The notes beneath the pieces are model-generated. The model was not told the origin of the DNA, searched no databases, and saw only the letters and a list, made by a program, of their open reading frames with translations. From IMG/VR virus record IMGVR_UViG_3300007539_000013, positions 1 through 64,000 of that record: a stretch of DNA of 64,000 bases; one strand, written 5' to 3'. Both the position numbers and the translations under genes were made by a program. The stretch comes from a virus. Numbering within the stretch: the first letter of the stretch is position 1; each line of letters opens with the position of its first letter. Of the stretch, positions 1-64,000 are shown in pieces.

Positions 1-1
1 A

Positions 2-499
2 TCATCAGCAAGCATTAAGCACTCGAGAATCAGCGGGGAGACAAAGAATAAAAACAAGGAGTCAGTTGACTTCATTAAACAAGAAACACAAGTGATGCTA
101 CTAAGTATCGGGTGTGCCCAAGCATTATCTTGGGATCAATGCCCTAACCTAATTATTGCAAGCCTTGACTGGTCTTATGGTAAGTTCAATCAAGCACTGG
201 GTCGTGTATATCGACTAAACTCTAAGGTAGATGTAAATATCTACTGCATACTAATCAAGGACACCATTGAGGAGCTGGTCTATGACAAGTTAGTTCGTAA
301 GGAGGATGCAGCTATGACCGTTATGCACGGAAAGCGTGTGCCAAGGAAAACTAAGACCATGGAACCAAGTGAGCTTCTAGCTGAACACTTGTTCGACTGG
401 AAGGATCACGGAGGCTTGCTTGCTGAGTATGACCTTGAGGAGAAGTACTGGCCGATACTCAAGAATAAACTAATAGACTGCAGGGGGGTACGCCTATGA
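2..499 (+). CDS. SNF2/DEAD-like helicase, C-terminal part (5' end outside window)
   Basis: The frame is open to the window edge and ends at 499, so only the C-terminal part of a superfamily 2 helicase is present. The QALGRVYR segment matches helicase motif VI, with its arginine finger. The preceding IIASLDWSYG stretch fits the motif V region, and the IYCILIKDTIEELVYDKL segment is typical of the end of the RecA-2 domain in SNF2-like proteins. It probably unwinds or remodels DNA during phage replication. It overlaps the next gene by ATGA, so it heads or continues an operon of small genes. Motifs I to III cannot be seen. Confidence 0.85.
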   Translation, partial: SSASIKHSRISGETKNKNKESVDFIKQETQVMLLSIGCAQALSWDQCPNLIIASLDWSYGKFNQALGRVYRLNSKVDVNIYCILIKDTIEELVYDKLVRKEDAAMTVMHGKRVPRKTKTMEPSELLAEHLFDWKDHGGLLAEYDLEEKYWPILKNKLIDCRGVRL

Positions 500-741
500 A
501 GCGTATGTCTTTCGCAGAATGGGAAGACACGTTCGGCCCATACGAGGAGCATGACTCTGTTCCGCAAGATGCAAATCTAAACAAAACATGGAGCTTCGTT
601 CAGCTAGACTGGGAGGATGAATATGAAACAGATAAGTTCATACTACCCGGTGTGGAGACCAAGGTCGAAGTTCTTAAATTCTATATAACTAAACACGCGT
701 ACACCTTCATTGATCAGGAGGTGGCGGTAACCTACAACTAG
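496..741 (+). CDS. Hypothetical small acidic phage protein
   Basis: 81 residues, acidic and rich in aromatics, with no family I recognise. The ATG overlaps the helicase stop (ATGA), which implies translational coupling. The gene is followed after 13 bp by the next one, which has a clear AGGAGG-type site. It is likely an early or replication-region accessory protein by position only. Confidence 0.65.
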   Translation: MKRMSFAEWEDTFGPYEEHDSVPQDANLNKTWSFVQLDWEDEYETDKFILPGVETKVEVLKFYITKHAYTFIDQEVAVTYN

Positions 742-754
742 GAGGATAATAATC

Positions 755-1435
755 ATGACAACAAAAGTAATAGAAACAGAAGTGGCAGATGATGAATGGG
801 ATATGGAGGATTCATCACCCGAGATGGCTACAACCAAATCGGATGATTCTTTGCATGTTATAAAATTGCCAGAAGACACAGATAAAAATGGAGTGCATAC
901 CGACTTCTTGGCGCAAATCGTTGCGAAGCACTTGCACTCGAAAGACCTGGAAGCCAAGCAGAAGAAGGCTTGCCAAAAGTCAAGGCTCACAAAGCATGCC
1001 CTTGAGACCATAGATAACCTAAGCTTCTTGCCAAGTGCGGTCATCTACCAACTTGGTGCAAGGCAGGTGCGGGTCAGCGTAAAGGACGCATATCGTGCCA
1101 TTGATAAGGATAAGTTCCTTGCGATTAAGAAATATGCCCCTGAGTTTGCTAAGCAGGCATTCACTGCAGCCCCCGTGATTTCTGTGAAGAGTACTCAAAT
1201 CCCAGCGTCTGCACGCAAGGAGATTCAGGAGTGGATCGAAATGGGGAGAGCTATTCTGATGGCGCATAAAGTAGCAGAGCCAAACAATGTGATTAGCTTC
1301 ACGAACAAGTATCAGCCAAAGACAACAGTTAATAGTCTGAGACAGAAGCAGGATGTACTGGTTCAGGAGGGTCTTAACTCAGACCTACCACTCGGGACTG
1401 TTCTAACTGTAGCAAAATGTAACACGAAAGGATAA
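755..1435 (+). CDS. Hypothetical protein, 226 aa
   Basis: A strong ribosome site (AGGAGGA at 741-747) precedes the ATG. The first 50 residues are acidic and low in complexity (DDEWDMEDSS). The rest is mixed charged helix, with a hydrophobic patch near residues 85-100 (LSFLPSAVIYQLGA). I see no catalytic motif. It is cotranscribed with the helicase by spacing. Function unknown. Confidence 0.7.
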   Translation: MTTKVIETEVADDEWDMEDSSPEMATTKSDDSLHVIKLPEDTDKNGVHTDFLAQIVAKHLHSKDLEAKQKKACQKSRLTKHALETIDNLSFLPSAVIYQLGARQVRVSVKDAYRAIDKDKFLAIKKYAPEFAKQAFTAAPVISVKSTQIPASARKEIQEWIEMGRAILMAHKVAEPNNVISFTNKYQPKTTVNSLRQKQDVLVQEGLNSDLPLGTVLTVAKCNTKG

Positions 1436-1441
1436 GTAACA
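1418..1441 (+). promoter_or_regulatory. 24-bp TGTWACA dyad element, copy 1
   Basis: TGTAACACGAA, six bases (AGGATA), then AGTAACA, ending exactly at the ATG at 1442. The same 24 bases recur identically at 2107-2130. The spacer here also supplies an AAAGGA ribosome site. It belongs to the genome-wide element described under findings. Confidence 0.75.
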
Positions 1442-1786
1442 ATGTCATACGAATATGAATATGAACCTATTGAACTAAGGGGATACACTTACGCTTGTAG
1501 CGGTAAAGTTGAATTCACTTATGTACCCGGAGATAAAGGTGACTGGGGTTCGCAACCATTCGACTCACATGCTGAGGATATAAATATTATACTCAAAGAA
1601 GTATGGGACGAGGATGACGAGAGTGTCACCGATGAGGCAATCCTGAAAGAACTAAGGACAGCCCTAGAAAAACATTACAACAATAACCAAGACATACTTA
1701 CTGATGACTGGGAGGAGACCGCAATGGAGGTCGCAGCATCAAATAGGCATGACGAATACATAGAAAGGATGAACAGTGAGTACTGA
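1442..1786 (+). CDS. Hypothetical acidic protein, 114 aa
   Basis: Begins directly after dyad element copy 1, whose AAAGGA serves as ribosome site. The N-terminus is Tyr/Glu rich (YEYEYEP) and the whole protein is acidic. The small size, acidity and lack of a recognisable fold fit an early host-takeover or accessory protein, but that is inference. It overlaps the next gene by 11 bp. Confidence 0.65.
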   Translation: MSYEYEYEPIELRGYTYACSGKVEFTYVPGDKGDWGSQPFDSHAEDINIILKEVWDEDDESVTDEAILKELRTALEKHYNNNQDILTDDWEETAMEVAASNRHDEYIERMNSEY

Positions 1787-2111
1787 ACAAAGTGAACTAG
1801 AAAAAATAATCCGTGAGTATATTACCAACTGCACGGACGAGCAATTAGATGAGATTGCCCCTCATATAGTAAAGAAAGCAGACGGGCATGAGGATGCAGA
1901 GGAACTGGGCATTAAGTGGGATATAATGAATGATGAGGTAGACGCAGAAGATCTGCGTAGATACATCGCTGACTACTGGGTGAATGATGTGGGATGTGTG
2001 ACCACAAGTGTCCGTCTATTCAAGCATTGCTGGGATAGGCTATACGAAACACTAGAGTGCCAAGGGTTCCGTCGCACACCACATGGACTCACTCATGAGT
2101 CTGAACTGTAA
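1776..2111 (+). CDS. Hypothetical protein, 111 aa (GTG start)
   Basis: The start is GTG inside the end of the previous gene, with an AAAGGA-like site at 1763-1768. The protein is acidic and helical in the first half. The C-terminal half has aromatic and cysteine residues (around residues 75-105) resembling a small phage accessory fold. No known domain recognised. Confidence 0.6.
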   Translation: MSTEQSELEKIIREYITNCTDEQLDEIAPHIVKKADGHEDAEELGIKWDIMNDEVDAEDLRRYIADYWVNDVGCVTTSVRLFKHCWDRLYETLECQGFRRTPHGLTHESEL

Positions 2112-2130
2112 CACGAAAGGATAAGTAACA
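2107..2130 (+). promoter_or_regulatory. 24-bp TGTWACA dyad element, copy 2
   Basis: Identical over all 24 bases to the copy at 1418-1441. Its last base is the A of the ATG at 2130. It overlaps the stop region of the preceding gene, so it sits in essentially no intergenic space. Confidence 0.75.
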
Positions 2131-2432
2131 TGACAACAAATAATATAGGAGTATTCGGTAAGGATAAACTAATCAGGAAGATTGCAGATCATTGCGCCAA
2201 TAATGATGGAGTCATCCACGACTCAAATCTTGATAACTTGATTAATAATCTGCGTAAGTCTGAGGCTTACAAAAATGCAAGCATTACCGATCTGTTCACT
2301 GCAGATCCCTACGAGGATGATTCGCACGACATAATTGAGCGTGCCCAAACTGATACGCAGGTACCGTCAGAGTACTGGAGGCTAACGGACTATGGTAACC
2401 AATGTATTACTCCAGGGAGGTGGTTTAAATGA
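2130..2432 (+). CDS. Hypothetical protein, 100 aa
   Basis: Starts at the edge of dyad element copy 2, which contains the AAAGGA ribosome site. The sequence is helical and acidic, ending in a Trp-containing basic tail (GRWFK). No family recognised. It overlaps the next gene by ATGA, so the two are probably translated together. Confidence 0.65.
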   Translation: MTTNNIGVFGKDKLIRKIADHCANNDGVIHDSNLDNLINNLRKSEAYKNASITDLFTADPYEDDSHDIIERAQTDTQVPSEYWRLTDYGNQCITPGRWFK

Positions 2433-2665
2433 AACGAATAATCCACATCAATCAGCACAGGATTCGTGCTAACACCAAGAATGGCACCTGTGATCCTGTA
2501 ATTACTTGTAAGACCTACAAGGACAATCAGTACGCCCATTCCGTATCCATACTAGATAAGGAAGGTAATGAGGCGTGCAAAGTAATCTACTCTCCAGACA
2601 AGCCACTAAGTTGTGGAGCCAGAGTCTGGATAGAAACCAACAACGAAATAACACTAAGGAGGTAA
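2429..2665 (+). CDS. Hypothetical protein, 78 aa
   Basis: ATGA-coupled to the previous gene, with GGGAGG upstream of the start. It is a mostly beta-like small basic protein with three cysteines (residues near 20, 26 and 50). No family recognised. Confidence 0.6.
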   Translation: MKRIIHINQHRIRANTKNGTCDPVITCKTYKDNQYAHSVSILDKEGNEACKVIYSPDKPLSCGARVWIETNNEITLRR

Positions 2666-2670
2666 ATAAT

Positions 2671-2856
2671 ATGAAAGTTAGATATATAGCAACCTGCATA
2701 GAGGCAGGCGAAATCTTTTCCACTACATTCGTGTCCGAGGAGACTGATGAGCGGAAGCTCAAGCGTGAGGGCATGGAACTCGCAGCTGGGTGGGGTGGAG
2801 AGTGCATCACTGTAGTGAAGGACGATAACCAAGAAAACTTGGAGGCAGATAAATGA
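2671..2856 (+). CDS. Hypothetical protein, 61 aa
   Basis: I place the start at 2671 because AAGGAGG lies at 2656-2662 in ideal spacing; a longer reading from 2575 would overlap the previous gene. The protein begins MKVRYIATCIEAGE and has an acidic C-terminus. The stop overlaps the next start (ATGA). Function unknown. Confidence 0.65.
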   Translation: MKVRYIATCIEAGEIFSTTFVSEETDERKLKREGMELAAGWGGECITVVKDDNQENLEADK

Positions 2857-3221
2857 GTGACTTAAAAGTAACAAGCGTACGATACTTTGAGACCCGCAGG
2901 GGTACAGGGTATGAGGTAAAAACCAATGTCGATGGCATTGAGATATGGAATGACGGAACAGGAGGGCCGATCTACCTTGAGGGATCCGCTCGTGATCTCC
3001 TGCCATACAAGCACCTGACGGAGAAGGATCTGCACAAGCTTATTGATGAGTTTGAGAGTTGGACAAACACCACAGCATGGAAGGATGCCTACCGAATGTT
3101 GTCCAAAAAGGAAGGCAAGTCATCGGACGATACGGAGCGTGAGATATGTAATATCCAAGACATGAGCAAGGAGGATGCAGTTGTGTACCTGGTAAACGAA
3201 CTAGCAGGGAGGATACTATGA
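2853..3221 (+). CDS. Hypothetical protein, 122 aa
   Basis: ATGA-coupled at both ends inside the same operon. The N-terminal half looks like a small beta sheet (TSVRYFETRRGTGYEVKTNV) and the C-terminal half is helical. No recognisable domain. Confidence 0.65.
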   Translation: MSDLKVTSVRYFETRRGTGYEVKTNVDGIEIWNDGTGGPIYLEGSARDLLPYKHLTEKDLHKLIDEFESWTNTTAWKDAYRMLSKKEGKSSDDTEREICNIQDMSKEDAVVYLVNELAGRIL

Positions 3222-3439
3222 AACCAAAGCCAGCAACCAAAGAGGAGATCGAGAACCTGTTCGTTAAGCAAATGTACAAGGATAGACCGAGGGAAACCCA
3301 CACAGATAATTACACAATGGATTGCCCTGCGTGCAATGCTCCCGCTGAAGGTGAAGGCGTGTTCTTCTCCGACTCAGGTGAGTTAATTAAGAATAACTTT
3401 GTGCAATGCACGAAGTGTGACTGGCACCAAGCATCATGA
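3218..3439 (+). CDS. Small zinc-ribbon protein
   Basis: 73 residues with two Cys pairs, CPAC near residue 34 and CTKC near residue 66, spaced as in a zinc ribbon. A basic helical N-terminus precedes it. Such phage zinc ribbons usually bind nucleic acid or act as transcription adaptors; here that is inference. ATGA overlaps couple it to the genes on both sides, including the TGT-like enzyme that follows. Confidence 0.7.
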   Translation: MKPKPATKEEIENLFVKQMYKDRPRETHTDNYTMDCPACNAPAEGEGVFFSDSGELIKNNFVQCTKCDWHQAS

Positions 3440-4284
3440 AGGAATACTTCGTTGGAACAGATGACTTCCAGCGAGCCCACAAAGTGAATGCCATGATCTC
3501 GGCAAACGCTTTGGTACGGATCAACAATGGAGTCTTGCAAGTACGCAAGGCTCCGATCCGTGTGGGTCGTTGGATGATGGACTCGGGAGCATTCTCCCAA
3601 GTCACAAAGTACGGGGACTTTATTATGTCGCCCGAAGAATATGTACGCATTGCCGTACGCTTTCAGGACTGCGGTGATCTTGCTTGCATCGTAACACAAG
3701 ACTATATGTGTGAGCCTGATGTCATAAGGATGCTAAGGAACAAAGGTAAGGAAGCATCAGTGAGGATACATCAACGCAAAAGCGTGGAAAGGTATAAGCA
3801 GATTGTAATAGAAGCCGAGCGACAAGGCCTTAAGGTTCCAGTCATGCCTGTACTTCAAGGATGGGAAGTCGAGGACTACATTGAGCATTGGCACAGGTTA
3901 TGTGCGGTCAACCGACAGTTAGGTAGGAAGGGTAAAACTGTTGAGGCTTTTGGTTGGAATCATAACCAACCACGATGGGTAGGAATTGGATCCACCTGTA
4001 AGCGTAACAAGAACCCAGAGGTGGTAAGTCAAATACTTGACACCTTGCCATGGGAGTTCATCAATAGCCACGATGTGCGAATACACCTGTTTGGGTACAA
4101 GACCACCGGTCTCAAGTCCGACAAGATCAAAGATCGTATCTACTCAGCAGACTCATTCGCATACGACTTCACCAACAGACTCAATGGTGTGGTGCGTAAG
4201 CGTACAGACAGAATTAAATCAGCAAAAGAATTCGGAAACAAAATCGTACATAACAATGTACAGACCACACTTGCTTTAGCATAA
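3436..4284 (+). CDS. TGT/DpdA-like transglycosylase (7-deazaguanine DNA modification)
   Basis: 282 residues with the landmarks of the tRNA-guanine transglycosylase superfamily. These are MDSGAFS at 48-54 (TGT DSGGFQ), PVLQGW at 138-143, VGIGSTCKR at 182-190, and IHLFG at 216-220 followed by SADSFAY at 237-243. The last resembles archaeal TGT HLFG...FDSAAY and makes Asp239 the likely nucleophile. Family members in phages (DpdA group) exchange guanine in DNA for a 7-deazaguanine to escape restriction. No preQ0 synthesis genes (FolE, QueD, QueE, QueC) are visible in the window, so the precursor would come from the host or from genes outside it. It is the last gene of the left operon and is coupled to a zinc-ribbon gene. 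Confidence 0.8.
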   Translation: MKEYFVGTDDFQRAHKVNAMISANALVRINNGVLQVRKAPIRVGRWMMDSGAFSQVTKYGDFIMSPEEYVRIAVRFQDCGDLACIVTQDYMCEPDVIRMLRNKGKEASVRIHQRKSVERYKQIVIEAERQGLKVPVMPVLQGWEVEDYIEHWHRLCAVNRQLGRKGKTVEAFGWNHNQPRWVGIGSTCKRNKNPEVVSQILDTLPWEFINSHDVRIHLFGYKTTGLKSDKIKDRIYSADSFAYDFTNRLNGVVRKRTDRIKSAKEFGNKIVHNNVQTTLALA

Positions 4285-4285
4285 A

Positions 4286-4309
4286 AGTTACACGATATTT
4301 ATTGTATCA
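4286..4309 (+). promoter_or_regulatory. 24-bp TGTWACA dyad element, copy 3 (no start codon next to it)
   Basis: AGTTACACGAT, six bases (ATTTAT), then TGTATCA, directly after the stop of the DpdA-like gene. Unlike most copies it is not followed by a protein start but by the 213-bp leader region before integrase 1. Confidence 0.6.
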
Positions 4310-4522
4310 TATTCATTCACATAGGGTTCATTGAGACTCGCTTTCTTAACCTTTAGTAGAAGGGTGTATGGCTTTTCACTTTGGGCATGCACCTGAAGGT
4401 GTCTTCGGACACAGCGAGAAGGGATAATGCGAGTACGGGCAGCAAATCCGTATGATGACCAAAAACCTGCCCTATTGTGAAATGATTTGACACATAGTGT
4501 TACACTTTAGTAGGTGTAACAT
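4310..4522 (+). other. Leader region before integrase 1: UUCG hairpin and two mini-ORFs
   Basis: No sizeable gene is here. A perfect GTGTC-TTCG-GACAC hairpin (4399-4412, the very stable UUCG tetraloop) lies in the middle. Two tiny frames of 19 codons (4368-4427) and 17 codons (4427-4480) overlap as TAATG. Each is preceded by AGAAGGG three or four bases before the ATG. The region sits between two dyad elements. It could be a small RNA, a leader-peptide control region for the integrase, or an unrecognised attachment site. I see no tRNA-like sequence. Confidence 0.4.
4498..4521. promoter_or_regulatory. 24-bp TGTWACA dyad element, copy 4 (perfect dyad)
   Basis: TGTTACAC, eight bases, GTGTAACA: a perfect 8-bp inverted repeat ending one base before the integrase GTG at 4523. 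A TTGACA hexamer lies just upstream at 4487-4492. Confidence 0.7.
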
Positions 4523-5578
4523 GTGAAAATTTATAAAGAAAAGACAGGGATATACTATGTATCCTTCATGTCTGCCGGTGGAAAGCGGAAAAGAAAGTCG
4601 CTTGAAACTAAAAATTTAAGCACAGCTAAACAGTTGTGCAAGGATGCAAAAATACAAGAGCTTGAGATGGCAGCCCGTGCGGGTGCGTTGCAACGAGAGG
4701 CAATTTCCATGATCGTTGCAGATAGGAAGATCAAGCTATCCGAGTTAATTATTGAGTGGAAAAGATACAAGTCTGACTTAGCTCAATCAGGTAATACAAT
4801 TTATACACAAGAATCATTGATTCGTGCGTTTATAGACTTTGCGGGGGTCGCTCATCTTCATGGGGTAACCAAGGAGATGGTGGCGAATTACATCAACCAG
4901 AGCGGAGATACAAAGGCAGGGAGTCGCGAACAGCGACACTCTGCCTTGCGTTCTTTGTATCAGTTTGCAATCGCTAAGGGTTACACTATCACAAACCCCA
5001 CCAAGCTAGTTGCAGTCGATAAAGGTAAGCTAACTCACAAGCAAAAGGAGAAGGTACCAAGGAAGCCTTTTACCAAGGAGGAGTACAATCAGATTATTGC
5101 ACAAGGTGATCATTTCTTTATGGAGGCAACGGCATTAGCTTGGTGGACAGGTATGAGGCTTTCTGACATTGCAAGACTTGAGTGGGACTCTGTTGATTTT
5201 GAAAGTAAGACTTTAATTGTGCATACCAAAAAAACGGATGCTCGTATTTGCATACCACTTACTCATCCACTTGTTGGACGAGGTGCAGTTCTGCGGATGC
5301 TTGAGAAGTTATCTAAAGAAAAGACGAGCGAAACCTATGTGTTTCCTGAGCAAATGATGATCGATAAAGACCCAACAAAGCGAGCAAAACTATCCGTATA
5401 TTACGGAAGGATGCTCGGGCGAATCGGGATTAGTGGCAAATCTTTTCACTGCCTTCGTCACTCATTTGTTTCAAGATGTCGCGAAGCAGGAAAGACTTTG
5501 GAGCAGATTGCGGTTTGGGTTGGACATTCCTCTGAGAGCACGACGCAGCTATACGATCACCAAGGCTCCAGGATCTAA
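4523..5578 (+). CDS. int: Tyrosine recombinase / integrase 1
   Basis: 351 residues. An N-terminal arm-type domain (MKIYKEKTGIYYVSF) and a core-binding SAM-like domain (about 70-165) precede the catalytic domain. Catalytic residues are visible: Arg212 (TGMRLSD), Lys236 region (HTKKTDAR), His309 and Arg312 (HCLRHSF), His335 (VGHSS) and Tyr344 (TQLYDH). The start must be GTG at 4523, because the ATG two bases earlier is followed by TGA. TAGGTG is the only Shine-Dalgarno-like sequence. This is the second integrase in the window; no tRNA-derived site is seen beside it. It may act in excision, dimer resolution or integration at a non-tRNA site. Confidence 0.9.
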   Translation: MKIYKEKTGIYYVSFMSAGGKRKRKSLETKNLSTAKQLCKDAKIQELEMAARAGALQREAISMIVADRKIKLSELIIEWKRYKSDLAQSGNTIYTQESLIRAFIDFAGVAHLHGVTKEMVANYINQSGDTKAGSREQRHSALRSLYQFAIAKGYTITNPTKLVAVDKGKLTHKQKEKVPRKPFTKEEYNQIIAQGDHFFMEATALAWWTGMRLSDIARLEWDSVDFESKTLIVHTKKTDARICIPLTHPLVGRGAVLRMLEKLSKEKTSETYVFPEQMMIDKDPTKRAKLSVYYGRMLGRIGISGKSFHCLRHSFVSRCREAGKTLEQIAVWVGHSSESTTQLYDHQGSRI

Positions 5579-5679
5579 GGTGCTGAGGAAGATTGTCAGG
5601 ATCAATCCCACGCTTGATAAAAAACCTTCGATGGGCGAGATTTACTTCCCGCTTAAATTTATCTGAGTAAATGGAATAG

Positions 5680-5874
5680 TCATTCCTCATCACCCAAATC
5701 AATCTCAGACTCGAATTCAACTTCCTCCTCCTCGTAGTATTCGTCTATCGCCTCGCTTACGCACTCAAGTATTTCATTGGAATCAAGGTCGGATTCTTCT
5801 TCCCACCTATGAAATAGAGCCTTGACCTCATGGGTGCATTTTCTTTTTGCATCCTCCTCTTCGTCTACGCTCAT
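5680..5874 (-). CDS. Small very acidic protein, 64 aa
   Basis: Almost half the residues are Asp or Glu, ending in EEEEVEFESEIDLGDEE. The ATG overlaps the stop of the upstream HNH-like gene (ATGA). DNA-mimic proteins are one possibility for such composition in phages, but nothing specific supports it. It is the last gene of the minus-strand late block and ends about 100 bp from integrase 1, which is convergent. Confidence 0.6.
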   Translation of the reverse strand: MSVDEEEDAKRKCTHEVKALFHRWEEESDLDSNEILECVSEAIDEYYEEEEVEFESEIDLGDEE

Positions 5875-6116
5875 CTTGTCTTATGCCTATTCTTGCTCCT
5901 GTTTTTCCTTACCGAGGAGCAGGTCAAATTTGATCTGCTATTATTTCTTGGATTGCCATCCTTGTGATGCACATCCTTACCCTTAGGGCATTTGATCTTA
6001 CGCCTAGCCTTATTTCGGTTAGACCTATTTTTTATTTGCTCGGGCTTACTGTTGTATTTGCGTTGGTATACGCTCCTCTTTTTTGCACCCGGTTTTCTGT
6101 ATCCCTTCTCAGGCAT
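5871..6116 (-). CDS. HNH-like small basic protein
   Basis: 81 residues, strongly basic, with DVHHKDGNPRNNSRSNL at about residues 48-64. This matches the core of HNH/HNH_3 fingers (HH...N...NL). The zinc-binding cysteines are incomplete (C43 and C66 only), so it may be a minimal or degenerate nuclease. It could nick DNA during packaging or be virion-associated. The start overlaps the 41-codon upstream gene by eight bases, suggesting coupling. Confidence 0.65.
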   Translation of the reverse strand: MPEKGYRKPGAKKRSVYQRKYNSKPEQIKNRSNRNKARRKIKCPKGKDVHHKDGNPRNNSRSNLTCSSVRKNRSKNRHKTR

Positions 6117-6234
6117 GGCATAGCTGTCTTTTAATCATTTCATCCATTGCCTCTACCAGGTCAATTTCTGGACTGTTGCTATATATAACAATAAAAAGCC
6201 CGAGGTCATGGTTACAAATGATATGTTTGTGCAT
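6109..6234 (-). CDS. Small hypothetical protein, 41 aa
   Basis: A 41-codon frame, MHKHIICNHDLGLFIVIYSN then about 20 acidic helical residues. It starts two bases downstream of dyad element copy 5 and its stop overlaps the HNH-like gene start. Position relative to the element and the tight coupling are the main support. A hydrophobic stretch LGLFIVIY is visible. Function unknown. Confidence 0.55.
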   Translation of the reverse strand: MHKHIICNHDLGLFIVIYSNSPEIDLVEAMDEMIKRQLCHA

Positions 6235-6236
6235 AT

Positions 6237-6260
6237 TGTAACTTAATGTTTCGTGTAACA
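6237..6260 (-). promoter_or_regulatory. 24-bp TGTWACA dyad element, copy 5
   Basis: Read on the minus strand: TGTTACACGAA, six bases (ACATTA), AGTTACA, then AT and the ATG of the 41-codon gene. It separates this three-gene unit from the phosphoesterase gene upstream. Confidence 0.75.
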
Positions 6261-6270
6261 CTTTGGCAAA

Positions 6271-7179
6271 CTATTTAGCTCGTATTGCCTCGATAATTGG
6301 ATCGCATATATCCACCCCATCCTTACTGGACTTACGGCAACTTATCTTAAGCCATACAGCACCAGTAGGTTTGGGAGGCCCTCCCCTTTCGATATGCCAA
6401 CCACCATACCCATCGACATATTCTTCTTTATAGGACGGAACTTTTAGGTGAAGTTGCTCATCATGGTATACCTTTCCCTTATTAGTTAATCTAATACGAG
6501 GGATAGGGAACTGCCACTCGTTGTGCGTATGCCCTGTTGCTACAATATGAGCGTCTGGAAGGTATACAGCTTGCCTGCTTGTTTGAATGGTTCCTTTAGT
6601 AACGGGAGCATCTCCTCCGTAACCATGGTGGTACCACAAATTAATCGCCATTGCTTGACCAGATAAAAGTAGTTGAAATTTCACCCATCCACTAAATCCA
6701 CCTAAATGAATTTTTGATCCATGCCTGTCATTGAGCATAGTAACTAATCGCTCTGTTAAGTTAGTCTCATGCCTTTTGGATATAGCAGTTTCGTGATTAC
6801 CTGGTGCCATGATCGCAAACAGGTCAGCGTACGGGCCGTAAAAGTCGGCTGCCGTTTTCACCAATGAGTCAAGGTAGTCTCCCTTTTGATGTTCAGGCTT
6901 TACATCACGCTTATCAGATCTTGGGTCATACTTACCTTGCATGGCACAAAACAGATCTCCCCCGTCTATGATTATGGCATTTCTTTCCCTAGCTTGGCGA
7001 AGGTGCCTAAGCTCCATGACATTATCAGACTTAGGGTTATCATGATGCCTATCAAAGCTAAGTAATACCCAAAAGGCATCCTTTTCCTTGGTAGACTTAA
7101 GTTGGTGCTTTATAAAATGAACATTTCTGCTCTTCTCAATTACTTCTGTGGTTCCTGGGGGCAGTTTTTTTACTGGCAT
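6271..7179 (-). CDS. Calcineurin-like metallophosphoesterase
   Basis: 302 residues with the metallophosphoesterase signature in order: FDRHHD at 42-47, GGDLF at 73-77, GNHE at 127-130, YHHG at 183-186 and GHTH at 216-219. These bind two metal ions and hydrolyse phosphoesters such as nucleic acids or nucleotides. It lies one base downstream of the giant polyvalent gene in the late operon. That is unusual for a replication nuclease and suggests it acts late or is packaged. Substrate unknown. Confidence 0.85.
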   Translation of the reverse strand: MPVKKLPPGTTEVIEKSRNVHFIKHQLKSTKEKDAFWVLLSFDRHHDNPKSDNVMELRHLRQARERNAIIIDGGDLFCAMQGKYDPRSDKRDVKPEHQKGDYLDSLVKTAADFYGPYADLFAIMAPGNHETAISKRHETNLTERLVTMLNDRHGSKIHLGGFSGWVKFQLLLSGQAMAINLWYHHGYGGDAPVTKGTIQTSRQAVYLPDAHIVATGHTHNEWQFPIPRIRLTNKGKVYHDEQLHLKVPSYKEEYVDGYGGWHIERGGPPKPTGAVWLKISCRKSSKDGVDICDPIIEAIRAK

Positions 7180-7180
7180 T

Positions 7181-10100
7181 TTAGTATCGTATTGGCACTC
7201 CGAGTAATGCCATTCTTCGCAACTGAGACATACTAGGAAGGGCTGATGTATTCCTAGATGTGCCTATTTGGTTCAGGTAAAATTCATGCAAATCTATGTA
7301 ATTTTCTAACATAACTCGATCGTCCTCATCCTGTATCTCAAGAATTCTTTTCCAATCTTGGTCGGAAATCCTACCTTTAGTTATGCCATACCTTATGTTT
7401 CTTTGCCTGAACCTTTCGTGAATGTAATCCTCTGGAGTAGTGTTGATTTTGTTTTCTTCTATGTATACCTTAGCTGCTGAAATTGCTTCTTGGTATTGCC
7501 TGAAAAATTCTGCTTTATCATTCGCATAGGCTGCCCTCTCCATCTGGCGCAGGTTTACGGAAACAGGAGATGGCTTTCCGTATCCTTTGGCGGGAGGTGT
7601 TAATGGCAGACCCATCACCCATGCAGACTTTTTAATAAGATTCTTTGCAGTGAGGTAGTCAGCTACTCTACGCTCCTCTATATCCAAGTCCATAAGGTTG
7701 GATACTACATCCATCTGCTGAATTACTGAACCTAATCCAAGTCCGTAAAGCATTGGGCGAATAACATTCCCGTAGTCTGCCTCGCCCTGGTGGTACCATG
7801 TGCCTAAAGCATCCCGCACATTACGGAATGTATTAAACATGAACAACCTACTGTCTAATGAAAATTCTTTTGCCGCACCAAATGGATCCCCTGTTGCAAA
7901 CATACTATTTGCGACCTCAAACCCCATACCATACACATTACCAGCCCGTGCCAACCTAGAGGTAACTGCATAGATTGTGGACTCCTCATTGCTCATTGCG
8001 AATAATGGGCCGAATACCGGCATCATTGCCCACGGAGTAAGCGGAGGTAAGTTATTTGGCTTACCTACGATCTCCTCGTCATACCAATCTACTAGAAATG
8101 CTGCTGATAATCCCAATGGCATATACACCGCAGATACCAACCCTAGATACTTAAGGAATGCCATGTATGTACCTAGCTCATCTCCTGCCTCCCTACCTAT
8201 AAAGCGATTTGTCTGTGCCATCTTCCAGATTGGCCAACCGAGGAAAATGCCTGCGTAACGCATTAATCCATTATTATATAAAAGTGGAATCTTAGCATTA
8301 AATCCTTCACCAGACACATTGGACATACCAACCTGATTCATCATTAACACGGTATTATGCTCTAATACTGGTGCGTCTGGGTTGATTTGTTTCCGTTGTA
8401 GAAAGTCGTAAGCAAGTCGGGACATACTTGAGGTGCCATTCTCAAGTAGCATATTATTCATATTGTTCCACCCGTCACGCTCACCAATTACCATCTCAGC
8501 TGTCTTGGAGTTATTCATCCCTAACTGCTCTGCGGTGAATTCGATTGGCTCCATAATGTCCAATCCCTTCTCCTCGATGAACTTTGCGATCCTAAGTATT
8601 TCTGCCTCGTATGCCATGGCAGTACCTACGCCTACGGAGTGGTTGATTATACCATTCGCCCACGGGAACAATCCAGTAAACAAAGTAAAAGCATCAAAGG
8701 ACTGCCTGGTTCCATCAGGATTTAGTCTGCGACTATGAGCGATGGCATTTTTAACATTCCTTATGCCCTTTTTGAAGGAATTCATTTTTGTGCCACTTAC
8801 CATTTCTCCATTTGGCCCTACCTGTGTAAGTAGCTCCTGCAGGCTCAAGTTCATTTCTTCCGTACGGAAGTGTGTACTGTTTAGGGATCGGGCAATCCTG
8901 CTTGTCTTTGGTAAATTATAACCAAATGCCTCAATGATTCCACCGAAGGATTGGTTGAACATATTTGCAAGGGCGGCTCCAGTTGCCTTACCTGACATTC
9001 TATTCAATCCACGAAACGCCATTGGGAACTCACCCAATGCCAATGTCTGCCAAAATGAAGACTTGGGGTTATCAAGAACCATTAATGACTGAGTTCCTAG
9101 TAGCTCAAGCAAAACATTAGCGTCACCATAAGCACCGGATATATTACCCTTGCCGTAGTACTGACCAAGTTGGTCAAACACCTTACCGAACTCACGATAG
9201 GTTACTGCATCACTATACAATCTTTCAAATGCCAGCTTTCCGTCCTTCTCACCATAGTCCCGCTCAAGTATTTTATACGCATCACGCTTTACTGCGTTTG
9301 AGTAAAACATCTGAGGTGCCTCATGAACACCCCTTGTGGCTATAGTCATTACATTATTAAATGTGGAGGCACGACCACCCATCTTATCATAAAAGCCCTG
9401 CCCTACATCATTTATTTTCATCCCGTTCCTACCAAACACAGAGGTGGCAACCATCATAGCCAGTCGTATTTGGGTGCTTACTTCGTCATGAATATCGTAG
9501 TAGAAGAACTTCTTGGGTAGCTTGGACTCAATTTGCCTTGAGTCAAGTGATCGGGGTGTATTCTTAATTGCCTCACTTGCCTTCATGACATTGTGAGCCT
9601 CGTTTGCTACTTGATTGTCAGCTCGTACCAGCCTTTTGTACCTAGCATCTAGTTGCTTTGAGAAACTTGCATACCACTCAAACTTTGATTTCTCGACCTG
9701 CTCTGCATCAAGTCCGTCAGTATCTGAGAAGTTATCAAATATATTATCAAGGAAGGTTATCATATCTCCCCCTGACTCTTTCCATGCTAATGCAAATTGG
9801 GAGTTTCCGACAGGGGCATTATCTGGCCCACTAAAGGCAGACCTACGAACCCCACCAAGAAGGAAGGGTTCAACAAACTCTTTTACAACTTGAGGGTCAC
9901 CGTACAATAAGTTGTACATCTCGGTAACAGTTTCTAGGTCATTCTCAGCTGCGCTATTAGCAAGATTCTCCAATAGCTTTATTCGATTCCTGTCAGAATT
10001 AGAGTCTTCCTTGAGTTTATTTCTCATCATTAAAACAACCGATGAGATCGCATGATTGTTTAATGTTCTACTCCATGTTGAAAAACCGAGATCGATTGGT

Positions 10101-13100
10101 CTTCTGTAAAAGTCAACTTGTGATCCATCTAGTTCTGACTGAACCGTAACCTCGTCATCACGAATACGATTACCAAGAATCTCCTCGTTTACATAACGCA
10201 TATAGTTCTTGGCTTCTATTTCCTTCTGTACCCAAAACCGAACTGCATCACGGGCACGATTCATGTCTTTAACATTTTCGAGGTGCATGGGTCTTTCTTC
10301 CCGCATCCACTTCCACATTTGCGAAAAAGCTTCTTCTTCCTGTCCGTAGTACTCGGGATGATTATCAAACCAAAATGCCATATCTTGCCACACCTCTGTG
10401 TATAGGCTCGGGCCATCTAAGCCTAGCTCTTTAGATACCCTAACAAACGCACGGTTTGCTGATATGGAATATGCTTTAACTTTACTTTGTAAGTCACGGG
10501 TTTGCCCAATTACCTGAGTAATAAGTCCGGCAATCTTTTTACCAGCAGGGCCAAACCTACCCATTGCCTGACCAACTGACTCAAGGGATCCAAGATGCCA
10601 ATTTTTTCTTTGCGTAAAGTATTTATCCTTGAGCCCGCCCGTTGGATCCATAAGTGCAACCTGTGCGTTCCTTGCCATGTTTCTAAACCATGGCTGGTCT
10701 CCATACTTCTGAACATTTACAGGATCACGACTGAACATGAGCGTTTCAGATATAGCCTTATTAAAGTCTGGGTTATCAATAGCCCCATTCTTATCTAAGC
10801 TGATAACCATTGTCTTCTTCGTGTACCCCCCGGTAGGCTTGCCATCCGCGTCACGATTTAGTCGCATTACTAAGATCGGTTCACCATCCCCAACATTGGT
10901 AGGCTCAAGCTCACCCATAGCTGCACGAAGACGCTTATACCTAGGGTTAATTGAGTTATGCAACTCCTTGAGCATTACCTTTTCCTTCTGAAGGAGGGTC
11001 TGGAAGTCTACTAAGTCTAAGAGCTTTAACCTCTTTTTCTTTAATCCATTAAGTCTTTTCTCAAGGGATGACTCATATGAGAATCCATCTGATGTGAGGT
11101 CAGCTCTGGTAGCAGTAAATATTTTATTTATATCCCTAAGTAGCTTGGTTCGCTCAGCACCCTCCCCTAGTTTGTCGGTAGACATTCTATACAGGAATAA
11201 GCTTGAGTCCTTTTGCGTTTGAAGAACCTTAACTATAGCCATCCTTAGGTACTTACTCTCAGGTGTGTCTTTCGAGAACTTAGGGTCATTAAGATTCTCA
11301 ATAGCATCATTCATCTCCTGAGGATTAAAGTCATCAAATGTATCAATATCTGTTACCTTACTTAGAATCTTTCCGACATCCCTAGATGTTACGCCATCAA
11401 GATCCATTGCGGTCTTGCGGATTGGCTTCTTTACCAGTTTTGCAATATCTTCAATCTGCTCCCTAGTTAGCTTTTTCATGCTAATAGTAACAGTCTTTGC
11501 GATGTCCTCTGGACTAGCTAGTCCTCGCTTCTGAACATCCTTAAACATCTCGTTGAATTCTTCGATCTGCTGATCTGTGTCCTTAATCTGACTTTCTGCG
11601 TAGTCCAGCCTATCTAAGATGCCAGGGACTTTCTGCTTCCTACCCCTTAACATCATTGAGATGAGGTCAATAGCTTGATTGGTGGCGTGAGTTCTTGTTA
11701 CTTGATTCCTGCCTTGATCTCCAATCCTTATAGATTGCGGATCCTCGATTCCTTGGCTTATTCTTTTATAGTACTTCTCATTACCAACCTTGCCGGGTGC
11801 ATACTTATTTATAAAGTCTTCTGGACTTTCTGTGACCATGCCTTTAGCGGCTAAGTTATTGTATGCTCGTGATAACAATGTAACCACCTCATTAATAGCA
11901 GCTACATCTCCTTCTTGAAATACACGCTCAGAGGCATCTGGGGTGGGGACTGCTTTGAGTGATGCATGGTTAAACTTATAAATATGCTCAAACTGCGTAG
12001 AAAACATCTCAGCTAAATTAGACCCAGCCTTACTGAACACTTCCCTTAATACAGGAAATAATCTGTAATCTAATCTCCATGCGTTATCTGCCATCATGCC
12101 CTGGAAATCAAGAGCGGGATGACGCATAGCTTTCCCCTCGGCTATGCCATTTTTATATTCTTCCAACCTCTCGCTGTACTCACTTGAAGAACTAGCATCA
12201 AATATTTCTTCCGAGGCTTGCGAAGTCACCTCTCCTGCCTTGTGATTATATACAAGACTAGCGAGGTCGGGGTGCATATTTTTTCGGTCAGCACTAATTA
12301 CTCGACCAGATATAGAAGCTAATGCTGATATTTTCCTTAAGTTTTCAAATAATTCTTTAAGCGCACTCCTCTCATGGGGAAGCAAGGTATATCCGTAGGT
12401 CAGATTCCCTTGATCTAAAACTTTTTGTATATCCTTATATCTGGTTGCCAATAAAATCATATGGGCGCCCATATTGGGATTTATTTTACCAATATTATTG
12501 ATCTCCCTGAACTGTTTAAATGCTGCCGTATCTTCAAGGCCAGGCATAAGATACCTTAGGCTTTCCTCATTAAACCCACCTGGGTTTCCATCTATTTTAT
12601 CAACAGCATGCTGTATTTCATGCACAAGTGTTCTAGTAAGGTACGCAGAATAAGCATCCCTTTTTGCTGCGGAGTCTATGCCATACTCCTTAAGGGTATC
12701 CATGTCTATGTCCGTTGCAAAATGGCCATCAGGCTCCAATCTACTTCCGATAAGCATTGGAGAATCCTTAGTCCCCTTTCTTATTTTAATAACACCACCA
12801 CCATATGATCCCAAGGCTTCCATGTCCTTGAAAATGACGGGCATGCTTTCTAATTCTGGATACGATTGAAATAGTTCCGGCCAATCAATTAAGGTGCCTA
12901 AGGTAAAGTTATCGTCAGGTAACTTGTCACCGGACTTCAGGTCTATTAAATCTGTTCCATCATGCAAGATGCTACCCTGCATCCTCATGTTGGTTGGGTC
13001 TATTAGAACTCTCGTTGTTCCATCGAACCATTCGAATGAATATTCTGCCCCTAACGCTTGAATTGCCCCCTTGCCACCAAGCATGTGGAGCTGACCAGTA

Positions 13101-16100
13101 CCCCTGGCATTAAGATCATTTAACACCTCGCGCATTGGGGTAAGCTCTTGAGCCATATTTATAATGGCATCCAACTGTTCGTTTGCCCACTTGAGTGATT
13201 CGGTGCTTGTCTCAAGTCCAAAGATACGTGCAAGGATTGCCTTGATATAATCCCACGCATTGGAAATCCACGATCTACTAATTCCCAGTTTCTTGCGAGT
13301 CTGCTCTGAAAATCTTGTCTTAGATAATGCTCTACGAAACTTTGGATTAGACGCAACCTCCGACCAGAACTCATCTACTGATGACAATCCATGTACATAG
13401 TCTGCGTTACCTAGTTTTTCGCGTAACTCAGGAAGCACAACATTATTCAAGTTAGTGTATATTCTTCCAAGGGTATCCTCATCAACTGCCAGGTCTTTGA
13501 TCTGTGCCATTGAAGCAAAGGTTTCCAAGCTATGCCCGTTTGCTTTTGCGTAACCAATATCCATGGCCAGCTTTGTAGGGGCATGAATAATTTCGTGCAT
13601 TAGCACTCCAGCTAGTTGCTCGTCCGCACTTACATCCAAGTTATCATAATACAGATCGGAAACTAAAATTTTATTTTCAGAGGGAATGTATACAGCTGTG
13701 GAAATTTGATCTTCTTTAGTGGTGGCGTATTTTCTAAAGTCACTCCAGTTTACAAACTGGATAGTCATATTATTGATTAAATCAGAATTATTTCGCTGTA
13801 ATGCCTGAGCCCAAAACTTAGTTGCCTTATTAGCTTTAGGCATCTCAAGGATTCGCTTGAGTGCAAGCTTAGCGGTGAAATTCCTCGTGGTATAAATACC
13901 ATGCTTTATGTGAGGCCCCATGGTGTTGGTTAATGGAGAGCCAACCCTAATCCTTTCCCGCGATTCCATGAATCGCTCCATTGCGTTCTTTGCATCAGCT
14001 AACTGCTCCTCATTACCAGACAAAATAAGGGGATGCTCCCTAGGTAATGCAACCGCACCGATCTGCTTTCTTCTTCTTGAGCGATCCCTCTCAATATCCT
14101 CTTCATTTAAAGGAGTGGTTGGATGCTCCATTTCACGCCCAGTCGTAATGTCAACAAACCCTTTAGGCATGGTTCGCATGTTGGGTAGTGTTTGATTCGA
14201 CTCAGCTGTGTAAATGAGCGGGCCATTACTAAACATGCTCGCTAAATTATTTACAAATAACTTGGTGTTGTAATCCCCGTATATTGAGGACATGCGAGTC
14301 ATTGGAGTTGCCCTTACATTTGTATCAAACATATCAAGACCCTTATCCATCCTATATTGGTCAAGTGCCTTAATTTTAGTTTCAGCAATAATTAACTTAT
14401 CGTCTGTTCCTTTTCTTTTTTTACTTCTACTTTGCTTGCTTGGGCCTACCTTCCATATCTTCTGGTCTCCCAATGGAATTCCGTATGCCTTTGCTAGGCT
14501 TTCCATTATCTGTTTCCTTATCTGGGAGAAACCAGTCCCGACCATAACATTACTATAATCCTTAACGAAACCGATTAGTTCATCTGAGTTTGTAATTTCA
14601 GATATTAATCTACTTATCTGATCTTTAATATCCCGCCCTAGAATTGACTCGAAAGTATTCGCATCATCGACGATCTCAAACATGTCTTGCGCATCTATTT
14701 TTGAAATAGATTTAGGGGATTCTGTGTAATGCTTGAAATAATCCAAAAATAGCGATTTAAATTGAAGGTTGTCTGAGTCGCCTCGCTTAATTGCATCAAG
14801 TATGTCCTGCCTTGCCATTGCTTGATCTCGCTTCTCAGCCATATCCTCAGCTGTACTGGAATAAATTATTACCTCCTCAAATTTCTTGGCTATTGAATTT
14901 ATAAATTTTTCAGCAGGACGAGAATTAATTGCAGGTATACTATAGCTTTTTTCCTTCCTTAGTGGATTCTTTTTTGAGAACTCCACCCAATCATTATACT
15001 CGGGGGAGCCTATTTCAAATTTAGTCCATTCAATATATGTTCTTTGCTCAGTTGGTGAAGGAATAATCACGCCTTCCTGTACAAGCTCTTGATACGCAGC
15101 AACCGACTCTGATCTAATAATCTTCTTGAGTTGTTGCATCTCCTCACTCCTGGTTACATTACCTAGAAGATCGAGGGAGTATTTCTCCAGTCCTGACTCA
15201 ATCTTTCTAAGACCGAGATCCTCCCTGATTTGCTCTATGTTACTCATTAAGTTCTCAACTCCACCAACTACTGTCTTAACATAGTCTTGATCTTGGGTCT
15301 GGTAACCAATCAATCTCCGGTGTATCTCACTATACCTTGATATAGTGTCCCCTACTTTCGGTGAATTTCTTAAAGCAAGATAAAGCAATTCTTTATCTAC
15401 ATCCTGAAACTTTGCCTCTTTGCCAAGGCTTCTTATTTCTTCTTTTACCTCTTTATCCGATACATCAGTATTATCCAGTAAATCAGTGAAGAATGTAACC
15501 TCTGTTGAGCCCTCACCTTTATTTAAAATATCCGTTATTCTTTGCTGAAGCTCGGGTTCAAGTTGATTATATATAGACAGTACGTCCTTCAAGTCTGCCT
15601 CTATGAGACCATTCTGAACACTAAACTTGGTATTTAATAAATTAAGTAAAGACTCAATGGCTCCAGTACTCGTGTCCCTAATGATGATTTTTTCAACCTG
15701 AAGCTCCGAAAGAATCTGACTCAATTCATTTATTCGCTTTTTATAATTCTTTGGCTTTTCCCTTTGAAGTCTTTCTATTTGCTGTATAGCGGAAAACGAC
15801 TCCTTAAGTCTTTTCCCTCTGCCTCCCGAAACCTTAGGGACACTTAGTTTTGGAACGAATTTATCTTCAGTTCTATTATAGGCAGCTACTGCTTGAACCT
15901 CAGGATCGGAGGTAAACTCACCTATATTATTGTACATCAAATCAATCCGATCCGAGTGAGGGGTGAATAATTTGATTTGCCCAATCATGGTGTAGTCTTC
16001 CATGTCCGCGACCACACTATTTCTGTTTGCAGGAATTGAATTATCTTTGTTCCTTTTTACAGAATCAAAGACCCGATTCCCCTTATCATCAAGCTGGGTA

Positions 16101-19100
16101 ATTCTAATGTTTCCTTCTTCCAGTCCGTTCCTTGTTTTGTCAGCCCGTAAAATAACAAGCACCTTCCCCTCGTCCCCTTTGGTCATCGATGGGGAAATTT
16201 TATTGTCTACTGAAAGAATAGTAACCTCTTCTGACTCAAGTGACTTTTCAAGCAATGGAAGGTATGCGTTCTTTTCTTCCGGTATTGGTTTAGTAAACTC
16301 TACATCTCCGATGGTAAAAACCTTGCCATATTCCTCAGACCTAAACTCATAATACCCGCCTGTTGCCTGCCTTCTGTTTTTAAATATACGCTTTACCCCT
16401 TTTGGCCTCTTATTAAATAAAGCATCTTCAAATTCTTCTGGGGTAGAAGCATCTATCTTTTGATACTGACCACTCCTTTGCTCGTACTCATACTCAGCGT
16501 CAGGATCAAAATCAAATGTTTCTGTGGTACCAAGATTATTGGATTGAACCTGGGAAAATGTAGTAACTGCCTTTCCTGTGAAAAGGGGGCGTTTATGATC
16601 AAATGCCCATCTAATTGCATTGAACTGGTCACCATCAAAGTACTTATCATCAATAGCTCCACCTTGAGACTTCTTGGTTTGCTCGGGAACATCCTCCATT
16701 AATTTCTCGCGAGGGATATTACTGCCCACGAACCTAGATGACTGCTCATATTGATGGTTACCGACAATCGTTCCAATCAATGGGCGTATAGGATCATCCC
16801 CCGTGATCTCACTTATTGGTCGAAATACTTCCTCAATCTCATTAGCGGTGTAACCAAGATTGGACATCTCCTGACGGATCGCATTGTCCTCGGTTTCATA
16901 TATACCATCTTGGTTCTTTGTTACGATAATTGACCTTCTTGTGGGGCCGACATTCTCAAAGACAACTCCGTCATTATCTGTAGCTAAATTTCTTTGAGCA
17001 ATCTGGTTATCCTCTTCTGTTACCTGACCGCCCTTCATGTCGATCACTAATGGGTTTTGCAGAAGTACTGTCTTTTGCCCTTCTGTGGTAAATATACCAC
17101 CAAGACCCCCAATGTATCCTCCCTCGGGCGCCTCCTCACTGAATAGTATATTAGAGTCCTCGCCTGCTTGGAACCCACTGTAGATTTGCTTTACCCCGCC
17201 AATCTTACCTCTTTTTGTAAACTTGGTTACATTACCTATTCGCTTACCAGTTTGAAAGTCGTACGCACCTGTTGCATCAATCTCAATCGGGCGAGTGGTT
17301 ATATTTCCACCTTTTACATTTACCTGCTCGGCTTTCATTACTCCTGTGTCTGCATCGTAGGATGTAATGGTGTATGGCTCTGAGCTATTGTTTAGTTTTA
17401 CTTTTTGCCCGACAGGATCGGGAACTTTTACTTTTCTGCCGTCTTCGCTTACTTGACCAAATAATCTTTCTACCTTTTTCTTATTTCGTCTTACTTGCTC
17501 CTTCGCGTTATCTTCTTCAATCTTTGCATCCCTTGCGGTAGGCACACTGTAATTACCATTTGCATCGAGAACATTAAGCTCCTTAAGCTGAGTAAGTAGC
17601 TTTTGCCCCTGCTTGCTTTGACTATTGACCCCTGTGATTTCCGTAAAATCTTTTTTGGGGCTAGCTGACTTACTTGAAATCCCGTTGTTTTTGGAGGCTG
17701 ATGATTCGTACGCTTTAATCGCCTTCTCAAGAGTTTTCCTTTCTTGAGGCTCTACTTTTGTGGTTTTTTCATTGTATGTGAAATCTTCGGTTACTACCGC
17801 AGGTTCATCATCTTCAATGCTTACATCTTCCTCTTCTTCAACCTCTGGTAAGTCTTCTTCCTCGGGAACAAATGCGTCATTAAAAAGACCTTCAGTATCA
17901 AGATCTACCTCAACCCTACTTGTTACTTCTTTATCACCTACCTTAGATTTAGTTTCAATAATAGCAGTATTATCATCAATGGTGGATACAGTTCCGCTAA
18001 TCTTTCTACCTTCCCGAAATACGGCAACGGGATCACCTGGCTTGAACTTAACATCTTCCTCCTCCTTTGCTTCAATTTCCTCAAGGGCAGAATCAATCTC
18101 ATCTGCCATAGCAAAGTCCTGAGGTAAGGTTTGTTCTTGTTCTAATTCGGTTTCATTATCGGACTTCAAGTCATCTCCTGACTTGTCCTTACTGTCCCCG
18201 AATCGAATTGCACCTGCTGCACTAAACTGAACACCACCTAGTGCACCAAGTACACCAGCATCAAACATCTGCTCAAGCTCCTCGCCAGCAAAAGTGAGTT
18301 CACGACCTCTTGCATACTTATCAGCCGCAATGTTTATGAACTCTTGAGCGGCCTCAGTAGCACCCTCAACAAATACACCTTCGGGTAAGTTATACAACAA
18401 TCGCTTAAGGTACTGAGCGGAAGCCTCTTCTCCGATTCCGATAATTTTATTTAACTGCAGACCCGCCGAAAACAGGTCTAAAGAACCAGCTAATGTACCA
18501 AATCCTATGGATAAACTCTTGGCTTTATCTGGAGATACATAGTCCTTATTAGATGGGTCGAGCTGAGTATATGGATATAGCTCGGTGTATATTTCACCCG
18601 TACCTAATCCTATCGAGCTAGTACCTAAGCCTAACTGCATACCGGCCGTACTAAATGTACGCTTGATTGCTTGATCTGCTGTCTCGCTTGCACTCTTTCG
18701 TTTTACTACATTCTTAAGAGTTTCTCGTAGCCTACTCTTAACTACAGCCCGACCAGCTAAACCTCCTGCCCCTGCTCCCAATGCGAATGATCCGGCAGCC
18801 TCTACCGTAGATGGTAATGCCTCACCGAATCCACCCGCTAAAAATCTAGCAACCTCAGCCGGGTTATCCCACCTTACATCGGATGCCCTACTAATAGATG
18901 GGTTGTACTCTGATGCACGCTGTTGTGCCTCTGCCGCACTTTGCATGAGGCTTGCTTCGGCATCCTCAAACCCTAATGTGCCTGCAGCTAATCCAAGACC
19001 GCCCAATGCGGTACTTTTCATGCCTTCGTACCCCCGACCTATACCTTCAGGTATTTCCTTTAATCCACCAAGGAACCCTTCTCGACCAGGCTCTGGTGCA

Positions 19101-19309
19101 TTGACAATATCTAGGTATTGATTGGTAAACCCTTCACCGAACTTATCGGTTATTGAGTCTAACCCGCCCCCTTGATTTCTAGTTTGCTCTGCTAATTGTA
19201 GTAGCAGATCCTTATTGGATAAGGTACTTAGATCAACGCCGATAGCCTGCAAGCGAGCCCGTACTCGGGCAACTTGCGGGTTAAAAATGTCATCATCAAT
19301 AGTTGCCAC
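7181..19309 (-). CDS. Giant polyvalent virion protein, 4042 aa
   Basis: One uninterrupted frame of 12.1 kb. Glycine-rich hydrophobic segments (about 160-350) and the GTGEIYTELYPYTQLDP segment recall the N-termini of phage polyvalent proteins. An ADP-ribosyltransferase-like region is suggested at about 705-800 (YSGFQAGEDSN, GGLGGIFTTE, QNPLVIDMKGG, TDNDGVVFENVG). Two zinc-peptidase motifs follow: HEIIH at 1905-1909 and HEIQH at 2230-2234, the latter resembling the LPD23-type LVHEIQHAVD...GG. Long helical and coiled regions continue to a hydrophobic stretch at about 3710-3770. It is the last of a run of internal-virion-type genes, so I infer it is packaged and injected with the DNA to modify host targets. 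I saw no RNA polymerase motifs of the N4 vRNAP type. Confidence 0.85.
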   Translation of the reverse strand: MATIDDDIFNPQVARVRARLQAIGVDLSTLSNKDLLLQLAEQTRNQGGGLDSITDKFGEGFTNQYLDIVNAPEPGREGFLGGLKEIPEGIGRGYEGMKSTALGGLGLAAGTLGFEDAEASLMQSAAEAQQRASEYNPSISRASDVRWDNPAEVARFLAGGFGEALPSTVEAAGSFALGAGAGGLAGRAVVKSRLRETLKNVVKRKSASETADQAIKRTFSTAGMQLGLGTSSIGLGTGEIYTELYPYTQLDPSNKDYVSPDKAKSLSIGFGTLAGSLDLFSAGLQLNKIIGIGEEASAQYLKRLLYNLPEGVFVEGATEAAQEFINIAADKYARGRELTFAGEELEQMFDAGVLGALGGVQFSAAGAIRFGDSKDKSGDDLKSDNETELEQEQTLPQDFAMADEIDSALEEIEAKEEEDVKFKPGDPVAVFREGRKISGTVSTIDDNTAIIETKSKVGDKEVTSRVEVDLDTEGLFNDAFVPEEEDLPEVEEEEDVSIEDDEPAVVTEDFTYNEKTTKVEPQERKTLEKAIKAYESSASKNNGISSKSASPKKDFTEITGVNSQSKQGQKLLTQLKELNVLDANGNYSVPTARDAKIEEDNAKEQVRRNKKKVERLFGQVSEDGRKVKVPDPVGQKVKLNNSSEPYTITSYDADTGVMKAEQVNVKGGNITTRPIEIDATGAYDFQTGKRIGNVTKFTKRGKIGGVKQIYSGFQAGEDSNILFSEEAPEGGYIGGLGGIFTTEGQKTVLLQNPLVIDMKGGQVTEEDNQIAQRNLATDNDGVVFENVGPTRRSIIVTKNQDGIYETEDNAIRQEMSNLGYTANEIEEVFRPISEITGDDPIRPLIGTIVGNHQYEQSSRFVGSNIPREKLMEDVPEQTKKSQGGAIDDKYFDGDQFNAIRWAFDHKRPLFTGKAVTTFSQVQSNNLGTTETFDFDPDAEYEYEQRSGQYQKIDASTPEEFEDALFNKRPKGVKRIFKNRRQATGGYYEFRSEEYGKVFTIGDVEFTKPIPEEKNAYLPLLEKSLESEEVTILSVDNKISPSMTKGDEGKVLVILRADKTRNGLEEGNIRITQLDDKGNRVFDSVKRNKDNSIPANRNSVVADMEDYTMIGQIKLFTPHSDRIDLMYNNIGEFTSDPEVQAVAAYNRTEDKFVPKLSVPKVSGGRGKRLKESFSAIQQIERLQREKPKNYKKRINELSQILSELQVEKIIIRDTSTGAIESLLNLLNTKFSVQNGLIEADLKDVLSIYNQLEPELQQRITDILNKGEGSTEVTFFTDLLDNTDVSDKEVKEEIRSLGKEAKFQDVDKELLYLALRNSPKVGDTISRYSEIHRRLIGYQTQDQDYVKTVVGGVENLMSNIEQIREDLGLRKIESGLEKYSLDLLGNVTRSEEMQQLKKIIRSESVAAYQELVQEGVIIPSPTEQRTYIEWTKFEIGSPEYNDWVEFSKKNPLRKEKSYSIPAINSRPAEKFINSIAKKFEEVIIYSSTAEDMAEKRDQAMARQDILDAIKRGDSDNLQFKSLFLDYFKHYTESPKSISKIDAQDMFEIVDDANTFESILGRDIKDQISRLISEITNSDELIGFVKDYSNVMVGTGFSQIRKQIMESLAKAYGIPLGDQKIWKVGPSKQSRSKKRKGTDDKLIIAETKIKALDQYRMDKGLDMFDTNVRATPMTRMSSIYGDYNTKLFVNNLASMFSNGPLIYTAESNQTLPNMRTMPKGFVDITTGREMEHPTTPLNEEDIERDRSRRRKQIGAVALPREHPLILSGNEEQLADAKNAMERFMESRERIRVGSPLTNTMGPHIKHGIYTTRNFTAKLALKRILEMPKANKATKFWAQALQRNNSDLINNMTIQFVNWSDFRKYATTKEDQISTAVYIPSENKILVSDLYYDNLDVSADEQLAGVLMHEIIHAPTKLAMDIGYAKANGHSLETFASMAQIKDLAVDEDTLGRIYTNLNNVVLPELREKLGNADYVHGLSSVDEFWSEVASNPKFRRALSKTRFSEQTRKKLGISRSWISNAWDYIKAILARIFGLETSTESLKWANEQLDAIINMAQELTPMREVLNDLNARGTGQLHMLGGKGAIQALGAEYSFEWFDGTTRVLIDPTNMRMQGSILHDGTDLIDLKSGDKLPDDNFTLGTLIDWPELFQSYPELESMPVIFKDMEALGSYGGGVIKIRKGTKDSPMLIGSRLEPDGHFATDIDMDTLKEYGIDSAAKRDAYSAYLTRTLVHEIQHAVDKIDGNPGGFNEESLRYLMPGLEDTAAFKQFREINNIGKINPNMGAHMILLATRYKDIQKVLDQGNLTYGYTLLPHERSALKELFENLRKISALASISGRVISADRKNMHPDLASLVYNHKAGEVTSQASEEIFDASSSSEYSERLEEYKNGIAEGKAMRHPALDFQGMMADNAWRLDYRLFPVLREVFSKAGSNLAEMFSTQFEHIYKFNHASLKAVPTPDASERVFQEGDVAAINEVVTLLSRAYNNLAAKGMVTESPEDFINKYAPGKVGNEKYYKRISQGIEDPQSIRIGDQGRNQVTRTHATNQAIDLISMMLRGRKQKVPGILDRLDYAESQIKDTDQQIEEFNEMFKDVQKRGLASPEDIAKTVTISMKKLTREQIEDIAKLVKKPIRKTAMDLDGVTSRDVGKILSKVTDIDTFDDFNPQEMNDAIENLNDPKFSKDTPESKYLRMAIVKVLQTQKDSSLFLYRMSTDKLGEGAERTKLLRDINKIFTATRADLTSDGFSYESSLEKRLNGLKKKRLKLLDLVDFQTLLQKEKVMLKELHNSINPRYKRLRAAMGELEPTNVGDGEPILVMRLNRDADGKPTGGYTKKTMVISLDKNGAIDNPDFNKAISETLMFSRDPVNVQKYGDQPWFRNMARNAQVALMDPTGGLKDKYFTQRKNWHLGSLESVGQAMGRFGPAGKKIAGLITQVIGQTRDLQSKVKAYSISANRAFVRVSKELGLDGPSLYTEVWQDMAFWFDNHPEYYGQEEEAFSQMWKWMREERPMHLENVKDMNRARDAVRFWVQKEIEAKNYMRYVNEEILGNRIRDDEVTVQSELDGSQVDFYRRPIDLGFSTWSRTLNNHAISSVVLMMRNKLKEDSNSDRNRIKLLENLANSAAENDLETVTEMYNLLYGDPQVVKEFVEPFLLGGVRRSAFSGPDNAPVGNSQFALAWKESGGDMITFLDNIFDNFSDTDGLDAEQVEKSKFEWYASFSKQLDARYKRLVRADNQVANEAHNVMKASEAIKNTPRSLDSRQIESKLPKKFFYYDIHDEVSTQIRLAMMVATSVFGRNGMKINDVGQGFYDKMGGRASTFNNVMTIATRGVHEAPQMFYSNAVKRDAYKILERDYGEKDGKLAFERLYSDAVTYREFGKVFDQLGQYYGKGNISGAYGDANVLLELLGTQSLMVLDNPKSSFWQTLALGEFPMAFRGLNRMSGKATGAALANMFNQSFGGIIEAFGYNLPKTSRIARSLNSTHFRTEEMNLSLQELLTQVGPNGEMVSGTKMNSFKKGIRNVKNAIAHSRRLNPDGTRQSFDAFTLFTGLFPWANGIINHSVGVGTAMAYEAEILRIAKFIEEKGLDIMEPIEFTAEQLGMNNSKTAEMVIGERDGWNNMNNMLLENGTSSMSRLAYDFLQRKQINPDAPVLEHNTVLMMNQVGMSNVSGEGFNAKIPLLYNNGLMRYAGIFLGWPIWKMAQTNRFIGREAGDELGTYMAFLKYLGLVSAVYMPLGLSAAFLVDWYDEEIVGKPNNLPPLTPWAMMPVFGPLFAMSNEESTIYAVTSRLARAGNVYGMGFEVANSMFATGDPFGAAKEFSLDSRLFMFNTFRNVRDALGTWYHQGEADYGNVIRPMLYGLGLGSVIQQMDVVSNLMDLDIEERRVADYLTAKNLIKKSAWVMGLPLTPPAKGYGKPSPVSVNLRQMERAAYANDKAEFFRQYQEAISAAKVYIEENKINTTPEDYIHERFRQRNIRYGITKGRISDQDWKRILEIQDEDDRVMLENYIDLHEFYLNQIGTSRNTSALPSMSQLRRMALLGVPIRY

Positions 19310-19311
19310 AT

Positions 19312-19929
19312 CTACCTAGCATTAAGGGCGTTCGGTTTGTATCCTACACCGGGGCCTTGCAGTGCTTTGATAAGCACATCGGGCGTGCCTTCAAGCTGTG
19401 GATTTTGTTGTACGATTTGACTCATTCTATCTGGGGATTGTGGCATTTGTTCGGTTGGCATTCTTGGGGAATTTGACATCATTTCTGCGGTCTGAAAAGC
19501 TAGCTCTGGAGCAACGAATCCAACTGCGGTTCCTGCTGGCCCCATCGTTGTCCCCGCTGCCGCACCTAAAAGTCTTGGGGCTATGTATCTACCTAAAAAT
19601 GGAGCAAGCTTTGTCATGCCTTGCTTCATCGCTTGTTGCTCTAATTTAGGGGTAAGCGCGTTGGCGGTAGCTCCTCCGACTGCATAACCAAGTGTTCCAT
19701 CAACCGCACTTGTTGTTTCATCTATTCCAAATTGAGCCTTCTCAACATTATTTCGTTGCTCTTGGAATTCAGCTACACCACTACCTGCCCCTTCAATAAA
19801 CCCAGTCATTGCCTGCATAGCATTGTTGCGTTGCAGTACCTCTTCTACTTTAGCTCTTTGCTCTGGGGTAAGTTTGCTAAAGTCAACACTCATACCGCCA
19901 TGAGTATGTGGTTTGTCGGTTACGCTCAT
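19312..19929 (-). CDS. Putative internal virion protein, 205 aa
   Basis: A Gly/Ala-rich hydrophobic middle (RLLGAAAGTTMGPAGTAVGF at about 118-137) is flanked by Gln-rich helical arms. This composition is typical of podovirus internal core or ejection proteins that cross the cell envelope. It sits three bases upstream of the giant protein gene, with its start overlapping the next upstream gene (ATGA). Assignment is by composition and order, not by a recognised domain. Confidence 0.6.
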   Translation of the reverse strand: MSVTDKPHTHGGMSVDFSKLTPEQRAKVEEVLQRNNAMQAMTGFIEGAGSGVAEFQEQRNNVEKAQFGIDETTSAVDGTLGYAVGGATANALTPKLEQQAMKQGMTKLAPFLGRYIAPRLLGAAAGTTMGPAGTAVGFVAPELAFQTAEMMSNSPRMPTEQMPQSPDRMSQIVQQNPQLEGTPDVLIKALQGPGVGYKPNALNAR

Positions 19930-21218
19930 TGCATCTTTATCGCACCAGCATTCAGGAGCTCTTCATATAACTGCATAGCCTCTTCTATATCCGCAGGACT
20001 ATATAATCTTTGTCCCGTACCTGCCTCGACTGCATTATTTTCTAAGATATTCTTTAGTAAATCATACTGTTCTTGATTGTCTCGATTCCTCTGATTTGTA
20101 GTTAAGGCATTATAACTCGCTGCCATTATTGCAGGTGTGGCAAGTGCTGCAGTTGCTTTTAAACCTGTACCTTTTGGTAGTCTGGTTTTTTTGCCTTCAT
20201 CAGGATCGGAAGTCGGACGAGATGCGTTCTTTAGGTTCTTTGGCTGATTTGCACGAATTCTATCGACCTCCTCGCTTCCAATTTTCTTGAACCTATTTTT
20301 AATGTAAGATGTTGAGGGTAATTGTTTTTGCTGTGAAGCAACTATTGCGTCGCCATCAATATTTACCCTTGGGCCGGTCACCTTACCTTGGGTCTGTTGT
20401 GTATATAACGGGGATTCTATATTATAGAATCGCTGTAAGTTTAGTGCCTTATTGGCATTTGGGTCAGTCGCCTGAAGTGCGTTATTTAAGGGTTTTGCAC
20501 CAGCGGATTGACCTTCAAGTCCAATTTGAGCTGGGGTAACAGGCGTGTCAGGCATAGCCTGTAGCACCTTGCTATAATTAGAACTGGTTAGATTAGGTAG
20601 TCCACCTGGATTGGTTTGGAAGTAATTCTGAGGAAGAAACTTACTGTCTCCCCTTGGTATGAATGTTCCCGTTCCACCTTCAGGTATTCTGAATGACCTA
20701 CTTTTTCCTACATTAGGTGCATCGGGATCTATTTGCGCGTCGAAAGTTGGTTTAACTCCATCAAGCGTTCTGCCCGCAATCTGATCAGCAAGTAAAAGTC
20801 CAGTACCTGTTGCCGCAACTGCAGTAAGTGGGTTTTCTGCAACTAAATTGGCCGCTCCTCCAGGAATATCAAAAAGTATATTACTTTCCCTTTGGAATTC
20901 TGCAAGCGGAGGGGCAGAGCCAGTGACAAACTCTCCAGCATTTTTTGCATTTATACTGATTTGGTCGTCTTGGTATGAGTTGCCTTTTGCTACATAGATC
21001 TTTCCATTCACCATGTCGGCAGCCCTTGGGTCGCTACCTAAGCTTGCTTTAACTTCTCCCTGTAGCTCCTGAAGTCTTTGATTAAATTTAAGATTCGCAC
21101 CCTGCCTTACTTCATCAGACAGGCGATCATTCATCATGATCACATAGTAACTATCGAGTGCCTGATCGACTACCTCGACCTCTCCTCCATTTGATAACGC
21201 TATTACTGCTTTCTTCAT
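19926..21218 (-). CDS. Putative internal virion protein, 430 aa
   Basis: The N-terminal 90 residues look globular. A long Pro/Gly/Asn-rich linker (about 130-350) follows, with hydrophobic patches such as LTAVAATGTGLLLADQIAG and ATAALATPAIMAASYNAL. The C-terminus is an acidic helix. It overlaps neighbours by ATGA on both sides within the four-gene internal protein run. It is possibly a DNA-ejection or head-core component; no specific family recognised. Confidence 0.6.
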   Translation of the reverse strand: MKKAVIALSNGGEVEVVDQALDSYYVIMMNDRLSDEVRQGANLKFNQRLQELQGEVKASLGSDPRAADMVNGKIYVAKGNSYQDDQISINAKNAGEFVTGSAPPLAEFQRESNILFDIPGGAANLVAENPLTAVAATGTGLLLADQIAGRTLDGVKPTFDAQIDPDAPNVGKSRSFRIPEGGTGTFIPRGDSKFLPQNYFQTNPGGLPNLTSSNYSKVLQAMPDTPVTPAQIGLEGQSAGAKPLNNALQATDPNANKALNLQRFYNIESPLYTQQTQGKVTGPRVNIDGDAIVASQQKQLPSTSYIKNRFKKIGSEEVDRIRANQPKNLKNASRPTSDPDEGKKTRLPKGTGLKATAALATPAIMAASYNALTTNQRNRDNQEQYDLLKNILENNAVEAGTGQRLYSPADIEEAMQLYEELLNAGAIKMQ

Positions 21219-22588
21219 CGCATTCCCTTAAAGCCTGGTGGTAACTGCGGTGTAAACCCTTCTGAGCCACCTTGTGGTGCAGTTATTGCATTGCCGGGAG
21301 GTGTGGTCGAAGGGGCATACTTGCCTTTGTATTGAAACGCCATCCTCTCAAGTTCATTCATTTGCGTATTAGTTGCCTGTATGCCAGAGGTCACAAATTG
21401 ATTCATTGAATCCCGTAAACTTGCATTTTCAGGATTACTATAAAATGCCTCCTTTGCCTTATTTATGGCTACAGGATTTGGATTTCCATTTGGCTTGTAA
21501 AGGGTGGTTATATCTATGCCTTTTATCCTTGAGGCATTTGACATAATAAACGCAGCTGTAAGCTCATCTTCCCTTTCAGTCTGACCCCCGCTCTTCCATG
21601 CAATAACCTTGGCGAGCATGTCATCAACTACTGGTTGGATATTTGCTGCGCGATTTGCTTCGTCTTGACGCTCAAGTGATTTCAGCTCGAAACTTTTATC
21701 AACATTATACTTCGTTCCCTCAAGTTGTATTTTGGCAACCTCAAGCATACGCTTATTAGCATCATCTGCTTTGAGCATTTCCGCATCTAGCTCAGCGTAC
21801 TGAAGATCTATATTGTCATCAAATTGTCTTTTCTTTTCAGCTAATTGATCGTAACCAAGACCAATCTCGGCTTCCATGATGCCAACCTTTGCCTCATCAA
21901 TTTTATTAGCCATGTCCGCAATCCTGTTGCGGGTCTTATCCTCCATTCCGGCAATCTTAAATTGATTGTCAATCTGAGCAAATGCTACGCGCTCCTGAGA
22001 CTCAAGTTTCTTTTCCGTTTGCTCACCCTGAAAAGTTCGATTCTTTTCGTTTTCTACTGCGTTCCAGACTCTTTGTGCTTCAGCCTCACTAAGGTCTAAT
22101 CCTTTAGATTCTTTTATCCATTCTTGCTGTGAATTAAATTGCCTTGCGTTTTCAATCCTTGATTTTTCCTTTTCACTAAGTTGAGCAAAGCTGATTTTTT
22201 CAGTAGAGGCGATTGACTCTTTCTGCATATCTTCAGCTGACTTCATGCGTGCATATCCCAACTCTTTAGTGAGTGCGTTTTGCGCATCTGCCATTGCCAT
22301 GCGACCCTCGAGATCCATCTTCTGTCTTTGCATGGCTTGATCCGCATCATATGTGGACTGAGTCATTGCTTCGGTAAATCTTTCGCGCGCCCGTAAATCA
22401 GAGGCAGGATCAATATTGATCATATTTGCATTCTGCCCATTGATCTGTTGACCAATATTTAGTGCATTACCCCGTAGGTAATCAGCTACTTGACCACCAG
22501 ACATCCCGGGGCCTTGAGTAACTTGGAATTGACTAGGTTGGGCGACCTGCCTACCTGACGCAAACTGGGCTGTTAATGCTTGTGCCAT
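21215..22588 (-). CDS. Putative internal virion protein with long coiled coil, 457 aa
   Basis: Residues about 70-320 are a nearly continuous charged helix rich in Ala, Glu, Lys and Gln, as in long coiled coils. A Pro/Gly-rich C-terminal tail (TPPGNAITAPQGGSEGF) follows. It occupies the position of the helical internal core proteins of podoviruses between tail genes and the giant injected protein. No enzymatic motif seen. Confidence 0.65.
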   Translation of the reverse strand: MAQALTAQFASGRQVAQPSQFQVTQGPGMSGGQVADYLRGNALNIGQQINGQNANMINIDPASDLRARERFTEAMTQSTYDADQAMQRQKMDLEGRMAMADAQNALTKELGYARMKSAEDMQKESIASTEKISFAQLSEKEKSRIENARQFNSQQEWIKESKGLDLSEAEAQRVWNAVENEKNRTFQGEQTEKKLESQERVAFAQIDNQFKIAGMEDKTRNRIADMANKIDEAKVGIMEAEIGLGYDQLAEKKRQFDDNIDLQYAELDAEMLKADDANKRMLEVAKIQLEGTKYNVDKSFELKSLERQDEANRAANIQPVVDDMLAKVIAWKSGGQTEREDELTAAFIMSNASRIKGIDITTLYKPNGNPNPVAINKAKEAFYSNPENASLRDSMNQFVTSGIQATNTQMNELERMAFQYKGKYAPSTTPPGNAITAPQGGSEGFTPQLPPGFKGMR

Positions 22589-24204
22589 TATGCGTTACCT
22601 CCAAATAACCCGCCCAATGCACCCATAACCTTCTTACCTTTATCTATGTAACCAGGTATCTTTCCGATGGTATCAAAAATATTACCGTCGTCAGAAGGTG
22701 GTATGTAAGGTTGGGCGGTGTAATTTGTATTACCAGCGGGCAATGTACCAGTAGAAGTGTAAGGAGATACCTTGCTTGCAAGTGGGCCTTGTGGCGCAAG
22801 TGCAGCTTCACCAAATAGTGATGGAAGCATAGCTTTCTGTAGTCCCATTGACGGAATCATGCCAACATTGGATAATTGCTGACCCATAATTGAGTTATAT
22901 AAGCTCTTGTCTGCATCAATCATGCCTTGATCCAAACCAAGATTTTCTGCTTGTGCCTGACTTAATACATCTCCGAATCCAAGTCTTGTGTTTGCATTAC
23001 CAAGTAATGCTTCATTGCGGTATACATCTGCCATACCTGGATTGATGTCACCAAGCTTTTCATATCTACCGCCCTCAATATCACCAAGCTTATCGTATCT
23101 TGCACCCTCTATATTTCCAAGGGCACCATACCTTGCACTCTCATTATCTATAATATTTTGAGCTAGGGCTCCAGCTTGTTGCTGACCAAGGCTAGATGCT
23201 ATCATCGCATTTGCCATGTTTTGACCAGTTCCACCTTGCATTCCACCTAAGCCTCTTGCAGCAGCCCGAGCCATGTCTCCAGCAGCTGACCGTTGCGCGG
23301 CAGCTAATGCTCTTGCACCTGTCCCTCGGACATCAAATTGTTGATCAGCAAATCTACGTCTTGCATCAAACTCTTGGTCGGCAAATCCACGCCTTGCATC
23401 GAACTCCTGTCTGGCTAAGTCAGCTTGTGTATTAACTGAATTCGCAAGCGAATCTGCGTATGCTTCACCAGCATTTATGACCTTATCCTCTAAGTCCCTA
23501 ATATAGTCAGCAGAGTTTAGATTTATACCCTTGAGGTCTTGTGTGATTTGATCTGATTGATCGTTGAATCCTTGGAGCTTATTCTCCATTCGACCGTCAT
23601 AAATAGATTGCAACCTATCTACCGCAGAGTCCTGGGCACCCTGTAACTTATCATAGGTTGGCTGGAATCCTGCCATTAACTCATCGGGAGTACCTGTATA
23701 ATTCTCAAGATTTTCTGCAGTGCCCTCTAGTCCTTCTAATAAAAAGTCTCCTGATTTTCTTAAATAGTCAGGGAATGGATCCATGTATTCCCCTTCTTTA
23801 TCCATAAGGAAGTTCTCAACCGACTCCGGGCGAGTTATATCAAAAAATGCCCCTTTGCCCCGCGATATTAAGTCTGATGCAAGGGCCATTCTGTTGCCTT
23901 CTGCAGTTTGTTTATCTACTGCTGTTTGTTGATCCCTTAGTGCTTGAAGTTCTGCATCGCGAGCGGCTTTACCCGTTACTAATGCACCTAGAGCGCCTAC
24001 ACCTTCCTTGACTGGTTGCGTAACCTTATCTTCTACGAAGTCACCAACTTGTCCAAATATGTTATTTTTACCACCGGGTGTTACTTTTGCCAACCCCTTC
24101 CCCACGAATGTCTTATTTGAAATACCAAAGGTCTTGTTCTCGTCGATGCCCAACGCATCGTCCAAGATTTCTTTTTTAAAACTTCTGCCTATTTTATGTG
24201 CCAT
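22588..24204 (-). CDS. Putative internal virion protein with internal repeats, 538 aa
   Basis: Contains short tandem repeats: a (F/R)xFADQxFDARR unit about three times near residues 265-290, and a YxxLGxIEGxRY unit about four times near 360-390. These suggest a repetitive helical rod. Ala-rich hydrophobic helices lie between them and a Gly-rich end (GALGGLFGGNA) closes the protein. The start overlaps the acetyltransferase gene stop. It is likely a structural or ejection protein by context. Confidence 0.65.
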   Translation of the reverse strand: MAHKIGRSFKKEILDDALGIDENKTFGISNKTFVGKGLAKVTPGGKNNIFGQVGDFVEDKVTQPVKEGVGALGALVTGKAARDAELQALRDQQTAVDKQTAEGNRMALASDLISRGKGAFFDITRPESVENFLMDKEGEYMDPFPDYLRKSGDFLLEGLEGTAENLENYTGTPDELMAGFQPTYDKLQGAQDSAVDRLQSIYDGRMENKLQGFNDQSDQITQDLKGINLNSADYIRDLEDKVINAGEAYADSLANSVNTQADLARQEFDARRGFADQEFDARRRFADQQFDVRGTGARALAAAQRSAAGDMARAAARGLGGMQGGTGQNMANAMIASSLGQQQAGALAQNIIDNESARYGALGNIEGARYDKLGDIEGGRYEKLGDINPGMADVYRNEALLGNANTRLGFGDVLSQAQAENLGLDQGMIDADKSLYNSIMGQQLSNVGMIPSMGLQKAMLPSLFGEAALAPQGPLASKVSPYTSTGTLPAGNTNYTAQPYIPPSDDGNIFDTIGKIPGYIDKGKKVMGALGGLFGGNA

Positions 24205-24683
24205 TATACAACCTTTACGTAACTTATTTCAAAAGGCACAAAACCTTTTCTATTGTAGAACTTTGATACTTTTTCGTTCCAGTGGTAATGGGTCATGTGG
24301 ATCCTTTTAGCTCCTTGATCCTCAAACCATTTCATTAATTTGTTGAAAAGTTTTATACCAATGGAGGTACCACGCTCCTCTTTCTTTACATACCAAAAGT
24401 CCTCAGATCCCCACATAAGGTTAGCCCACGGATGCTTGGATACACTTCCTGCGGCAGCTCCAATTATTTCATCTCCTCGCTCTGCGATAAATACGGCAGT
24501 AGGAATTTCCTGTAATATCCTTGATTTAAAATCAGACACGAACCCATCTAATGATGTATCCCCATTAGACTCCAACTCTGGAATATGTGAGTGAGTTTCT
24601 GCTACAAATTCATTTAATACAAGCTCCCCAATCTTAGGAAGCTCAGATATTTTTGCAGGCCTAATTTTTGTTTTTAAATGCAC
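24204..24683 (-). CDS. GNAT-family N-acetyltransferase
   Basis: 159 residues with a GNAT layout: an N-terminal KIRPAKISELPKI strand-helix, a central VFIAERGDEIIGAAAGSV beta pair, the acetyl-CoA loop region ERGTSIGIKLFNKLMKW at about 107-123, and the C-terminal NEKVSKFYNRKGF segment. It transfers an acetyl group from acetyl-CoA to an unknown amine. The start is GTG. It lies between fibre and internal protein genes, so it may modify a virion protein or a host target; that is inference. Confidence 0.8.
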   Translation of the reverse strand: MHLKTKIRPAKISELPKIGELVLNEFVAETHSHIPELESNGDTSLDGFVSDFKSRILQEIPTAVFIAERGDEIIGAAAGSVSKHPWANLMWGSEDFWYVKKEERGTSIGIKLFNKLMKWFEDQGAKRIHMTHYHWNEKVSKFYNRKGFVPFEISYVKVV

Positions 24684-24684
24684 T

Positions 24685-25089
24685 TCACTGCGGCGGGGTA
24701 GGAAATGTTATATCCCTAAAGGTGGCATACCCATGCTCATCAACTTCTGGCCTTTCATTACCAATGGTTATGTCCCGTAGTGCTTGCCTGTAATCTTTCC
24801 ACTCCTGCGGGATTTCTTCACCCCTCTCAGTGGAGCGAGAAACAACCCAGTCAGAGTCAGTTAGTAATCTATTCCTCCTCTTTTTTAGGTCAATTAAGGC
24901 AAATCTGTACTTCACATCATTATTCCATGCGTCAAGTATCTGCTCTCGGGTGGGAGGATTTTGTGGCTCCTCCTTGTATTTAATCATGTCATACCAATCT
25001 TCGCCAGCACCTAGTAGCATCATTGGTATACCCGTTGCTTCCTTGCAAATAAGATGCAAGGCATCTAAGAATCTTTGATCTTTATTCAT
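24685..25089 (-). CDS. Tail-fibre assembly chaperone-like protein
   Basis: I start at 25089 because this ATG overlaps the stop of the upstream fibre gene (ATGA); a longer reading to 25128 is possible. The segment RRNRLLTDSDWVVS followed by WKDYRQALRDIT is characteristic of small proteins encoded after tail fibres (XkdW / fibre-assembly type). It probably helps fold or attach the fibre encoded just upstream, and is not known to remain in the virion. Confidence 0.7.
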   Translation of the reverse strand: MNKDQRFLDALHLICKEATGIPMMLLGAGEDWYDMIKYKEEPQNPPTREQILDAWNNDVKYRFALIDLKKRRNRLLTDSDWVVSRSTERGEEIPQEWKDYRQALRDITIGNERPEVDEHGYATFRDITFPTPPQ

Positions 25090-26300
25090 AATAAATACCC
25101 CGTAAACCACAGGTTCCACCCACTGCACTCATATTGGTGAACCGCATTACCTGAAGAGTCCCTAGCGAACTGCACCTGGCATTGAACCGACCTTCTACTT
25201 CCATTATGATTTATAGGGACAATAACAGTAGCTAAATTTGTCACACCCCCGGAACCAAATAAGTTGGTTGATGCAAATTGATAACCTGAACTAAAACTAT
25301 AAGTACCTCCTGTACTTGCCCATGTACCAACCGTGAAATTAGTGTTTAGTGATTGGCCTGTTGTTGTTATAGTCGTTCCTGCTTGGTTTTCTCGTCTAAC
25401 TATAGTATTACGATTATTAAAACTAGTTCCTTGAGGAGGTGCGGGAACAAGGGACACACTTACATCTGCCGCAGGGTAGGATTGCGAATTTCCATTTGCA
25501 TCCAGCCCTGTGCTTGTCATCTGAAAAGTAAGTAATGCCCAATTTGCACTTGCTGGAACTTTATTTCCAAAAACATCAAAAAATACAGTAGGATCAAATT
25601 CCACTTGAGCATCTCCGTAGTGAAACCATCCCCCAGCTACTTGAGTAGAAACACTAGTACCACCCGCATTTCTGTATGAAGTCAAAGCCCCACCCGTTAT
25701 ACCATCAGGAGCAGAAGTAATAGATGTTGGGGTGGAGTTATCTAGTGAGAATGTAGTGCCTGATAATTTTAATCCAGTACCCGCACTATATGTGGTATTG
25801 GTATCAGTGTTTGTATCCACCCATGGAACATTTACAAACATCTTACCTGAGCTTAACTCCACAGGGTAATTTCTCCCGTTTTCAGAGTACCCAATTTTTA
25901 CCAGTCCAGCAGTGCTAGCTGTAGCGGTTGAATATGTTGTGTTTGTATCCACCCATGGAACATTTACAAACATCTTACCGCTACTTAATTCTACAGGGTA
26001 ATTCTTACCGCTCTCGGTGTATCCAATTTTTACCAACCCAGCAGTGTCAGCTGTGGCGGTTGAGTATGTTGTATCAGTAAATACTGCGTTTGCAGGAACA
26101 TTTGTAAGTACATCTTTATCTACAACGCCGTCAATGTCCCCAATGATTCCATTAACTGCCTGCCTTAATAATTCAAAGTTATCATCAACATCTTGGTGAC
26201 TTAGTGGTGATCCACTATTCGTCGTCCGATACTTCATCGCAGTGGAAGTAGCCGTGTGTGAGTGACCTGATGCTTGTGTTACTGTAGATGTTGCCGCCAT
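25086..26300 (-). CDS. Tail fibre-like protein with duplicated 44-aa unit
   Basis: 404 residues. The N-terminal SHQDVDDNFELLRQAV motif is shared with the small protein at 41064-41264 and is common at the start of phage fibre proteins. A unit of about 44 residues (from TYSTATA(D/S)TAGLVKIGY to FVNVPWVDTNT) occurs twice in tandem at about 75-165, encoded by a near-identical DNA repeat. The C-terminal half is beta-rich, Ser/Thr/Gly/Asn rich and likely receptor-facing. Dyad element copy 6 lies 10 bp before the ATG, with an AAAGG ribosome site between. Confidence 0.8.
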   Translation of the reverse strand: MAATSTVTQASGHSHTATSTAMKYRTTNSGSPLSHQDVDDNFELLRQAVNGIIGDIDGVVDKDVLTNVPANAVFTDTTYSTATADTAGLVKIGYTESGKNYPVELSSGKMFVNVPWVDTNTTYSTATASTAGLVKIGYSENGRNYPVELSSGKMFVNVPWVDTNTDTNTTYSAGTGLKLSGTTFSLDNSTPTSITSAPDGITGGALTSYRNAGGTSVSTQVAGGWFHYGDAQVEFDPTVFFDVFGNKVPASANWALLTFQMTSTGLDANGNSQSYPAADVSVSLVPAPPQGTSFNNRNTIVRRENQAGTTITTTGQSLNTNFTVGTWASTGGTYSFSSGYQFASTNLFGSGGVTNLATVIVPINHNGSRRSVQCQVQFARDSSGNAVHQYECSGWNLWFTGYLL

Positions 26301-26310
26301 TGTGTACCTT

Positions 26311-26334
26311 TGTTACAATTTAATTCGTGTTACA
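26311..26334 (-). promoter_or_regulatory. 24-bp TGTWACA dyad element, copy 6
   Basis: On the minus strand TGTAACACGAA, six bases (TTAAAT), TGTAACA, then ten bases containing AAAGG and the ATG of the fibre gene at 26300. Confidence 0.8.
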
Positions 26335-26341
26335 GATTTCG

Positions 26342-26563
26342 TCAAGATGCCAAACCTGCTTCAAAGTCAGATAAATCACCAACTTGTACATCTCCGTATG
26401 TTTTGTCGGTGATCGCCAAGTCCCCAATGGTTACATTTTCATTGAATGTATTTGATAGTCCAGTCCACGTGTTTGTCCCTGCAAGGAGTTCTGTCTTCCC
26501 GAGTTCTACTTTGTCGGCTACCGCCTCACCCATTTGATATAGTACTATGCTTGGATCGCTCAT
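26342..26563 (-). CDS. Small virion-associated-type protein, 73 aa
   Basis: 73 residues. The middle (GLSNTFNENVTIGDLAITD) resembles the short beta repeats of fibre proteins, and the N-terminus MSDPSIVLYQMGEAVADKV is helical. It lies within the fibre gene run just upstream of dyad element copy 6. Function unknown beyond a structural guess. Confidence 0.55.
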   Translation of the reverse strand: MSDPSIVLYQMGEAVADKVELGKTELLAGTNTWTGLSNTFNENVTIGDLAITDKTYGDVQVGDLSDFEAGLAS

Positions 26564-26582
26564 AATAATTATTTAGTAAATT

Positions 26583-27440
26583 TCATGCTTGTGGGGCTGA
26601 AGATTTATAAGTGTGACCAGACGGCAGGTTGCCATCCAGCCCCCACTTGTGAGCAAGGTATCCCTCGATCTTTTGGGTTTCAGTTAAGTCGCTGAAGAAA
26701 ACCATCTCGGCAATAAAACCTTCTACTCCTTGTTGCTCTAAATAGTTTCCGCTAATATTAATGGATGAAAAAGCGACTGAGCCTATAGTTCCAAAAGCAT
26801 CCGTTGTTCCATCAATGCGAATGGATGAACTTCCCGCATTGAATCTTGCGACCATCATTTGGGTTACGGGCTCTGTTCCTAGTGCTGAAGTTGTTGTGAT
26901 ACTTCCACCTGAATTAAGAATTTGCCAACGGCTGTCTGTTAGTCTTCTAATAGCAATACGAGTAGATGAGTCTGTCCCACTTAACAAAAAGTCCTGTTCA
27001 CTTAATCCATCGTCATCTAGTCGGTAAATAGCAGCAAAACCAAGAGCATTGTTTGCTTGATCCCATGCGAAGGAATTGTTCTCAAGGACATTGTAATTTC
27101 CACCCGTAAACTCAAAAACATCTAGTCCATTCAGAGTTCTGGTTCCATAGCTTGGCCCTGTTGAGTTATTAGTAAGTGGTTCTAGTGTGTACCCGTTGCC
27201 ACTCTTATCGGTTACCGCTGTAACCTCTGATCCGCTAGTGGTTACTGTGGATGAATCACTCGCATCCCACCAGCCCTCTATTGCTGTACTATTTGCAGGA
27301 GTCCACTCAGGACCAGGTGCTGGATTAGCCCACTTATCCTCCTTGTGGTACAAACTCATGCTCCTTAAATCATACATCCCTCTATTTTGTCCCTTAGTGG
27401 GTTCTTGGTGTGCACCAATTCTGGAACCGTTCCACCTCAT
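26583..27440 (-). CDS. LamG/concanavalin-like fibre protein
   Basis: 285 residues, nearly all one LamG-like jelly roll. It opens with EGWWDASDSSTVT and VTDKSGNGYTL, and ends with FSDLTETQKIEGYLAHKWGL and LPSGHTYKSSAP, the usual closing signature of this phage and marine-bacterial family. Such domains bind sugars. The start overlaps the upstream gene stop (TAATG). It is likely a receptor-binding or accessory fibre component. Confidence 0.75.
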   Translation of the reverse strand: MRWNGSRIGAHQEPTKGQNRGMYDLRSMSLYHKEDKWANPAPGPEWTPANSTAIEGWWDASDSSTVTTSGSEVTAVTDKSGNGYTLEPLTNNSTGPSYGTRTLNGLDVFEFTGGNYNVLENNSFAWDQANNALGFAAIYRLDDDGLSEQDFLLSGTDSSTRIAIRRLTDSRWQILNSGGSITTTSALGTEPVTQMMVARFNAGSSSIRIDGTTDAFGTIGSVAFSSINISGNYLEQQGVEGFIAEMVFFSDLTETQKIEGYLAHKWGLDGNLPSGHTYKSSAPQA

Positions 27441-27814
27441 TAGGCTATTTCTTCGTATGTAATAACAGACTCTAGGTCGCCATCTGCTGATGCGGTAATA
27501 CCTATACTTGAATCCTCTCGGAGATAAATCGGGGCATCCTTATTTAAAACCAGTAGTGTAGTACCCGCAGGGACGGGCATATCTTTAGCCAAGTGAACCG
27601 CAGTCCCTCCCAAGCTTCCTTGGTTGTATAACTTGATTGTTACATTTGCGGTATTTGTGCCATCTATATTGGATACATAAACCCCCGCAACACGCATAAG
27701 CTTTCCACTTGATGCTGCATTATTGATCAATGCCGTTTCTGTTGTGCCTACAGCAACACCCGTGTGGTATCCTGTTATGTTTTTTGTTGCGTCGTTTATG
27801 TTTGGTGTAGCCAT
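27440..27814 (-). CDS. Virion structural protein, 124 aa
   Basis: A compact beta-sandwich-like sequence (GVYVSNIDGTNTANVTIKLY, VPAGTTLLVLNKDAPIYL) widely seen as a small structural protein next to phage fibre genes. No precise role can be given. Coupled to the LamG gene that follows. Confidence 0.6.
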   Translation of the reverse strand: MATPNINDATKNITGYHTGVAVGTTETALINNAASSGKLMRVAGVYVSNIDGTNTANVTIKLYNQGSLGGTAVHLAKDMPVPAGTTLLVLNKDAPIYLREDSSIGITASADGDLESVITYEEIA

Positions 27815-27816
27815 GA

Positions 27817-28359
27817 CTAATTAAGAATTAAATTTACTGCTAAAGATTGCATAGTAGACCCAACACCACCCGATGATAAATTGGAGGAGTAAACCATAAT
27901 TATTGGGCGATATGTACCAATTAAATTGGTGTCCGAAACTTCTGTTCCGCCTGTATCATAAAAGTTTACCCTGAATCCATTGACGGTTTTATTTGTTACA
28001 TCCATGCCACCAAAGTCAGTTAGCTCGTAATCCGTCATTACGGCGTAATCTGTGTTGGGTTGAGCTGAGTCAAATGTGAAGTCTATATAACTACTTGTGC
28101 CAGACACATAGGTCATTGCACTAGCAGTCATGCCCGTGTACTGCTTAGATGGTGTGGTTTGAGTTAATGCTGCAAATGCAAATGGCGAAGCCCCTCCTAC
28201 GCTTGACTGATTTATATCAGCAAGTACAAGAATATCATTACCTGACCTCCCATATATTTTTCGGTCAGCGTAGTTGATGGCGATCTCACCATCCGCAAGG
28301 TTGCTAGTACTAGGGACAACGCCCCCAGTACTAGACCTTTTTGGAAGTATCTTAGCCAA
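27817..28359 (-). CDS. Tail fibre protein with Mtd-type N-terminus, 180 aa
   Basis: Begins KILPKRSSTGGVVPSTSNLADGEIAINYADRKIY, split here as KILPKRSSTGGVVPST and NLADGEIAINYADRKIY. This is the pattern of the short N-terminal collar domain in tail fibres such as Mtd. A beta-rich C-terminal part follows. It is one of several short fibre paralogs in this block. Confidence 0.65.
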   Translation of the reverse strand: MAKILPKRSSTGGVVPSTSNLADGEIAINYADRKIYGRSGNDILVLADINQSSVGGASPFAFAALTQTTPSKQYTGMTASAMTYVSGTSSYIDFTFDSAQPNTDYAVMTDYELTDFGGMDVTNKTVNGFRVNFYDTGGTEVSDTNLIGTYRPIIMVYSSNLSSGGVGSTMQSLAVNLILN

Positions 28360-28361
28360 TT

Positions 28362-28925
28362 TTAGGAATAAGTTCCACCGTCGACCACTTGATTAGCTTG
28401 ATCAAGAGTGGCGGTTGATGAAAATCCAATAACGAAACCAGCGTCAGTTGATCCGGTAACTGAAATATCAGCACCTGAATCTGCGGCACTAACTCCACTA
28501 TTGGTGTTATCAATGGTGTCCCAGGATGTGCCATTGTAGACAACTGCATCACCAACATTTACAAAAAATGAATCAGTGGCATCAGTACCACCATCGGGCA
28601 TTACAAAACCTGCTGTGGAGATTCTGTAATAATCCCCTGTACTTGGGCTTGCAGGTAGTTCTGTGGAACTAGAAGCAGCGTCAGTGGATGCTTGCCCGTT
28701 ACCTGCCTGAGCGCCTTTGTACTCAAATGCGGATGACAAGCCACCAATAGCCGTGGAAATCGCAGTGTTTACTTGCGTTTCGTCAATGAACTTGAATGTG
28801 CCATTTCCTGCGGTGTTACCCAAGAATAGGTTTCCGTCTGCGGTGTTACATGAGATTTGACCAGTTGCTTGCGGAGGAGTTCCATCACCCGTGCTGGTCT
28901 TGCGAGTTAGTTTAATAATAGCCAT
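28362..28925 (-). CDS. Tail fibre-like protein, 187 aa, DGGTYS terminus
   Basis: The N-terminus (IKLTRKTSTGDGTPPQ, then QISCNTADGNLFLGNT) is a variant of the same collar domain. A central YYRISTAGFVMPDGG and VGDAVVYNGTSWDTIDN block follows, typical of phage fibre proteins. It ends in DGGTYS, the same last residues as the next gene downstream in the genome (28953-29153). Confidence 0.65.
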   Translation of the reverse strand: MAIIKLTRKTSTGDGTPPQATGQISCNTADGNLFLGNTAGNGTFKFIDETQVNTAISTAIGGLSSAFEYKGAQAGNGQASTDAASSSTELPASPSTGDYYRISTAGFVMPDGGTDATDSFFVNVGDAVVYNGTSWDTIDNTNSGVSAADSGADISVTGSTDAGFVIGFSSTATLDQANQVVDGGTYS

Positions 28926-28952
28926 GATTTATGATTAGTTGATTGTTTTGAT

Positions 28953-29153
28953 TTAGGAGTATGTCCCTCCGTCTATTTCGGTTTCAAGAGCCTCTACCCG
29001 AACCTCTACATTTTCAAGGGACACAGTCGTTGCTCTTAAATTTATTAAATCCAGAAGCTCTTGATTGGTTTCTGTCGAGCTATCCAGAATGGTTGAAATT
29101 TCTGATTTTATAAAGCTTCCAACTTTAAATAGATCTGTATCTTCTGTTGCCAT
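28953..29153 (-). CDS. Small coiled-coil fibre-associated protein, 66 aa
   Basis: I start at 29153, where ATG overlaps the TAA of the giant fibre gene (TAATG); an earlier start lies inside that gene. The protein is a short coiled coil (LLDLINLRATTVSLENVEVRVEAL in two parts: LLDLINLRATTVS, LENVEVRVEALE) ending in DGGTYS. This tail is shared with the neighbouring fibre protein and is common to phage structural proteins of this kind. Confidence 0.6.
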   Translation of the reverse strand: MATEDTDLFKVGSFIKSEISTILDSSTETNQELLDLINLRATTVSLENVEVRVEALETEIDGGTYS

Positions 29154-32100
29154 TATGGAGCTTCCGTTGGAGTTCCAGTGGTCGCAAATTCCCACTGTGT
29201 CCCTCTGTTAGACAAGTTAAACCACGACCAGACCCCACTTGATATATTAGTCGAGTGGGTTGTGTAAGGATAATCCCTTGGATTATCAGGGTCTTCTGCC
29301 CTAATTAGCGTTTGATCCTGACTTATTCCCGTCGTGCGGAATACTGTTCCTGCAGGATGTTCAATTGCTGTTCCCGTTCTCGTATTAGTATAGGGCACTA
29401 AAAAATAAATGTGATGCGCTCCGACCTCATCAACAAAATTATTTAAATCAAAGTATGGGTCGGGTACATACGGAACTTCAGGTTGTACATCCGTACCATC
29501 CGTACCATCCGTACCATCCGTACCACCTCCATCCGGAATTGTATTACCATATCCATTTAGGAAATCTTGGTAACTTCCAGTTACACTATTAAGCCCAACA
29601 GAAAGATTTTCTGCTGTCTTAATAGCACGGCCGATTTTAAAAAGAATTGAATTCGTATCAGTTCCTGCGGGTGGTGCCGTATATGTGGTTAAAACTACTT
29701 TTGCAGGCTCAGTCCCGCCAGGTATGTCAACAACATCTCCATCCTGATAACCAGTACCATCATCTGTAATAGTTGGGTCTTTTACCCCTCCGTCATCATT
29801 CACATCGTAGCTAACTTTAAGGCCTGTTCCTGAGCCGCCTGTTGTTGGAACATCTGTACCCGGAGAAGTATAGCCAGAGCCCGTGTCTATGACTGTTGGT
29901 GTGGTAAATGTACAAAAATTCAGTAAACTCGTTGGCGGAGTGAAGTTGCCTGTGTAGACCGCTTTTTTACTGATGCGGATGTCTTGTATGGCTCCACTGG
30001 AATAATTAGGAGTCACCCGATAACCGATTGTGTGGTCCTGAATTTTGTTGAAATTCCATGTGTTGAGCGCGTCACTGGTTGCTACTTGCTGACCGTCGTA
30101 CCAGATGCTACAACCAGTTGATGTTCTGGTGAATGCCACATGATGGAACTGCCCATCAAATTTAAATACTCCTAAACCGGTCTCCACCCGATTAGCAGTG
30201 TTATTACCATGCATGCTGAAGCCGATCACTCCAAGTGTATTAGCACCGAAGAACCAATCATCTAGCTGAGCAACATTACCATGAGGCAGATTTTGCAGTA
30301 TGGTGAAATAATCTGATCCATCGCTTTTAATCCAAGCTTCTATGGTGAAGTCACTGGTACCAAACGCCAGTGTGTCGCTACTTGATACTGTCAAATAATC
30401 TCCGTTACCATCAAAATTGATTGTTCCACCACCAAACAGTGTGGCAGTGTTGTCCACAACTGTATCACCAACTACAGTGATCTCATGATTGTTACCGCTT
30501 TTATCAGTGATCGTATCTCCAGAAGAAGGTTGAATATGTAAAACTACTTCTTCGCAAGTTGGCTCACTTGGAGGTGTCACAGCAACACTTAATGTGGTGG
30601 GTGGGGTAAAGTCTCCGGGGTAAACAGCCGTTTTGCTGATGCGAACATCTTGAATGTATCCATCATACTGAAGGGTGCCATTGGGCCATGAATGTCTTCC
30701 TACACGGAGTGCGTGGTATGAATTTGCAGTAGAATGAGAGCCCCCAACAGATTCTCCCACTAATACACCATTAACAAATAATTTGTACGTATTGAAATTG
30801 CGGCATACTGCAATATGATACCATGTGTTGAAATTTACTGTTCCTCCAGTAATGTTGACAACTGGACTCCCTTGGGCCCCGCTTGTTATCCTAAAAGTGA
30901 AGCCATCAGTACCTGCCCATAAACCAATTCCCAACGAAGTCGTGCTTCCACCTGTCGCTATAATGCTCGACCTTAAATCACTCCCCCCCCAATTACTTGA
31001 GTCCCCCCAGTCTGATAGATTTGCCCAGCACTCTACTGTGTAATCAGTGGTGCCATCATGCAGGAATTTGAATGTACTTTCATCTCCTATCTGTAAATAA
31101 TCACCTGTGCCATCAAAAGCCATACTCGTAGAACCCAAGTAAGCTTCGGTAGTACTATGCTGTGTGTCCCCGAGAACTGATACTGAACGACTATTGTAAC
31201 TTAAGTCAGTAAATGTAGTATTACCGTCAGTGGTGTTACTTTGAATAAGCAGTTCTATATCTTCACGACTTGGTTGTACGGGCTCACAACTCAATGAGTA
31301 AACATAAACTGAACCTGAGTCGGTGCCAGCGTCATCACCAAATAATGAACCAACTGCTAGGTGGTCACCATCAAGACTCACACCGACACCGAAATAGTCA
31401 TTAGTCACAGTGTCTGTGGCGCGAAACTTGTGTGTTTGTGTCCAGGTGCCATTCAGTAGTTCGAATATGTACACCGAACCACTATTAGCATCAGTGTCAT
31501 CGTCAGCATGTGCACCAACTGCTAGTCGTGTACCAAGCAGACTCACATCAATACCGAAATAGTCACCGGCCGCAGTGTCATTGCCCTGAAACTTATGGAT
31601 TTGTACCCACGAGTTATTCTGCAACTCAAAGATGTACGCCGACCCACTTTCGGAACTAGTTTCATGGTCAGGATGCGCACCAACTGCTAGTCGGTCACCA
31701 TTCAGACTCACAGACCTACCAAAACGGTCACCAGCCACAGTGTCATTGCCCTGAAACTTGTGTGTCTGCGTCCACGTACCATTCAGCAGTTCGAATATGT
31801 AAACTGATCCACTATTAGTACCAGCGTCGTCGTCATCATGTGCACCAACCGCTAGTCGTGCACCTTCCAAGCTAACGCCGATACCAAAATAGTCATTAGC
31901 CGCAGTGTCTGTGGCACGAAACTTATGGGTTTGTACCCACAAATTATTCTGTAACTCAAAGATGTAAACTGACCCACTGTCGGTGCCAGCGTCGTCGTCA
32001 GCATGCGCACCAACTGCTAGTTGGTTGCCATCCAAACTAACACTGCGACCAAAACGATCATTAGCTACAGTGTCGTTACCCTGAAACTTATGGGTCTGTG

Positions 32101-33823
32101 TCCATGCACCATTTTGTAACTCGTAGATATATACACTGCCACTGTCGGTGCCAGCGTCATCATCATAATGCGCACCAACTGCTAGTCGTGTGCCATCAAT
32201 GCTGGCACTGATACCAAAACGATCACCATTAGAGCCATCTGATGCTACAATTTTTTGTAATAACTGTGGGCAGATTTCGGTGGGTTGCTGTACAGTAACT
32301 TCAGATATTGTGGCGGTTACCGTACTAGATGCAGATCCATCACCAATAACCGGGTAATATGTACCACTAGCTACTCCTGTTATTTGATAAGAAGTCCCAC
32401 CATTAACTGAGTAATCAAGCGTGCCATTATCTGCGTCAAATGTAAAAGTAACGGTATCTCCACTGCGTACTTGAGTAAGGGAGTTTTGGCTGGAAGAAGA
32501 TTGGACATACTCTGTAACATAACTTAAGCCGCCTTGTGCATATATCCCGTAGGAATTACTAGATGCGCCAATGAATGTATTAGTGGCGGCTGGGTTCTGC
32601 TCACTTGTAATACCTAAAAATATACCCGAACCAATCGTATCTACTGTAAAATCAAATGAATATGTTCCACTTGAAATAGTTTTTGTACTAACTGCTCTGC
32701 GGAAAGTCGACGTACCAGTCTGAGCGGTTAAGTTATTATTACTTAGCGTGACACCATTGTTGTATGACGTGGAGAATGCAATCTCGCCTGAGTTGTCAGT
32801 CGAAATACTAATATCCTCACCTTCAGATATTGTGGCAATTACTGTTTTATCAGCGGCTCCACTACCAATGACTGGGTAATATGTACCAGCAGGAACTGCT
32901 TCACCCTGCATTTCAAATGCAGCGCCGCCATTTAATGAGTAATGAATTTTTCCATTATCCGCATCAAAGGTAAAAGCAATAGTATCTCCTTCAACTACAT
33001 TTACGTTGAAGTTTGCAGGTATATCCCCTAATGATCCAGTCCCTGGATTATACTCCTGAACATAACCATAGTTTGGTCGGGCATATATTCCGTGTGAGTT
33101 ACTAGATGAACCAATAAATACATTGGAGCTATCTGGATTCTCCTCACTTGTGATGCCTAGAAATATACCAGCAGCAATTTTATCTATCGTGAACTCAAGG
33201 GAGAGTTTTCCACTTGAAGCAGATATTGAACTAACTGCTCTGCGGAAAGTCGTAGTACTTGTCTCAGCAGTTGTATTATTATTACTTAGTGTAACACCAG
33301 AGTTGTATGTTGTGGAGAATTGAGGGCCTACTGCAATAACATCTACAGTACGAGTAACCTCAGTAGCCACATTTCCAGCGGCATCTGTGTAATTGTAAGC
33401 AATAGTATATGTACCAACCGTAGAAGTATCTACTGATCCTGTTACTACTGCGTCACCCGAACCATCTACATTGTCTGTCCATGTAGCACCTTGCTCGGTG
33501 TAAGTATCTCCTTGCGTTAGAGTTATACTAGCATCACCTGTTAGAGTGATTACTGGTTTTTCTGTATCTGATACATAAAGCTCATAATATGTGCCTAGGT
33601 CTGCTGGGTCTAAATACCTAGTTTGACCATTATAGGTAACCTCGTAATTGTATGAAGTGTAAAAGTAATTAATTCGTACAAGCTCTGCGGTTTCTCCCTC
33701 AGGAAAAAATATTGGGTAACTGTAGCTCCAACCACCACCACCACTAGTCGCTACTGCACCATAAATCTTTGCGTAGTCGTATAGGGAAACAAATGTGTCA
33801 CCAGGATTAAAAGATGTACTCAT
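29153..33823 (-). CDS. Giant tail fibre/adhesin with FG-GAP propeller and LamG domains, 1556 aa
   Basis: Modular adhesin. Residues about 78-165 are a DUF5011/HYR-type Ig fold (SDTEKPVITL...TYTEQGATWTD). About 166-510 hold two SPRY-like repeats sharing TFRRAVS, GIFLGITSE and GTYYPVIG. About 519-848 contain six FG-GAP integrin-type units of about 53 residues (FGxxVSLxGxxLAVGAHxDDD...SGSVYIFE). About 855-1295 carry two LamG jelly rolls, each ending in IQDVRISK. The C-terminus contains a GTDGTDGTDGTD run near 1440. It has the domain plan of a cell-surface adhesin but sits inside the phage fibre operon with ATGA or TAATG overlaps at both ends. Likely the main receptor-binding fibre. Confidence 0.85.
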   Translation of the reverse strand: MSTSFNPGDTFVSLYDYAKIYGAVATSGGGGWSYSYPIFFPEGETAELVRINYFYTSYNYEVTYNGQTRYLDPADLGTYYELYVSDTEKPVITLTGDASITLTQGDTYTEQGATWTDNVDGSGDAVVTGSVDTSTVGTYTIAYNYTDAAGNVATEVTRTVDVIAVGPQFSTTYNSGVTLSNNNTTAETSTTTFRRAVSSISASSGKLSLEFTIDKIAAGIFLGITSEENPDSSNVFIGSSSNSHGIYARPNYGYVQEYNPGTGSLGDIPANFNVNVVEGDTIAFTFDADNGKIHYSLNGGAAFEMQGEAVPAGTYYPVIGSGAADKTVIATISEGEDISISTDNSGEIAFSTSYNNGVTLSNNNLTAQTGTSTFRRAVSTKTISSGTYSFDFTVDTIGSGIFLGITSEQNPAATNTFIGASSNSYGIYAQGGLSYVTEYVQSSSSQNSLTQVRSGDTVTFTFDADNGTLDYSVNGGTSYQITGVASGTYYPVIGDGSASSTVTATISEVTVQQPTEICPQLLQKIVASDGSNGDRFGISASIDGTRLAVGAHYDDDAGTDSGSVYIYELQNGAWTQTHKFQGNDTVANDRFGRSVSLDGNQLAVGAHADDDAGTDSGSVYIFELQNNLWVQTHKFRATDTAANDYFGIGVSLEGARLAVGAHDDDDAGTNSGSVYIFELLNGTWTQTHKFQGNDTVAGDRFGRSVSLNGDRLAVGAHPDHETSSESGSAYIFELQNNSWVQIHKFQGNDTAAGDYFGIDVSLLGTRLAVGAHADDDTDANSGSVYIFELLNGTWTQTHKFRATDTVTNDYFGVGVSLDGDHLAVGSLFGDDAGTDSGSVYVYSLSCEPVQPSREDIELLIQSNTTDGNTTFTDLSYNSRSVSVLGDTQHSTTEAYLGSTSMAFDGTGDYLQIGDESTFKFLHDGTTDYTVECWANLSDWGDSSNWGGSDLRSSIIATGGSTTSLGIGLWAGTDGFTFRITSGAQGSPVVNITGGTVNFNTWYHIAVCRNFNTYKLFVNGVLVGESVGGSHSTANSYHALRVGRHSWPNGTLQYDGYIQDVRISKTAVYPGDFTPPTTLSVAVTPPSEPTCEEVVLHIQPSSGDTITDKSGNNHEITVVGDTVVDNTATLFGGGTINFDGNGDYLTVSSSDTLAFGTSDFTIEAWIKSDGSDYFTILQNLPHGNVAQLDDWFFGANTLGVIGFSMHGNNTANRVETGLGVFKFDGQFHHVAFTRTSTGCSIWYDGQQVATSDALNTWNFNKIQDHTIGYRVTPNYSSGAIQDIRISKKAVYTGNFTPPTSLLNFCTFTTPTVIDTGSGYTSPGTDVPTTGGSGTGLKVSYDVNDDGGVKDPTITDDGTGYQDGDVVDIPGGTEPAKVVLTTYTAPPAGTDTNSILFKIGRAIKTAENLSVGLNSVTGSYQDFLNGYGNTIPDGGGTDGTDGTDGTDVQPEVPYVPDPYFDLNNFVDEVGAHHIYFLVPYTNTRTGTAIEHPAGTVFRTTGISQDQTLIRAEDPDNPRDYPYTTHSTNISSGVWSWFNLSNRGTQWEFATTGTPTEAP
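31280..32265 (-). repeat. Six tandem FG-GAP coding repeats, about 159 bp each
   Basis: Six consecutive protein repeats give matching DNA repeats in which stretches such as the GCACCAACTGCTAG block recur. They code for beta-propeller blades of the 1556-residue fibre. Repeats 2 and 4, and 3, 5 and 6, are most alike, as if the array grew by duplication of two-unit blocks. Confidence 0.75.
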
Positions 33824-34392
33824 GATGCGAAATTCGCAGTTAGGTTTCTAGCTTCCGACATCGTAATCGTTGTGGTTGCTGTGTTTGATTCACCTGCAAG
33901 TAATCCAGTCCACCCGGAGAATGTATATGGGCTGGATGCAACAGCAGATATTTCAACCTGCTCGCCATCTGGATATGAATTGTAATTTCTGTCCGATCCT
34001 GTGATTGAGGCTGACCCACCTGTATTTGCTGTTACAGTAAGCTCAAATAGCTGATTAAATACGTCCCCATTTATCCCTGCTTGAAAGTATGCGAGGGCAT
34101 TATCCTCAAGCAAATCATGATGATACATAAGGTAATCTATTGCATCACCTGCTGTTTCTATAAAACTAGGGAATAGGTTAGATCCATCATTTGACCATTC
34201 GGTACCACCCAATCCCTCGAGATAAGAAAGTTCAGACCACTTACTTGTGCCGTCTCCTAGTTTTAATTTGTTAAGATTTGTATTATAAGCGGGCTCCCCG
34301 GCCATCAAAACAGGATCATACTGCTCCCACTCCTGTGTACTCCCCTTTCGAAATGTTATTCGAGCGGTTACAAATCTATTCGGCTGAGGCAT
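33820..34392 (-). CDS. Tail fibre protein: Mtd-type collar plus InlB B-repeat
   Basis: Residues about 10-60 (ITFRKGSTQEWEQYDPVL, AGEPAYNTNLNKLKLGDG) match the N-terminal collar domain of tail fibres such as Mtd. The last 70 residues (LTVTANTGGSASITG, PYTFSGWTG, ITMSEARNLTANF) are a divergent InlB B-repeat, a small adhesive module of bacterial surface proteins. The ATG is the last base region of dyad element copy 7 and there is no Shine-Dalgarno. It is followed by the giant adhesin with ATGA coupling. Confidence 0.75.
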   Translation of the reverse strand: MPQPNRFVTARITFRKGSTQEWEQYDPVLMAGEPAYNTNLNKLKLGDGTSKWSELSYLEGLGGTEWSNDGSNLFPSFIETAGDAIDYLMYHHDLLEDNALAYFQAGINGDVFNQLFELTVTANTGGSASITGSDRNYNSYPDGEQVEISAVASSPYTFSGWTGLLAGESNTATTTITMSEARNLTANFAS

Positions 34393-34415
34393 GTTACAAT
34401 ATTATTCGTGTTACA
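34392..34415 (-). promoter_or_regulatory. 24-bp TGTWACA dyad element, copy 7
   Basis: On the minus strand TGTAACACGAA, six bases (TAATAT), TGTAACA, with the final A being the first base of the ATG at 34392. No ribosome site fits between, so a transcript starting in the element would be leaderless. Confidence 0.8.
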
Positions 34416-34755
34416 CTGAATATAAATTATCTCGCACAGACTGCAAGATTTGATTCGTTACTTCTAGTGTCTGATTTGTCTCCAATATTGTATTAGTGAC
34501 ACTAGAGTCCAGGTTTGAAATGGCTAAATTTGTTGAGTCACCCTGAGTTCTTAATCCATCAGCAAGGTCTTTCTGAAAGAATATTGTTAATTGATCCTGA
34601 ACTCGATCGAGATTTATTCTTAAGTCTTCATACCAATCATTAAATCTTTTATCGAATTTCTTCTCATCTTCACCTTTTTTGGGTAAGGCATCATTATCAG
34701 GAAACGAAGGCTCCGTGTTGCGCTGAAATGTATTAACTGGCAGTATATCCGTCAT
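34411..34755 (-). CDS. Coiled-coil tail protein, 114 aa
   Basis: A helical protein. Residues about 25-110 form a heptad-like coil (FDKRFNDWYEDLRINLDRV, LETNQTLEVTNQILQSV). It sits between the nozzle-like gene, with which it overlaps by ATGA, and dyad element copy 7, whose first bases overlap its stop region. It is possibly a fibre trimerisation or linker protein. Confidence 0.6.
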   Translation of the reverse strand: MTDILPVNTFQRNTEPSFPDNDALPKKGEDEKKFDKRFNDWYEDLRINLDRVQDQLTIFFQKDLADGLRTQGDSTNLAISNLDSSVTNTILETNQTLEVTNQILQSVRDNLYSV

Positions 34756-37442
34756 CCTTGATTAATTGTTTGTGTAGTTGATCTCGTATCAATCCCACTA
34801 ACCTCAAATGTTCTTCCAACTAACTTAACTGGGTTATCTATTACCAATGGAAGGTTATCGTCCCAATAATAAATATTCGACCTGTCACTACCTATCTTTG
34901 ACTTAACATATCCATACTCAGTATATCCAAAATGCTCATAGGTAGGCTCTACTATAACTTGATCCCTTAGATATGGAGCCTGAATAAGAAGGGGGATCAT
35001 GTTTTCATCTACTATATCATTTAAAATAACATAGTCTAATCCACCACCTAGGGTCTGTATTTCCTCTGTGCCCTGTGGTGCAGTATTTGTGCTTATCCTA
35101 ACTTTTACTGGAGTTGTTCCGTACTTAGAAGATAACTCTAACACATAAGATCTTATTTCTTTATCAGAAAAAGAATCACCAAAATCTATCAATCCGCTCT
35201 TGATCGCAGACCGATAACCATAACCAATTCTGTTATATATTCTGTACGGTTTGGTCTCACCCCTCTTTGGAGGGCCATAACCATACCTCACGATACAACC
35301 CCCATACCTTGCGTCTTCTCGGTAATCAGACCCAATATACAAACTTGTATTATCCCAAGCCTGATGAACTGCCATTAGAAACCATAACTCATCCGGGCCG
35401 ACTCTGTTGTATTTTGGTCTCCTGATGGTAAAGCAAGAGGTAAATGAGGCATCTATCTGTGATAATGTTTCATTTACATAATCATACGCAATAACTCCCC
35501 AATTTATTACAGGATTGTTAGTTTGCTCACCAAACTCATCGACATAGTTTCCTGCAGAATCCTCCTTATAGCCAATAGGGCAATTTATAAATATCTCCCT
35601 AGTTACTGGATTATCCACAGCATATACAAATTCCGATAACTCCGGAGGAACCATTTGCCAGAAAGGCGGGCCAAGCTCAAACTTATCAACAACCTTTGGC
35701 TCTACGGAAGATCTATTAATTACATAAACTCCGCTATTTCCCATAAACAAGTGCTGGTTCCCGCCAAGATTTATTATTGTGTGGCGAAAATCAGGAACCC
35801 TGCCCCCTTGGTATCGTGGATCGACAGCAAAAGGAGTGTAAGGCGAATTTGTAGTGGTTACAAAATAGAAGCCCGTATCCCTATAAACAACGAGCTTGTC
35901 TGCTAGTTCTTTTATTTTTGTCACCCTGGATCCATCTTGGACAAGCTCATAAAATGCCGCTGGCTTCTTTATTTGCTCTACATAAGGTCGGATAACCACT
36001 CGATACTTTCCGTCAATCAACGGCTGCCCTGTAGTGGGATCAAGTAATACTACATTAGATTGATTCTTATCAATTAAAGTTCCAGAAGAACTAATAAATA
36101 TACCTGAAGATAATGACCCTATGGATGTAATCATCTGGGTAATGATTTCAGCCTCAGTAAATCCTTTATTTACCGTATCCAACTCATCTCGCACTCCATA
36201 CTTGGCAACTAAAGAATTAATCGCAGAGCTTCTTTCTGTAGATGCAAAGTTCTCATTATCATACTTAATTGCACTAATTGACTCATAGGATGAGTCACTT
36301 GAGGGCGTGAAGTAAATAGACATGTGGTCTACATCCCCATAGTTGCCATTGAAAAATGTACGATATAATGAACCTGGCTCATCAATAGGAAAATTATAAT
36401 CCTGCACGAATGTGTAGGTTCCATTTGATATAAATAAGTCACCTGGTAAACCCCCGCCTTCGGGAATCATGGTGTTGGTTGTTGGGTCTATTACGCCTGT
36501 ATTAAATAGCTTTGGGTCGGCTTCAGAAGAATAGATTATTCGATATTGAAATCTTTGTGTCTGCACGGATGCGGCCGGCATATCGGTGTTATAGCCTAAA
36601 TCAGCCCAATCCTCGCCTTCATCGACATCGGGAATTATTTTTCCGTATGGGTTAGTGGCATACTTGAACCAATTATCATACCCTGAGGATATTAGTGTTA
36701 AATCTCCACATACTAATCTGTCCTGAAATTTACCTATTGTTCCAACGGAAACTACCCCATTTTCTCGTAATCCATACAGGGGAACTACATAACTCCATTC
36801 GCTTTTGTAGATTACAGGTAAATCGATTCCATTATTAATTATTAAATGGTTTTGAATCTCAATAAATTCCCATCTGTATGCACCACCCTCAAATGGGTCT
36901 TTGTATGTGCCATCCGACTCCTTTGAGTCCATGTGATAATTTATCACATTTCTTGTTGGGTGCATTATTGGTTGCCAAGTAAAGTCATCAGCATCGTTAC
37001 TAAAATAGTCTACATCCCTTAATGTCTCGGGTGCATCAAGCCCATCTTCTGTTGCGTATTCCTGCACTGGAGATGTGTTTAGAATATCACTTGAATCAAT
37101 AGCGTACCTTCTGTCTCCAGATAATAGCTTATAGATAGTACCTCCCGCAATCGCTATAAGGACAGGAGTTCCATCAGTTCCCGTAAATTGATACATGCCC
37201 CGTATAGGATAATCAGAATTCAAGGCATCATCATTTCCGGTGGGATTAAATAAGTCCCATCCTTCCCTTCTTAGCTCACCATCAGTTTCCCTTCTAAAAT
37301 TTAGCTTCTGCGTGTAATTAGCAGATGAAGTAAGGTAATTTGTGGCTTGAGATAAAGGAACATCATCAGACGCAGAACCAACTAACTGGCCACCCTGTGA
37401 TGGGTGAATAGTTATATTTTTATATCTTTTTTTTGCCATCAA
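34752..37442 (-). CDS. Tail nozzle / tail tubular protein B-like, 896 aa
   Basis: Large beta-rich protein with many aromatic strands and no coiled coil, in the place and size range of T7 gp12 or P22 gp10-type nozzle proteins. Segments such as FQDRLVCGDLTLISSG, ADKLVVYRDTGFYFVTTT and HLFMGNSGVYVINRSS resemble propeller blades of podovirus nozzles. The N-terminus is NITIHPSQGGQLVGSASDD. It is separated from the adaptor-like gene by one fibre gene. The call rests on pattern and order. Confidence 0.65.
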   Translation of the reverse strand: MMAKKRYKNITIHPSQGGQLVGSASDDVPLSQATNYLTSSANYTQKLNFRRETDGELRREGWDLFNPTGNDDALNSDYPIRGMYQFTGTDGTPVLIAIAGGTIYKLLSGDRRYAIDSSDILNTSPVQEYATEDGLDAPETLRDVDYFSNDADDFTWQPIMHPTRNVINYHMDSKESDGTYKDPFEGGAYRWEFIEIQNHLIINNGIDLPVIYKSEWSYVVPLYGLRENGVVSVGTIGKFQDRLVCGDLTLISSGYDNWFKYATNPYGKIIPDVDEGEDWADLGYNTDMPAASVQTQRFQYRIIYSSEADPKLFNTGVIDPTTNTMIPEGGGLPGDLFISNGTYTFVQDYNFPIDEPGSLYRTFFNGNYGDVDHMSIYFTPSSDSSYESISAIKYDNENFASTERSSAINSLVAKYGVRDELDTVNKGFTEAEIITQMITSIGSLSSGIFISSSGTLIDKNQSNVVLLDPTTGQPLIDGKYRVVIRPYVEQIKKPAAFYELVQDGSRVTKIKELADKLVVYRDTGFYFVTTTNSPYTPFAVDPRYQGGRVPDFRHTIINLGGNQHLFMGNSGVYVINRSSVEPKVVDKFELGPPFWQMVPPELSEFVYAVDNPVTREIFINCPIGYKEDSAGNYVDEFGEQTNNPVINWGVIAYDYVNETLSQIDASFTSCFTIRRPKYNRVGPDELWFLMAVHQAWDNTSLYIGSDYREDARYGGCIVRYGYGPPKRGETKPYRIYNRIGYGYRSAIKSGLIDFGDSFSDKEIRSYVLELSSKYGTTPVKVRISTNTAPQGTEEIQTLGGGLDYVILNDIVDENMIPLLIQAPYLRDQVIVEPTYEHFGYTEYGYVKSKIGSDRSNIYYWDDNLPLVIDNPVKLVGRTFEVSGIDTRSTTQTINQG

Positions 37443-39811
37443 TTAGAATAGAGGTCTTCAGTAAACGCTATTGTTTTTATCGTACCAGCCACATCTACCT
37501 TCCAATTATCTGAGGCTTCATCAAAGTAAATTTTTGTATTTGCTGTGTCTCCACGCTCAACCTCTATACCTGATTTTAATGTGGCTGCAGGAGTACCTGT
37601 CTGATTTTTATTAAGAACAACTATATTATCCTCAATTACAAGGTTGGTGGTATCAATAGTTGTGGTTGTTCCATTGATCGTAAGGTTACCGCTAGCAGTT
37701 ATATCACCATTTACAGTAAGGTCCTGAGTCGCATTAGTTGCTCCAATAGTTACACCAGCTCCCGTAAATGTACCCCCCGATGTAGATGTAATCCCGGCCG
37801 TTGAGGTGGAACCCGTGGTGGTAGTATCGCCATTTACGGTAAGGTTCTGAGTCGAATTAGCCGTACCTATAGTTACCCCTGCCCCCGTAAACGTGCCCCC
37901 ACTTGTAGATGTTACGCCAGCAGTTGATGTGGAACCCTTAACCGTAAGGTTTTGATTAGCTGAGTCTGTCCCTATAGTTACCCCTGCCCCAGTAAATGTG
38001 CCTCCTGAGGTAGAACTAATCCCAACCGTAGAGGTGGAACCAGTAGTAGTTACATTCCCATTAGTTGTAAGATTTTGGTTCGCACTAGCCGTACCTATGG
38101 TTACTCCTGATCCAGTAAAAGTACCTCCACTGGTAGAACTAATTCCAACGGTGGATGTAGTCCCGGTAGTAGTAACGTTTCCGTTGGTGGTAAGATTTTG
38201 ATTACTGGAAGCTGTTCCTATAGTTACTCCTGCACCAGTGAAAGTACCTCCACTTGTAGATGTCAGTCCAACCGTAGTGGTGGAGCCAGCTATATTGGTA
38301 GTTCCCGCAATAGATAGATTGTTTGTATTTATATTCGTAACAGAGGTAGCTCCATCTACTTCAAATAAATTAGTAGTGGTTGACCCACCTGTTACAAAAA
38401 GATTGGTGGTATTGACCGTGGTACTTGTATTAGTACTTGTTGAGTCTACAGTAAAATATGTATTTCCACTTGCGTCTTTTACTTCAAGTTTTGGAGTCTC
38501 AATCTCGGTAGTACTACCAGGTGTTCCGTCATTGAATACCTTACTGGCAACTACTTGCCTCCAGTCTGTTCCTCCGAATTTAAAATATACTCCTGTGTTA
38601 TCGAAAGCTATGTCACCGATTGCACCACCTGAATCAGTTGGATCGGTTGGCTTATACTCATACCTATGGGCGTCATAGTTTTCCTCAATCTTTGTCTGTG
38701 TTTCTGCTTTTGTGTAGAAATTTTGAGTTACCTGACTGATTATTCCATGCGGGTCGGTAGCAGCTATATGAGAATCTAGCAGACTATTTACATCTATATT
38801 AGGAACATTACCTAAACCTACTTGTGACTTGGTCACCGCATGAGGGTTGCTTGCGTCTGCAATATGCGTGCTTAAGGCTCCATCCAAATCCCCCGATGGA
38901 ATGGTTGGGGCATCAGGGTGGGTAAAGATTTCAGCTACTGTTAAGTTTTCTACATTACCTAGTCCAACCTGTGCTTTTGTTACACTATGTGGATTATCAG
39001 TTTTGCCTGAGTGATCTTGTATCTGTAGGTTGGTTTGTGCCTGCGTGTACTTATCTAAGTCTGTAATATCTGCCTCAAGATGAGTATGCTCTTTAGGTTC
39101 TACATTGGCTAATAAACCATCGACCGACGCTTTATTATAATACTGATTTAAGTCTAAATCAGATATGTCGGCTACCGTATGGCCATGCACTGAATCAGCT
39201 TTCGATGCCAGATCACTCGTGGTGGCATAATTAGAAGCATCTGTTTCCAGTGTGGACACTCTACCAACGAGAGCCCCGTAGTCATCTAGGTGCGAAGAAT
39301 CAACTCCATCTATTGCATCTATAGCACTACTTAAAACAGATATTTGATTATCTACATAAGTCTTATCTGTTTTTAAGTTTAAAGCATCCTGTAACCCATC
39401 TACATTAGTAATCGAATGGGAATGGTTTGTGAGGGCAAATCCTGATATAGAAGACTCTAGGCTAGATATTTCTGACTCCAGGGATGTTATCTGGGAAACA
39501 AATGCTTTATTACCTAGCTCTGCATTGAGTGTTGCAATCTGAGAATCAATATCAGTTTTAGTATAGTAGTCAGATAAGTATTCAGTCGATGCACCCTCAA
39601 GCTCAGTAACTCTTGCGTCTATTGAACTTATGGAATCATTTAGAATTTTGCCTGCATTTGCGGTGAGCGCATCTGTTGTGGATGTACTTAAAAAGTTATC
39701 CACCAAATCCTCTTCAAGCACCAGTACGCTGTCAATTAAGTCAGCGAACTGCGCCTCTGTTGGAGTCGACCCGGTTAAAAAATATGTCTTTAAGGTTGTC
39801 CTACTGCTCAT
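37439..39811 (-). CDS. Tail fibre protein with coiled coil and tandem repeats, 790 aa
   Basis: The N-terminus (LKTYFLTGSTPTEAQFADLI, then LSTSTTDALTANAGKIL) is a common fibre start. Residues about 60-400 alternate coiled coil with HSITNVDGLQDAL and DISDLDLNQYYNK type fibre repeats. About 510-720 contain five units of about 41 residues (TSTSGGTFTGAGVTIG ... QNLTTNGNVTTTG). The C-terminus (LVIEDNIVVLNKNQTGTPAA, then SDNWKVDVAGTIKTIAFTEDL) is a conserved phage fibre ending. It lies between adaptor and nozzle genes. Confidence 0.8.
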   Translation of the reverse strand: MSSRTTLKTYFLTGSTPTEAQFADLIDSVLVLEEDLVDNFLSTSTTDALTANAGKILNDSISSIDARVTELEGASTEYLSDYYTKTDIDSQIATLNAELGNKAFVSQITSLESEISSLESSISGFALTNHSHSITNVDGLQDALNLKTDKTYVDNQISVLSSAIDAIDGVDSSHLDDYGALVGRVSTLETDASNYATTSDLASKADSVHGHTVADISDLDLNQYYNKASVDGLLANVEPKEHTHLEADITDLDKYTQAQTNLQIQDHSGKTDNPHSVTKAQVGLGNVENLTVAEIFTHPDAPTIPSGDLDGALSTHIADASNPHAVTKSQVGLGNVPNIDVNSLLDSHIAATDPHGIISQVTQNFYTKAETQTKIEENYDAHRYEYKPTDPTDSGGAIGDIAFDNTGVYFKFGGTDWRQVVASKVFNDGTPGSTTEIETPKLEVKDASGNTYFTVDSTSTNTSTTVNTTNLFVTGGSTTTNLFEVDGATSVTNINTNNLSIAGTTNIAGSTTTVGLTSTSGGTFTGAGVTIGTASSNQNLTTNGNVTTTGTTSTVGISSTSGGTFTGSGVTIGTASANQNLTTNGNVTTTGSTSTVGISSTSGGTFTGAGVTIGTDSANQNLTVKGSTSTAGVTSTSGGTFTGAGVTIGTANSTQNLTVNGDTTTTGSTSTAGITSTSGGTFTGAGVTIGATNATQDLTVNGDITASGNLTINGTTTTIDTTNLVIEDNIVVLNKNQTGTPAATLKSGIEVERGDTANTKIYFDEASDNWKVDVAGTIKTIAFTEDLYSN
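37680..38290 (-). repeat. Five tandem coding repeats of about 123 bp in the 790-aa fibre
   Basis: Each DNA unit encodes a TSGGTFTG(A/S)GVTIG block plus QNLT(T/V)NGNVTTTG. The third unit is shorter by about six codons. Such arrays expand and contract by recombination and can change fibre length. Confidence 0.75.
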
Positions 39812-40575
39812 CCTACTACAAATCCTCCTCCTCCGACACCACTGCTGATTATTTGCTCAACAGAGGAGCTTTGGTATTCTTTTTCATTTAAATATATTTG
39901 AGCCCGTGCCTTTTGATACATTTGCATGTATGATGCGTACTGGGTCAAATCATTGTCCACCTCCCTAGCTAAATGTGACTTAACATAATCTGAGACTGCT
40001 TTAGCAACCATGTCGTCAAAAACAACAGGCACATTCTTTTCTGTTTCAGTTGCTCTAAAAACAGGAATGTAATGGTTTTCCCCTTCGAAATATATATACA
40101 TTGCCTCGTCATCACGAAGCTTTGGAGCTAACCAAAACCTATCGGGGCCGAAGGTTATTCTTCCTGGTATTGTTGTTGTTCTTTCTGCAACACCTCCATC
40201 TATTAGATTAAACCTTTGCTCCCAAGGGATTGTTCTAGGGTAAAAGTACCTTGAGACCGATTGTTCGTTTTCCTCGGTTGGTATCCTTCTTATTACAACC
40301 TGCTTTATTCTTGTTTTAGCGGTTATGAATTCGCCTTGATGAACATCAACATCTTCCGAGTTGACTGAAGACAAGTCCGATGGATCAGGCTCAACAAGCG
40401 TAGATGGAGAGTAGTACTTAAATTGATTAGCGCGAATACCAGGTACATATCGTTGCATGTCAATAGATCCCGCAACAATCATTCTATCTATATACTCCTG
40501 AACACCCTTGCCCTTTCTTTGGCTATCCACCAAAAGGTAAGTTCTTACAATTTCGTTAAATTCTGCCCAAGTCAT
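39808..40575 (-). CDS. Head-tail adaptor / tail tubular protein A-like
   Basis: 255 residues. The N-terminal helical part (FNEIVRTYLLVDSQRKGKGV, IDRMIVAGSIDMQRYVPG) and C-terminal helices (VAKAVSDYVKSHLAREVDND) frame a beta-rich insert. This is the layout of T7 gp11-type adaptors that join portal to nozzle. It starts inside the stop of the membrane protein gene upstream (ATGA) and ends in a Gly-rich tail, GVGGGGFVVG. Confidence 0.65.
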   Translation of the reverse strand: MTWAEFNEIVRTYLLVDSQRKGKGVQEYIDRMIVAGSIDMQRYVPGIRANQFKYYSPSTLVEPDPSDLSSVNSEDVDVHQGEFITAKTRIKQVVIRRIPTEENEQSVSRYFYPRTIPWEQRFNLIDGGVAERTTTIPGRITFGPDRFWLAPKLRDDEAMYIYFEGENHYIPVFRATETEKNVPVVFDDMVAKAVSDYVKSHLAREVDNDLTQYASYMQMYQKARAQIYLNEKEYQSSSVEQIISSGVGGGGFVVG

Positions 40576-41036
40576 TTCCTGCCTCCGGGAGTGAAATAAA
40601 ATCCTAAAATCATCGGGCTCAACAAAACCACAAAGTACAAACTTAAATGTCCTGTTGTAACCACAACGGGCGACTGTTTAGCAGGGAACGAGAATAATCC
40701 AAATAAAAACTCGGTTGCTCCTTCTCCTGTTGGGTTTGTGAGGGTGATGATTTCTGCACTGGGGAAGAGGGTGCAGAGGATGACAACGCAGGACAAGGTG
40801 CCGCATAATATGAGGCTGAGCAGCCTCCTAGTAGCACGAGTGAACATACCGCCTTCACCGCTGTTAAGTTGCTCTTGAAATTTAAGTGCGAATTCATTGC
40901 CCCTTGCCTCCCTTGCTAGTTCTAGTTCAAATTTCTGCTGACGGGAGTCATTGATCGCACCAAATACCCCTTTTAGTACAGACCCCAGAGCTGCGCTCCC
41001 GCCAGCAGTGAAAAACATTGTTACCAGTTCGAACAT
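40572..41036 (-). CDS. Membrane protein, holin-like candidate, 154 aa
   Basis: An amphipathic N-terminus (FFTAGGSAALGSVLKGVFGA) is followed by a charged coiled helix (RQQKFELELAREARGNEFAL). Two clear membrane segments come next, LLSLILCGTLSCVVILCTLF at about 71-90 and LSLYFVVLLSPMILGFYF at about 130-147. This plan resembles three-segment phage holins. A lipoprotein-like frame is embedded in another register, as in spanin pairs, so lysis is the best guess. Dyad element copy 8 ends three bases before the ATG. Not proven. Confidence 0.55.
   Translation of the reverse strand: MFELVTMFFTAGGSAALGSVLKGVFGAINDSRQQKFELELAREARGNEFALKFQEQLNSGEGGMFTRATRRLLSLILCGTLSCVVILCTLFPSAEIITLTNPTGEGATEFLFGLFSFPAKQSPVVVTTGHLSLYFVVLLSPMILGFYFTPGGRK
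40643..40897 (-). CDS. Embedded Rz1-like lipoprotein (out-of-frame)
   Basis: An 84-codon frame lying wholly inside the membrane protein gene in another register. It has a signal peptide with a lipobox, AVCSLVLLGGC, ending at Cys26. The mature part is short and rich in Pro and Ser (AAPCPALSSSAPSSPVQ), as in Rz1 outer-membrane spanin subunits. The minus strand has AGGGAGG nine bases before its ATG. Nested lipoproteins of this type are known for lambda-like Rz/Rz1. The partner here is not a classic Rz, so the pairing is uncertain. Confidence 0.5.
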   Translation of the reverse strand: MNSHLNFKSNLTAVKAVCSLVLLGGCSASYYAAPCPALSSSAPSSPVQKSSPSQTQQEKEQPSFYLDYSRSLLNSRPLWLQQDI

Positions 41037-41039
41037 CCC

Positions 41040-41063
41040 TGTTACATTATAATTCGTGTGACA
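41040..41063 (-). promoter_or_regulatory. 24-bp TGTWACA dyad element, copy 8
   Basis: On the minus strand TGTCACACGAA, six bases (TTATAA), TGTAACA, then GGG and the ATG of the membrane protein gene. A TATAAT hexamer straddles the second half, ten bases from the ATG. Confidence 0.75.
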
Positions 41064-41264
41064 CTAACTGTCCAACTCATTCACCTTCGCGACAAGCTCA
41101 TTTATCTTACCTCGCAAAAGCTCGAAGTTATTATCAACTTGCTCAAATGTCAGGGGCTGGTCTTCTCCAGCTGCGTTTTCATTATCTTTGCGAAGAAAAA
41201 CACGCTTGTCTGCAATAGAGTCAGCGTAATCATCTCCATTCGATCCTAATGTCTCAATAGCCAT
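41064..41264 (-). CDS. Small fibre-associated protein, 66 aa
   Basis: Shares the DVDDNF/QVDNNFELLR motif (here FEQVDNNFELLRGKINELV) with the fibre protein at 25086-26300. A helical C-terminus follows that could form a trimeric coil. It overlaps the upstream fibre gene by 11 bp and ends next to dyad element copy 8. It probably attaches or nucleates a fibre trimer. Confidence 0.6.
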   Translation of the reverse strand: MAIETLGSNGDDYADSIADKRVFLRKDNENAAGEDQPLTFEQVDNNFELLRGKINELVAKVNELDS

Positions 41265-42048
41265 ATTCTGTCCTTGTAGTTGAAAATAATTGTTCAGCGC
41301 CTAGTTGTGTTAGTTCCGATAGATGAATAGTCATCTCACTAAAGTCTCCCTTGTAGAATCTGCTTTCATGCTTACCCACATAAAAGTTTGTAAATGATGT
41401 AGTTAGTGTGGGCATGGATTTATAACCAACCTGGTCGGATGCCCTTACGGATATTTTATAAGTCAACTCTTCGGTATCATAACCCGACTTACACTGAGTT
41501 ACTCCGGTTCCTTGTTCACTTATTGCCCCTATATTGCTATCGAAAGTAAACCTTGATGTAAGGGAACTAGGCTCAATAGTTACTGGATGTGATCCCTCTA
41601 TGCCAATCAGCGGTCTTGGCACATCAGTGCCCTCACCCACTACTGTTATTGTGAAATCTTGATCTATGGAATTTAGTAAATTCGTATCAAGCTCCATGTA
41701 TTCGTTTAAATTGAATATTGCTTTGTAAACCACCTCCCCTGAGGAGTTCGCAGAAAGACCTAATTTTGGCGCTAAATTTTGGTTCGATTGTACAAGATCC
41801 TGTACAGGTACTCCGTCCTTCGCCTTCTGGTCGTATACCCTAATTACATAAACATCCTCAGAAAGATTGGGGGTATTGGATGGATAATCAAACTCCCCTC
41901 CACTTGCCTGCTTATAACGAAAGTATTCTCCGTTATATAACTTCCTGAGTTTTCTATTTAAAGAATACGCGCATAGAGCTGGGTACGCATCAGCAGGAAG
42001 CCGTGCGGTGGACACATCCCCTTGTACGCCACCATGATGTACGATCAT
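41254..42048 (-). CDS. LamG-like fibre protein, 264 aa
   Basis: The N-terminal segment (AYPALCAYSLNRKLRKLYNG ... VYVIRVYDQ) follows the pattern of LamG-type domains related to the arabinofuranosidase B catalytic fold found in marine phage fibres (AYSLRKLR...IRVR...YDQ). A beta-sandwich tail ends in FYVGKHESRFYKGDFSEM, a LamG closing strand. It probably binds a glycan. ATGA-coupled to the gene before it. Confidence 0.65.
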   Translation of the reverse strand: MIVHHGGVQGDVSTARLPADAYPALCAYSLNRKLRKLYNGEYFRYKQASGGEFDYPSNTPNLSEDVYVIRVYDQKAKDGVPVQDLVQSNQNLAPKLGLSANSSGEVVYKAIFNLNEYMELDTNLLNSIDQDFTITVVGEGTDVPRPLIGIEGSHPVTIEPSSLTSRFTFDSNIGAISEQGTGVTQCKSGYDTEELTYKISVRASDQVGYKSMPTLTTSFTNFYVGKHESRFYKGDFSEMTIHLSELTQLGAEQLFSTTRTEYGY

Positions 42049-42821
42049 ACCAAGTCACCGATTCCATACCATGCTGAGCCATCCCAATATATAGTACATG
42101 AAGAATACTGTTCTCCTAGTACTGTTCCTCTGGCGTTTGTTAGGTTTGGGAATTCTACGGTCTTTCCTGCTAGTAGATTGTTTACTGTAAAGGCAACTCC
42201 TGTATGCGTGGAGTCTAATCCCGTGGGTAAGGTGATGTCTATTTTTGCTCCCGCGGGAGAGCATTGGTATATGTAACCCGTCTCGGCTACATCGAAAGTA
42301 AAGTTTGCGGTCTTTTGCGATACGGGGATCTTTGTGTTCGCGAATCCTTGTACTGTATCCGCAGTAACTGTACCTACAACTCTTAGGTCAGCCCCTACAT
42401 CCAAATCATTTGGGATGGACATATCCTGTCCACCCATAGATGTACTGCCAACGGTTAATCCACCCTCAATAGTAACATCTTCATAGAATGTCGCACTATC
42501 TGCATAAACATCGTAATTATGGACAGCAGATGGAATTCTTAGAGTATTATACTCAGATATACTTAAATCTACATAAGGTCTTACGCGATTACCGTTTAAT
42601 AAGCCCTCCCAGTACTCCGACGAAGGGTAAACTAATATATCAGTAACCCATGGACTAAATCCATCAGTTGGATCACCACCATCTATATTATTTAAATTAT
42701 GATCCGCACCTAGAACATGTAAGGGATAGGAGGATGGATCAGGGGCTTGATTGTCAGCCCCCTCTACAAAACTAATCCATTGCGGGTGGGTTACATTGGC
42801 TGGACTTATATCGGAAATCAT
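42045..42821 (-). CDS. Virion fibre protein, 258 aa
   Basis: The N-terminal 110 residues have no clear match. The middle (VTIEGGLTVGSTSMGGQ, DLRVVGTVTADTVQGF) is a beta-repeat shaft as in tail fibres. The C-terminal domain (VAETGYIYQCSPAGAKIDIT ... YSSCTIYWDGSAWY) matches a compact beta domain common at the ends of phage fibres. Confidence 0.65.
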   Translation of the reverse strand: MISDISPANVTHPQWISFVEGADNQAPDPSSYPLHVLGADHNLNNIDGGDPTDGFSPWVTDILVYPSSEYWEGLLNGNRVRPYVDLSISEYNTLRIPSAVHNYDVYADSATFYEDVTIEGGLTVGSTSMGGQDMSIPNDLDVGADLRVVGTVTADTVQGFANTKIPVSQKTANFTFDVAETGYIYQCSPAGAKIDITLPTGLDSTHTGVAFTVNNLLAGKTVEFPNLTNARGTVLGEQYSSCTIYWDGSAWYGIGDLV

Positions 42822-43684
42822 ACTGCATAAAACCCACTAAGTGAAATATTGTCGGCAGTATCAGAATAGTTCATTGCGTCACTACCAAGGTTTATTACCT
42901 CGTACTCTGATATATTGTCATAACAAGGAAATGTAACTGAAGATGTACTAAACAAAAGCTCATGCGAGTAATTTACCTTCTGCTGGTAAATAATTGGGTC
43001 TACAGTTATCGCAGTACTAGACTCAATAGATACAACCGAGTCCTGCATATTATTTGTCCCAAACTCCCCATTTAATGCAGAAGATATAGTCTCCCTACCG
43101 CTTGGCCCCTCAAGAAATGTATCTGAGTTTCCATCAGTTTTATGCAACCGAAAGATTACTCGGTACTCTGTATTTTTTTGCGTATTAGACTCATTCGCAC
43201 TTAAAGAGGCAGCGGGAGATCCCGTTTCAATTCTGCTCTCGTCATCCCATACATTTATTTTTATCGAATACTCAGAATTCCCTGGTGTTACAAATGTGAC
43301 CTCAACTTCAGAACCATCATTCATCTGCTCAGCTGTCAAAGCAGTGTACTTTAGTCCATTTATCTCAGCACCTCTTGATCCTTCTAGGTTTTGTCCAGAT
43401 TCAATAGTGCCTGACCCACTCCAGTTGGAAAAAGAAGTATCCTCAAACCTATCTATTACTATCTTTTTGTGCCTTCTGCGGATCCCTACAATTTTGCCAG
43501 TGTAATTATTTATACGAAAGGTGCGTGCTTTGGCGTAAGGAATAGTGGTGTAATTCTCAGCAGTAGTTACGGCAAATGTGCCAAAGTCCTGCGGGCGTGA
43601 AGTGACTACAAGTCGGTTATTATCAACTCCGGCATAACTGCCATCTGTATTTGCCCCTACATCGTTATAGTTTATTGTATTCAC
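42818..43684 (-). CDS. Virion protein, 288 aa (GTG start)
   Basis: The start is GTG overlapping the stop of the small membrane protein gene (GTGA). The sequence is mostly beta-rich and Ser/Thr/Asn rich. A jelly-roll-like middle region (about 75-190) resembles carbohydrate-binding folds (EVTFVTPGNSEYSIKINVWD, YRVIFRLHKTDGNSDTFL). It lies at the upstream end of the fibre run. Exact role unknown. Confidence 0.6.
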   Translation of the reverse strand: MNTINYNDVGANTDGSYAGVDNNRLVVTSRPQDFGTFAVTTAENYTTIPYAKARTFRINNYTGKIVGIRRRHKKIVIDRFEDTSFSNWSGSGTIESGQNLEGSRGAEINGLKYTALTAEQMNDGSEVEVTFVTPGNSEYSIKINVWDDESRIETGSPAASLSANESNTQKNTEYRVIFRLHKTDGNSDTFLEGPSGRETISSALNGEFGTNNMQDSVVSIESSTAITVDPIIYQQKVNYSHELLFSTSSVTFPCYDNISEYEVINLGSDAMNYSDTADNISLSGFYAV

Positions 43685-43842
43685 TCTTCCTTATCCCCTT
43701 TCCCCTTTACCTTATGGTAAATACTAACACCCATATGAACAGCCGTCAACAATGCGCAGATTGTAGCAGCAACTAAGTGTATAGTGTCTAAAGTAAAACT
43801 AAAAATAGTTCCCAGAACTCCCACAAATGATGTCCTGTCCAT
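43681..43842 (-). CDS. Small membrane protein, 53 aa (holin candidate)
   Basis: A short frame missed by length filters. It is coupled on both sides: TAATG with the gene upstream and GTGA with the gene downstream. One long hydrophobic helix (FVGVLGTIFSFTLDTIHLVA then AATICALLTAVHMGV) is followed by a basic/acidic tail, KVKGKGDKEE. Size, single segment and charged tail fit small holins or pinholins, but this is only a guess. Confidence 0.6.
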   Translation of the reverse strand: MDRTSFVGVLGTIFSFTLDTIHLVAATICALLTAVHMGVSIYHKVKGKGDKEE

Positions 43843-44207
43843 TAGTCTATGTCGGAAAGCGGATTATCAACTACCACTTCCCCTACGGTTACAAGATCGG
43901 ATGCACTAACGGAGGGCGATGTTTGAGCGACCTCCTCTTTTTTTGCATACACTGCATTCGGATCCTTTAGTGGGTCTTGATACACTGTACGAAGTTGAGT
44001 TGTACTGGTTACCACCGATACTTTTTTTTTAAAATCTTCGTAGGTCTCCTCACTGATTTCTTGAACCAGGTCTCCGTGTGCCTTCTTTAAAATTTTTGCA
44101 TCTTTAGCAGAACAAGCAAGTATGCCCTTTTTTAAAACACCGATCTCAACTTCTATAAAAGGCAATCCATACTTTTGGTTAGCAGTAGCTAATAAAAAAT
44201 ACTTCAT
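43842..44207 (-). CDS. Hypothetical protein, 121 aa, downstream of capsid
   Basis: Starts a new segment right after the terminator that follows the capsid gene. The N-terminus (MKYFLLATANQKYGLPFIEV) is a small beta-like fold; the C-terminus is acidic and Ser/Val rich. It is possibly a head or tail accessory protein by position. No family recognised. Confidence 0.6.
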   Translation of the reverse strand: MKYFLLATANQKYGLPFIEVEIGVLKKGILACSAKDAKILKKAHGDLVQEISEETYEDFKKKVSVVTSTTQLRTVYQDPLKDPNAVYAKKEEVAQTSPSVSASDLVTVGEVVVDNPLSDID

Positions 44208-44210
44208 ATA

Positions 44211-44257
44211 AAAGAAAACCCTACCCCCCTAGCCCGCTAAGCAGTTTCGGGGGGTAG
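44211..44257 (-). terminator. Rho-independent terminator after the capsid gene
   Basis: Inverted repeat CTACCCCCC (44221-44229) and GGGGGGTAG (44249-44257), followed on the minus strand by GGTTTTCTTTT. It lies between the capsid stop and the next minus-strand gene. It may act partially, reducing expression of downstream tail genes relative to capsid. Confidence 0.8.
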
Positions 44258-44273
44258 AGCTTCAGATTAAGAG

Positions 44274-46196
44274 TTAAGTGGTGATGTACTTAGACCAGTT
44301 AGTCCTACCAAGATTTGCGTCGAAATTTTCAACGATCAAGTGGCGGGCAGGTACATCCATCATGGTTGTCCACTTGGTGGAACGGAGCGAGTACTCAGTT
44401 TCCTTGTGGGCCATACGACATTTGTATGATTCCATGACTTCGGGTTTTGGCCATTTGCGGGTAACGCTATTGGTTCCAGCGATACCAATTTTTACATCAG
44501 ACCAATCAATGAACCACATCGCACGATTAACTTTCGTGTATGTATCCATAGATGATCCTTCATAACCACCGCCGGCTCCATCGTTATCGAGTAGGACATT
44601 TGTTCCGGAACGCTTTCCATCAACGCCTACGATTTCGCCGCCTTTTGAAGCGTTGGAATCAGATCCATCGCCAAGGAAGAAGTTTGATTGGTGGTTAAGG
44701 ATGTCATCAAAGTATGGGTCATGAAATACCGCAAACTGACAACCAACCTCAGGAAGATCAAACATCGAGTAGTTAAATAACAAGATGCCATTATGGGTAA
44801 TCTGCTGATTGATTTGAGCGTGACGATCTAACCCCCATCCATAGCGTTGCTTGTAGTATTGATTAAATACCTCAAACAATTTGTTGTAGGTAAACCGGTC
44901 GGTCATACAATCAACAACGCTAACAGTAGAACCATCTTGCTCGCGGTTGCGTTTAAGATAGTAAATGTCGGCTTGAAGATCCTCAACGGTGTAAACTCCA
45001 CCACCCTTACTTACTACACGATTAGACTCAGCCAAGAGTGCTTTAATACCAAGAGCATTAGATTTATACTCAAGCGTGCATGTAGGGTCTTCTGGGTCGG
45101 TAACCGCAGGAAGCTGCATGTAGGTTTCTGGAGTTTGCTTGTTACTAATTGGTTGATTGAACCAAGTGGAACGTAACCATTGATCCTGACTTGCTTGTGC
45201 AGCAATTTTGTTTTGCTCGGCAAGTGGTTGATAAACCATGGACTTAAGATATGGATTCACATCTCCGTTCATGATTTTGGACAATGTTTCTTTGTAAGCC
45301 TGGTCAACAGCCCGGGACTCACGAGTGGTTTGCAACCAATTAACTACAAGCTTTACGCTCAAGTCGGTTGGTTGGTTGTTACACCAGTCCTCAAAGTCAT
45401 TAACATTATTTGCAATGGTCTGAACGGTTCCGTACTCAGGCTTATACTGTGCAGATAAAGCAGCTTGCTCAATCTCAGCAGCGGTTCCACTAGGATTGCC
45501 ATCCCACGCAGTTTGACTTGCATAGCTAGGTGCAATGTTTTTACCAATAGGACGAAGGACAACCTCTGCTTCAGCAAATGAAGAATTTGCAACATTAGCA
45601 GCAGAAATAATTTGGAACTGAACTTCGATTGGCTCCTTGGTGGCAGTATCCCACCAATTAACAATTACAAATCCACCAGTAAGGAAGTAACGCTCGATAT
45701 GATCGATTGGGGATGCCCAGTCAGATGCACCAAGGTTTACTTTTACCTTCCAGTCACCGAATCCACCTGCGGATGGAGCAGCCTCTCCGGTTGAAATAGC
45801 GAAGTATCCACTATTAATAACAGAGCGCTGACGGCGTTGAATGTAAGGGAGAATAATTGATTGCTCAGCAACATTAACTTTATTGATCAAAGGCTTAATG
45901 TTCGTGATCGAACTATTAAGTAGATCAACGAGTCCTCGTTGACGAACACCAAGCATGCTTGCTTCTGCTGAATTCGCGATTACGCGAGCGAGGTCAATTT
46001 CCTTATTGGAAAGTGCCTCAAATTCACCAGGGGTCAAGCCCTTGATGGATGCGTTAGTAAGAGTACAACCAGTGGAATCATCTACCTTGATGATCCGACC
46101 AAACCCTGCATCCTTAACAAGGTTTGAGCTACTAATTGCAGTCCCTGGCTCAGTTGTTACGCCGGGTACAGGAGTGTTTGGATCGTTTATAGCCAT
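44274..46196 (-). CDS. Major capsid protein, 640 aa
   Basis: Position directly after portal and scaffold in transcription order, its own regulatory element and terminator, and its size support major capsid. It has long mixed alpha/beta domains with a mid region FDDILNHQSNFFLGDGSDSN and an ending NFDANLGRTNWSKYITT. At 640 residues it is larger than the typical HK97-type T7-like capsid, which suggests an extra domain. Dyad element copy 9 lies 16 bp upstream, with TATAAT between it and the ATG. No similarity search could be run. Confidence 0.75.
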   Translation of the reverse strand: MAINDPNTPVPGVTTEPGTAISSSNLVKDAGFGRIIKVDDSTGCTLTNASIKGLTPGEFEALSNKEIDLARVIANSAEASMLGVRQRGLVDLLNSSITNIKPLINKVNVAEQSIILPYIQRRQRSVINSGYFAISTGEAAPSAGGFGDWKVKVNLGASDWASPIDHIERYFLTGGFVIVNWWDTATKEPIEVQFQIISAANVANSSFAEAEVVLRPIGKNIAPSYASQTAWDGNPSGTAAEIEQAALSAQYKPEYGTVQTIANNVNDFEDWCNNQPTDLSVKLVVNWLQTTRESRAVDQAYKETLSKIMNGDVNPYLKSMVYQPLAEQNKIAAQASQDQWLRSTWFNQPISNKQTPETYMQLPAVTDPEDPTCTLEYKSNALGIKALLAESNRVVSKGGGVYTVEDLQADIYYLKRNREQDGSTVSVVDCMTDRFTYNKLFEVFNQYYKQRYGWGLDRHAQINQQITHNGILLFNYSMFDLPEVGCQFAVFHDPYFDDILNHQSNFFLGDGSDSNASKGGEIVGVDGKRSGTNVLLDNDGAGGGYEGSSMDTYTKVNRAMWFIDWSDVKIGIAGTNSVTRKWPKPEVMESYKCRMAHKETEYSLRSTKWTTMMDVPARHLIVENFDANLGRTNWSKYITT

Positions 46197-46212
46197 GTTA
46201 TTATAATGTTAT

Positions 46213-46236
46213 TGTTACACACATCATCGTGTAACA
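46213..46236 (-). promoter_or_regulatory. 24-bp TGTWACA dyad element, copy 9 (capsid gene)
   Basis: On the minus strand TGTTACACGAT, six bases (GATGTG), TGTAACA, then 16 bases containing TTATAAT and the capsid ATG. It is the only copy so far ahead of a structural gene expected to be very highly expressed. Confidence 0.75.
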
Positions 46237-46360
46237 CCCATAATAACAGGTAATTGGCTAAAAAAGCGGAACTTGGGTAAATTTAGCTAATTTTTCTTTA
46301 TTTTTAAATATTAGCTATTCGTGCATACAAATACCAAAATCAGATTTTGGCTTATTGTAC
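46237..46360 (-). other. Intergenic region between scaffold and capsid genes
   Basis: AT-rich, without a gene. It contains an 8-bp inverted repeat TAGCTAAT ... ATTAGCTA separated by 18 T-rich bases (about 46288-46321). It also holds a near-perfect hairpin CCAAAATC-A-GATTTTGG (about 46333-46349) just downstream of the scaffold stop. The second could attenuate transcription from the scaffold gene. The whole is a likely control region for capsid expression. Confidence 0.5.
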
Positions 46361-47737
46361 CTACATGCCTAATGCTTGTAATAGTGGATTGCTAGGTTGA
46401 TTTACCTTTTGCTCAGTAGGTGCAGGCCGAGGAGAGGATGCAATACTTGGGGCCCTTGGCTTTACTGTTGGTTGTTGGACAGGCTGAGGGGCTGGTTGCG
46501 CCTGATTCATGTATATTGGAAGTATTTGCCTCTGTTTTTCAAGTGCCGAACTTATTGCCTCCTTACTTCTACTAGCAATAATAGCTACAAGATCATCATC
46601 CGTCCAAGTGTAGTATTCTGATCTTTTATCCTCAGGCAGTTGATAATATCTTTCCCTGCGCATAAAAATCTTTCCATCCCTTTGGGTCTGACCGCTATTA
46701 ATGAAGTTTTCTTGCTCTTGGTTCACCCAATCCAAAAGAGCTTGGTGACTCTGGTTACTTGGATCGTACTGTACTGCACCGGATGTAATATCAATAAGGA
46801 GGGAGGATGAATTCAATGCCTGTGTTGCAACTGCATCTATTGCTGAAAACTCCATAGGTTTTGTTTTCTGCAACTCTTCTGCTCCATTTTCTTTTTCGAG
46901 TATATCCCTAAATTCTTGAGGAATAGCATCTTTTACTTTTTGGACGGCATCTGACTTCCTTTTCTCAACTACCGGGGCAAGATTAATTAACTCTTGCTGT
47001 CTGCGTACGCGCTCTATTTCTGGCTTTAATTTTTCCCTAGCCCGTGCCTCCGCTTTCTCGACTAAAATCTCCTGCTCTATTTTTCTGGCGTCTGCTGATG
47101 TAAATCTTGGCTTTTCCCTGGATATGAAAGCTTTATATTCCTCATCGTTAGAAAGATCGGCGTGTGGGTCGTCCTTTAGTCTTTGATTGATATAGTTTCT
47201 AGTTTTATTGATATACGACTTCCATTGAGTGTCTGCCCCTTTGTACTCAGGCATTTTCTCGGAAGCATATTTCGCTAACTCATACACTTCTTTTTCTTCA
47301 GGAAGTAATGAGTCTACAAATTCTTGATCTTCGTTTTTTTCAACAGGAGTTTCACTTAAAGCATTGCTTCGTAAATCTTCAGGAATATCGGGATCGATAA
47401 CTTGTTTAATTTTTTTCTTTTTAGGCTCTGTTTTTTCCGGCTCAGGCTCACTAGATTTAGGCTCCTCCTCCTCCTTGGGTTCTTCCTTGGTTTCTTCTTT
47501 GGGCTCTTCAGGTTTCTCCTCTAAAGCCTCAGAAAGTGACCTAGGTGGACGACGAACCTCCTCCTCTTGCTTTTGCTCCTCCTCTTCTGCATGCTCCTCT
47601 TGCATTGCAATATCAAAGAGGGACTCATATATGGAGTTCTTCGGTTTTTGCTCTTGCTGTTCTGGCTCTGGAGTTGGCTCTGGGGTGGATTCCTCGGCTA
47701 TTTCTGTTTGCTCTAGGGTTTCAGTTTCTTCGCTCAT
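46361..47737 (-). CDS. Scaffold protein, 458 aa
   Basis: Very acidic and Pro/Glu/Lys-rich in the first 130 residues (EEPKEETKEEPKEEEEP), helical throughout, with a Pro/Gln-rich tail (NQAQPAPQPVQQPTVKPRAP). This composition and the place between portal and capsid are typical of podovirus scaffold proteins that guide procapsid assembly and leave before packaging. It overlaps the portal stop by ATGA. Confidence 0.75.
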   Translation of the reverse strand: MSEETETLEQTEIAEESTPEPTPEPEQQEQKPKNSIYESLFDIAMQEEHAEEEEQKQEEEVRRPPRSLSEALEEKPEEPKEETKEEPKEEEEPKSSEPEPEKTEPKKKKIKQVIDPDIPEDLRSNALSETPVEKNEDQEFVDSLLPEEKEVYELAKYASEKMPEYKGADTQWKSYINKTRNYINQRLKDDPHADLSNDEEYKAFISREKPRFTSADARKIEQEILVEKAEARAREKLKPEIERVRRQQELINLAPVVEKRKSDAVQKVKDAIPQEFRDILEKENGAEELQKTKPMEFSAIDAVATQALNSSSLLIDITSGAVQYDPSNQSHQALLDWVNQEQENFINSGQTQRDGKIFMRRERYYQLPEDKRSEYYTWTDDDLVAIIASRSKEAISSALEKQRQILPIYMNQAQPAPQPVQQPTVKPRAPSIASSPRPAPTEQKVNQPSNPLLQALGM

Positions 47738-50013
47738 ACCTGTACTTGTTGATCGGGACTAACTTGTGGTTGTTGTTCGGGTTCCATGGGTGGCGCACCT
47801 GGGGTAGGTTCTGCCATAGGCTCAGCTTGAGGAGCCGCTGACTGTGCCACCTGCATTAGTTGTTGTATCGTTTGAACAACCTGAGGCCATTGGGTCTTAA
47901 GCTGTTCGATAAATTGATGATTCTCGATACCCATATCCTCGTCTTTCTCATCAGACTCATCGAGTTCTAATTTAAGATCGTGGGCACCACTCATCCTAAA
48001 TATTTCATTAGCCATAGTGAAGAGGCGCTCTTTACCTAAGGCTGCCGCTACCGGTTCTACTTGCAAGATGCCTTGTAGTAACTGACTTAATACTTGTGCG
48101 GATTGAGTATCCCTAGAGCGCTCAGCTCCATCGCGAGTGGTAAATAAATACTCATGTATTAGTGTGTCTGGTGTACCTATAATATTTCTACGTATCGCCT
48201 TTAATGGTTCGCTATCATCCTCAAGCTCAAAGCCAGCTTCCTGTATAGATTTTACGCTGTATCTATTTTTCGCAGGAATTACAAACTTCTCGGTAGAGCA
48301 GGACACTAAATGCTCGTAAATTACCTTTTTTGCCGCAGCGCGCATGTCATCAATTCCCTCAGATATAAAAGAGTATATGGCATTGGTTGAATTCGTAATC
48401 TCAGCTACCTCCGTAGCGCTAATCTCACGCGGAGCGGGCTGACCCAGCTCTTGTGGAGACAGGATCAGCAAGCGCTCTACGAGATTAAGCAACTGGAGGA
48501 TTGCTTGGATTGACTGGTTTATGCCAGCTGACAATTCTTTCTGTGCGTCAACAACAGTAATAAAGTTCTTATTATCTATACCAAGGTCGGCTGCTTTTTG
48601 ACCCGAGTAAAACAATGCTTTTGGCTTCGAATAGAAGGTATCTTCAGAAAGCCCGTCCTTAATGTAATCTTTTACATCATCATCCAGGGCATCTTGGTCG
48701 ATACAGAAGATTTTCATCATGCTTATCTTCATGTCGTGTAGCATTTTTGACATGATGTTATTAAGCTGATCCTGAAAGGGCATGATCTCATGAGCTACAG
48801 ATATATTTGCTATGCGATCATCATTCTCGTTAATACCTCCATATATAGCAGGTAATGAAGGTAAGAACTCTGCGTATATTACGGTGTCATCACTTGCTAC
48901 GGTTAGTTTCAACCATACATCGTGCGGATAATCACCAATCCCCTCATTCATTGGGTTTATCCTCATGTACATTTGGGAAACAAACATTCCCTTATCGTCG
49001 TCCTCGGATGAATAGATTCCCGTTTGGGCAGTTCTTTCGTTCCTAAATGGATATGGATCCTGAACCCTTGGAAAGCTTATTTCCCCGGAACTAAAATAAT
49101 AACTAAAGAAATCAGAGTTAGCATTATACAGACCGCTCAATGTATTGGTGTAGCTTACCTCATCAATATTCCATGTATCTGTATTATTACTAATATCTCC
49201 ATACCTAATAATATCCCAAAACCCTATCCACTCAGGGCCATCATTGGTGTTTAGATCGTGAAGAGGTCGAGAGTGGTCGCGCATTACCCTCGTTGGGTGA
49301 GGTGTTCTAAATTTAACGCCAGACTTAATGCTTTTAGATTTCATTACAGACTCGCCTGAAATATCGTCTGTTTCCTCAATCCATTGGACATCTTCTGTCC
49401 ATGCAGTATCTACAAATGCAACGGAATGCCCGTACATAAACATTTGCCTTATAATCTGCTCCCATAGATGCCTGTAGCCAAATTGGTCGGTCATTACCTC
49501 AACCCTTTGGGATAATACATCAGCTCTTACTTTATCGGACACCGATGTACTTCTTGGCTCATACTTAAAATAAGGAAATAAATTTGAGAACCTACTTACC
49601 TGAGCCGCAACTCTTCTGGTTACATAAGACCTTATGAGATTAACCTGAACCTCGTAGAGTCTTAACATGTTAATTGATTTTAGCTCACCTTCATCTCCGT
49701 ACTCACAGAACTTCTCCGCAACATCAAGGTCATTAAGCTTAGACTCACACTCCTCTATGTTAATTTTACCTTGGGCATATTGTAACAAAGGTATAGTGCT
49801 CTTATTTATAGGGAGTGAGTCCCACGCTATATCTACAGATTGAAATAACTTTGCATTCTTAGCATTATGAGTAATGCCTTCGTGTATGCGGCTTTGCACC
49901 AAGTCCTCAAATCTTTCGCGAATTTCCTTATCTTCTCCATCGGTCGCAGTAAAAATTTCACGCAGTCTAGCTTGCGTACATCCGTATTTCTCGAGAATGC
50001 CTAAATTTATCAT
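47734..50013 (-). CDS. Portal protein, 759 aa
   Basis: Large helical protein upstream of scaffold and downstream of terminase, in the size range of podovirus portals. Features: LYEVQVNLIRSYVTRRVAAQ and QIIRQMFMYGHSVAFVDTAW (clip and stem regions), a C-terminal helical barrel with long helices, and a Pro/Gln-rich terminus. It forms the twelve-fold ring through which DNA enters. The identity is inferred from order and the VNLIRSYV-type helix pattern. Confidence 0.75.
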   Translation of the reverse strand: MINLGILEKYGCTQARLREIFTATDGEDKEIRERFEDLVQSRIHEGITHNAKNAKLFQSVDIAWDSLPINKSTIPLLQYAQGKINIEECESKLNDLDVAEKFCEYGDEGELKSINMLRLYEVQVNLIRSYVTRRVAAQVSRFSNLFPYFKYEPRSTSVSDKVRADVLSQRVEVMTDQFGYRHLWEQIIRQMFMYGHSVAFVDTAWTEDVQWIEETDDISGESVMKSKSIKSGVKFRTPHPTRVMRDHSRPLHDLNTNDGPEWIGFWDIIRYGDISNNTDTWNIDEVSYTNTLSGLYNANSDFFSYYFSSGEISFPRVQDPYPFRNERTAQTGIYSSEDDDKGMFVSQMYMRINPMNEGIGDYPHDVWLKLTVASDDTVIYAEFLPSLPAIYGGINENDDRIANISVAHEIMPFQDQLNNIMSKMLHDMKISMMKIFCIDQDALDDDVKDYIKDGLSEDTFYSKPKALFYSGQKAADLGIDNKNFITVVDAQKELSAGINQSIQAILQLLNLVERLLILSPQELGQPAPREISATEVAEITNSTNAIYSFISEGIDDMRAAAKKVIYEHLVSCSTEKFVIPAKNRYSVKSIQEAGFELEDDSEPLKAIRRNIIGTPDTLIHEYLFTTRDGAERSRDTQSAQVLSQLLQGILQVEPVAAALGKERLFTMANEIFRMSGAHDLKLELDESDEKDEDMGIENHQFIEQLKTQWPQVVQTIQQLMQVAQSAAPQAEPMAEPTPGAPPMEPEQQPQVSPDQQVQV

Positions 50014-50327
50014 GACATAAAATCAAATATGTTATCTATGGTATCTGGAGCGAACTTACGCATATATGTAGATTCAAGTAGTGTTAGTATTATGCAAATA
50101 GGCAAAGGCACTTTCTTTCCTTCATCAACTCTACACAACTTACCTCCAACTAACGCCTCCAGCTCTGCTCTTGTTACATAAAGATACCGACATAGTCGCT
50201 CTACCCGCCTCTTGTCCCATCTTTCCTGTATTTCTAAGCGTGCGTATCTTGTTTTAATAAGAAGCTCAGCAGTTGTACTACTCTTCGGCTTCTTCTTCGC
50301 TTTCGTCTTCGTCTTCGTCTTCGTCAT
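50010..50327 (-). CDS. Hypothetical basic protein, 105 aa
   Basis: The basic N-terminal tail TKTKTKTKAKKKPK is encoded by a GACGAA-type hexanucleotide repeat that in the overlapping upstream gene encodes an acidic tail. Residues 30-100 are helical with an HTH-like RRVERLCRYLYVTRAELEAL segment, which could bind DNA. It overlaps the portal start by ATGA. It may assist packaging or regulate late genes; inference only. Confidence 0.6.
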   Translation of the reverse strand: MTKTKTKTKAKKKPKSSTTAELLIKTRYARLEIQERWDKRRVERLCRYLYVTRAELEALVGGKLCRVDEGKKVPLPICIILTLLESTYMRKFAPDTIDNIFDFMS

Positions 50328-50505
50328 CAGTTTGTGCAGTCACTGATATTAAACTTACCAATGGTGCGGATAATCTGCTTTCTGAAAGTTGGGACACCCT
50401 GAACTCAGCAGTTATTTTAACGACATCCCCAGCTTCAACGCCTTCAAAATCCTCAAGTAACTCTTCGTTGTTTTTTAAATCTATACTTAAAATGCTTTCT
50501 GCCAT
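50278..50505 (-). CDS. Small acidic protein, 75 aa
   Basis: The first 50 residues look like a small beta fold (VEAGDVVKITAEFRVSQLSE) and the tail is DDEDEDEDESEEEAEE. It overlaps the next gene by 50 bp in another frame through a shared repeat. A 17-bp-phased TGTAAC array begins three bases before its ATG. Function unknown. Confidence 0.6.
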   Translation of the reverse strand: MAESILSIDLKNNEELLEDFEGVEAGDVVKITAEFRVSQLSESRLSAPLVSLISVTAQTDDEDEDEDESEEEAEE

Positions 50506-50508
50506 AAC

Positions 50509-50565
50509 TGTAACCTAATTTATATTGTAACACCCTACAAGCTGTAACTTAGGATTTATTGTAAC
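50509..50565 (-). promoter_or_regulatory. Four TGTAAC units at exact 17-bp phasing (copy 10, array)
   Basis: TGTAAC occurs at 50509, 50526, 50543 and 50560 on the plus strand, each 17 bases from the last. 17 bp is also the start-to-start spacing of the two halves of every 24-bp dyad element. It fills the gap between terminase and the 75-residue protein gene. Confidence 0.75.
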
Positions 50566-50570
50566 TAAAA

Positions 50571-52112
50571 TCAAGTTCCGATTTCTACTATCTGGCTTGA
50601 TGTTGAATCCGTGGTTATCACATGCTTGCTGTGATAAAATATAATTGGGTATGTAAGTGCATCAAAGCCATGAATATAGACTGAACGCTTTGGCTTGAAT
50701 GCGATATTTGGATCATAATGCTTGCCTGGTTTTTCGGATACCAGATTTCTAAACATCTTTAAGATATTAGTGCATTGAGACGACACGAGAATTTCTTCCC
50801 CCTGGAGGCATGCAATCATTAACCTGACCCTTGCCTCGACTGATCCACTAAATTTTGGTGCCGCACGCATTCGTATTGGACTTAACTTAAAGGTATCGGC
50901 TTTTGATTTTGATATTTCCTCTATATCCCGGACATCATAAGAGCCCGTCTTTGCCCTAAATTGATTAAATGCGGAGTTATCTGATATATGGATAAATGTA
51001 AAATCATGGCTACATATTCGATTCCAATAAGCCATCTTCCTCATAACTAATGGAATCATTGTGGTGTATGGTAGTTTTTTGTTTATGACCACCATTTCAT
51101 CAAACACCACCCATAGATTCTTATCTGCACCAGGTAAGTTTTGCATGAAGATTATAGCATTATTGACAGAACCTGGATCCCATCCGCATATTATCGGATA
51201 TTTTGTGTTTGGTATTATCCCTGTCTTTGCATCTCCTCTTACATGTAATGTTTTATTAAAGTAAGGGCCGAAAATTGCATCTCCCGCAGGGCGATCAATC
51301 CACTCCCCTCTCACCATCCTAGCTTCCTCTACAGGGTCGCTTTTAACGGCTTCTAGGATTCGGTCATAATAGCCAAGTGGCAAATTATCTACATTTTCTT
51401 TAATTGGAACATGGTAGGTCGAGTAGTCGTTGTTCCAGTTGCCGTCAGCATCATAGGGTTCTTCAAAAAACCTTTTATAAACCCAATGAGATGGCCCATC
51501 GGGATTGCAAGCTGCTAAATATTGTTGTGGCCCATGAATTCCTTGGCGCCTACCTAACTGCTGAACTACAGCATTAAAATAATCAGATGTATCCAAATTG
51601 GTAAGCTCATCCACAAACACAAGGCTAGGCTCAAAACCTTTTATCCTGTCCTTAATAAAAGCACCATAAGGAACAGATATAAGTACTACCCGAGAATGAC
51701 CTCCGTATCTATTTTCTATATCTATGTATAAGTTCTTCTGCGTATCTTGTCGCTCATCCGTATGTACCAATCCTATTCCCTCTACCCACTCGGGTAGTAT
51801 TTCTACCTGTAGTTTATGCCAGACACCACCAAGGGTAGCTTGTGATCTAACGCCAACTATAATTAATGCGAGTGCATTAAAATTTTCATAGCAGTGACGA
51901 ACGAGCTTATGGCCACCGAGTGAAAAAGTCTTTCCGGAACCCCGTTCACCATAAGCAAGTATATACTTTGCAGGATCATCAAATATACGTTGCTGAGTAG
52001 GACTGAGCGAAGGAGACCAGTTAGAAACCTCTGCTTCTTCGCCATTTTCATCATCTATTGCTTGGGCTAATCGCTCAGCTAGTACCTTGTCCTTCAGCTT
52101 CTTCGTCGACAT
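50571..52112 (-). CDS. terL: Terminase large subunit, 513 aa
   Basis: ATPase domain with Walker A GERGSGKT at 55-62 and Walker B SLVFVDEL at 163-170. The C-terminal nuclease domain starts with CGWDPGSVNNAI around Asp312 as the first acidic metal ligand. It pumps and cuts DNA at the portal. The start overlaps the small subunit gene by 38 bp. Confidence 0.92.
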   Translation of the reverse strand: MSTKKLKDKVLAERLAQAIDDENGEEAEVSNWSPSLSPTQQRIFDDPAKYILAYGERGSGKTFSLGGHKLVRHCYENFNALALIIVGVRSQATLGGVWHKLQVEILPEWVEGIGLVHTDERQDTQKNLYIDIENRYGGHSRVVLISVPYGAFIKDRIKGFEPSLVFVDELTNLDTSDYFNAVVQQLGRRQGIHGPQQYLAACNPDGPSHWVYKRFFEEPYDADGNWNNDYSTYHVPIKENVDNLPLGYYDRILEAVKSDPVEEARMVRGEWIDRPAGDAIFGPYFNKTLHVRGDAKTGIIPNTKYPIICGWDPGSVNNAIIFMQNLPGADKNLWVVFDEMVVINKKLPYTTMIPLVMRKMAYWNRICSHDFTFIHISDNSAFNQFRAKTGSYDVRDIEEISKSKADTFKLSPIRMRAAPKFSGSVEARVRLMIACLQGEEILVSSQCTNILKMFRNLVSEKPGKHYDPNIAFKPKRSVYIHGFDALTYPIIFYHSKHVITTDSTSSQIVEIGT

Positions 52113-52755
52113 CTTTCAACTCCCTTAATGGCCTAAAGCCAGGTTTTTTCTTTGTTTCCGTCTTAGACTTTTGATCATACAACTTAAGCTGGAATTCTAG
52201 TCCTTTCAGTAATCTGTCATGAAACTTCCCCTGCTGCTCGCACGCCTGTATAAGAAGCCTGGTCTTTAATGCTTTTTCCTCAGGATCCATAAGTGGATCC
52301 TCTAGTTCCTCCCTTAATTTTTCACCCACCTCAAATAAGGCAATGTTTTGCCTCATATTTAATTTTTGAGTAACATTAAGAGCATGGGACATAAACATCC
52401 CAATGGAATCATCAAAGTTTTTAAATACCTCTAGCTTTTCAGCATTTTCGGGATTAACCAGCATTGACTTGATGTCATTCTCAAAGACATCCCTGCCATT
52501 TTTCTCAAGGTTTTCTACCATTCGCTGGTTTTTTTCATCATTACTTTCTCGAGCAATAACATCAATCTCATCAGGAATATCCTCACTTCTTCCATTCTCG
52601 ACCCAAACGGCCCGCAGTTTCGGGTCTTTTAGCACCCTATCCCTAACATAGTTCTTTCTTACGTTTAAATGCTGAGCTGTTTTAGTGTAGTCACCATCAT
52701 ACTGCTTAAGAACAGCACCCAGTAACTCTGTATCAATCTTTACTGCTTTGGGCAT
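52075..52755 (-). CDS. terS: Terminase small subunit-like, 226 aa
   Basis: An N-terminal helix-turn-helix (AVLKQYDGDYTKTAQHLNV then RKNYVRDRVLKDPKLRAV) is followed by a long helical middle and a basic tail (KSKTETKKKPGFRPLREL). This layout and its place just upstream of the large subunit match small terminases that recognise the packaging site. Confidence 0.8.
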   Translation of the reverse strand: MPKAVKIDTELLGAVLKQYDGDYTKTAQHLNVRKNYVRDRVLKDPKLRAVWVENGRSEDIPDEIDVIARESNDEKNQRMVENLEKNGRDVFENDIKSMLVNPENAEKLEVFKNFDDSIGMFMSHALNVTQKLNMRQNIALFEVGEKLREELEDPLMDPEEKALKTRLLIQACEQQGKFHDRLLKGLEFQLKLYDQKSKTETKKKPGFRPLRELKDVDEEAEGQGTS

Positions 52756-53125
52756 TTCCTAAGATTCTAATTAAAGGAAGAAACGAGGTTTTCCAGTGGG
52801 GTGACGATTTAAGGTAACTAAACTTAGCACCCTTCCTTGAGTATGCGCGCATGCGGTTGCGATCTTGCCAGTCGAAAGGGTCAAAGTTGCAACCAAAGCA
52901 AAACCTCATGATCTCGCCCACGGGAATAGTATCCCACGAGGAAGTTCTACTAATCTCAAGAACCCTAGCTAAGGGAAACTCACCTTTGATGGCTACCTCT
53001 TGATCTGATAACGCTCGGACATGCTTGCTTCCGATTTTTTCACGGGCAAGCAATCTAACTAATGGTGGTGGGTATTCGCTAAGAATTCCCCACGGGGTTC
53101 TTTTTTTTCCATTCTTTAACTGCAT
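52733..53125 (-). CDS. Conserved phage protein of unknown function, 130 aa
   Basis: I place the start at 53125 because AAGGAG (53132-53137) is six bases upstream; a reading to 53236 would run through the previous gene. The core (LARVLEISRTSSWDTIPV, then GEIMRFCFGCNFDPFDW, and FSYLKSSPHWKTSFLPLI) is a pattern I recall from small phage proteins next to terminase. Two cysteines (FCFGC) are present. It overlaps the terminase small subunit start. Confidence 0.65.
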   Translation of the reverse strand: MQLKNGKKRTPWGILSEYPPPLVRLLAREKIGSKHVRALSDQEVAIKGEFPLARVLEISRTSSWDTIPVGEIMRFCFGCNFDPFDWQDRNRMRAYSRKGAKFSYLKSSPHWKTSFLPLIRILGNAQSSKD

Positions 53126-53303
53126 CATAAGCTCCTTGTAATTTATTCCAGCCATGATGCTTCGATCCCATAAGAACTCTACTGCCGCATCCTGGTCGGA
53201 TTCCGACAATAAACCATTCATCCAAGAACTCCTCAACCTTTGGTCTTATGGCTTCATAACACTCAAAGGTTTCGTTTTGTATTTGTTTTTCTTTATCCTC
53301 CAT
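53079..53303 (-). CDS. Hypothetical protein, 74 aa
   Basis: Start at 53303 (ATG) rather than the TTG at 53321. Features: an acidic helical N-terminus (KEKQIQNETFECYEAIRP), a Gly-rich turn (VGIRPGCGSRVLMG) and a basic end. Its last 47 bases overlap the next gene in another frame. It heads the late operon. Confidence 0.6.
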   Translation of the reverse strand: MEDKEKQIQNETFECYEAIRPKVEEFLDEWFIVGIRPGCGSRVLMGSKHHGWNKLQGAYDAVKEWKKKNPVGNS

Positions 53304-53341
53304 CCCAAAAGCAAAAACCAAAAAACCAATAAGGTCAAGCT

Positions 53342-53365
53342 AGCTTACACGAAATTTTATGTAAC
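53342..53365 (+). promoter_or_regulatory. 24-bp TGTWACA dyad element, copy 11
   Basis: GCTTACACGAA, six bases (ATTTTA), TGTAACA on the plus strand. No sizeable plus-strand gene follows, only a 14-codon frame. On the minus strand it lies 39 bp before the 74-residue gene that starts the late block, so it may control that block instead. Confidence 0.6.
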
Positions 53366-53406
53366 ATTTCTCGTGCCAAGTGTATGTATCCATTAAGGTA
53401 TAGGAT

Positions 53407-54411
53407 CTATTGGATACTAAAGTATTGATCGGCCATTTCCTTATCTACCCTGTTGTTTTTATAGTTCTTAAGAAAAGTCTCGGAAGACATATGGCCCATG
53501 GTATCTAATGCCCACTCAAATGATTTCCAGTAGCCATAACTACCAAATGAGTGCCTGGCACCATTAGCTGGGTAATTAAACCCTACCCTACGGGACGCCC
53601 ACCTTCGCGCCAAGTTAAGTGCGTTGTAGGACGGCATAACTAAACCTTTAGACTTTGGTACCCAAGACCACAAATTCTCGGGTGGCTTGATCCATCGCTC
53701 CCTCCCCGTCTTAGTATGCTCAGCCTTTAGTCCTATAGATTTGCCCCATCGGATGTCTGAATATTTCAAGGTTGCCATTTCCACCTCGGGTCTAATTCCC
53801 GTGAATAACATAATCGCTAGTCCAGGTTTATACTTTTCGTCTATTTCATCTAAAAGTGCCTTAGCTTCATCAACCTGTAAAATACCGGGCAACTTAAAAA
53901 AAACTTTTTTTGTGTTCATTTTTAGGTCTGGATTAGTTTGCATATACCAATCTGATGCATTTTGCCCGTAACCCTTTTTCGCACACCATGCCATGAAGAT
54001 ACGAACAGCCCGTCCATATTCTTTTTTAGTTTTCTCCGACCAGTCCCCTGAGTTCACATACTTCTTGTACGACTCCACGGTTACATCTGATACTAACCTA
54101 CCTCCACCAAACCATGTTAGGAATTTATTAACCCGCTCCTCTGTTGTGCGATAGCCTTTTTGTTTTGGTTTGGCTGGATTATAATTATTCTCAAAGTACT
54201 CCGTCAAATACTCGCTGCTTGCTACATTGAGTAATGTCTGATCTCCAACAGGTTCTTTTTTAGCGACCTCACCTAGCCAACTAACCACATCAAACGCTTT
54301 GGCTTCCATGGCTGAATTAAAATACTTTCTTCTTCGCTTCCCGTCCCTATGAACTGAAAGTATCCACTTTTGTTTTCCTCTAACCTCTCCTTTATAAATA
54401 TTGATGTTCAT
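53407..54411 (-). CDS. int: Tyrosine recombinase / integrase 2 (next to attP)
   Basis: 334 residues. It has an N-terminal arm-type strand domain, a core-binding domain (about 60-150) and a catalytic domain with Arg207 (TGIRPEVE), Lys234 (HTKTGR), Arg286 with His287 (ARHSFGSY), His307 (MGHMS) and Tyr317 (FLKNY). Box II has Asn283 where the classical HxxR histidine would be. A tRNA-Arg 3' fragment lies 129 bp upstream of its start, so this is the likely site-specific integrase for that tRNA gene. It is transcribed toward the late region but ends convergent to nothing on the plus strand. Confidence 0.9.
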   Translation of the reverse strand: MNINIYKGEVRGKQKWILSVHRDGKRRRKYFNSAMEAKAFDVVSWLGEVAKKEPVGDQTLLNVASSEYLTEYFENNYNPAKPKQKGYRTTEERVNKFLTWFGGGRLVSDVTVESYKKYVNSGDWSEKTKKEYGRAVRIFMAWCAKKGYGQNASDWYMQTNPDLKMNTKKVFFKLPGILQVDEAKALLDEIDEKYKPGLAIMLFTGIRPEVEMATLKYSDIRWGKSIGLKAEHTKTGRERWIKPPENLWSWVPKSKGLVMPSYNALNLARRWASRRVGFNYPANGARHSFGSYGYWKSFEWALDTMGHMSSETFLKNYKNNRVDKEMADQYFSIQ

Positions 54412-54479
54412 GTGTCGCCACTTTTGTCGCCAGTAAATGTGTAAATTCGTGGTTATTTATGAAACTTAGTGAAGTAAAC
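54412..54479. other. Integrase 2 upstream region with TGTCGCCA repeats
   Basis: TGTCGCCA occurs twice in direct repeat 14 bp apart immediately before the integrase ATG (about 54413-54432). Such repeats near attP often serve as integrase arm sites; here that is inference. Otherwise AT-rich without a gene. Confidence 0.4.
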
Positions 54480-54508
54480 AAAAAAACACCCCCCATTACT
54501 GAGAGGTG
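54480..54508 (-). terminator. Rho-independent terminator between attP and integrase 2
   Basis: On the minus strand the RNA would pair CACCUCUC (plus 54501-54508) with GGGGGGUG (plus 54487-54494), using two G-U pairs, with loop AGTAAT and then seven U residues. The G-U pairs mean it works only for minus-strand transcripts, so it ends the unit carrying the ribbon-helix-helix and membrane protein genes. Confidence 0.8.
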
Positions 54509-54539
54509 CTTATATAGTGAGATTGTGGCTTATTTAAAG

Positions 54540-54600
54540 TGGCACACCCGGCAGGAGTCGAACCTGCAACCTCCTGATCCGTAGTCAGGGCATGATCCTC
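54540..54600 (-). other. attP: 3' part of tRNA-Arg(ACG)
   Basis: On the minus strand the sequence runs from the end of a D-arm through the anticodon arm CCTGA-CTACGGA-TCAGG (anticodon ACG), variable loop AGGTT, T-arm GCAGG-TTCGACT-CCTGC and acceptor CGGGTGTG to CCA. The 5' acceptor and most of the D-arm are missing: the upstream bases are the end of the next gene and cannot pair with CGGGTGT. A truncated tRNA 3' end beside an integrase, with phage genes on both sides, is the form of an attP core that would restore a host tRNA-Arg gene on integration. Confidence 0.85.
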
Positions 54601-54918
54601 TTATTTACTGGGACTTGGGCTGGTGTTGCCAATTTGTTGCCAGATTAACTGTATGGATTCCATTATTTCTTCGTCATGGAAATAAACCCATGTAGCCATG
54701 CCGACATTACAGATCAGGGAGATCACCAAAATTACGCCAAGGCATAAGACCAATGTCTTAATACTTTGAGCAATCCCTTCCACCTTTAATGCAAGGTCGT
54801 GAACATCATTTAACCGAGTGCCATCCACTCTTATTTCGCCAATCTCACCATCCAGATCAGTAGACCACTCTTGGGTGTCGTGAAGAATTGTTATGTTCTG
54901 GGTGGAGGGGTTGTCCAT
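54601..54918 (-). CDS. Single-pass membrane protein, 105 aa
   Basis: One membrane segment at about 54-78 (IKTLVLCLGVILVISLICNV), an acidic soluble N-terminal half and a short tail ending SPSPSK. The stop codon lies at the edge of the tRNA fragment. It is three bases downstream of the ribbon-helix-helix gene. Encoded in the lysogeny region, it could be a superinfection-exclusion type protein, but there is no direct evidence. Confidence 0.65.
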   Translation of the reverse strand: MDNPSTQNITILHDTQEWSTDLDGEIGEIRVDGTRLNDVHDLALKVEGIAQSIKTLVLCLGVILVISLICNVGMATWVYFHDEEIMESIQLIWQQIGNTSPSPSK

Positions 54919-54920
54919 TA

Positions 54921-55142
54921 TTATTTCCTTTCTATATCTGCCGCAAACTTATCAATCTGCAGAGCTTTTGTTGGTTTGTAGTCATCGCTATAAATCTGCT
55001 CCAAGTATTCCACGATTGCATCCATTATGAATGCAGACGCTGATTTTTTTGTAATCGCCAGGTGATTATTCATCTTCTCCGCTAGATCTAGCGGTATCCT
55101 GGTATTTATAGCATATAGGGTGTTATTTTTATTTTTTGTCAA
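54921..55142 (-). CDS. Ribbon-helix-helix transcription regulator
   Basis: 73 residues with a RHH layout: beta strand AINTRIPLDL, helix AEKMNNHLAITKK, then SASAFIMDAIVEYLEQIY. The start appears to be TTG at 55142, because no ATG occurs before the DNA-binding strand. A perfect palindrome covers the start, so it probably represses its own gene and the divergent early operon, as a lysogeny or early-gene repressor. Confidence 0.75.
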   Translation of the reverse strand: MTKNKNNTLYAINTRIPLDLAEKMNNHLAITKKSASAFIMDAIVEYLEQIYSDDYKPTKALQIDKFAADIERK

Positions 55143-55154
55143 AGTAATTACTTT
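55141..55154. promoter_or_regulatory. Operator-like palindrome AAAGTAATTACTTT
   Basis: A perfect 14-bp palindrome overlapping the start of the RHH gene. Its right half TAATTACTTT recurs at 55197-55206, 52 bp away (five helical turns), and as TAATTTACTTT at 55212-55222. The sites lie between two divergent units. A TTGACA at the RHH start (55137-55142, minus strand) may double as a -35 element. Confidence 0.6.
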
Positions 55155-55264
55155 TTATCTTTTTGTATCACTATGTGTCAACGAAATATAATAAAATAAT
55201 TACTTTAATAATAATTTACTTTTTTTCTTTTCTTATCCTTTATCATCATTCATAACCCTTCAAC
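55143..55264. other. Divergent control region between lysogeny and early genes
   Basis: 122 bp, very AT-rich, without a gene. It holds the three TTACTTT sites described for the operator and a T-rich run just before the plus-strand gene. No dyad element of the TGTWACA type occurs here, which separates its control from that of the late units. Confidence 0.55.
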
Positions 55265-55498
55265 ATGAATGGGAAAAGCAAAGAATCATACTTAATGAAA
55301 GGTTCTGAAGTAATCTCCTTCCTAGGCTTAAAAGCTACGGCGGGATACAGATACCTACAGCATTTAGAAAAACATCAGATCATTCGACCAATCAAACTTC
55401 CGGGTCTTAAAACACCTAGATGGAAGCGTGAGGAGATCATCGAACTAGCCGAGACTAGGGATGATGTCGAGTGCCCTGAATTCGTAGTAAACCAATAA
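55265..55498 (+). CDS. Excisionase-like winged HTH protein, 77 aa
   Basis: MKGSEVISFLGLKATAGYRY, LQHLEKHQIIRPIKLPGL and TPRWKREEIIEL follow the small MerR/AlpA/Xis helix-turn-helix plan: a helix-turn-helix, a wing with Pro residues, then a helix. It is likely a directionality factor for integrase or an early regulator. No Shine-Dalgarno is visible before the ATG at 55265; an internal start at 55295 is possible. First gene of the early operon. Confidence 0.7.
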   Translation: MNGKSKESYLMKGSEVISFLGLKATAGYRYLQHLEKHQIIRPIKLPGLKTPRWKREEIIELAETRDDVECPEFVVNQ

Positions 55499-55515
55499 AC
55501 CAACTGGAGGATTAT

Positions 55516-56349
55516 ATGGAAATACAGGTAACCAAAATCTCGCCCAAGCAAGCGAATAAACTGCTGACAAACAACCCAGTGAATAGGACGCTATCCAACG
55601 CTACTGTTAATCAGTATGTTGAGGACATCAGAACCAATAAATGGATGATGAATGGGGACACCATTAGGGTGTACAATCACAAGGGTCATAAGGGGTTAGC
55701 TATTGAAGATCATCAGCTAATAGATGGTCAGCATAGACTTACGGCATGCGTTAAGGCAAATAAGCCAATAGACTGCATAATTGTAACCGTAGACACACCT
55801 GAAGTTTTTAAAACCATAGACACAGGATTAAAGCGATCACCTGCCCATGTCCTTAGTATATTGGGGAAAAAGAACTGTAATGCTTTGGCGGCCACATTAG
55901 CACTTATTAAGAAGATGGATGAAGGTGGGTTAAAAGATTGCTCACTAGGTGGCTCCTCTGCGGCAAGAATACTAAATCACGAAGTCGAGGATCTACTTGG
56001 TGTGTATCCAGGGATTGAGGATTCGGTATCTTACGCAAATTCAAGAAAGAAAGACTTTAAGACACGACCAGCCGCCATGGGTGTAATTCATTATAAGTTA
56101 TGCAAGATCGACCAAGGTTTAGCTGAAGAGTTTTTAGATAGTTTTCATAGTGGAGCAAGCCTTCCGCTTAAGTCACCTATTTACCAACTCAGGGAGGCAA
56201 TTAGGAAAAAACAACAAAGCGATATTATGATCTCATCATTTTGGTTCATTAAAGCACTTATTATCACTTGGAACAACTGGGTTTCGGGAAAAGAAATCTC
56301 AAGATTCGTCATGAAATCTGGCCCTATCCCTAAAATTAAATCAGTATGA
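55516..56349 (+). CDS. ParB/Srx-fold nuclease-like protein, 277 aa
   Basis: The N-terminal domain has the ParB/sulfiredoxin signature IDGQHRLTA at 69-77 (DGxHR) after a strand-helix pair (LSNATVNQYVEDIRTNKWMM). In phages these domains act as DNA-binding proteins or nucleases. The rest is helical. Preceded by GGAGG eight bases before the ATG. It overlaps the annealing-protein gene by ATGA, so it may act in recombination or DNA metabolism. Confidence 0.75.
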   Translation: MEIQVTKISPKQANKLLTNNPVNRTLSNATVNQYVEDIRTNKWMMNGDTIRVYNHKGHKGLAIEDHQLIDGQHRLTACVKANKPIDCIIVTVDTPEVFKTIDTGLKRSPAHVLSILGKKNCNALAATLALIKKMDEGGLKDCSLGGSSAARILNHEVEDLLGVYPGIEDSVSYANSRKKDFKTRPAAMGVIHYKLCKIDQGLAEEFLDSFHSGASLPLKSPIYQLREAIRKKQQSDIMISSFWFIKALIITWNNWVSGKEISRFVMKSGPIPKIKSV

Positions 56350-56975
56350 AGCTACAAACACAAAAAATCAAAGGTAAGGACTATGTCCTTGTAAATGAAC
56401 GAGTGAAGGCCTTTAGGTCACACGAAAACTTCAAGGACATGTCGATAGAAACTGAAATCGTCGACATATCTGAAAATCGTGTCGTTATGGTAGCCCGTGT
56501 TAAAGACTTGAATGGAAACATTCGTGCAAGCGGACATGCTGAAGAAATTCTTACAAAGAGTGGGGTCAATGCGACCTCATTTCTTGAGAACTGTGAGACT
56601 TCTGCTGTTGGTAGATGTCTTGGCTTTCTTGGTATTGGTGTCGATGATTCAATCGCTACTTTTGAGGAGGTTGACCAAGCTATTGAAAGACAGAATGAAA
56701 TAGAGGAAGAGCCTGAAGCAAAGATCGTTAAGGAGGGGAAGATCAAACAATCTCACGCACAAGCAGAAGAAAAGTTTGACTGGAAAAATGTAGTCTGCCC
56801 GTTCCCAAAGCATAAAGGCAAGAAACTTGGCGAAATTGCAGAAATTGATGAATCCTTCATGAGTTGGATGTCGGGATTGGATGATATTAAAAGTGCTGAA
56901 CTTAGGAATGGTGTAGCACAGTGGTTGAGGGAGAAAAATAATAATGGTAAGCAAGGATTTAACAGAATCGCCTAA
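56346..56975 (+). CDS. ssDNA-annealing recombination protein with DUF3820-like tail
   Basis: The N-terminal domain contains YVLVNERVKAFR, SGHAEEIL and SFLENCETSAVGRCLGFLG. The last is the hallmark of ERF/Sak-type single-strand annealing proteins (ENCETSAVGRALG). The C-terminal segment (PFPKHKGKKLGEIAEIDESF) resembles the DUF3820/exonuclease-X tail that binds DNA or nuclease partners. It is followed by a Cas4-like nuclease gene, the usual phage annealing-protein plus exonuclease pair. Confidence 0.8.
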   Translation: MKLQTQKIKGKDYVLVNERVKAFRSHENFKDMSIETEIVDISENRVVMVARVKDLNGNIRASGHAEEILTKSGVNATSFLENCETSAVGRCLGFLGIGVDDSIATFEEVDQAIERQNEIEEEPEAKIVKEGKIKQSHAQAEEKFDWKNVVCPFPKHKGKKLGEIAEIDESFMSWMSGLDDIKSAELRNGVAQWLREKNNNGKQGFNRIA

Positions 56976-57678
56976 GGATAGAGGAGATGCACCCAGCGCT
57001 TCCAAGATTTCAGCAATCGCAAAGTGCCGAGCATTTCACCAAGCAAACCAAATCTTTGAGTGGTATGGTGAAAGGGATGCGGCAAATGAAGGAACTATTA
57101 GACATGAGCATGAAGAAAACCAAACGCCTCTTGATGATATTATTGATCCTGATCAGCGATTTTGTGCAGATCGTTGCCGTAAAGCTCTCGCATGGTGCCG
57201 AGATGACCTCGGACTACTTGAGAACCAAACAACGATTGAGCGGGAAGTAAGACTTTGGTGGGATGGTAAATGGTCGGGACAACTCGACTATTTAGAAACT
57301 TGGTCAAAGTTGGGAAAGATGGATGAGGGTTTAAAAGAATTCGCGTTTGTTGCGGATTATAAAACTTTAAGAGGTGAGCATGACCCTGCTCCCGATAATT
57401 TGCAGTTGCTTGCTCAAGCTGTATTGGTTCACAAAAACTACCCTAAAGTTTCAGAAGTTTTTGTAGCACTAATTGAACCTTTCCAAGACCCGATTTACAC
57501 TACTGCCAGCTACACAGCTGATTACCTTCGGGGTAGAGGTGATTGGATTTGTGGGATAGTTGACGAAGCAACAAGTGAAAATCCGTCTAGGACTGCGGGG
57601 CCGTCGCAATGCAAATGGTGTTCGGCGGTTCCGTTTTGTCCTGAGGTAAGAAATAAAATTATGGAGATTGTAAAATGA
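56944..57678 (+). CDS. Cas4/RecB-like PD-(D/E)XK exonuclease
   Basis: 244 residues. Active-site residues seen: RHEHE at 53-57, GQLDYL with Asp115, VADYKT with Asp138 and Lys140, then the conserved Gln of the motif (LQLLAQA at 153-159). Cys28 with the CKWC at 223-226 and FCPEV with Cys232 form a four-Cys iron-sulfur site, as in Cas4 and AddB. It probably resects DNA ends for the annealing protein encoded upstream, with which it overlaps by 32 bp. Confidence 0.8.
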   Translation: MVSKDLTESPKDRGDAPSASKISAIAKCRAFHQANQIFEWYGERDAANEGTIRHEHEENQTPLDDIIDPDQRFCADRCRKALAWCRDDLGLLENQTTIEREVRLWWDGKWSGQLDYLETWSKLGKMDEGLKEFAFVADYKTLRGEHDPAPDNLQLLAQAVLVHKNYPKVSEVFVALIEPFQDPIYTTASYTADYLRGRGDWICGIVDEATSENPSRTAGPSQCKWCSAVPFCPEVRNKIMEIVK

Positions 57679-58055
57679 AGTGGTTGGAAGATGAAAAATT
57701 AAAAGAGGCAATGGAATTAGTTCCGTTGTGTGAAGCATTCGTGAAGGCAGTGAAATCTGCGGTTAAAGCAAAGCTTGAGGAAGATCCTGAGTCCGTGCCT
57801 GGTTTCAAGCTACGAGATGGTGGCAAGGTAACGAGTTATGATGCTAAAGATGTAGCTGATATAATAATGGAGTCTAATATACTTGGATGGGACGCATTGC
57901 TTCAGCATATGAAGTTCTCCCTGACGCCATTTGTATCCACTTGGGCAGACCACACGGGGATGACTAAGGCTGAGGCAAAGAAGGACTTGAATTCGCGACT
58001 CTCAAAAGTTGCGAAGACAAAACCTAAGTCGTCCTCGATCGTGAAGGCTAAATGA
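57675..58055 (+). CDS. Hypothetical protein, 126 aa, recombination cluster
   Basis: ATGA-coupled to the exonuclease. Sequence VPGFKLRDGGKVTSYDAKDV resembles the C-terminal part of DUF2800 proteins (PGYKL...), which are otherwise fused to the Cas4-like nuclease, so it may be the split-off second half. The C-terminus is Lys/Ser rich. Likely an accessory to the nuclease. Confidence 0.6.
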   Translation: MKWLEDEKLKEAMELVPLCEAFVKAVKSAVKAKLEEDPESVPGFKLRDGGKVTSYDAKDVADIIMESNILGWDALLQHMKFSLTPFVSTWADHTGMTKAEAKKDLNSRLSKVAKTKPKSSSIVKAK

Positions 58056-58380
58056 TTCCGGGAGAAAAAATCACATTATGTGTGAAGAAAAGAACCCCTT
58101 CCTTGAATACCCTACTGAGATACAACCAGTGGGATCGGTTAAAGGAAAAGCAGGAGATGAACAAGGCGGTCTCACTCGCCATCGAGTCCGCATTGTCAGT
58201 AGACGAGTCAGGCTCTGTGACGCAGACAACCTCGTTGGGGGCGTCAAGCACCTTGTCGATAGCCTCAGGATCGGTCAAATTATACCAGAAGACGATCCCG
58301 AAGCGATCACCCTTGAAGTCTCGCAAGAAAAGGTCTCATCGTACTCCAAGGAAGAAACGTGGGTGGAGGTAGCAAGATGA
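58052..58380 (+). pseudogene. RusA-like Holliday junction resolvase with apparent frameshift
   Basis: Two overlapping frames each look like half of a RusA-type protein. Frame 1, from 58052, gives the N-terminal pattern TPSLNTLLRYNQWDRLKEK. Another register gives LCDADNLVGGVKHLVDSL and SYSKEETWVEVAR, the DNL active-site block and C-terminus. Neither frame alone has both parts, and the second has no credible start. The switch (net -1 or +2) must lie at about 58140-58210. It could be a mutation, an assembly error or programmed frameshifting; I saw no classical slippery heptamer in frame. Confidence 0.65.
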
Positions 58381-58898
58381 GTGAGAAAAGCTATCCTAGC
58401 TCATACAGGCTCAATGAAACGGCATTTCTGAGATTGGAGACATTCTGTGAGTTGACAGGGATGAAAAAATCAGAAGTTGTAAAAGCGGCAATCGCACAGT
58501 TTATTGCACCAACTTTGGGAACTTCAAATGTAGTGCAAGCGCACTACAATCCTCATGCGCGTACGCGACTATATAATATAGATTTATCTAAAGATAAATC
58601 GCGTTGTAGTACAACGCAGGATAAAAAGGAAGAAGTTCAGACTTGGTTCAAGGCATTTTGGAGTGTTTGTGAAAACAGACAATTTGCTGAGCGTGTCGTC
58701 AAAACGATTTCTGATAAATGGGATATTCTCAAGGAGAAGGATCCCGAGGAGTGTGGCGAGAAATACAACGAGTATTGCAATACAGAAGCAATGGAGGGTC
58801 GAACCTACAAGCATCCAAATTCTTGGATCAATGATGGTGGGTACGATAACGAAGCAAAGAAAATAGAAGATGGAGGATTGGCATACGATTATGACTGA
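58377..58898 (+). CDS. Putative replication initiator/helicase loader with RHH N-terminus
   Basis: 173 residues; start at 58377 overlaps the previous stop (ATGA). Residues 8-45 are a ribbon-helix-helix (SSYRLNETAFLRLETFCEL, GMKKSEVVKAAIAQFI). Residues 90-173 are helical and end with KHPNSWINDGGYDNEA, a motif like the HPxxWLNxGxW of phage O/DnaT-type loaders. It lies directly upstream of DnaB. A palindrome cluster is embedded between the two domains. Confidence 0.65.
   Translation: MSEKSYPSSYRLNETAFLRLETFCELTGMKKSEVVKAAIAQFIAPTLGTSNVVQAHYNPHARTRLYNIDLSKDKSRCSTTQDKKEEVQTWFKAFWSVCENRQFAERVVKTISDKWDILKEKDPEECGEKYNEYCNTEAMEGRTYKHPNSWINDGGYDNEAKKIEDGGLAYDYD
58529..58617. other. Palindrome cluster inside the initiator gene: candidate origin
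   Basis: Four perfect inverted repeats in 89 bp: TGTAGTGC-AAGC-GCACTACA (58529-58548), CGCGTACGCG (58558-58567), GATTTATCT-AA-AGATAAATC (58581-58600) and GCGTTGTA-G-TACAACGC (58601-58617). An AT-rich TATATAATATA lies between the second and third. They fall at codons 51-81, between the DNA-binding and loader domains, as lambda ori lies inside gene O. Confidence 0.6.
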
Positions 58899-60264
58899 GA
58901 TTGAGACATATCAAGATTACGACGCAGAAAGAGGATTTCTTTCATGCGTAAAGGATGAGGATTCAGATACTGCATACGACAACTGGTCTTATGCAATGGA
59001 GCAAGGAATTACAGATGAGCATTTTATGAATACAGCTTGTGCTGAATTCTTCGTGGCTTTCAAGCTAGCTGAAAAAGAAGATGACTACGGAATGTTCGGT
59101 GCGATGAATCGCCTACCAAAAGACTGGAAAGAAAATAATACAAATTTTGTGAGCCATGTATTGTTTTGCTGTGAAACCCCAGTTCGTGGCAAAGAGTGGG
59201 TGGATCGATTGGTTAAGGCTCACAAGTGGAGAAGACTCCAAAGACTTTCTTTGAAGATTTCCGATATGGTAGGTGAAGCAGGAAAACTAGATGACCCAAC
59301 CAATAGTGCAGTAAAGATCGAGGAGGAGATAACCGATTTAATCGAACCGAATAGTAAAACTTTGGTTTCAGCAAAAGAGTTAGCCAAGGCAACCAATTTC
59401 GCAATCAAGCAAGAGCGTGAGCAAGGTGGCGCCTCCATCCAAACAAATATTAGTTATCTGAATAAAATTCTTGATGGTGGATTCAGGGCGGGACAAATGG
59501 TTGTAATCGCAGCCCGTCCATCAATCGGAAAAACAACATTCTCAATGAACATTGCACACCACGCAGGCTACAAAGGTAAGAAAATATTATTCTTTTCCCT
59601 TGAGATGTCCAATGACCAACTGGGAAAAAAATTAGCAGCGATTGACCAAGGCGTTAATTTGTCTAAATTTGCAGAAAGAAAAGAAACTGAAGAAGATCGA
59701 AGGCAGTTACAAACTGGACTTGAGAATATATCCGAGCTTCCAATTTGGGTAGATGATGACTCAGGGCAGACAATTTCTAAGATTCGTGCCCAAACAAAGA
59801 CAATGAATAGGAAGCATAACTTGGATGCCATATTCATTGATTACCTTGGACTACTTGAGGCAGAGGATAAAAGGGATGTGAGGGAACAGCAAGTTGCTCA
59901 AATCTCAAAAGCGTGCAAAAGGTTAGCTAAGGAGCTTAACTTAGTTGTATTTTTAATCTGCCAATTAAATCGAGACTCAGCAAAATCCGGTGGTGCCCCT
60001 GCCCTACACCACTTACGGGAGTCTGGTCAAATTGAACAGGATGCAGATATTGTTTTGATGTTACATCGTGAAATGAAAGCGGGTGGCGATTCACAAACAA
60101 CTGACATAATGATTCAGAAGAATCGCTTTGGCCCCATTGGTCACACGAAAGATCGTGTAACATTTGACAGATTCACTCAACGCTTCCGCGAGAAGGCACC
60201 CGAGCCTCGCTTGAATGATGATCCTGAGGTTCGATATTACGAAACAACAGGAGGTAGAATATGA
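58891..60264 (+). CDS. dnaB: Replicative DnaB-like helicase
   Basis: The N-terminal domain (ETYQDYDAERGFLSCV) matches the opening of DnaB. The RecA core has AARPSIGKTTF (Walker A, about residues 205-215) and ILFFSLEMS. A Walker B FIDYLGLLE and the DnaB QLNRDSAKSGG...LRESGQIEQDADIVLML block follow. The start at 58891 follows GGAGG by 14 bases; a start at 58870 would add seven residues. It opens phage replication forks, probably loaded by the preceding gene's product. Confidence 0.92.
   Translation: MTEIETYQDYDAERGFLSCVKDEDSDTAYDNWSYAMEQGITDEHFMNTACAEFFVAFKLAEKEDDYGMFGAMNRLPKDWKENNTNFVSHVLFCCETPVRGKEWVDRLVKAHKWRRLQRLSLKISDMVGEAGKLDDPTNSAVKIEEEITDLIEPNSKTLVSAKELAKATNFAIKQEREQGGASIQTNISYLNKILDGGFRAGQMVVIAARPSIGKTTFSMNIAHHAGYKGKKILFFSLEMSNDQLGKKLAAIDQGVNLSKFAERKETEEDRRQLQTGLENISELPIWVDDDSGQTISKIRAQTKTMNRKHNLDAIFIDYLGLLEAEDKRDVREQQVAQISKACKRLAKELNLVVFLICQLNRDSAKSGGAPALHHLRESGQIEQDADIVLMLHREMKAGGDSQTTDIMIQKNRFGPIGHTKDRVTFDRFTQRFREKAPEPRLNDDPEVRYYETTGGRI
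60139..60162 (+). promoter_or_regulatory. Dyad-like sequence inside dnaB (weak copy)
   Basis: GGTCACACGAA, six bases (AGATCG), TGTAACA within the dnaB coding sequence (codons for GHTKDRVTF). It agrees with the element at 21 or more of 24 positions but could arise by chance from codons; no gene starts nearby. Confidence 0.35.
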
Positions 60265-60785
60265 GGTCTGCTGGCGAGTTCAGGAAAGAGCTACAGAAAT
60301 CTTATTTTTCAGTAGCAAAAGTTGCTGAGTATTTTAGAAGATTTCAAGGGATGCAGGTTCAGGTGCTTCCTAATCTTGAACTTCCAGATGGAGAAAAGAA
60401 TCGTCATCTTTACAGGGATGACGGAGACCTACTTGTAACATTCCCAGTAGAGGTAAAGAGGTCTGACATTCATACATGGACTGGGAGGCATGATTTCCCT
60501 TTCGCTAATGTACATGTAATGTCCGTTAAGCAATGGGATCAACTTAGAACAAAGCCAATCTATGTAGTTTTTGTAGATCAATACAACAGATCGGCTGCGG
60601 TCATTGAGGGATCAACCAAGGAGCAATGGAAGGTTATAGCCCAGAAAGACAAAGATGGGGTTCGTGATGCATATGTGTGCCCAAAGCATCTTTGTGAATT
60701 CATAAACCTTTCAGAAATATTTGAGGAGGATACGAAGCAACCTCCCGTATTAACCAAGGAGGCGCAAGCCTCCTTCGGTTTTTGA
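60261..60785 (+). CDS. Putative PD-(D/E)XK endonuclease, 174 aa
   Basis: An acidic-ExK pattern DGDLLVTFPVEVKR (Asp56, Glu64, Lys66) fits the metal site of PD-(D/E)XK nucleases such as resolvases. A following HTWTGRHDFPFANVHVM block adds basic contacts. It is coupled to dnaB by an ATGA-type overlap and is followed by a terminator. It may act as a resolvase, replacing the broken RusA-like gene; this is inference. Confidence 0.6.
   Translation: MRSAGEFRKELQKSYFSVAKVAEYFRRFQGMQVQVLPNLELPDGEKNRHLYRDDGDLLVTFPVEVKRSDIHTWTGRHDFPFANVHVMSVKQWDQLRTKPIYVVFVDQYNRSAAVIEGSTKEQWKVIAQKDKDGVRDAYVCPKHLCEFINLSEIFEEDTKQPPVLTKEAQASFGF
60756..60783 (+). terminator. Rho-independent terminator overlapping the end of the nuclease gene
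   Basis: AAGGAGGC-GCAA-GCCTCCTT stem-loop (60756-60775) followed by CGGTTTTTG. The stem lies in the last ten codons of the nuclease gene and the T-run contains its stop. It separates the replication operon from the SSB gene. Confidence 0.85.
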
Positions 60786-60806
60786 ACCATAAACCAAAAA
60801 CTAAAA

Positions 60807-61139
60807 ATGCTAGGAGAAATATACACAAACATCATAGGAACGTCGGTTGCGGAAGCGGAACCAAAAGAAATCAATGGAAAGGATGGCACTAGAACGCTAG
60901 TGGTTCTCAGACTTGCGATTAACGAAAAAGTAGGAAGCGGAGAAAGAACTTCTTATATTACTGTTAATTCCTGGAGGGATAAGCTCAACGACAAGTTGAT
61001 GCAGCTAGAACTCAAAGGTAAAAATCTGAAAATCAGAGGCCCTCTTCACATTGAAGAATGGGAGAAGGATGGTCATAAGTTTCAGAAACCGGTTGTGACC
61101 ATGGACAACCTAACATTCTTAGACAAGAAAGATGCTTAG
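60807..61139 (+). CDS. ssb: Single-stranded DNA-binding protein (OB fold)
   Basis: 110 residues: LGEIYTNIIGTSVAEAEP, LVVLRLAINEKVGSGERTSY, ITVNSWRDKLNDKLMQLELK and NLKIRGPLHIEEW follow the SSB/OB-fold layout. The long acidic C-terminal tail of cellular SSB is missing; it ends DNLTFLDKKDA. It protects single-stranded phage DNA. Translation starts after an A-rich stretch without a clear Shine-Dalgarno. Its stop overlaps a minus-strand gene by four bases. Confidence 0.8.
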   Translation: MLGEIYTNIIGTSVAEAEPKEINGKDGTRTLVVLRLAINEKVGSGERTSYITVNSWRDKLNDKLMQLELKGKNLKIRGPLHIEEWEKDGHKFQKPVVTMDNLTFLDKKDA

Positions 61140-61326
61140 GCGTGTCTTTCGATTTGTCTATTTTCTTCCCAGGCGGGTGCGTCCTTTGTGGCGCACTCTT
61201 CTGGTGTGGGGTCGCATTTCTCGGATATTCGTTCGTGGTGGGTTGGAGAAGGTGAATCGTAAAAACGAGCTAAAGCCAAACAAGTCTCCGTTTCCACGCT
61301 ATCCATATCATCGTTGACTTTACACA
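61136..61326 (-). CDS. Small hypothetical acidic protein, 62 aa
   Basis: Starts three bases downstream of dyad element copy 12 read in its usual gene orientation, which supports it over the overlapping plus-strand frame. Sequence MCKVNDDMDSVETETCLALA then CDPTPEECATKDAPAWEE; four or more Cys. It overlaps ssb tail-to-tail by four bases. Unknown function. Confidence 0.55.
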
Positions 61327-61329
61327 TAA

Positions 61330-61353
61330 AGTAACACATAACTTCGTGTAACA
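61330..61353. promoter_or_regulatory. 24-bp TGTWACA dyad element, copy 12 (divergent)
   Basis: Minus strand: TGTTACACGAA, six bases (GTTATG), TGTTACT, three bases, then ATG at 61326. On the plus strand the same element ends one base before an ATG at 61355. It thus sits exactly between two divergent small genes. Confidence 0.75.
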
Positions 61354-61354
61354 G

Positions 61355-61444
61355 ATGTGGGCAATTCTATTCTTTCTTATATTGGTATTATTTTGTGGGT
61401 TTTTATATGTGGGATCTGAAAACGATAATTCGGATGAACAATGA
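61355..61444 (+). CDS. Membrane peptide, 29 aa
   Basis: MWAILFFLILVLFCGFLYVG then a short acidic tail NDNSDEQ: one membrane helix with its C-terminus probably in the cytoplasm or periplasm. The ATG is one base after dyad element copy 12, and its stop overlaps the HNH gene start (ATGA). Small phage membrane peptides often inhibit or depolarise the host membrane, but no role is shown. Confidence 0.55.
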   Translation: MWAILFFLILVLFCGFLYVGSENDNSDEQ

Positions 61445-61722
61445 AGCGTTCAGGGCCTTTAAAAAGAAAAACCCCACTAAGGCGTGTATCGAAGCGTCGA
61501 TCGAAAGAAATGAAGGAATATGGGATCCTGAGAAAGGAATTTTTGGAAAGGTTACCTATCTGCGAAGTGTGTATGAAGGAGAAATCGACAGACATCCACC
61601 ACAAGGCGGGCCGGGGGAAACACTACCTTGATGTAGAGTCTTGGTTATCCACCTGTAGGGGTTGTCATGACAAAATACATCGTGAGCCTAAGTGGGCTAG
61701 GGAAAAGGGATTTTTGATATAA
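61441..61722 (+). CDS. HNH endonuclease, 93 aa
   Basis: A basic N-terminus with KRKTPLRRVSKRRSKEM. Zinc-binding CEVC at 41-44 pairs with CRGC at 72-75. The catalytic DIHHKAG (51-57) precedes an SW...H region. This is a complete HNH finger of the free-standing phage type, which makes double-strand breaks or aids packaging. ATGA and TAATG overlaps link it to both neighbours. Confidence 0.85.
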   Translation: MKRSGPLKRKTPLRRVSKRRSKEMKEYGILRKEFLERLPICEVCMKEKSTDIHHKAGRGKHYLDVESWLSTCRGCHDKIHREPKWAREKGFLI

Positions 61723-61892
61723 TGGGTATTAATATAGAAGATCAAAACTCTGAGCATTACTACATAAACCCTCGTAATGTGGTTTATGTGAAGCAACGAG
61801 ATAAGTTTTGGAAAATCTTACTGGTTGGAGGGGAAGTTGTAATAACTAAAAACTCAGAAGGAGCTAAAGCTATAATCAAAGCAATTAAGTGA
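61722..61892 (+). CDS. Small hypothetical protein, 56 aa
   Basis: MGINIEDQNSEHYYINPRNV then VYVKQRDKFWKILLVGGEVV: a small beta-barrel-like protein. It starts in the HNH stop (TAATG) and ends overlapping the 2OG oxygenase GTG (GTGA). Conserved-looking codon use and coupling support it. Function unknown. Confidence 0.6.
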   Translation: MGINIEDQNSEHYYINPRNVVYVKQRDKFWKILLVGGEVVITKNSEGAKAIIKAIK

Positions 61893-62635
61893 ACTTACTT
61901 AGTTTAGTTAATCAAGAAAGCGCTACTTATGTGATGAAGAATCACATGTTGCTCTACCCTTCTGACTGGATGCTTGAACCTGAATTAGTCAAAGCAATCA
62001 AGGCAGATAAGCCTATGGTAAAAACCTGTATTATGGAAGGTGTGCCTAATGACCTAACACCCGATAAGTTAAGGGTTCTGGATCATGTAAATCATGTAGG
62101 CCACGACATATATACTATGCCACTATTTAGTAAGGAATTCGTAATGATGATTACGGATGAAATTAAAAATATTCAGGCAGAGGGTCTATTTGAGGTGAAC
62201 CCTGATGAGGCAGAGGAAGTACAAATAAAAGAGTTTGTATTAAAGTATAGATGTCCTGGTTGGTATCTATCTATGATGCAGTTATTCATGTCCCATATAA
62301 ATGTGGTACTTGGATCACTATACGGAAGAATAATGTATGACGGTGTTATACAGCTTGCCAACTATAACCCTAGGGGTGTTGTGCAGACATCATGGCATCA
62401 TGACGGTGACTCTGACTTTACTATAGTAGTTCCCTTAAATACAGGTGACTACAAAGGTGGTGGCACTGACTTTTTTAATAGGGTTACTGTACCTGCCCTA
62501 CCTAATGGTAATGCTTTAATATTTCCAGCACAAGGAATGTTGCATCGCGGTATGCCTGTCGAATCAGGAGATAGATACCTATTGGTATTTTGGATGCGAA
62601 GAAGACCACTAAATCCAGGAGTGAATCCAGAATGA
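61889..62635 (+). CDS. 2OG-Fe(II) dioxygenase
   Basis: 248 residues. The jelly-roll C-terminal domain carries the iron ligands His170, Asp172 (SWHHDGDS) and His219 (MLHRG). Arg229 (GDRYLL) binds 2-oxoglutarate. It hydroxylates an unknown protein or nucleotide substrate. GTG start overlaps the previous stop. Phage members of this family are known, but substrates vary. A possible role is in DNA-base modification, given the DpdA-like gene, but nothing directly links the two. Confidence 0.8.
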   Translation: MNLLSLVNQESATYVMKNHMLLYPSDWMLEPELVKAIKADKPMVKTCIMEGVPNDLTPDKLRVLDHVNHVGHDIYTMPLFSKEFVMMITDEIKNIQAEGLFEVNPDEAEEVQIKEFVLKYRCPGWYLSMMQLFMSHINVVLGSLYGRIMYDGVIQLANYNPRGVVQTSWHHDGDSDFTIVVPLNTGDYKGGGTDFFNRVTVPALPNGNALIFPAQGMLHRGMPVESGDRYLLVFWMRRRPLNPGVNPE

Positions 62636-62703
62636 TTGATATTTTTTTATGGGCGATTTTTGCGATCGCCGGAATTATAATACTAGACGAAATACTACAT
62701 TAA
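62632..62703 (+). CDS. Membrane peptide, 23 aa
   Basis: MIDIFLWAIFAIAGIIILDE then ILH: a single hydrophobic helix with acidic ends. The start overlaps the oxygenase stop (ATGA) and the stop lies one base before the next ATG. Second tiny membrane peptide in this block. Confidence 0.5.
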   Translation: MIDIFLWAIFAIAGIIILDEILH

Positions 62704-62704
62704 A

Positions 62705-62968
62705 ATGAGCGAAGAACAAAAAACAGAAACCAAACCAGAACCAGCATTATTTGAGGTACTTCTCCAAGTAATTGGAGATATTGCAAATAAGCAAAACCTT
62801 ACTCTTCCTGATGTGCTTGGGCACCTTGAGTTGTGCAAGAAGTCAGCGATTGACCAGGTAATTGCACACCAACAACAGAAGATGGCTGCAGCTTCCGAGT
62901 CATCCGAAGGTGACGACAAGCAGGAGCCAGAGGTCGTAACCCCCGAAGTAGTCGAGGATAAAGCCTAA
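62705..62968 (+). CDS. Acidic phage protein, 87 aa
   Basis: A helical middle (LFEVLLQVIGDIANKQNLTL then PDVLGHLELCKKSAIDQV) lies between acidic ends (SEEQKTETKPEP; SSEGDDKQEPEVVTPE). Its last 170 bases overlap the SWIM gene on the other strand. Both frames look coding, so either is real with some doubt. Unknown function. Confidence 0.6.
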   Translation: MSEEQKTETKPEPALFEVLLQVIGDIANKQNLTLPDVLGHLELCKKSAIDQVIAHQQQKMAAASESSEGDDKQEPEVVTPEVVEDKA

Positions 62969-63095
62969 ATTTAAAGTGTTCGCAAGAACACTCTCCGTAC
63001 CCATCAAACTCATCTAGGTCTACTAGGTGTACATTACTTGGATTGGTCAAGCTCGTTAGGAGATACCTACGGGCTTCCATCCATTTAATATTCAA
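62799..63095 (-). CDS. SWIM zinc-finger protein, 98 aa
   Basis: TTG start with a perfect AAGGAGG seven bases upstream. The SWIM ligands are CSC at 36-38 and CRH at 60-62 (CxC-x21-CxH). The N-terminal domain (EARRYLLTSLTNPSNVHLVD, GYGECSCEHFKF) reads as a typical small phage SWIM protein. SWIM fingers bind DNA or proteins. Its C-terminal half is antisense to the 87-residue plus-strand gene. It closes a five-gene minus-strand operon. Confidence 0.65.
   Translation of the reverse strand: MNIKWMEARRYLLTSLTNPSNVHLVDLDEFDGYGECSCEHFKFRLYPRLLRGLRPLAPACRHLRMTRKLQPSSVVGVQLPGQSLTSCTTQGAQAHQEE
62975..62992. other. GCAA-loop hairpin between convergent genes
   Basis: AGTGTTC-GCAA-GAACACT, a perfect 7-bp stem with a GNRA tetraloop seven bases after the plus-strand acidic gene. 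No T-run follows, so it is at most a weak plus-strand terminator or an RNA-stability element. It encodes the SWIM cysteines on the minus strand. Confidence 0.5.
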
Positions 63096-63096
63096 A

Positions 63097-63246
63097 CTAT
63101 TCCTCCTTGGATTTTTTCCACCCTTCTAAGAATGCCATTTGGACATAGTATTTCAACATTATTGGACTGAATTCGTTCTCGAAATCAGTTTGATCCTTGT
63201 AAATCTGGAATGCCTTGACGAATTTGCAATGTTCGCCATCGGACAT
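63097..63246 (-). CDS. Small hypothetical protein, 49 aa
   Basis: MSDGEHCKFVKAFQIYKDQT then a helical end. I prefer the ATG at 63246, because a longer reading to 63324 overlaps the Cys-rich gene in another frame. The stop is one base before the SWIM gene start. Function unknown. Confidence 0.55.
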   Translation of the reverse strand: MSDGEHCKFVKAFQIYKDQTDFENEFSPIMLKYYVQMAFLEGWKKSKEE

Positions 63247-63260
63247 ATTGACCGTATGGT

Positions 63261-63401
63261 TTAACCCTTGCGGTTTTTGTATGCTACCTTGGCAAGCTCC
63301 AGGTCTGGGGATTTGTTCTTCCATACCTTTGGTTTCATTGCTTTTTCGACACGACCCTTAGTCTTGTCTTTTACTCTGCAAAAATCACAACAACTACTCA
63401 T
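63261..63401 (-). CDS. Small Cys-containing basic protein, 46 aa
   Basis: MSSCCDFCRVKDKTKGRVEK then a basic helix, ending KVAYKNRKG. CCxxC could bind a metal. The ATG overlaps the stop of the upstream Cys-rich gene (ATGA) and GAGAGGT gives a ribosome site. It was too short for ordinary length cut-offs. Confidence 0.6.
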   Translation of the reverse strand: MSSCCDFCRVKDKTKGRVEKAMKPKVWKNKSPDLELAKVAYKNRKG

Positions 63402-63658
63402 TTCTTACCTCTCATTGATTTTTTGCCACGGCACTTCCACTTCTTACGGGAAAGATCATTTGGACATGGTGGTTTTTTACACTTTTTAATACCGGCTGAG
63501 CGCGCGCAGTAGGCATCTGCCTTACTGGTGCCAGGCCTAATACGATCTTTGCCGTCCTTGGCTTTTCCTGCCTGTCCGTAGCTTACTTTTCGCTTTCTTC
63601 CTGTTTTTGGGTTTCGCACTACTTTTGCGAACCGCTTTCCCTTTGCTGGCTTTGCCAT
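63398..63658 (-). CDS. Basic Cys-rich conserved phage protein, 86 aa
   Basis: Highly basic, with YCARSAGIKKCKKPPCPNDL followed by SRKKWKCRGK. This block recurs in many marine phage and giant-virus small proteins (a DUF6321-type pattern, from memory). The four cysteines could bind zinc. It may be virion-associated or bind nucleic acid. Function not known. Confidence 0.7.
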   Translation of the reverse strand: MAKPAKGKRFAKVVRNPKTGRKRKVSYGQAGKAKDGKDRIRPGTSKADAYCARSAGIKKCKKPPCPNDLSRKKWKCRGKKSMRGKK

Positions 63659-63675
63659 GATACCCTCCCATAATG

Positions 63676-64000
63676 TTATTTTGTTAAATGGTTTTCCATT
63701 TTGTCGCGCAATCTGTCTAATTCTTTTTCAAGATACTTAAGTCGCTCAAATTGTTGATGGTCTGAAGTAATTGGCATATCTTGCATTTCCACTAGGTGAT
63801 CTAGGTCGCTCTTGGCTTGCTCTGCAAATTTCTCGATATGCATCATGCGAGCAGATAGATCACCGAGCATAGTTCCCTCGTGCTGCACTCGATCCAATCC
63901 ATTATCAAGCGTAGTGAGCTTGTTCCAAATAACCGAGTAGCCCCAGACCGCCGTACCAACAATAGCAATGACCTTCGCCATAAAAGCGAGGTTTGCTTTG
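63676..64000 (-). CDS. Coiled-coil membrane-anchored protein, partial at window edge
   Basis: A hydrophobic N-terminal segment (KVIAIVGTAVWGYSVIW) is followed by a coiled coil (MEDWH-free, charged helix) ending in LEKELDRLRDKMENHLTK. There is an ATG at 63981 but no ribosome site, and the frame stays open to the edge with compatible residues (KANLAF), so the real start probably lies outside. One membrane anchor plus coil resembles i-spanin or phage lysis accessory proteins; uncertain. Confidence 0.6.
   Translation of the reverse strand, partial: KANLAFMAKVIAIVGTAVWGYSVIWNKLTTLDNGLDRVQHEGTMLGDLSARMMHIEKFAEQAKSDLDHLVEMQDMPITSDHQQFERLKYLEKELDRLRDKMENHLTK

Follow-up and report, generated by a model that had tools for sequence, protein, structure and literature searches.

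Polyvalent proteins of phages were proposed from domain architecture and genomic context (PMC5512222). That work describes aa 2130-2448 of the N4 virion RNA polymerase (vRNAP) as a metallopeptidase that is a hub domain among polyvalent proteins, and fusions of the same metallopeptidase with ADP-ribosyltransferase (ART) domains as injected polyvalent proteins; recombinational cassette exchange was raised only as a possibility (PMC5512222). Here we analyze a gene for a giant protein in the first 64,000 nucleotides (the window) of the 79,741-base virus record IMGVR_UViG_3300007539_000013. The reading we favor, at a probability of about 0.7, is that an unclassified temperate phage, probably podovirus-like, packages the giant in its virion and ejects it as a polyvalent protein whose interchangeable parts are set in a constant frame.

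The preliminary description of this DNA reported a single 4042-residue frame, and the frame is exactly as described: 4042 codons without a stop, beginning with GTG, on the minus strand, which had gone unstated. The two reported HExxH motifs, HEIIH at residue 1905 and HEIQH at residue 2230, are also present and are both kept in relatives. Shuffled versions of the protein contain 0.027 HExxH motifs on average, and two together occurred in 0 of 2000 shuffles. Pfam and NCBIfam searches with the whole protein gave no match above cut-off, and DNA and whole-protein searches of isolated phages at E 1e-5 found no relative of either half. The features of the locus are collected in Table 1.

Table 1. Features of the giant gene and its surroundings (window coordinates; residues refer to the giant protein).
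Feature	Coordinates	Strand	Residues	Remarks
Calcineurin-like phosphoesterase/exonuclease type gene	6271-7179	minus		directly downstream of the giant gene
Giant gene	7181-19309	minus	1-4042	4042 aa, GTG start
Constant C-terminal part	7184-11956	minus	2452-4042	about 1590 aa
Slot B	11954-13114	minus	2066-2452	LPD23/DUF6782-type metallopeptidase by profile comparison
HEIQH	12608-12622	minus	2230-2234	in slot B
Peptidase 1 domain	13112-14095	minus	1739-2066	profile matches to giants of other phages
HEIIH	13583-13597	minus	1905-1909	in peptidase 1
Slot A	14240-17392	minus	640-1690	variable
ART-like stretch	16910-17197	minus	705-800	
Constant N-terminal part	17390-19309	minus	1-640	EGaTEaaQE motif
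Four unnamed genes	19312-24204	minus		directly upstream of the giant gene; several syntenic with relatives
Tail-assembly-chaperone-like gene	24685-25128			PF16778; about 5 kb upstream of the giant gene
Large protein	29153-33823	minus		lectin-like similarity
Portal	47734-50013	minus		same strand as the giant gene
Terminase	50571-52112	minus		same strand as the giant gene
Integrase gene	53407-54411			adjoins tRNA-Arg
tRNA-Arg(ACG)	54540-54615			3' half canonical, 5' half degenerate

The giant gene is the last of a late operon that contains terminase and portal. The late genes on its strand run in the order terminase, portal, structural and tail-fibre-like genes, the lectin-like gene, four unnamed genes, and the giant gene, a linkage to late and packaging genes that is expected of polyvalent proteins. 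The four unnamed genes have no family match of note, and three of them are found at about 25-48% identity in L007/L008. The tRNA-Arg(ACG) beside the integrase is probably an attP site through which the phage integrates into a tRNA-Arg gene of its host, and the phage genome encodes a DnaB helicase and DpdA. Because the integrase lies beside a 3'-half tRNA-Arg and DnaB and DpdA are present, the phage is likely to be temperate and to have a bacterial host. The DpdA-type DNA-modification gene (3.4e-25) is at 3436-4284, and a second, tyrosine-type integrase (6.5e-23) is at 4523-5578.

The window matches, at 99%, a contig of a bin deposited as 'uncultured archaeon' whose contents include an archaeal S19e ribosomal protein and contigs of archaeal type. 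A related contig of the bin, C46, starts in the 3' half of a tRNA-Pro, for which the bin contains no further good match; we take this half to be of bacterial type (G72, A73). An archaeal host was rejected because the C46 tRNA-Pro half is bacterial-type and the window encodes DnaB, and the match to the bin is probably due to binning contamination. Several contigs of the bin (G001; L016/L047, L044, L046, L035, L037) belong to the giant's phage family and carry at least three different giants; they represent related phages of one family in a single sample. The same bin also holds L056, with a 4179-aa open frame that starts at base 4986 on the plus strand, contains one HELPH, and cannot be aligned to the window giant.

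About 17 related giants were found. Viral contigs scanned for sequence patterns, with progressively wider alignments, yielded L001-L003, L008, L068-L078, L081, and L082, and three more giants are encoded on contigs C21, C6, and C36 of the bin. The portal is 54-73% identical among the records that hold it, which identifies the giant-bearing relatives as one phage family by sequence. The portal copy in one record is broken (G011, the record of L073; bases 1519-3797, fragmented by several stops), owing either to faulty assembly or to decay of the gene. The gene directly downstream of the giant is 84-94% identical across the phages, even where the adjoining giants are overall only about 21-23% identical; the divergence is therefore confined to the giant. 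Alignment of the giants divides the protein into the five successive parts listed in Table 1: a constant N-terminal part, slot A, peptidase 1, slot B, and a constant C-terminal part. Among members, the slots differ in length by tens to hundreds of residues.

The two ends of the protein are its constant parts. Residues 1-640 are conserved in all members that reach this region. Their profile matches gp51 of phage tf (4.8e-7) and the vRNAP of phage pVco-5 (3e-6), both annotated virion proteins, compared to 1.4e-3 for the best shuffle; the match amounts to about 16-18 bits around the EGaTEaaQE motif. The N-terminal part is presumed to be the packaging/ejection part. Residues 2452-4042 are likewise present in all members that reach them, and no credible relative of this part was found in Pfam, PHROGs, the PDB, isolated phages, or the giants of N4-like and crAss-like phages.

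The HEIIH motif lies in a domain with recognizable relatives. A peptidase 1 profile built from nine members matches the giants of the crAss-like phages cr55_1 (5e-18) and cr116_1 (4e-5), the Schitoviridae giant of Acinetobacter phage Ab2712 (7e-6), and a Helicobacter prophage giant (8e-6), with a best shuffle of 0.23. These matches identify peptidase 1 as a homolog of the metallopeptidase of N4-like vRNAPs and crAss-like giant proteins, and it sits C-terminal to the position of the polymerase, as in the vRNAPs. All eight aligned sequences have the zincin arrangement of HExxH with a downstream DE[FL]. The corresponding arrangement in slot B, HE[IM]QH with a downstream GE[VI]T, is found in five of five sequences, and the downstream glutamate is presumed to be the third zinc ligand in both domains.

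Slot B was assigned by profile alignment to two phage proteins, gp60 of F116 (97.7%, E 2e-12) and gp3 of EBPR podovirus 3 (98.7%, E 2.7e-16). Pfam finds LPD23 and DUF6782 ('putative metallopeptidase') in both, the DUF6782 scores falling below cut-off, and finds neither family in the window segment. It is through this comparison that slot B is identified as an LPD23/DUF6782-type metallopeptidase. Thus, comparison with known metallopeptidase domains places a metallopeptidase at each HExxH position named in the preliminary description. Some relatives also carry an LPD23-type peptidase in slot B, and L073 and L072 carry a Kinase-PolyVal domain there (8e-21 and 1.4e-10). A kinase in slot B of L071 was seen by eye only; Pfam gave no match.

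The giant of C21 captures the exchange of a slot between near-identical genes. It is 98-99% identical to the window giant outside the middle, but over residues 2076-2460 it shares 41% identity with the window and 93% with L001. The slot B region of C21 gave no blastn alignment with the window gene. The C21 peptidase 1 block is about equidistant from the two (0.67 and 0.71). The simplest reading of these alignments is that the C21 middle block was acquired by recombination, which would have swapped the slot B cassette for that of another lineage. This C21/window pair is the one case seen among near-identical genes. The portal and the downstream gene stay conserved while slot B is exchanged.

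Slot A is common to the window, L001, and C21 only, and the other members have no match to it. The preliminary description placed an ART-like region within it at residues 705-800, and this claim survives in part. The short motifs of ART-PolyVal are visible by eye, in order, and a profile of 12 phage ART-PolyVal sequences scores the window at 14.6 bits compared to a maximum of 6.6 bits among 350 scored shuffles. The match is confined to residues about 750-800, the second half of the domain. Pfam gave nothing for the stretch even at E = 10, a search for ART-PolyVal (PF18760) at E 10 was negative for both the window genome and its relatives, and an hhalign comparison of the region with the F116 ART alone did not exceed shuffles. 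The catalytic residues are also missing: the histidine of YHGT and the glutamate of REfVVF both align with S in the window, and the same positions in L001 are R and E, with a profile score of only 7.3 bits. Our modestly confident assignment is that the stretch is probably a decayed, at best partial, and probably inactive ART.

Profile searches and structure prediction had both been suggested as checks on these domains. The profile comparisons recovered the two peptidase homologies and part of the ART, but Pfam gave nothing above cut-off for the window protein. Structure prediction was uninformative. The AlphaFold models were poor, with a pLDDT of 37.7 for slot A (3 sequences) and 54.5 for the two peptidases (8 sequences), and a PDB fold search with them gave no significant match, although zinc peptidases were among the rows of best probability. 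The earlier proposal of a polyvalent protein was right in kind, as indicated by the peptidase homologies, the Kinase-PolyVal domains of relatives, and the late-operon position; its ART component is weak. Disparate domains do occur in one polypeptide, namely two unrelated types of metallopeptidase and the weak ART, with a kinase in relatives, and the disparity within the window giant itself rests on that ART.

A purely mechanical ejection protein would build or line a trans-envelope channel, and its peptidases would serve only to process the giant as the virion matures or to open the envelope, with no effector role against the host. The gene position and the N-terminal similarity to podovirus virion proteins are consistent with such a protein, and self-processing has been proposed for peptidases of this kind (PMC5512222). 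The peptidase profile also has a marginal, nonsignificant match to the ejection protein gp48 of PhiM1 (E 0.046), which we did not accept as a relative. However, nothing about a structural role would require unrelated enzymes, such as the kinase, in the slots of relatives, or slots that are exchanged while neighboring genes are conserved, and we consider this explanation unlikely.

The order of parts is also that of the N4 vRNAP, with slot A similar in length to the polymerase and located between the N-terminal part and the metallopeptidase, so slot A could be a divergent N4-type polymerase. The N4-type polymerase profile scored neither the window protein nor any relative above shuffles, whereas a Roseovarius podovirus used as the positive control gave 7.7e-12. 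By this comparison the giant has no detectable T7-like single-subunit RNA polymerase domain. A hidden RNA polymerase was rejected as barely credible. Only slightly less improbable is the tape-measure protein of a long-tailed phage carrying enzyme domains, which is suggested by the size of the giant, the tail-assembly-chaperone-like gene upstream, and the precedent of phage P23-45, whose 5002-aa tape measure is fused to an enzyme (PMC10770324). The late genes scanned include no tail tube, terminator, or sheath, the N-terminal part matches podovirus proteins, and slots that differ so much in length among members also speak against a tape measure.

The polyvalent protein we favor would work as follows. 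Its constant N- and C-terminal parts would pack the giant close to the portal and bring it into the cell together with the DNA; injection is suggested by the gene position and by the weak resemblance of the N-terminal part to virion proteins of podoviruses. Three segments would lie between them: slot A, which here contains the decayed ART; a permanent zincin metallopeptidase of the N4-vRNAP type; and slot B, occupied here by the LPD23/DUF6782-type metallopeptidase and in relatives by Kinase-PolyVal. Phages of the family would recombine the middle block into and out of the constant frame, as the one gene pair indicates. Peptidase 1 may cut the giant, and the slot domains so released may target host proteins. 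That the giant is packaged, is ejected, and has enzyme activity is predicted from sequence and context, and self-processing or opening of the envelope by the peptidases would fit as well as the disarming of host defence put forward earlier. More tentatively, at somewhat less than even odds, the ejected giant may be an invariant chassis for delivery, fitted with effector slots whose cargo is exchanged by recombination between phages. The 1590-aa C-terminal part would then be a new kind of ejection domain, and the exchange of peptidase for peptidase or peptidase for kinase would resemble the swapping of toxin tips in polymorphic toxins.

The chassis-and-slot layout and the documented exchange are a stronger finding than the ART first noted. 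The near-identical gene pair documents a cassette exchange previously only suspected for polyvalent proteins. The set of related phages distinguishes constant from variable parts. Parts that may serve delivery can thereby be told apart from those that may act as effectors, and it becomes possible to test which segment packages and ejects the protein and which acts on the host.

Each known system shares a different portion of this architecture. Gp51 of Pseudomonas phage tf, a LUZ24-type virion protein, has the N-terminal part with its EGATEAAQE motif, but it is 1021 aa long and lacks HExxH. The crAss-like giants cr55_1 and cr116_1 have the peptidase 1-homologous metallopeptidase and both carry an ART, but they resemble the window giant in neither of its constant parts. 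The N4-like vRNAPs of the Schitoviridae (Acinetobacter phage Ab2712, Klebsiella phage P184, and Vibrio phage pVco-5) contain a polymerase, whereas none is detectable in the window giant, and the C-terminal parts are unrelated. They resemble the window giant in being the giant last late gene, in the metallopeptidase homologous to peptidase 1, and in the weak N-terminal similarity. The polyvalent protein gp60 of Pseudomonas phage F116 differs in its length of 1649 aa, its domain order, and its intact ART, and neither constant part of the window giant was found in it. Like the window giant, F116 gp60 is encoded by a late gene, there preceding the lysis genes, and combines an LPD23/DUF6782-type peptidase with a second HExxH and ART-PolyVal.
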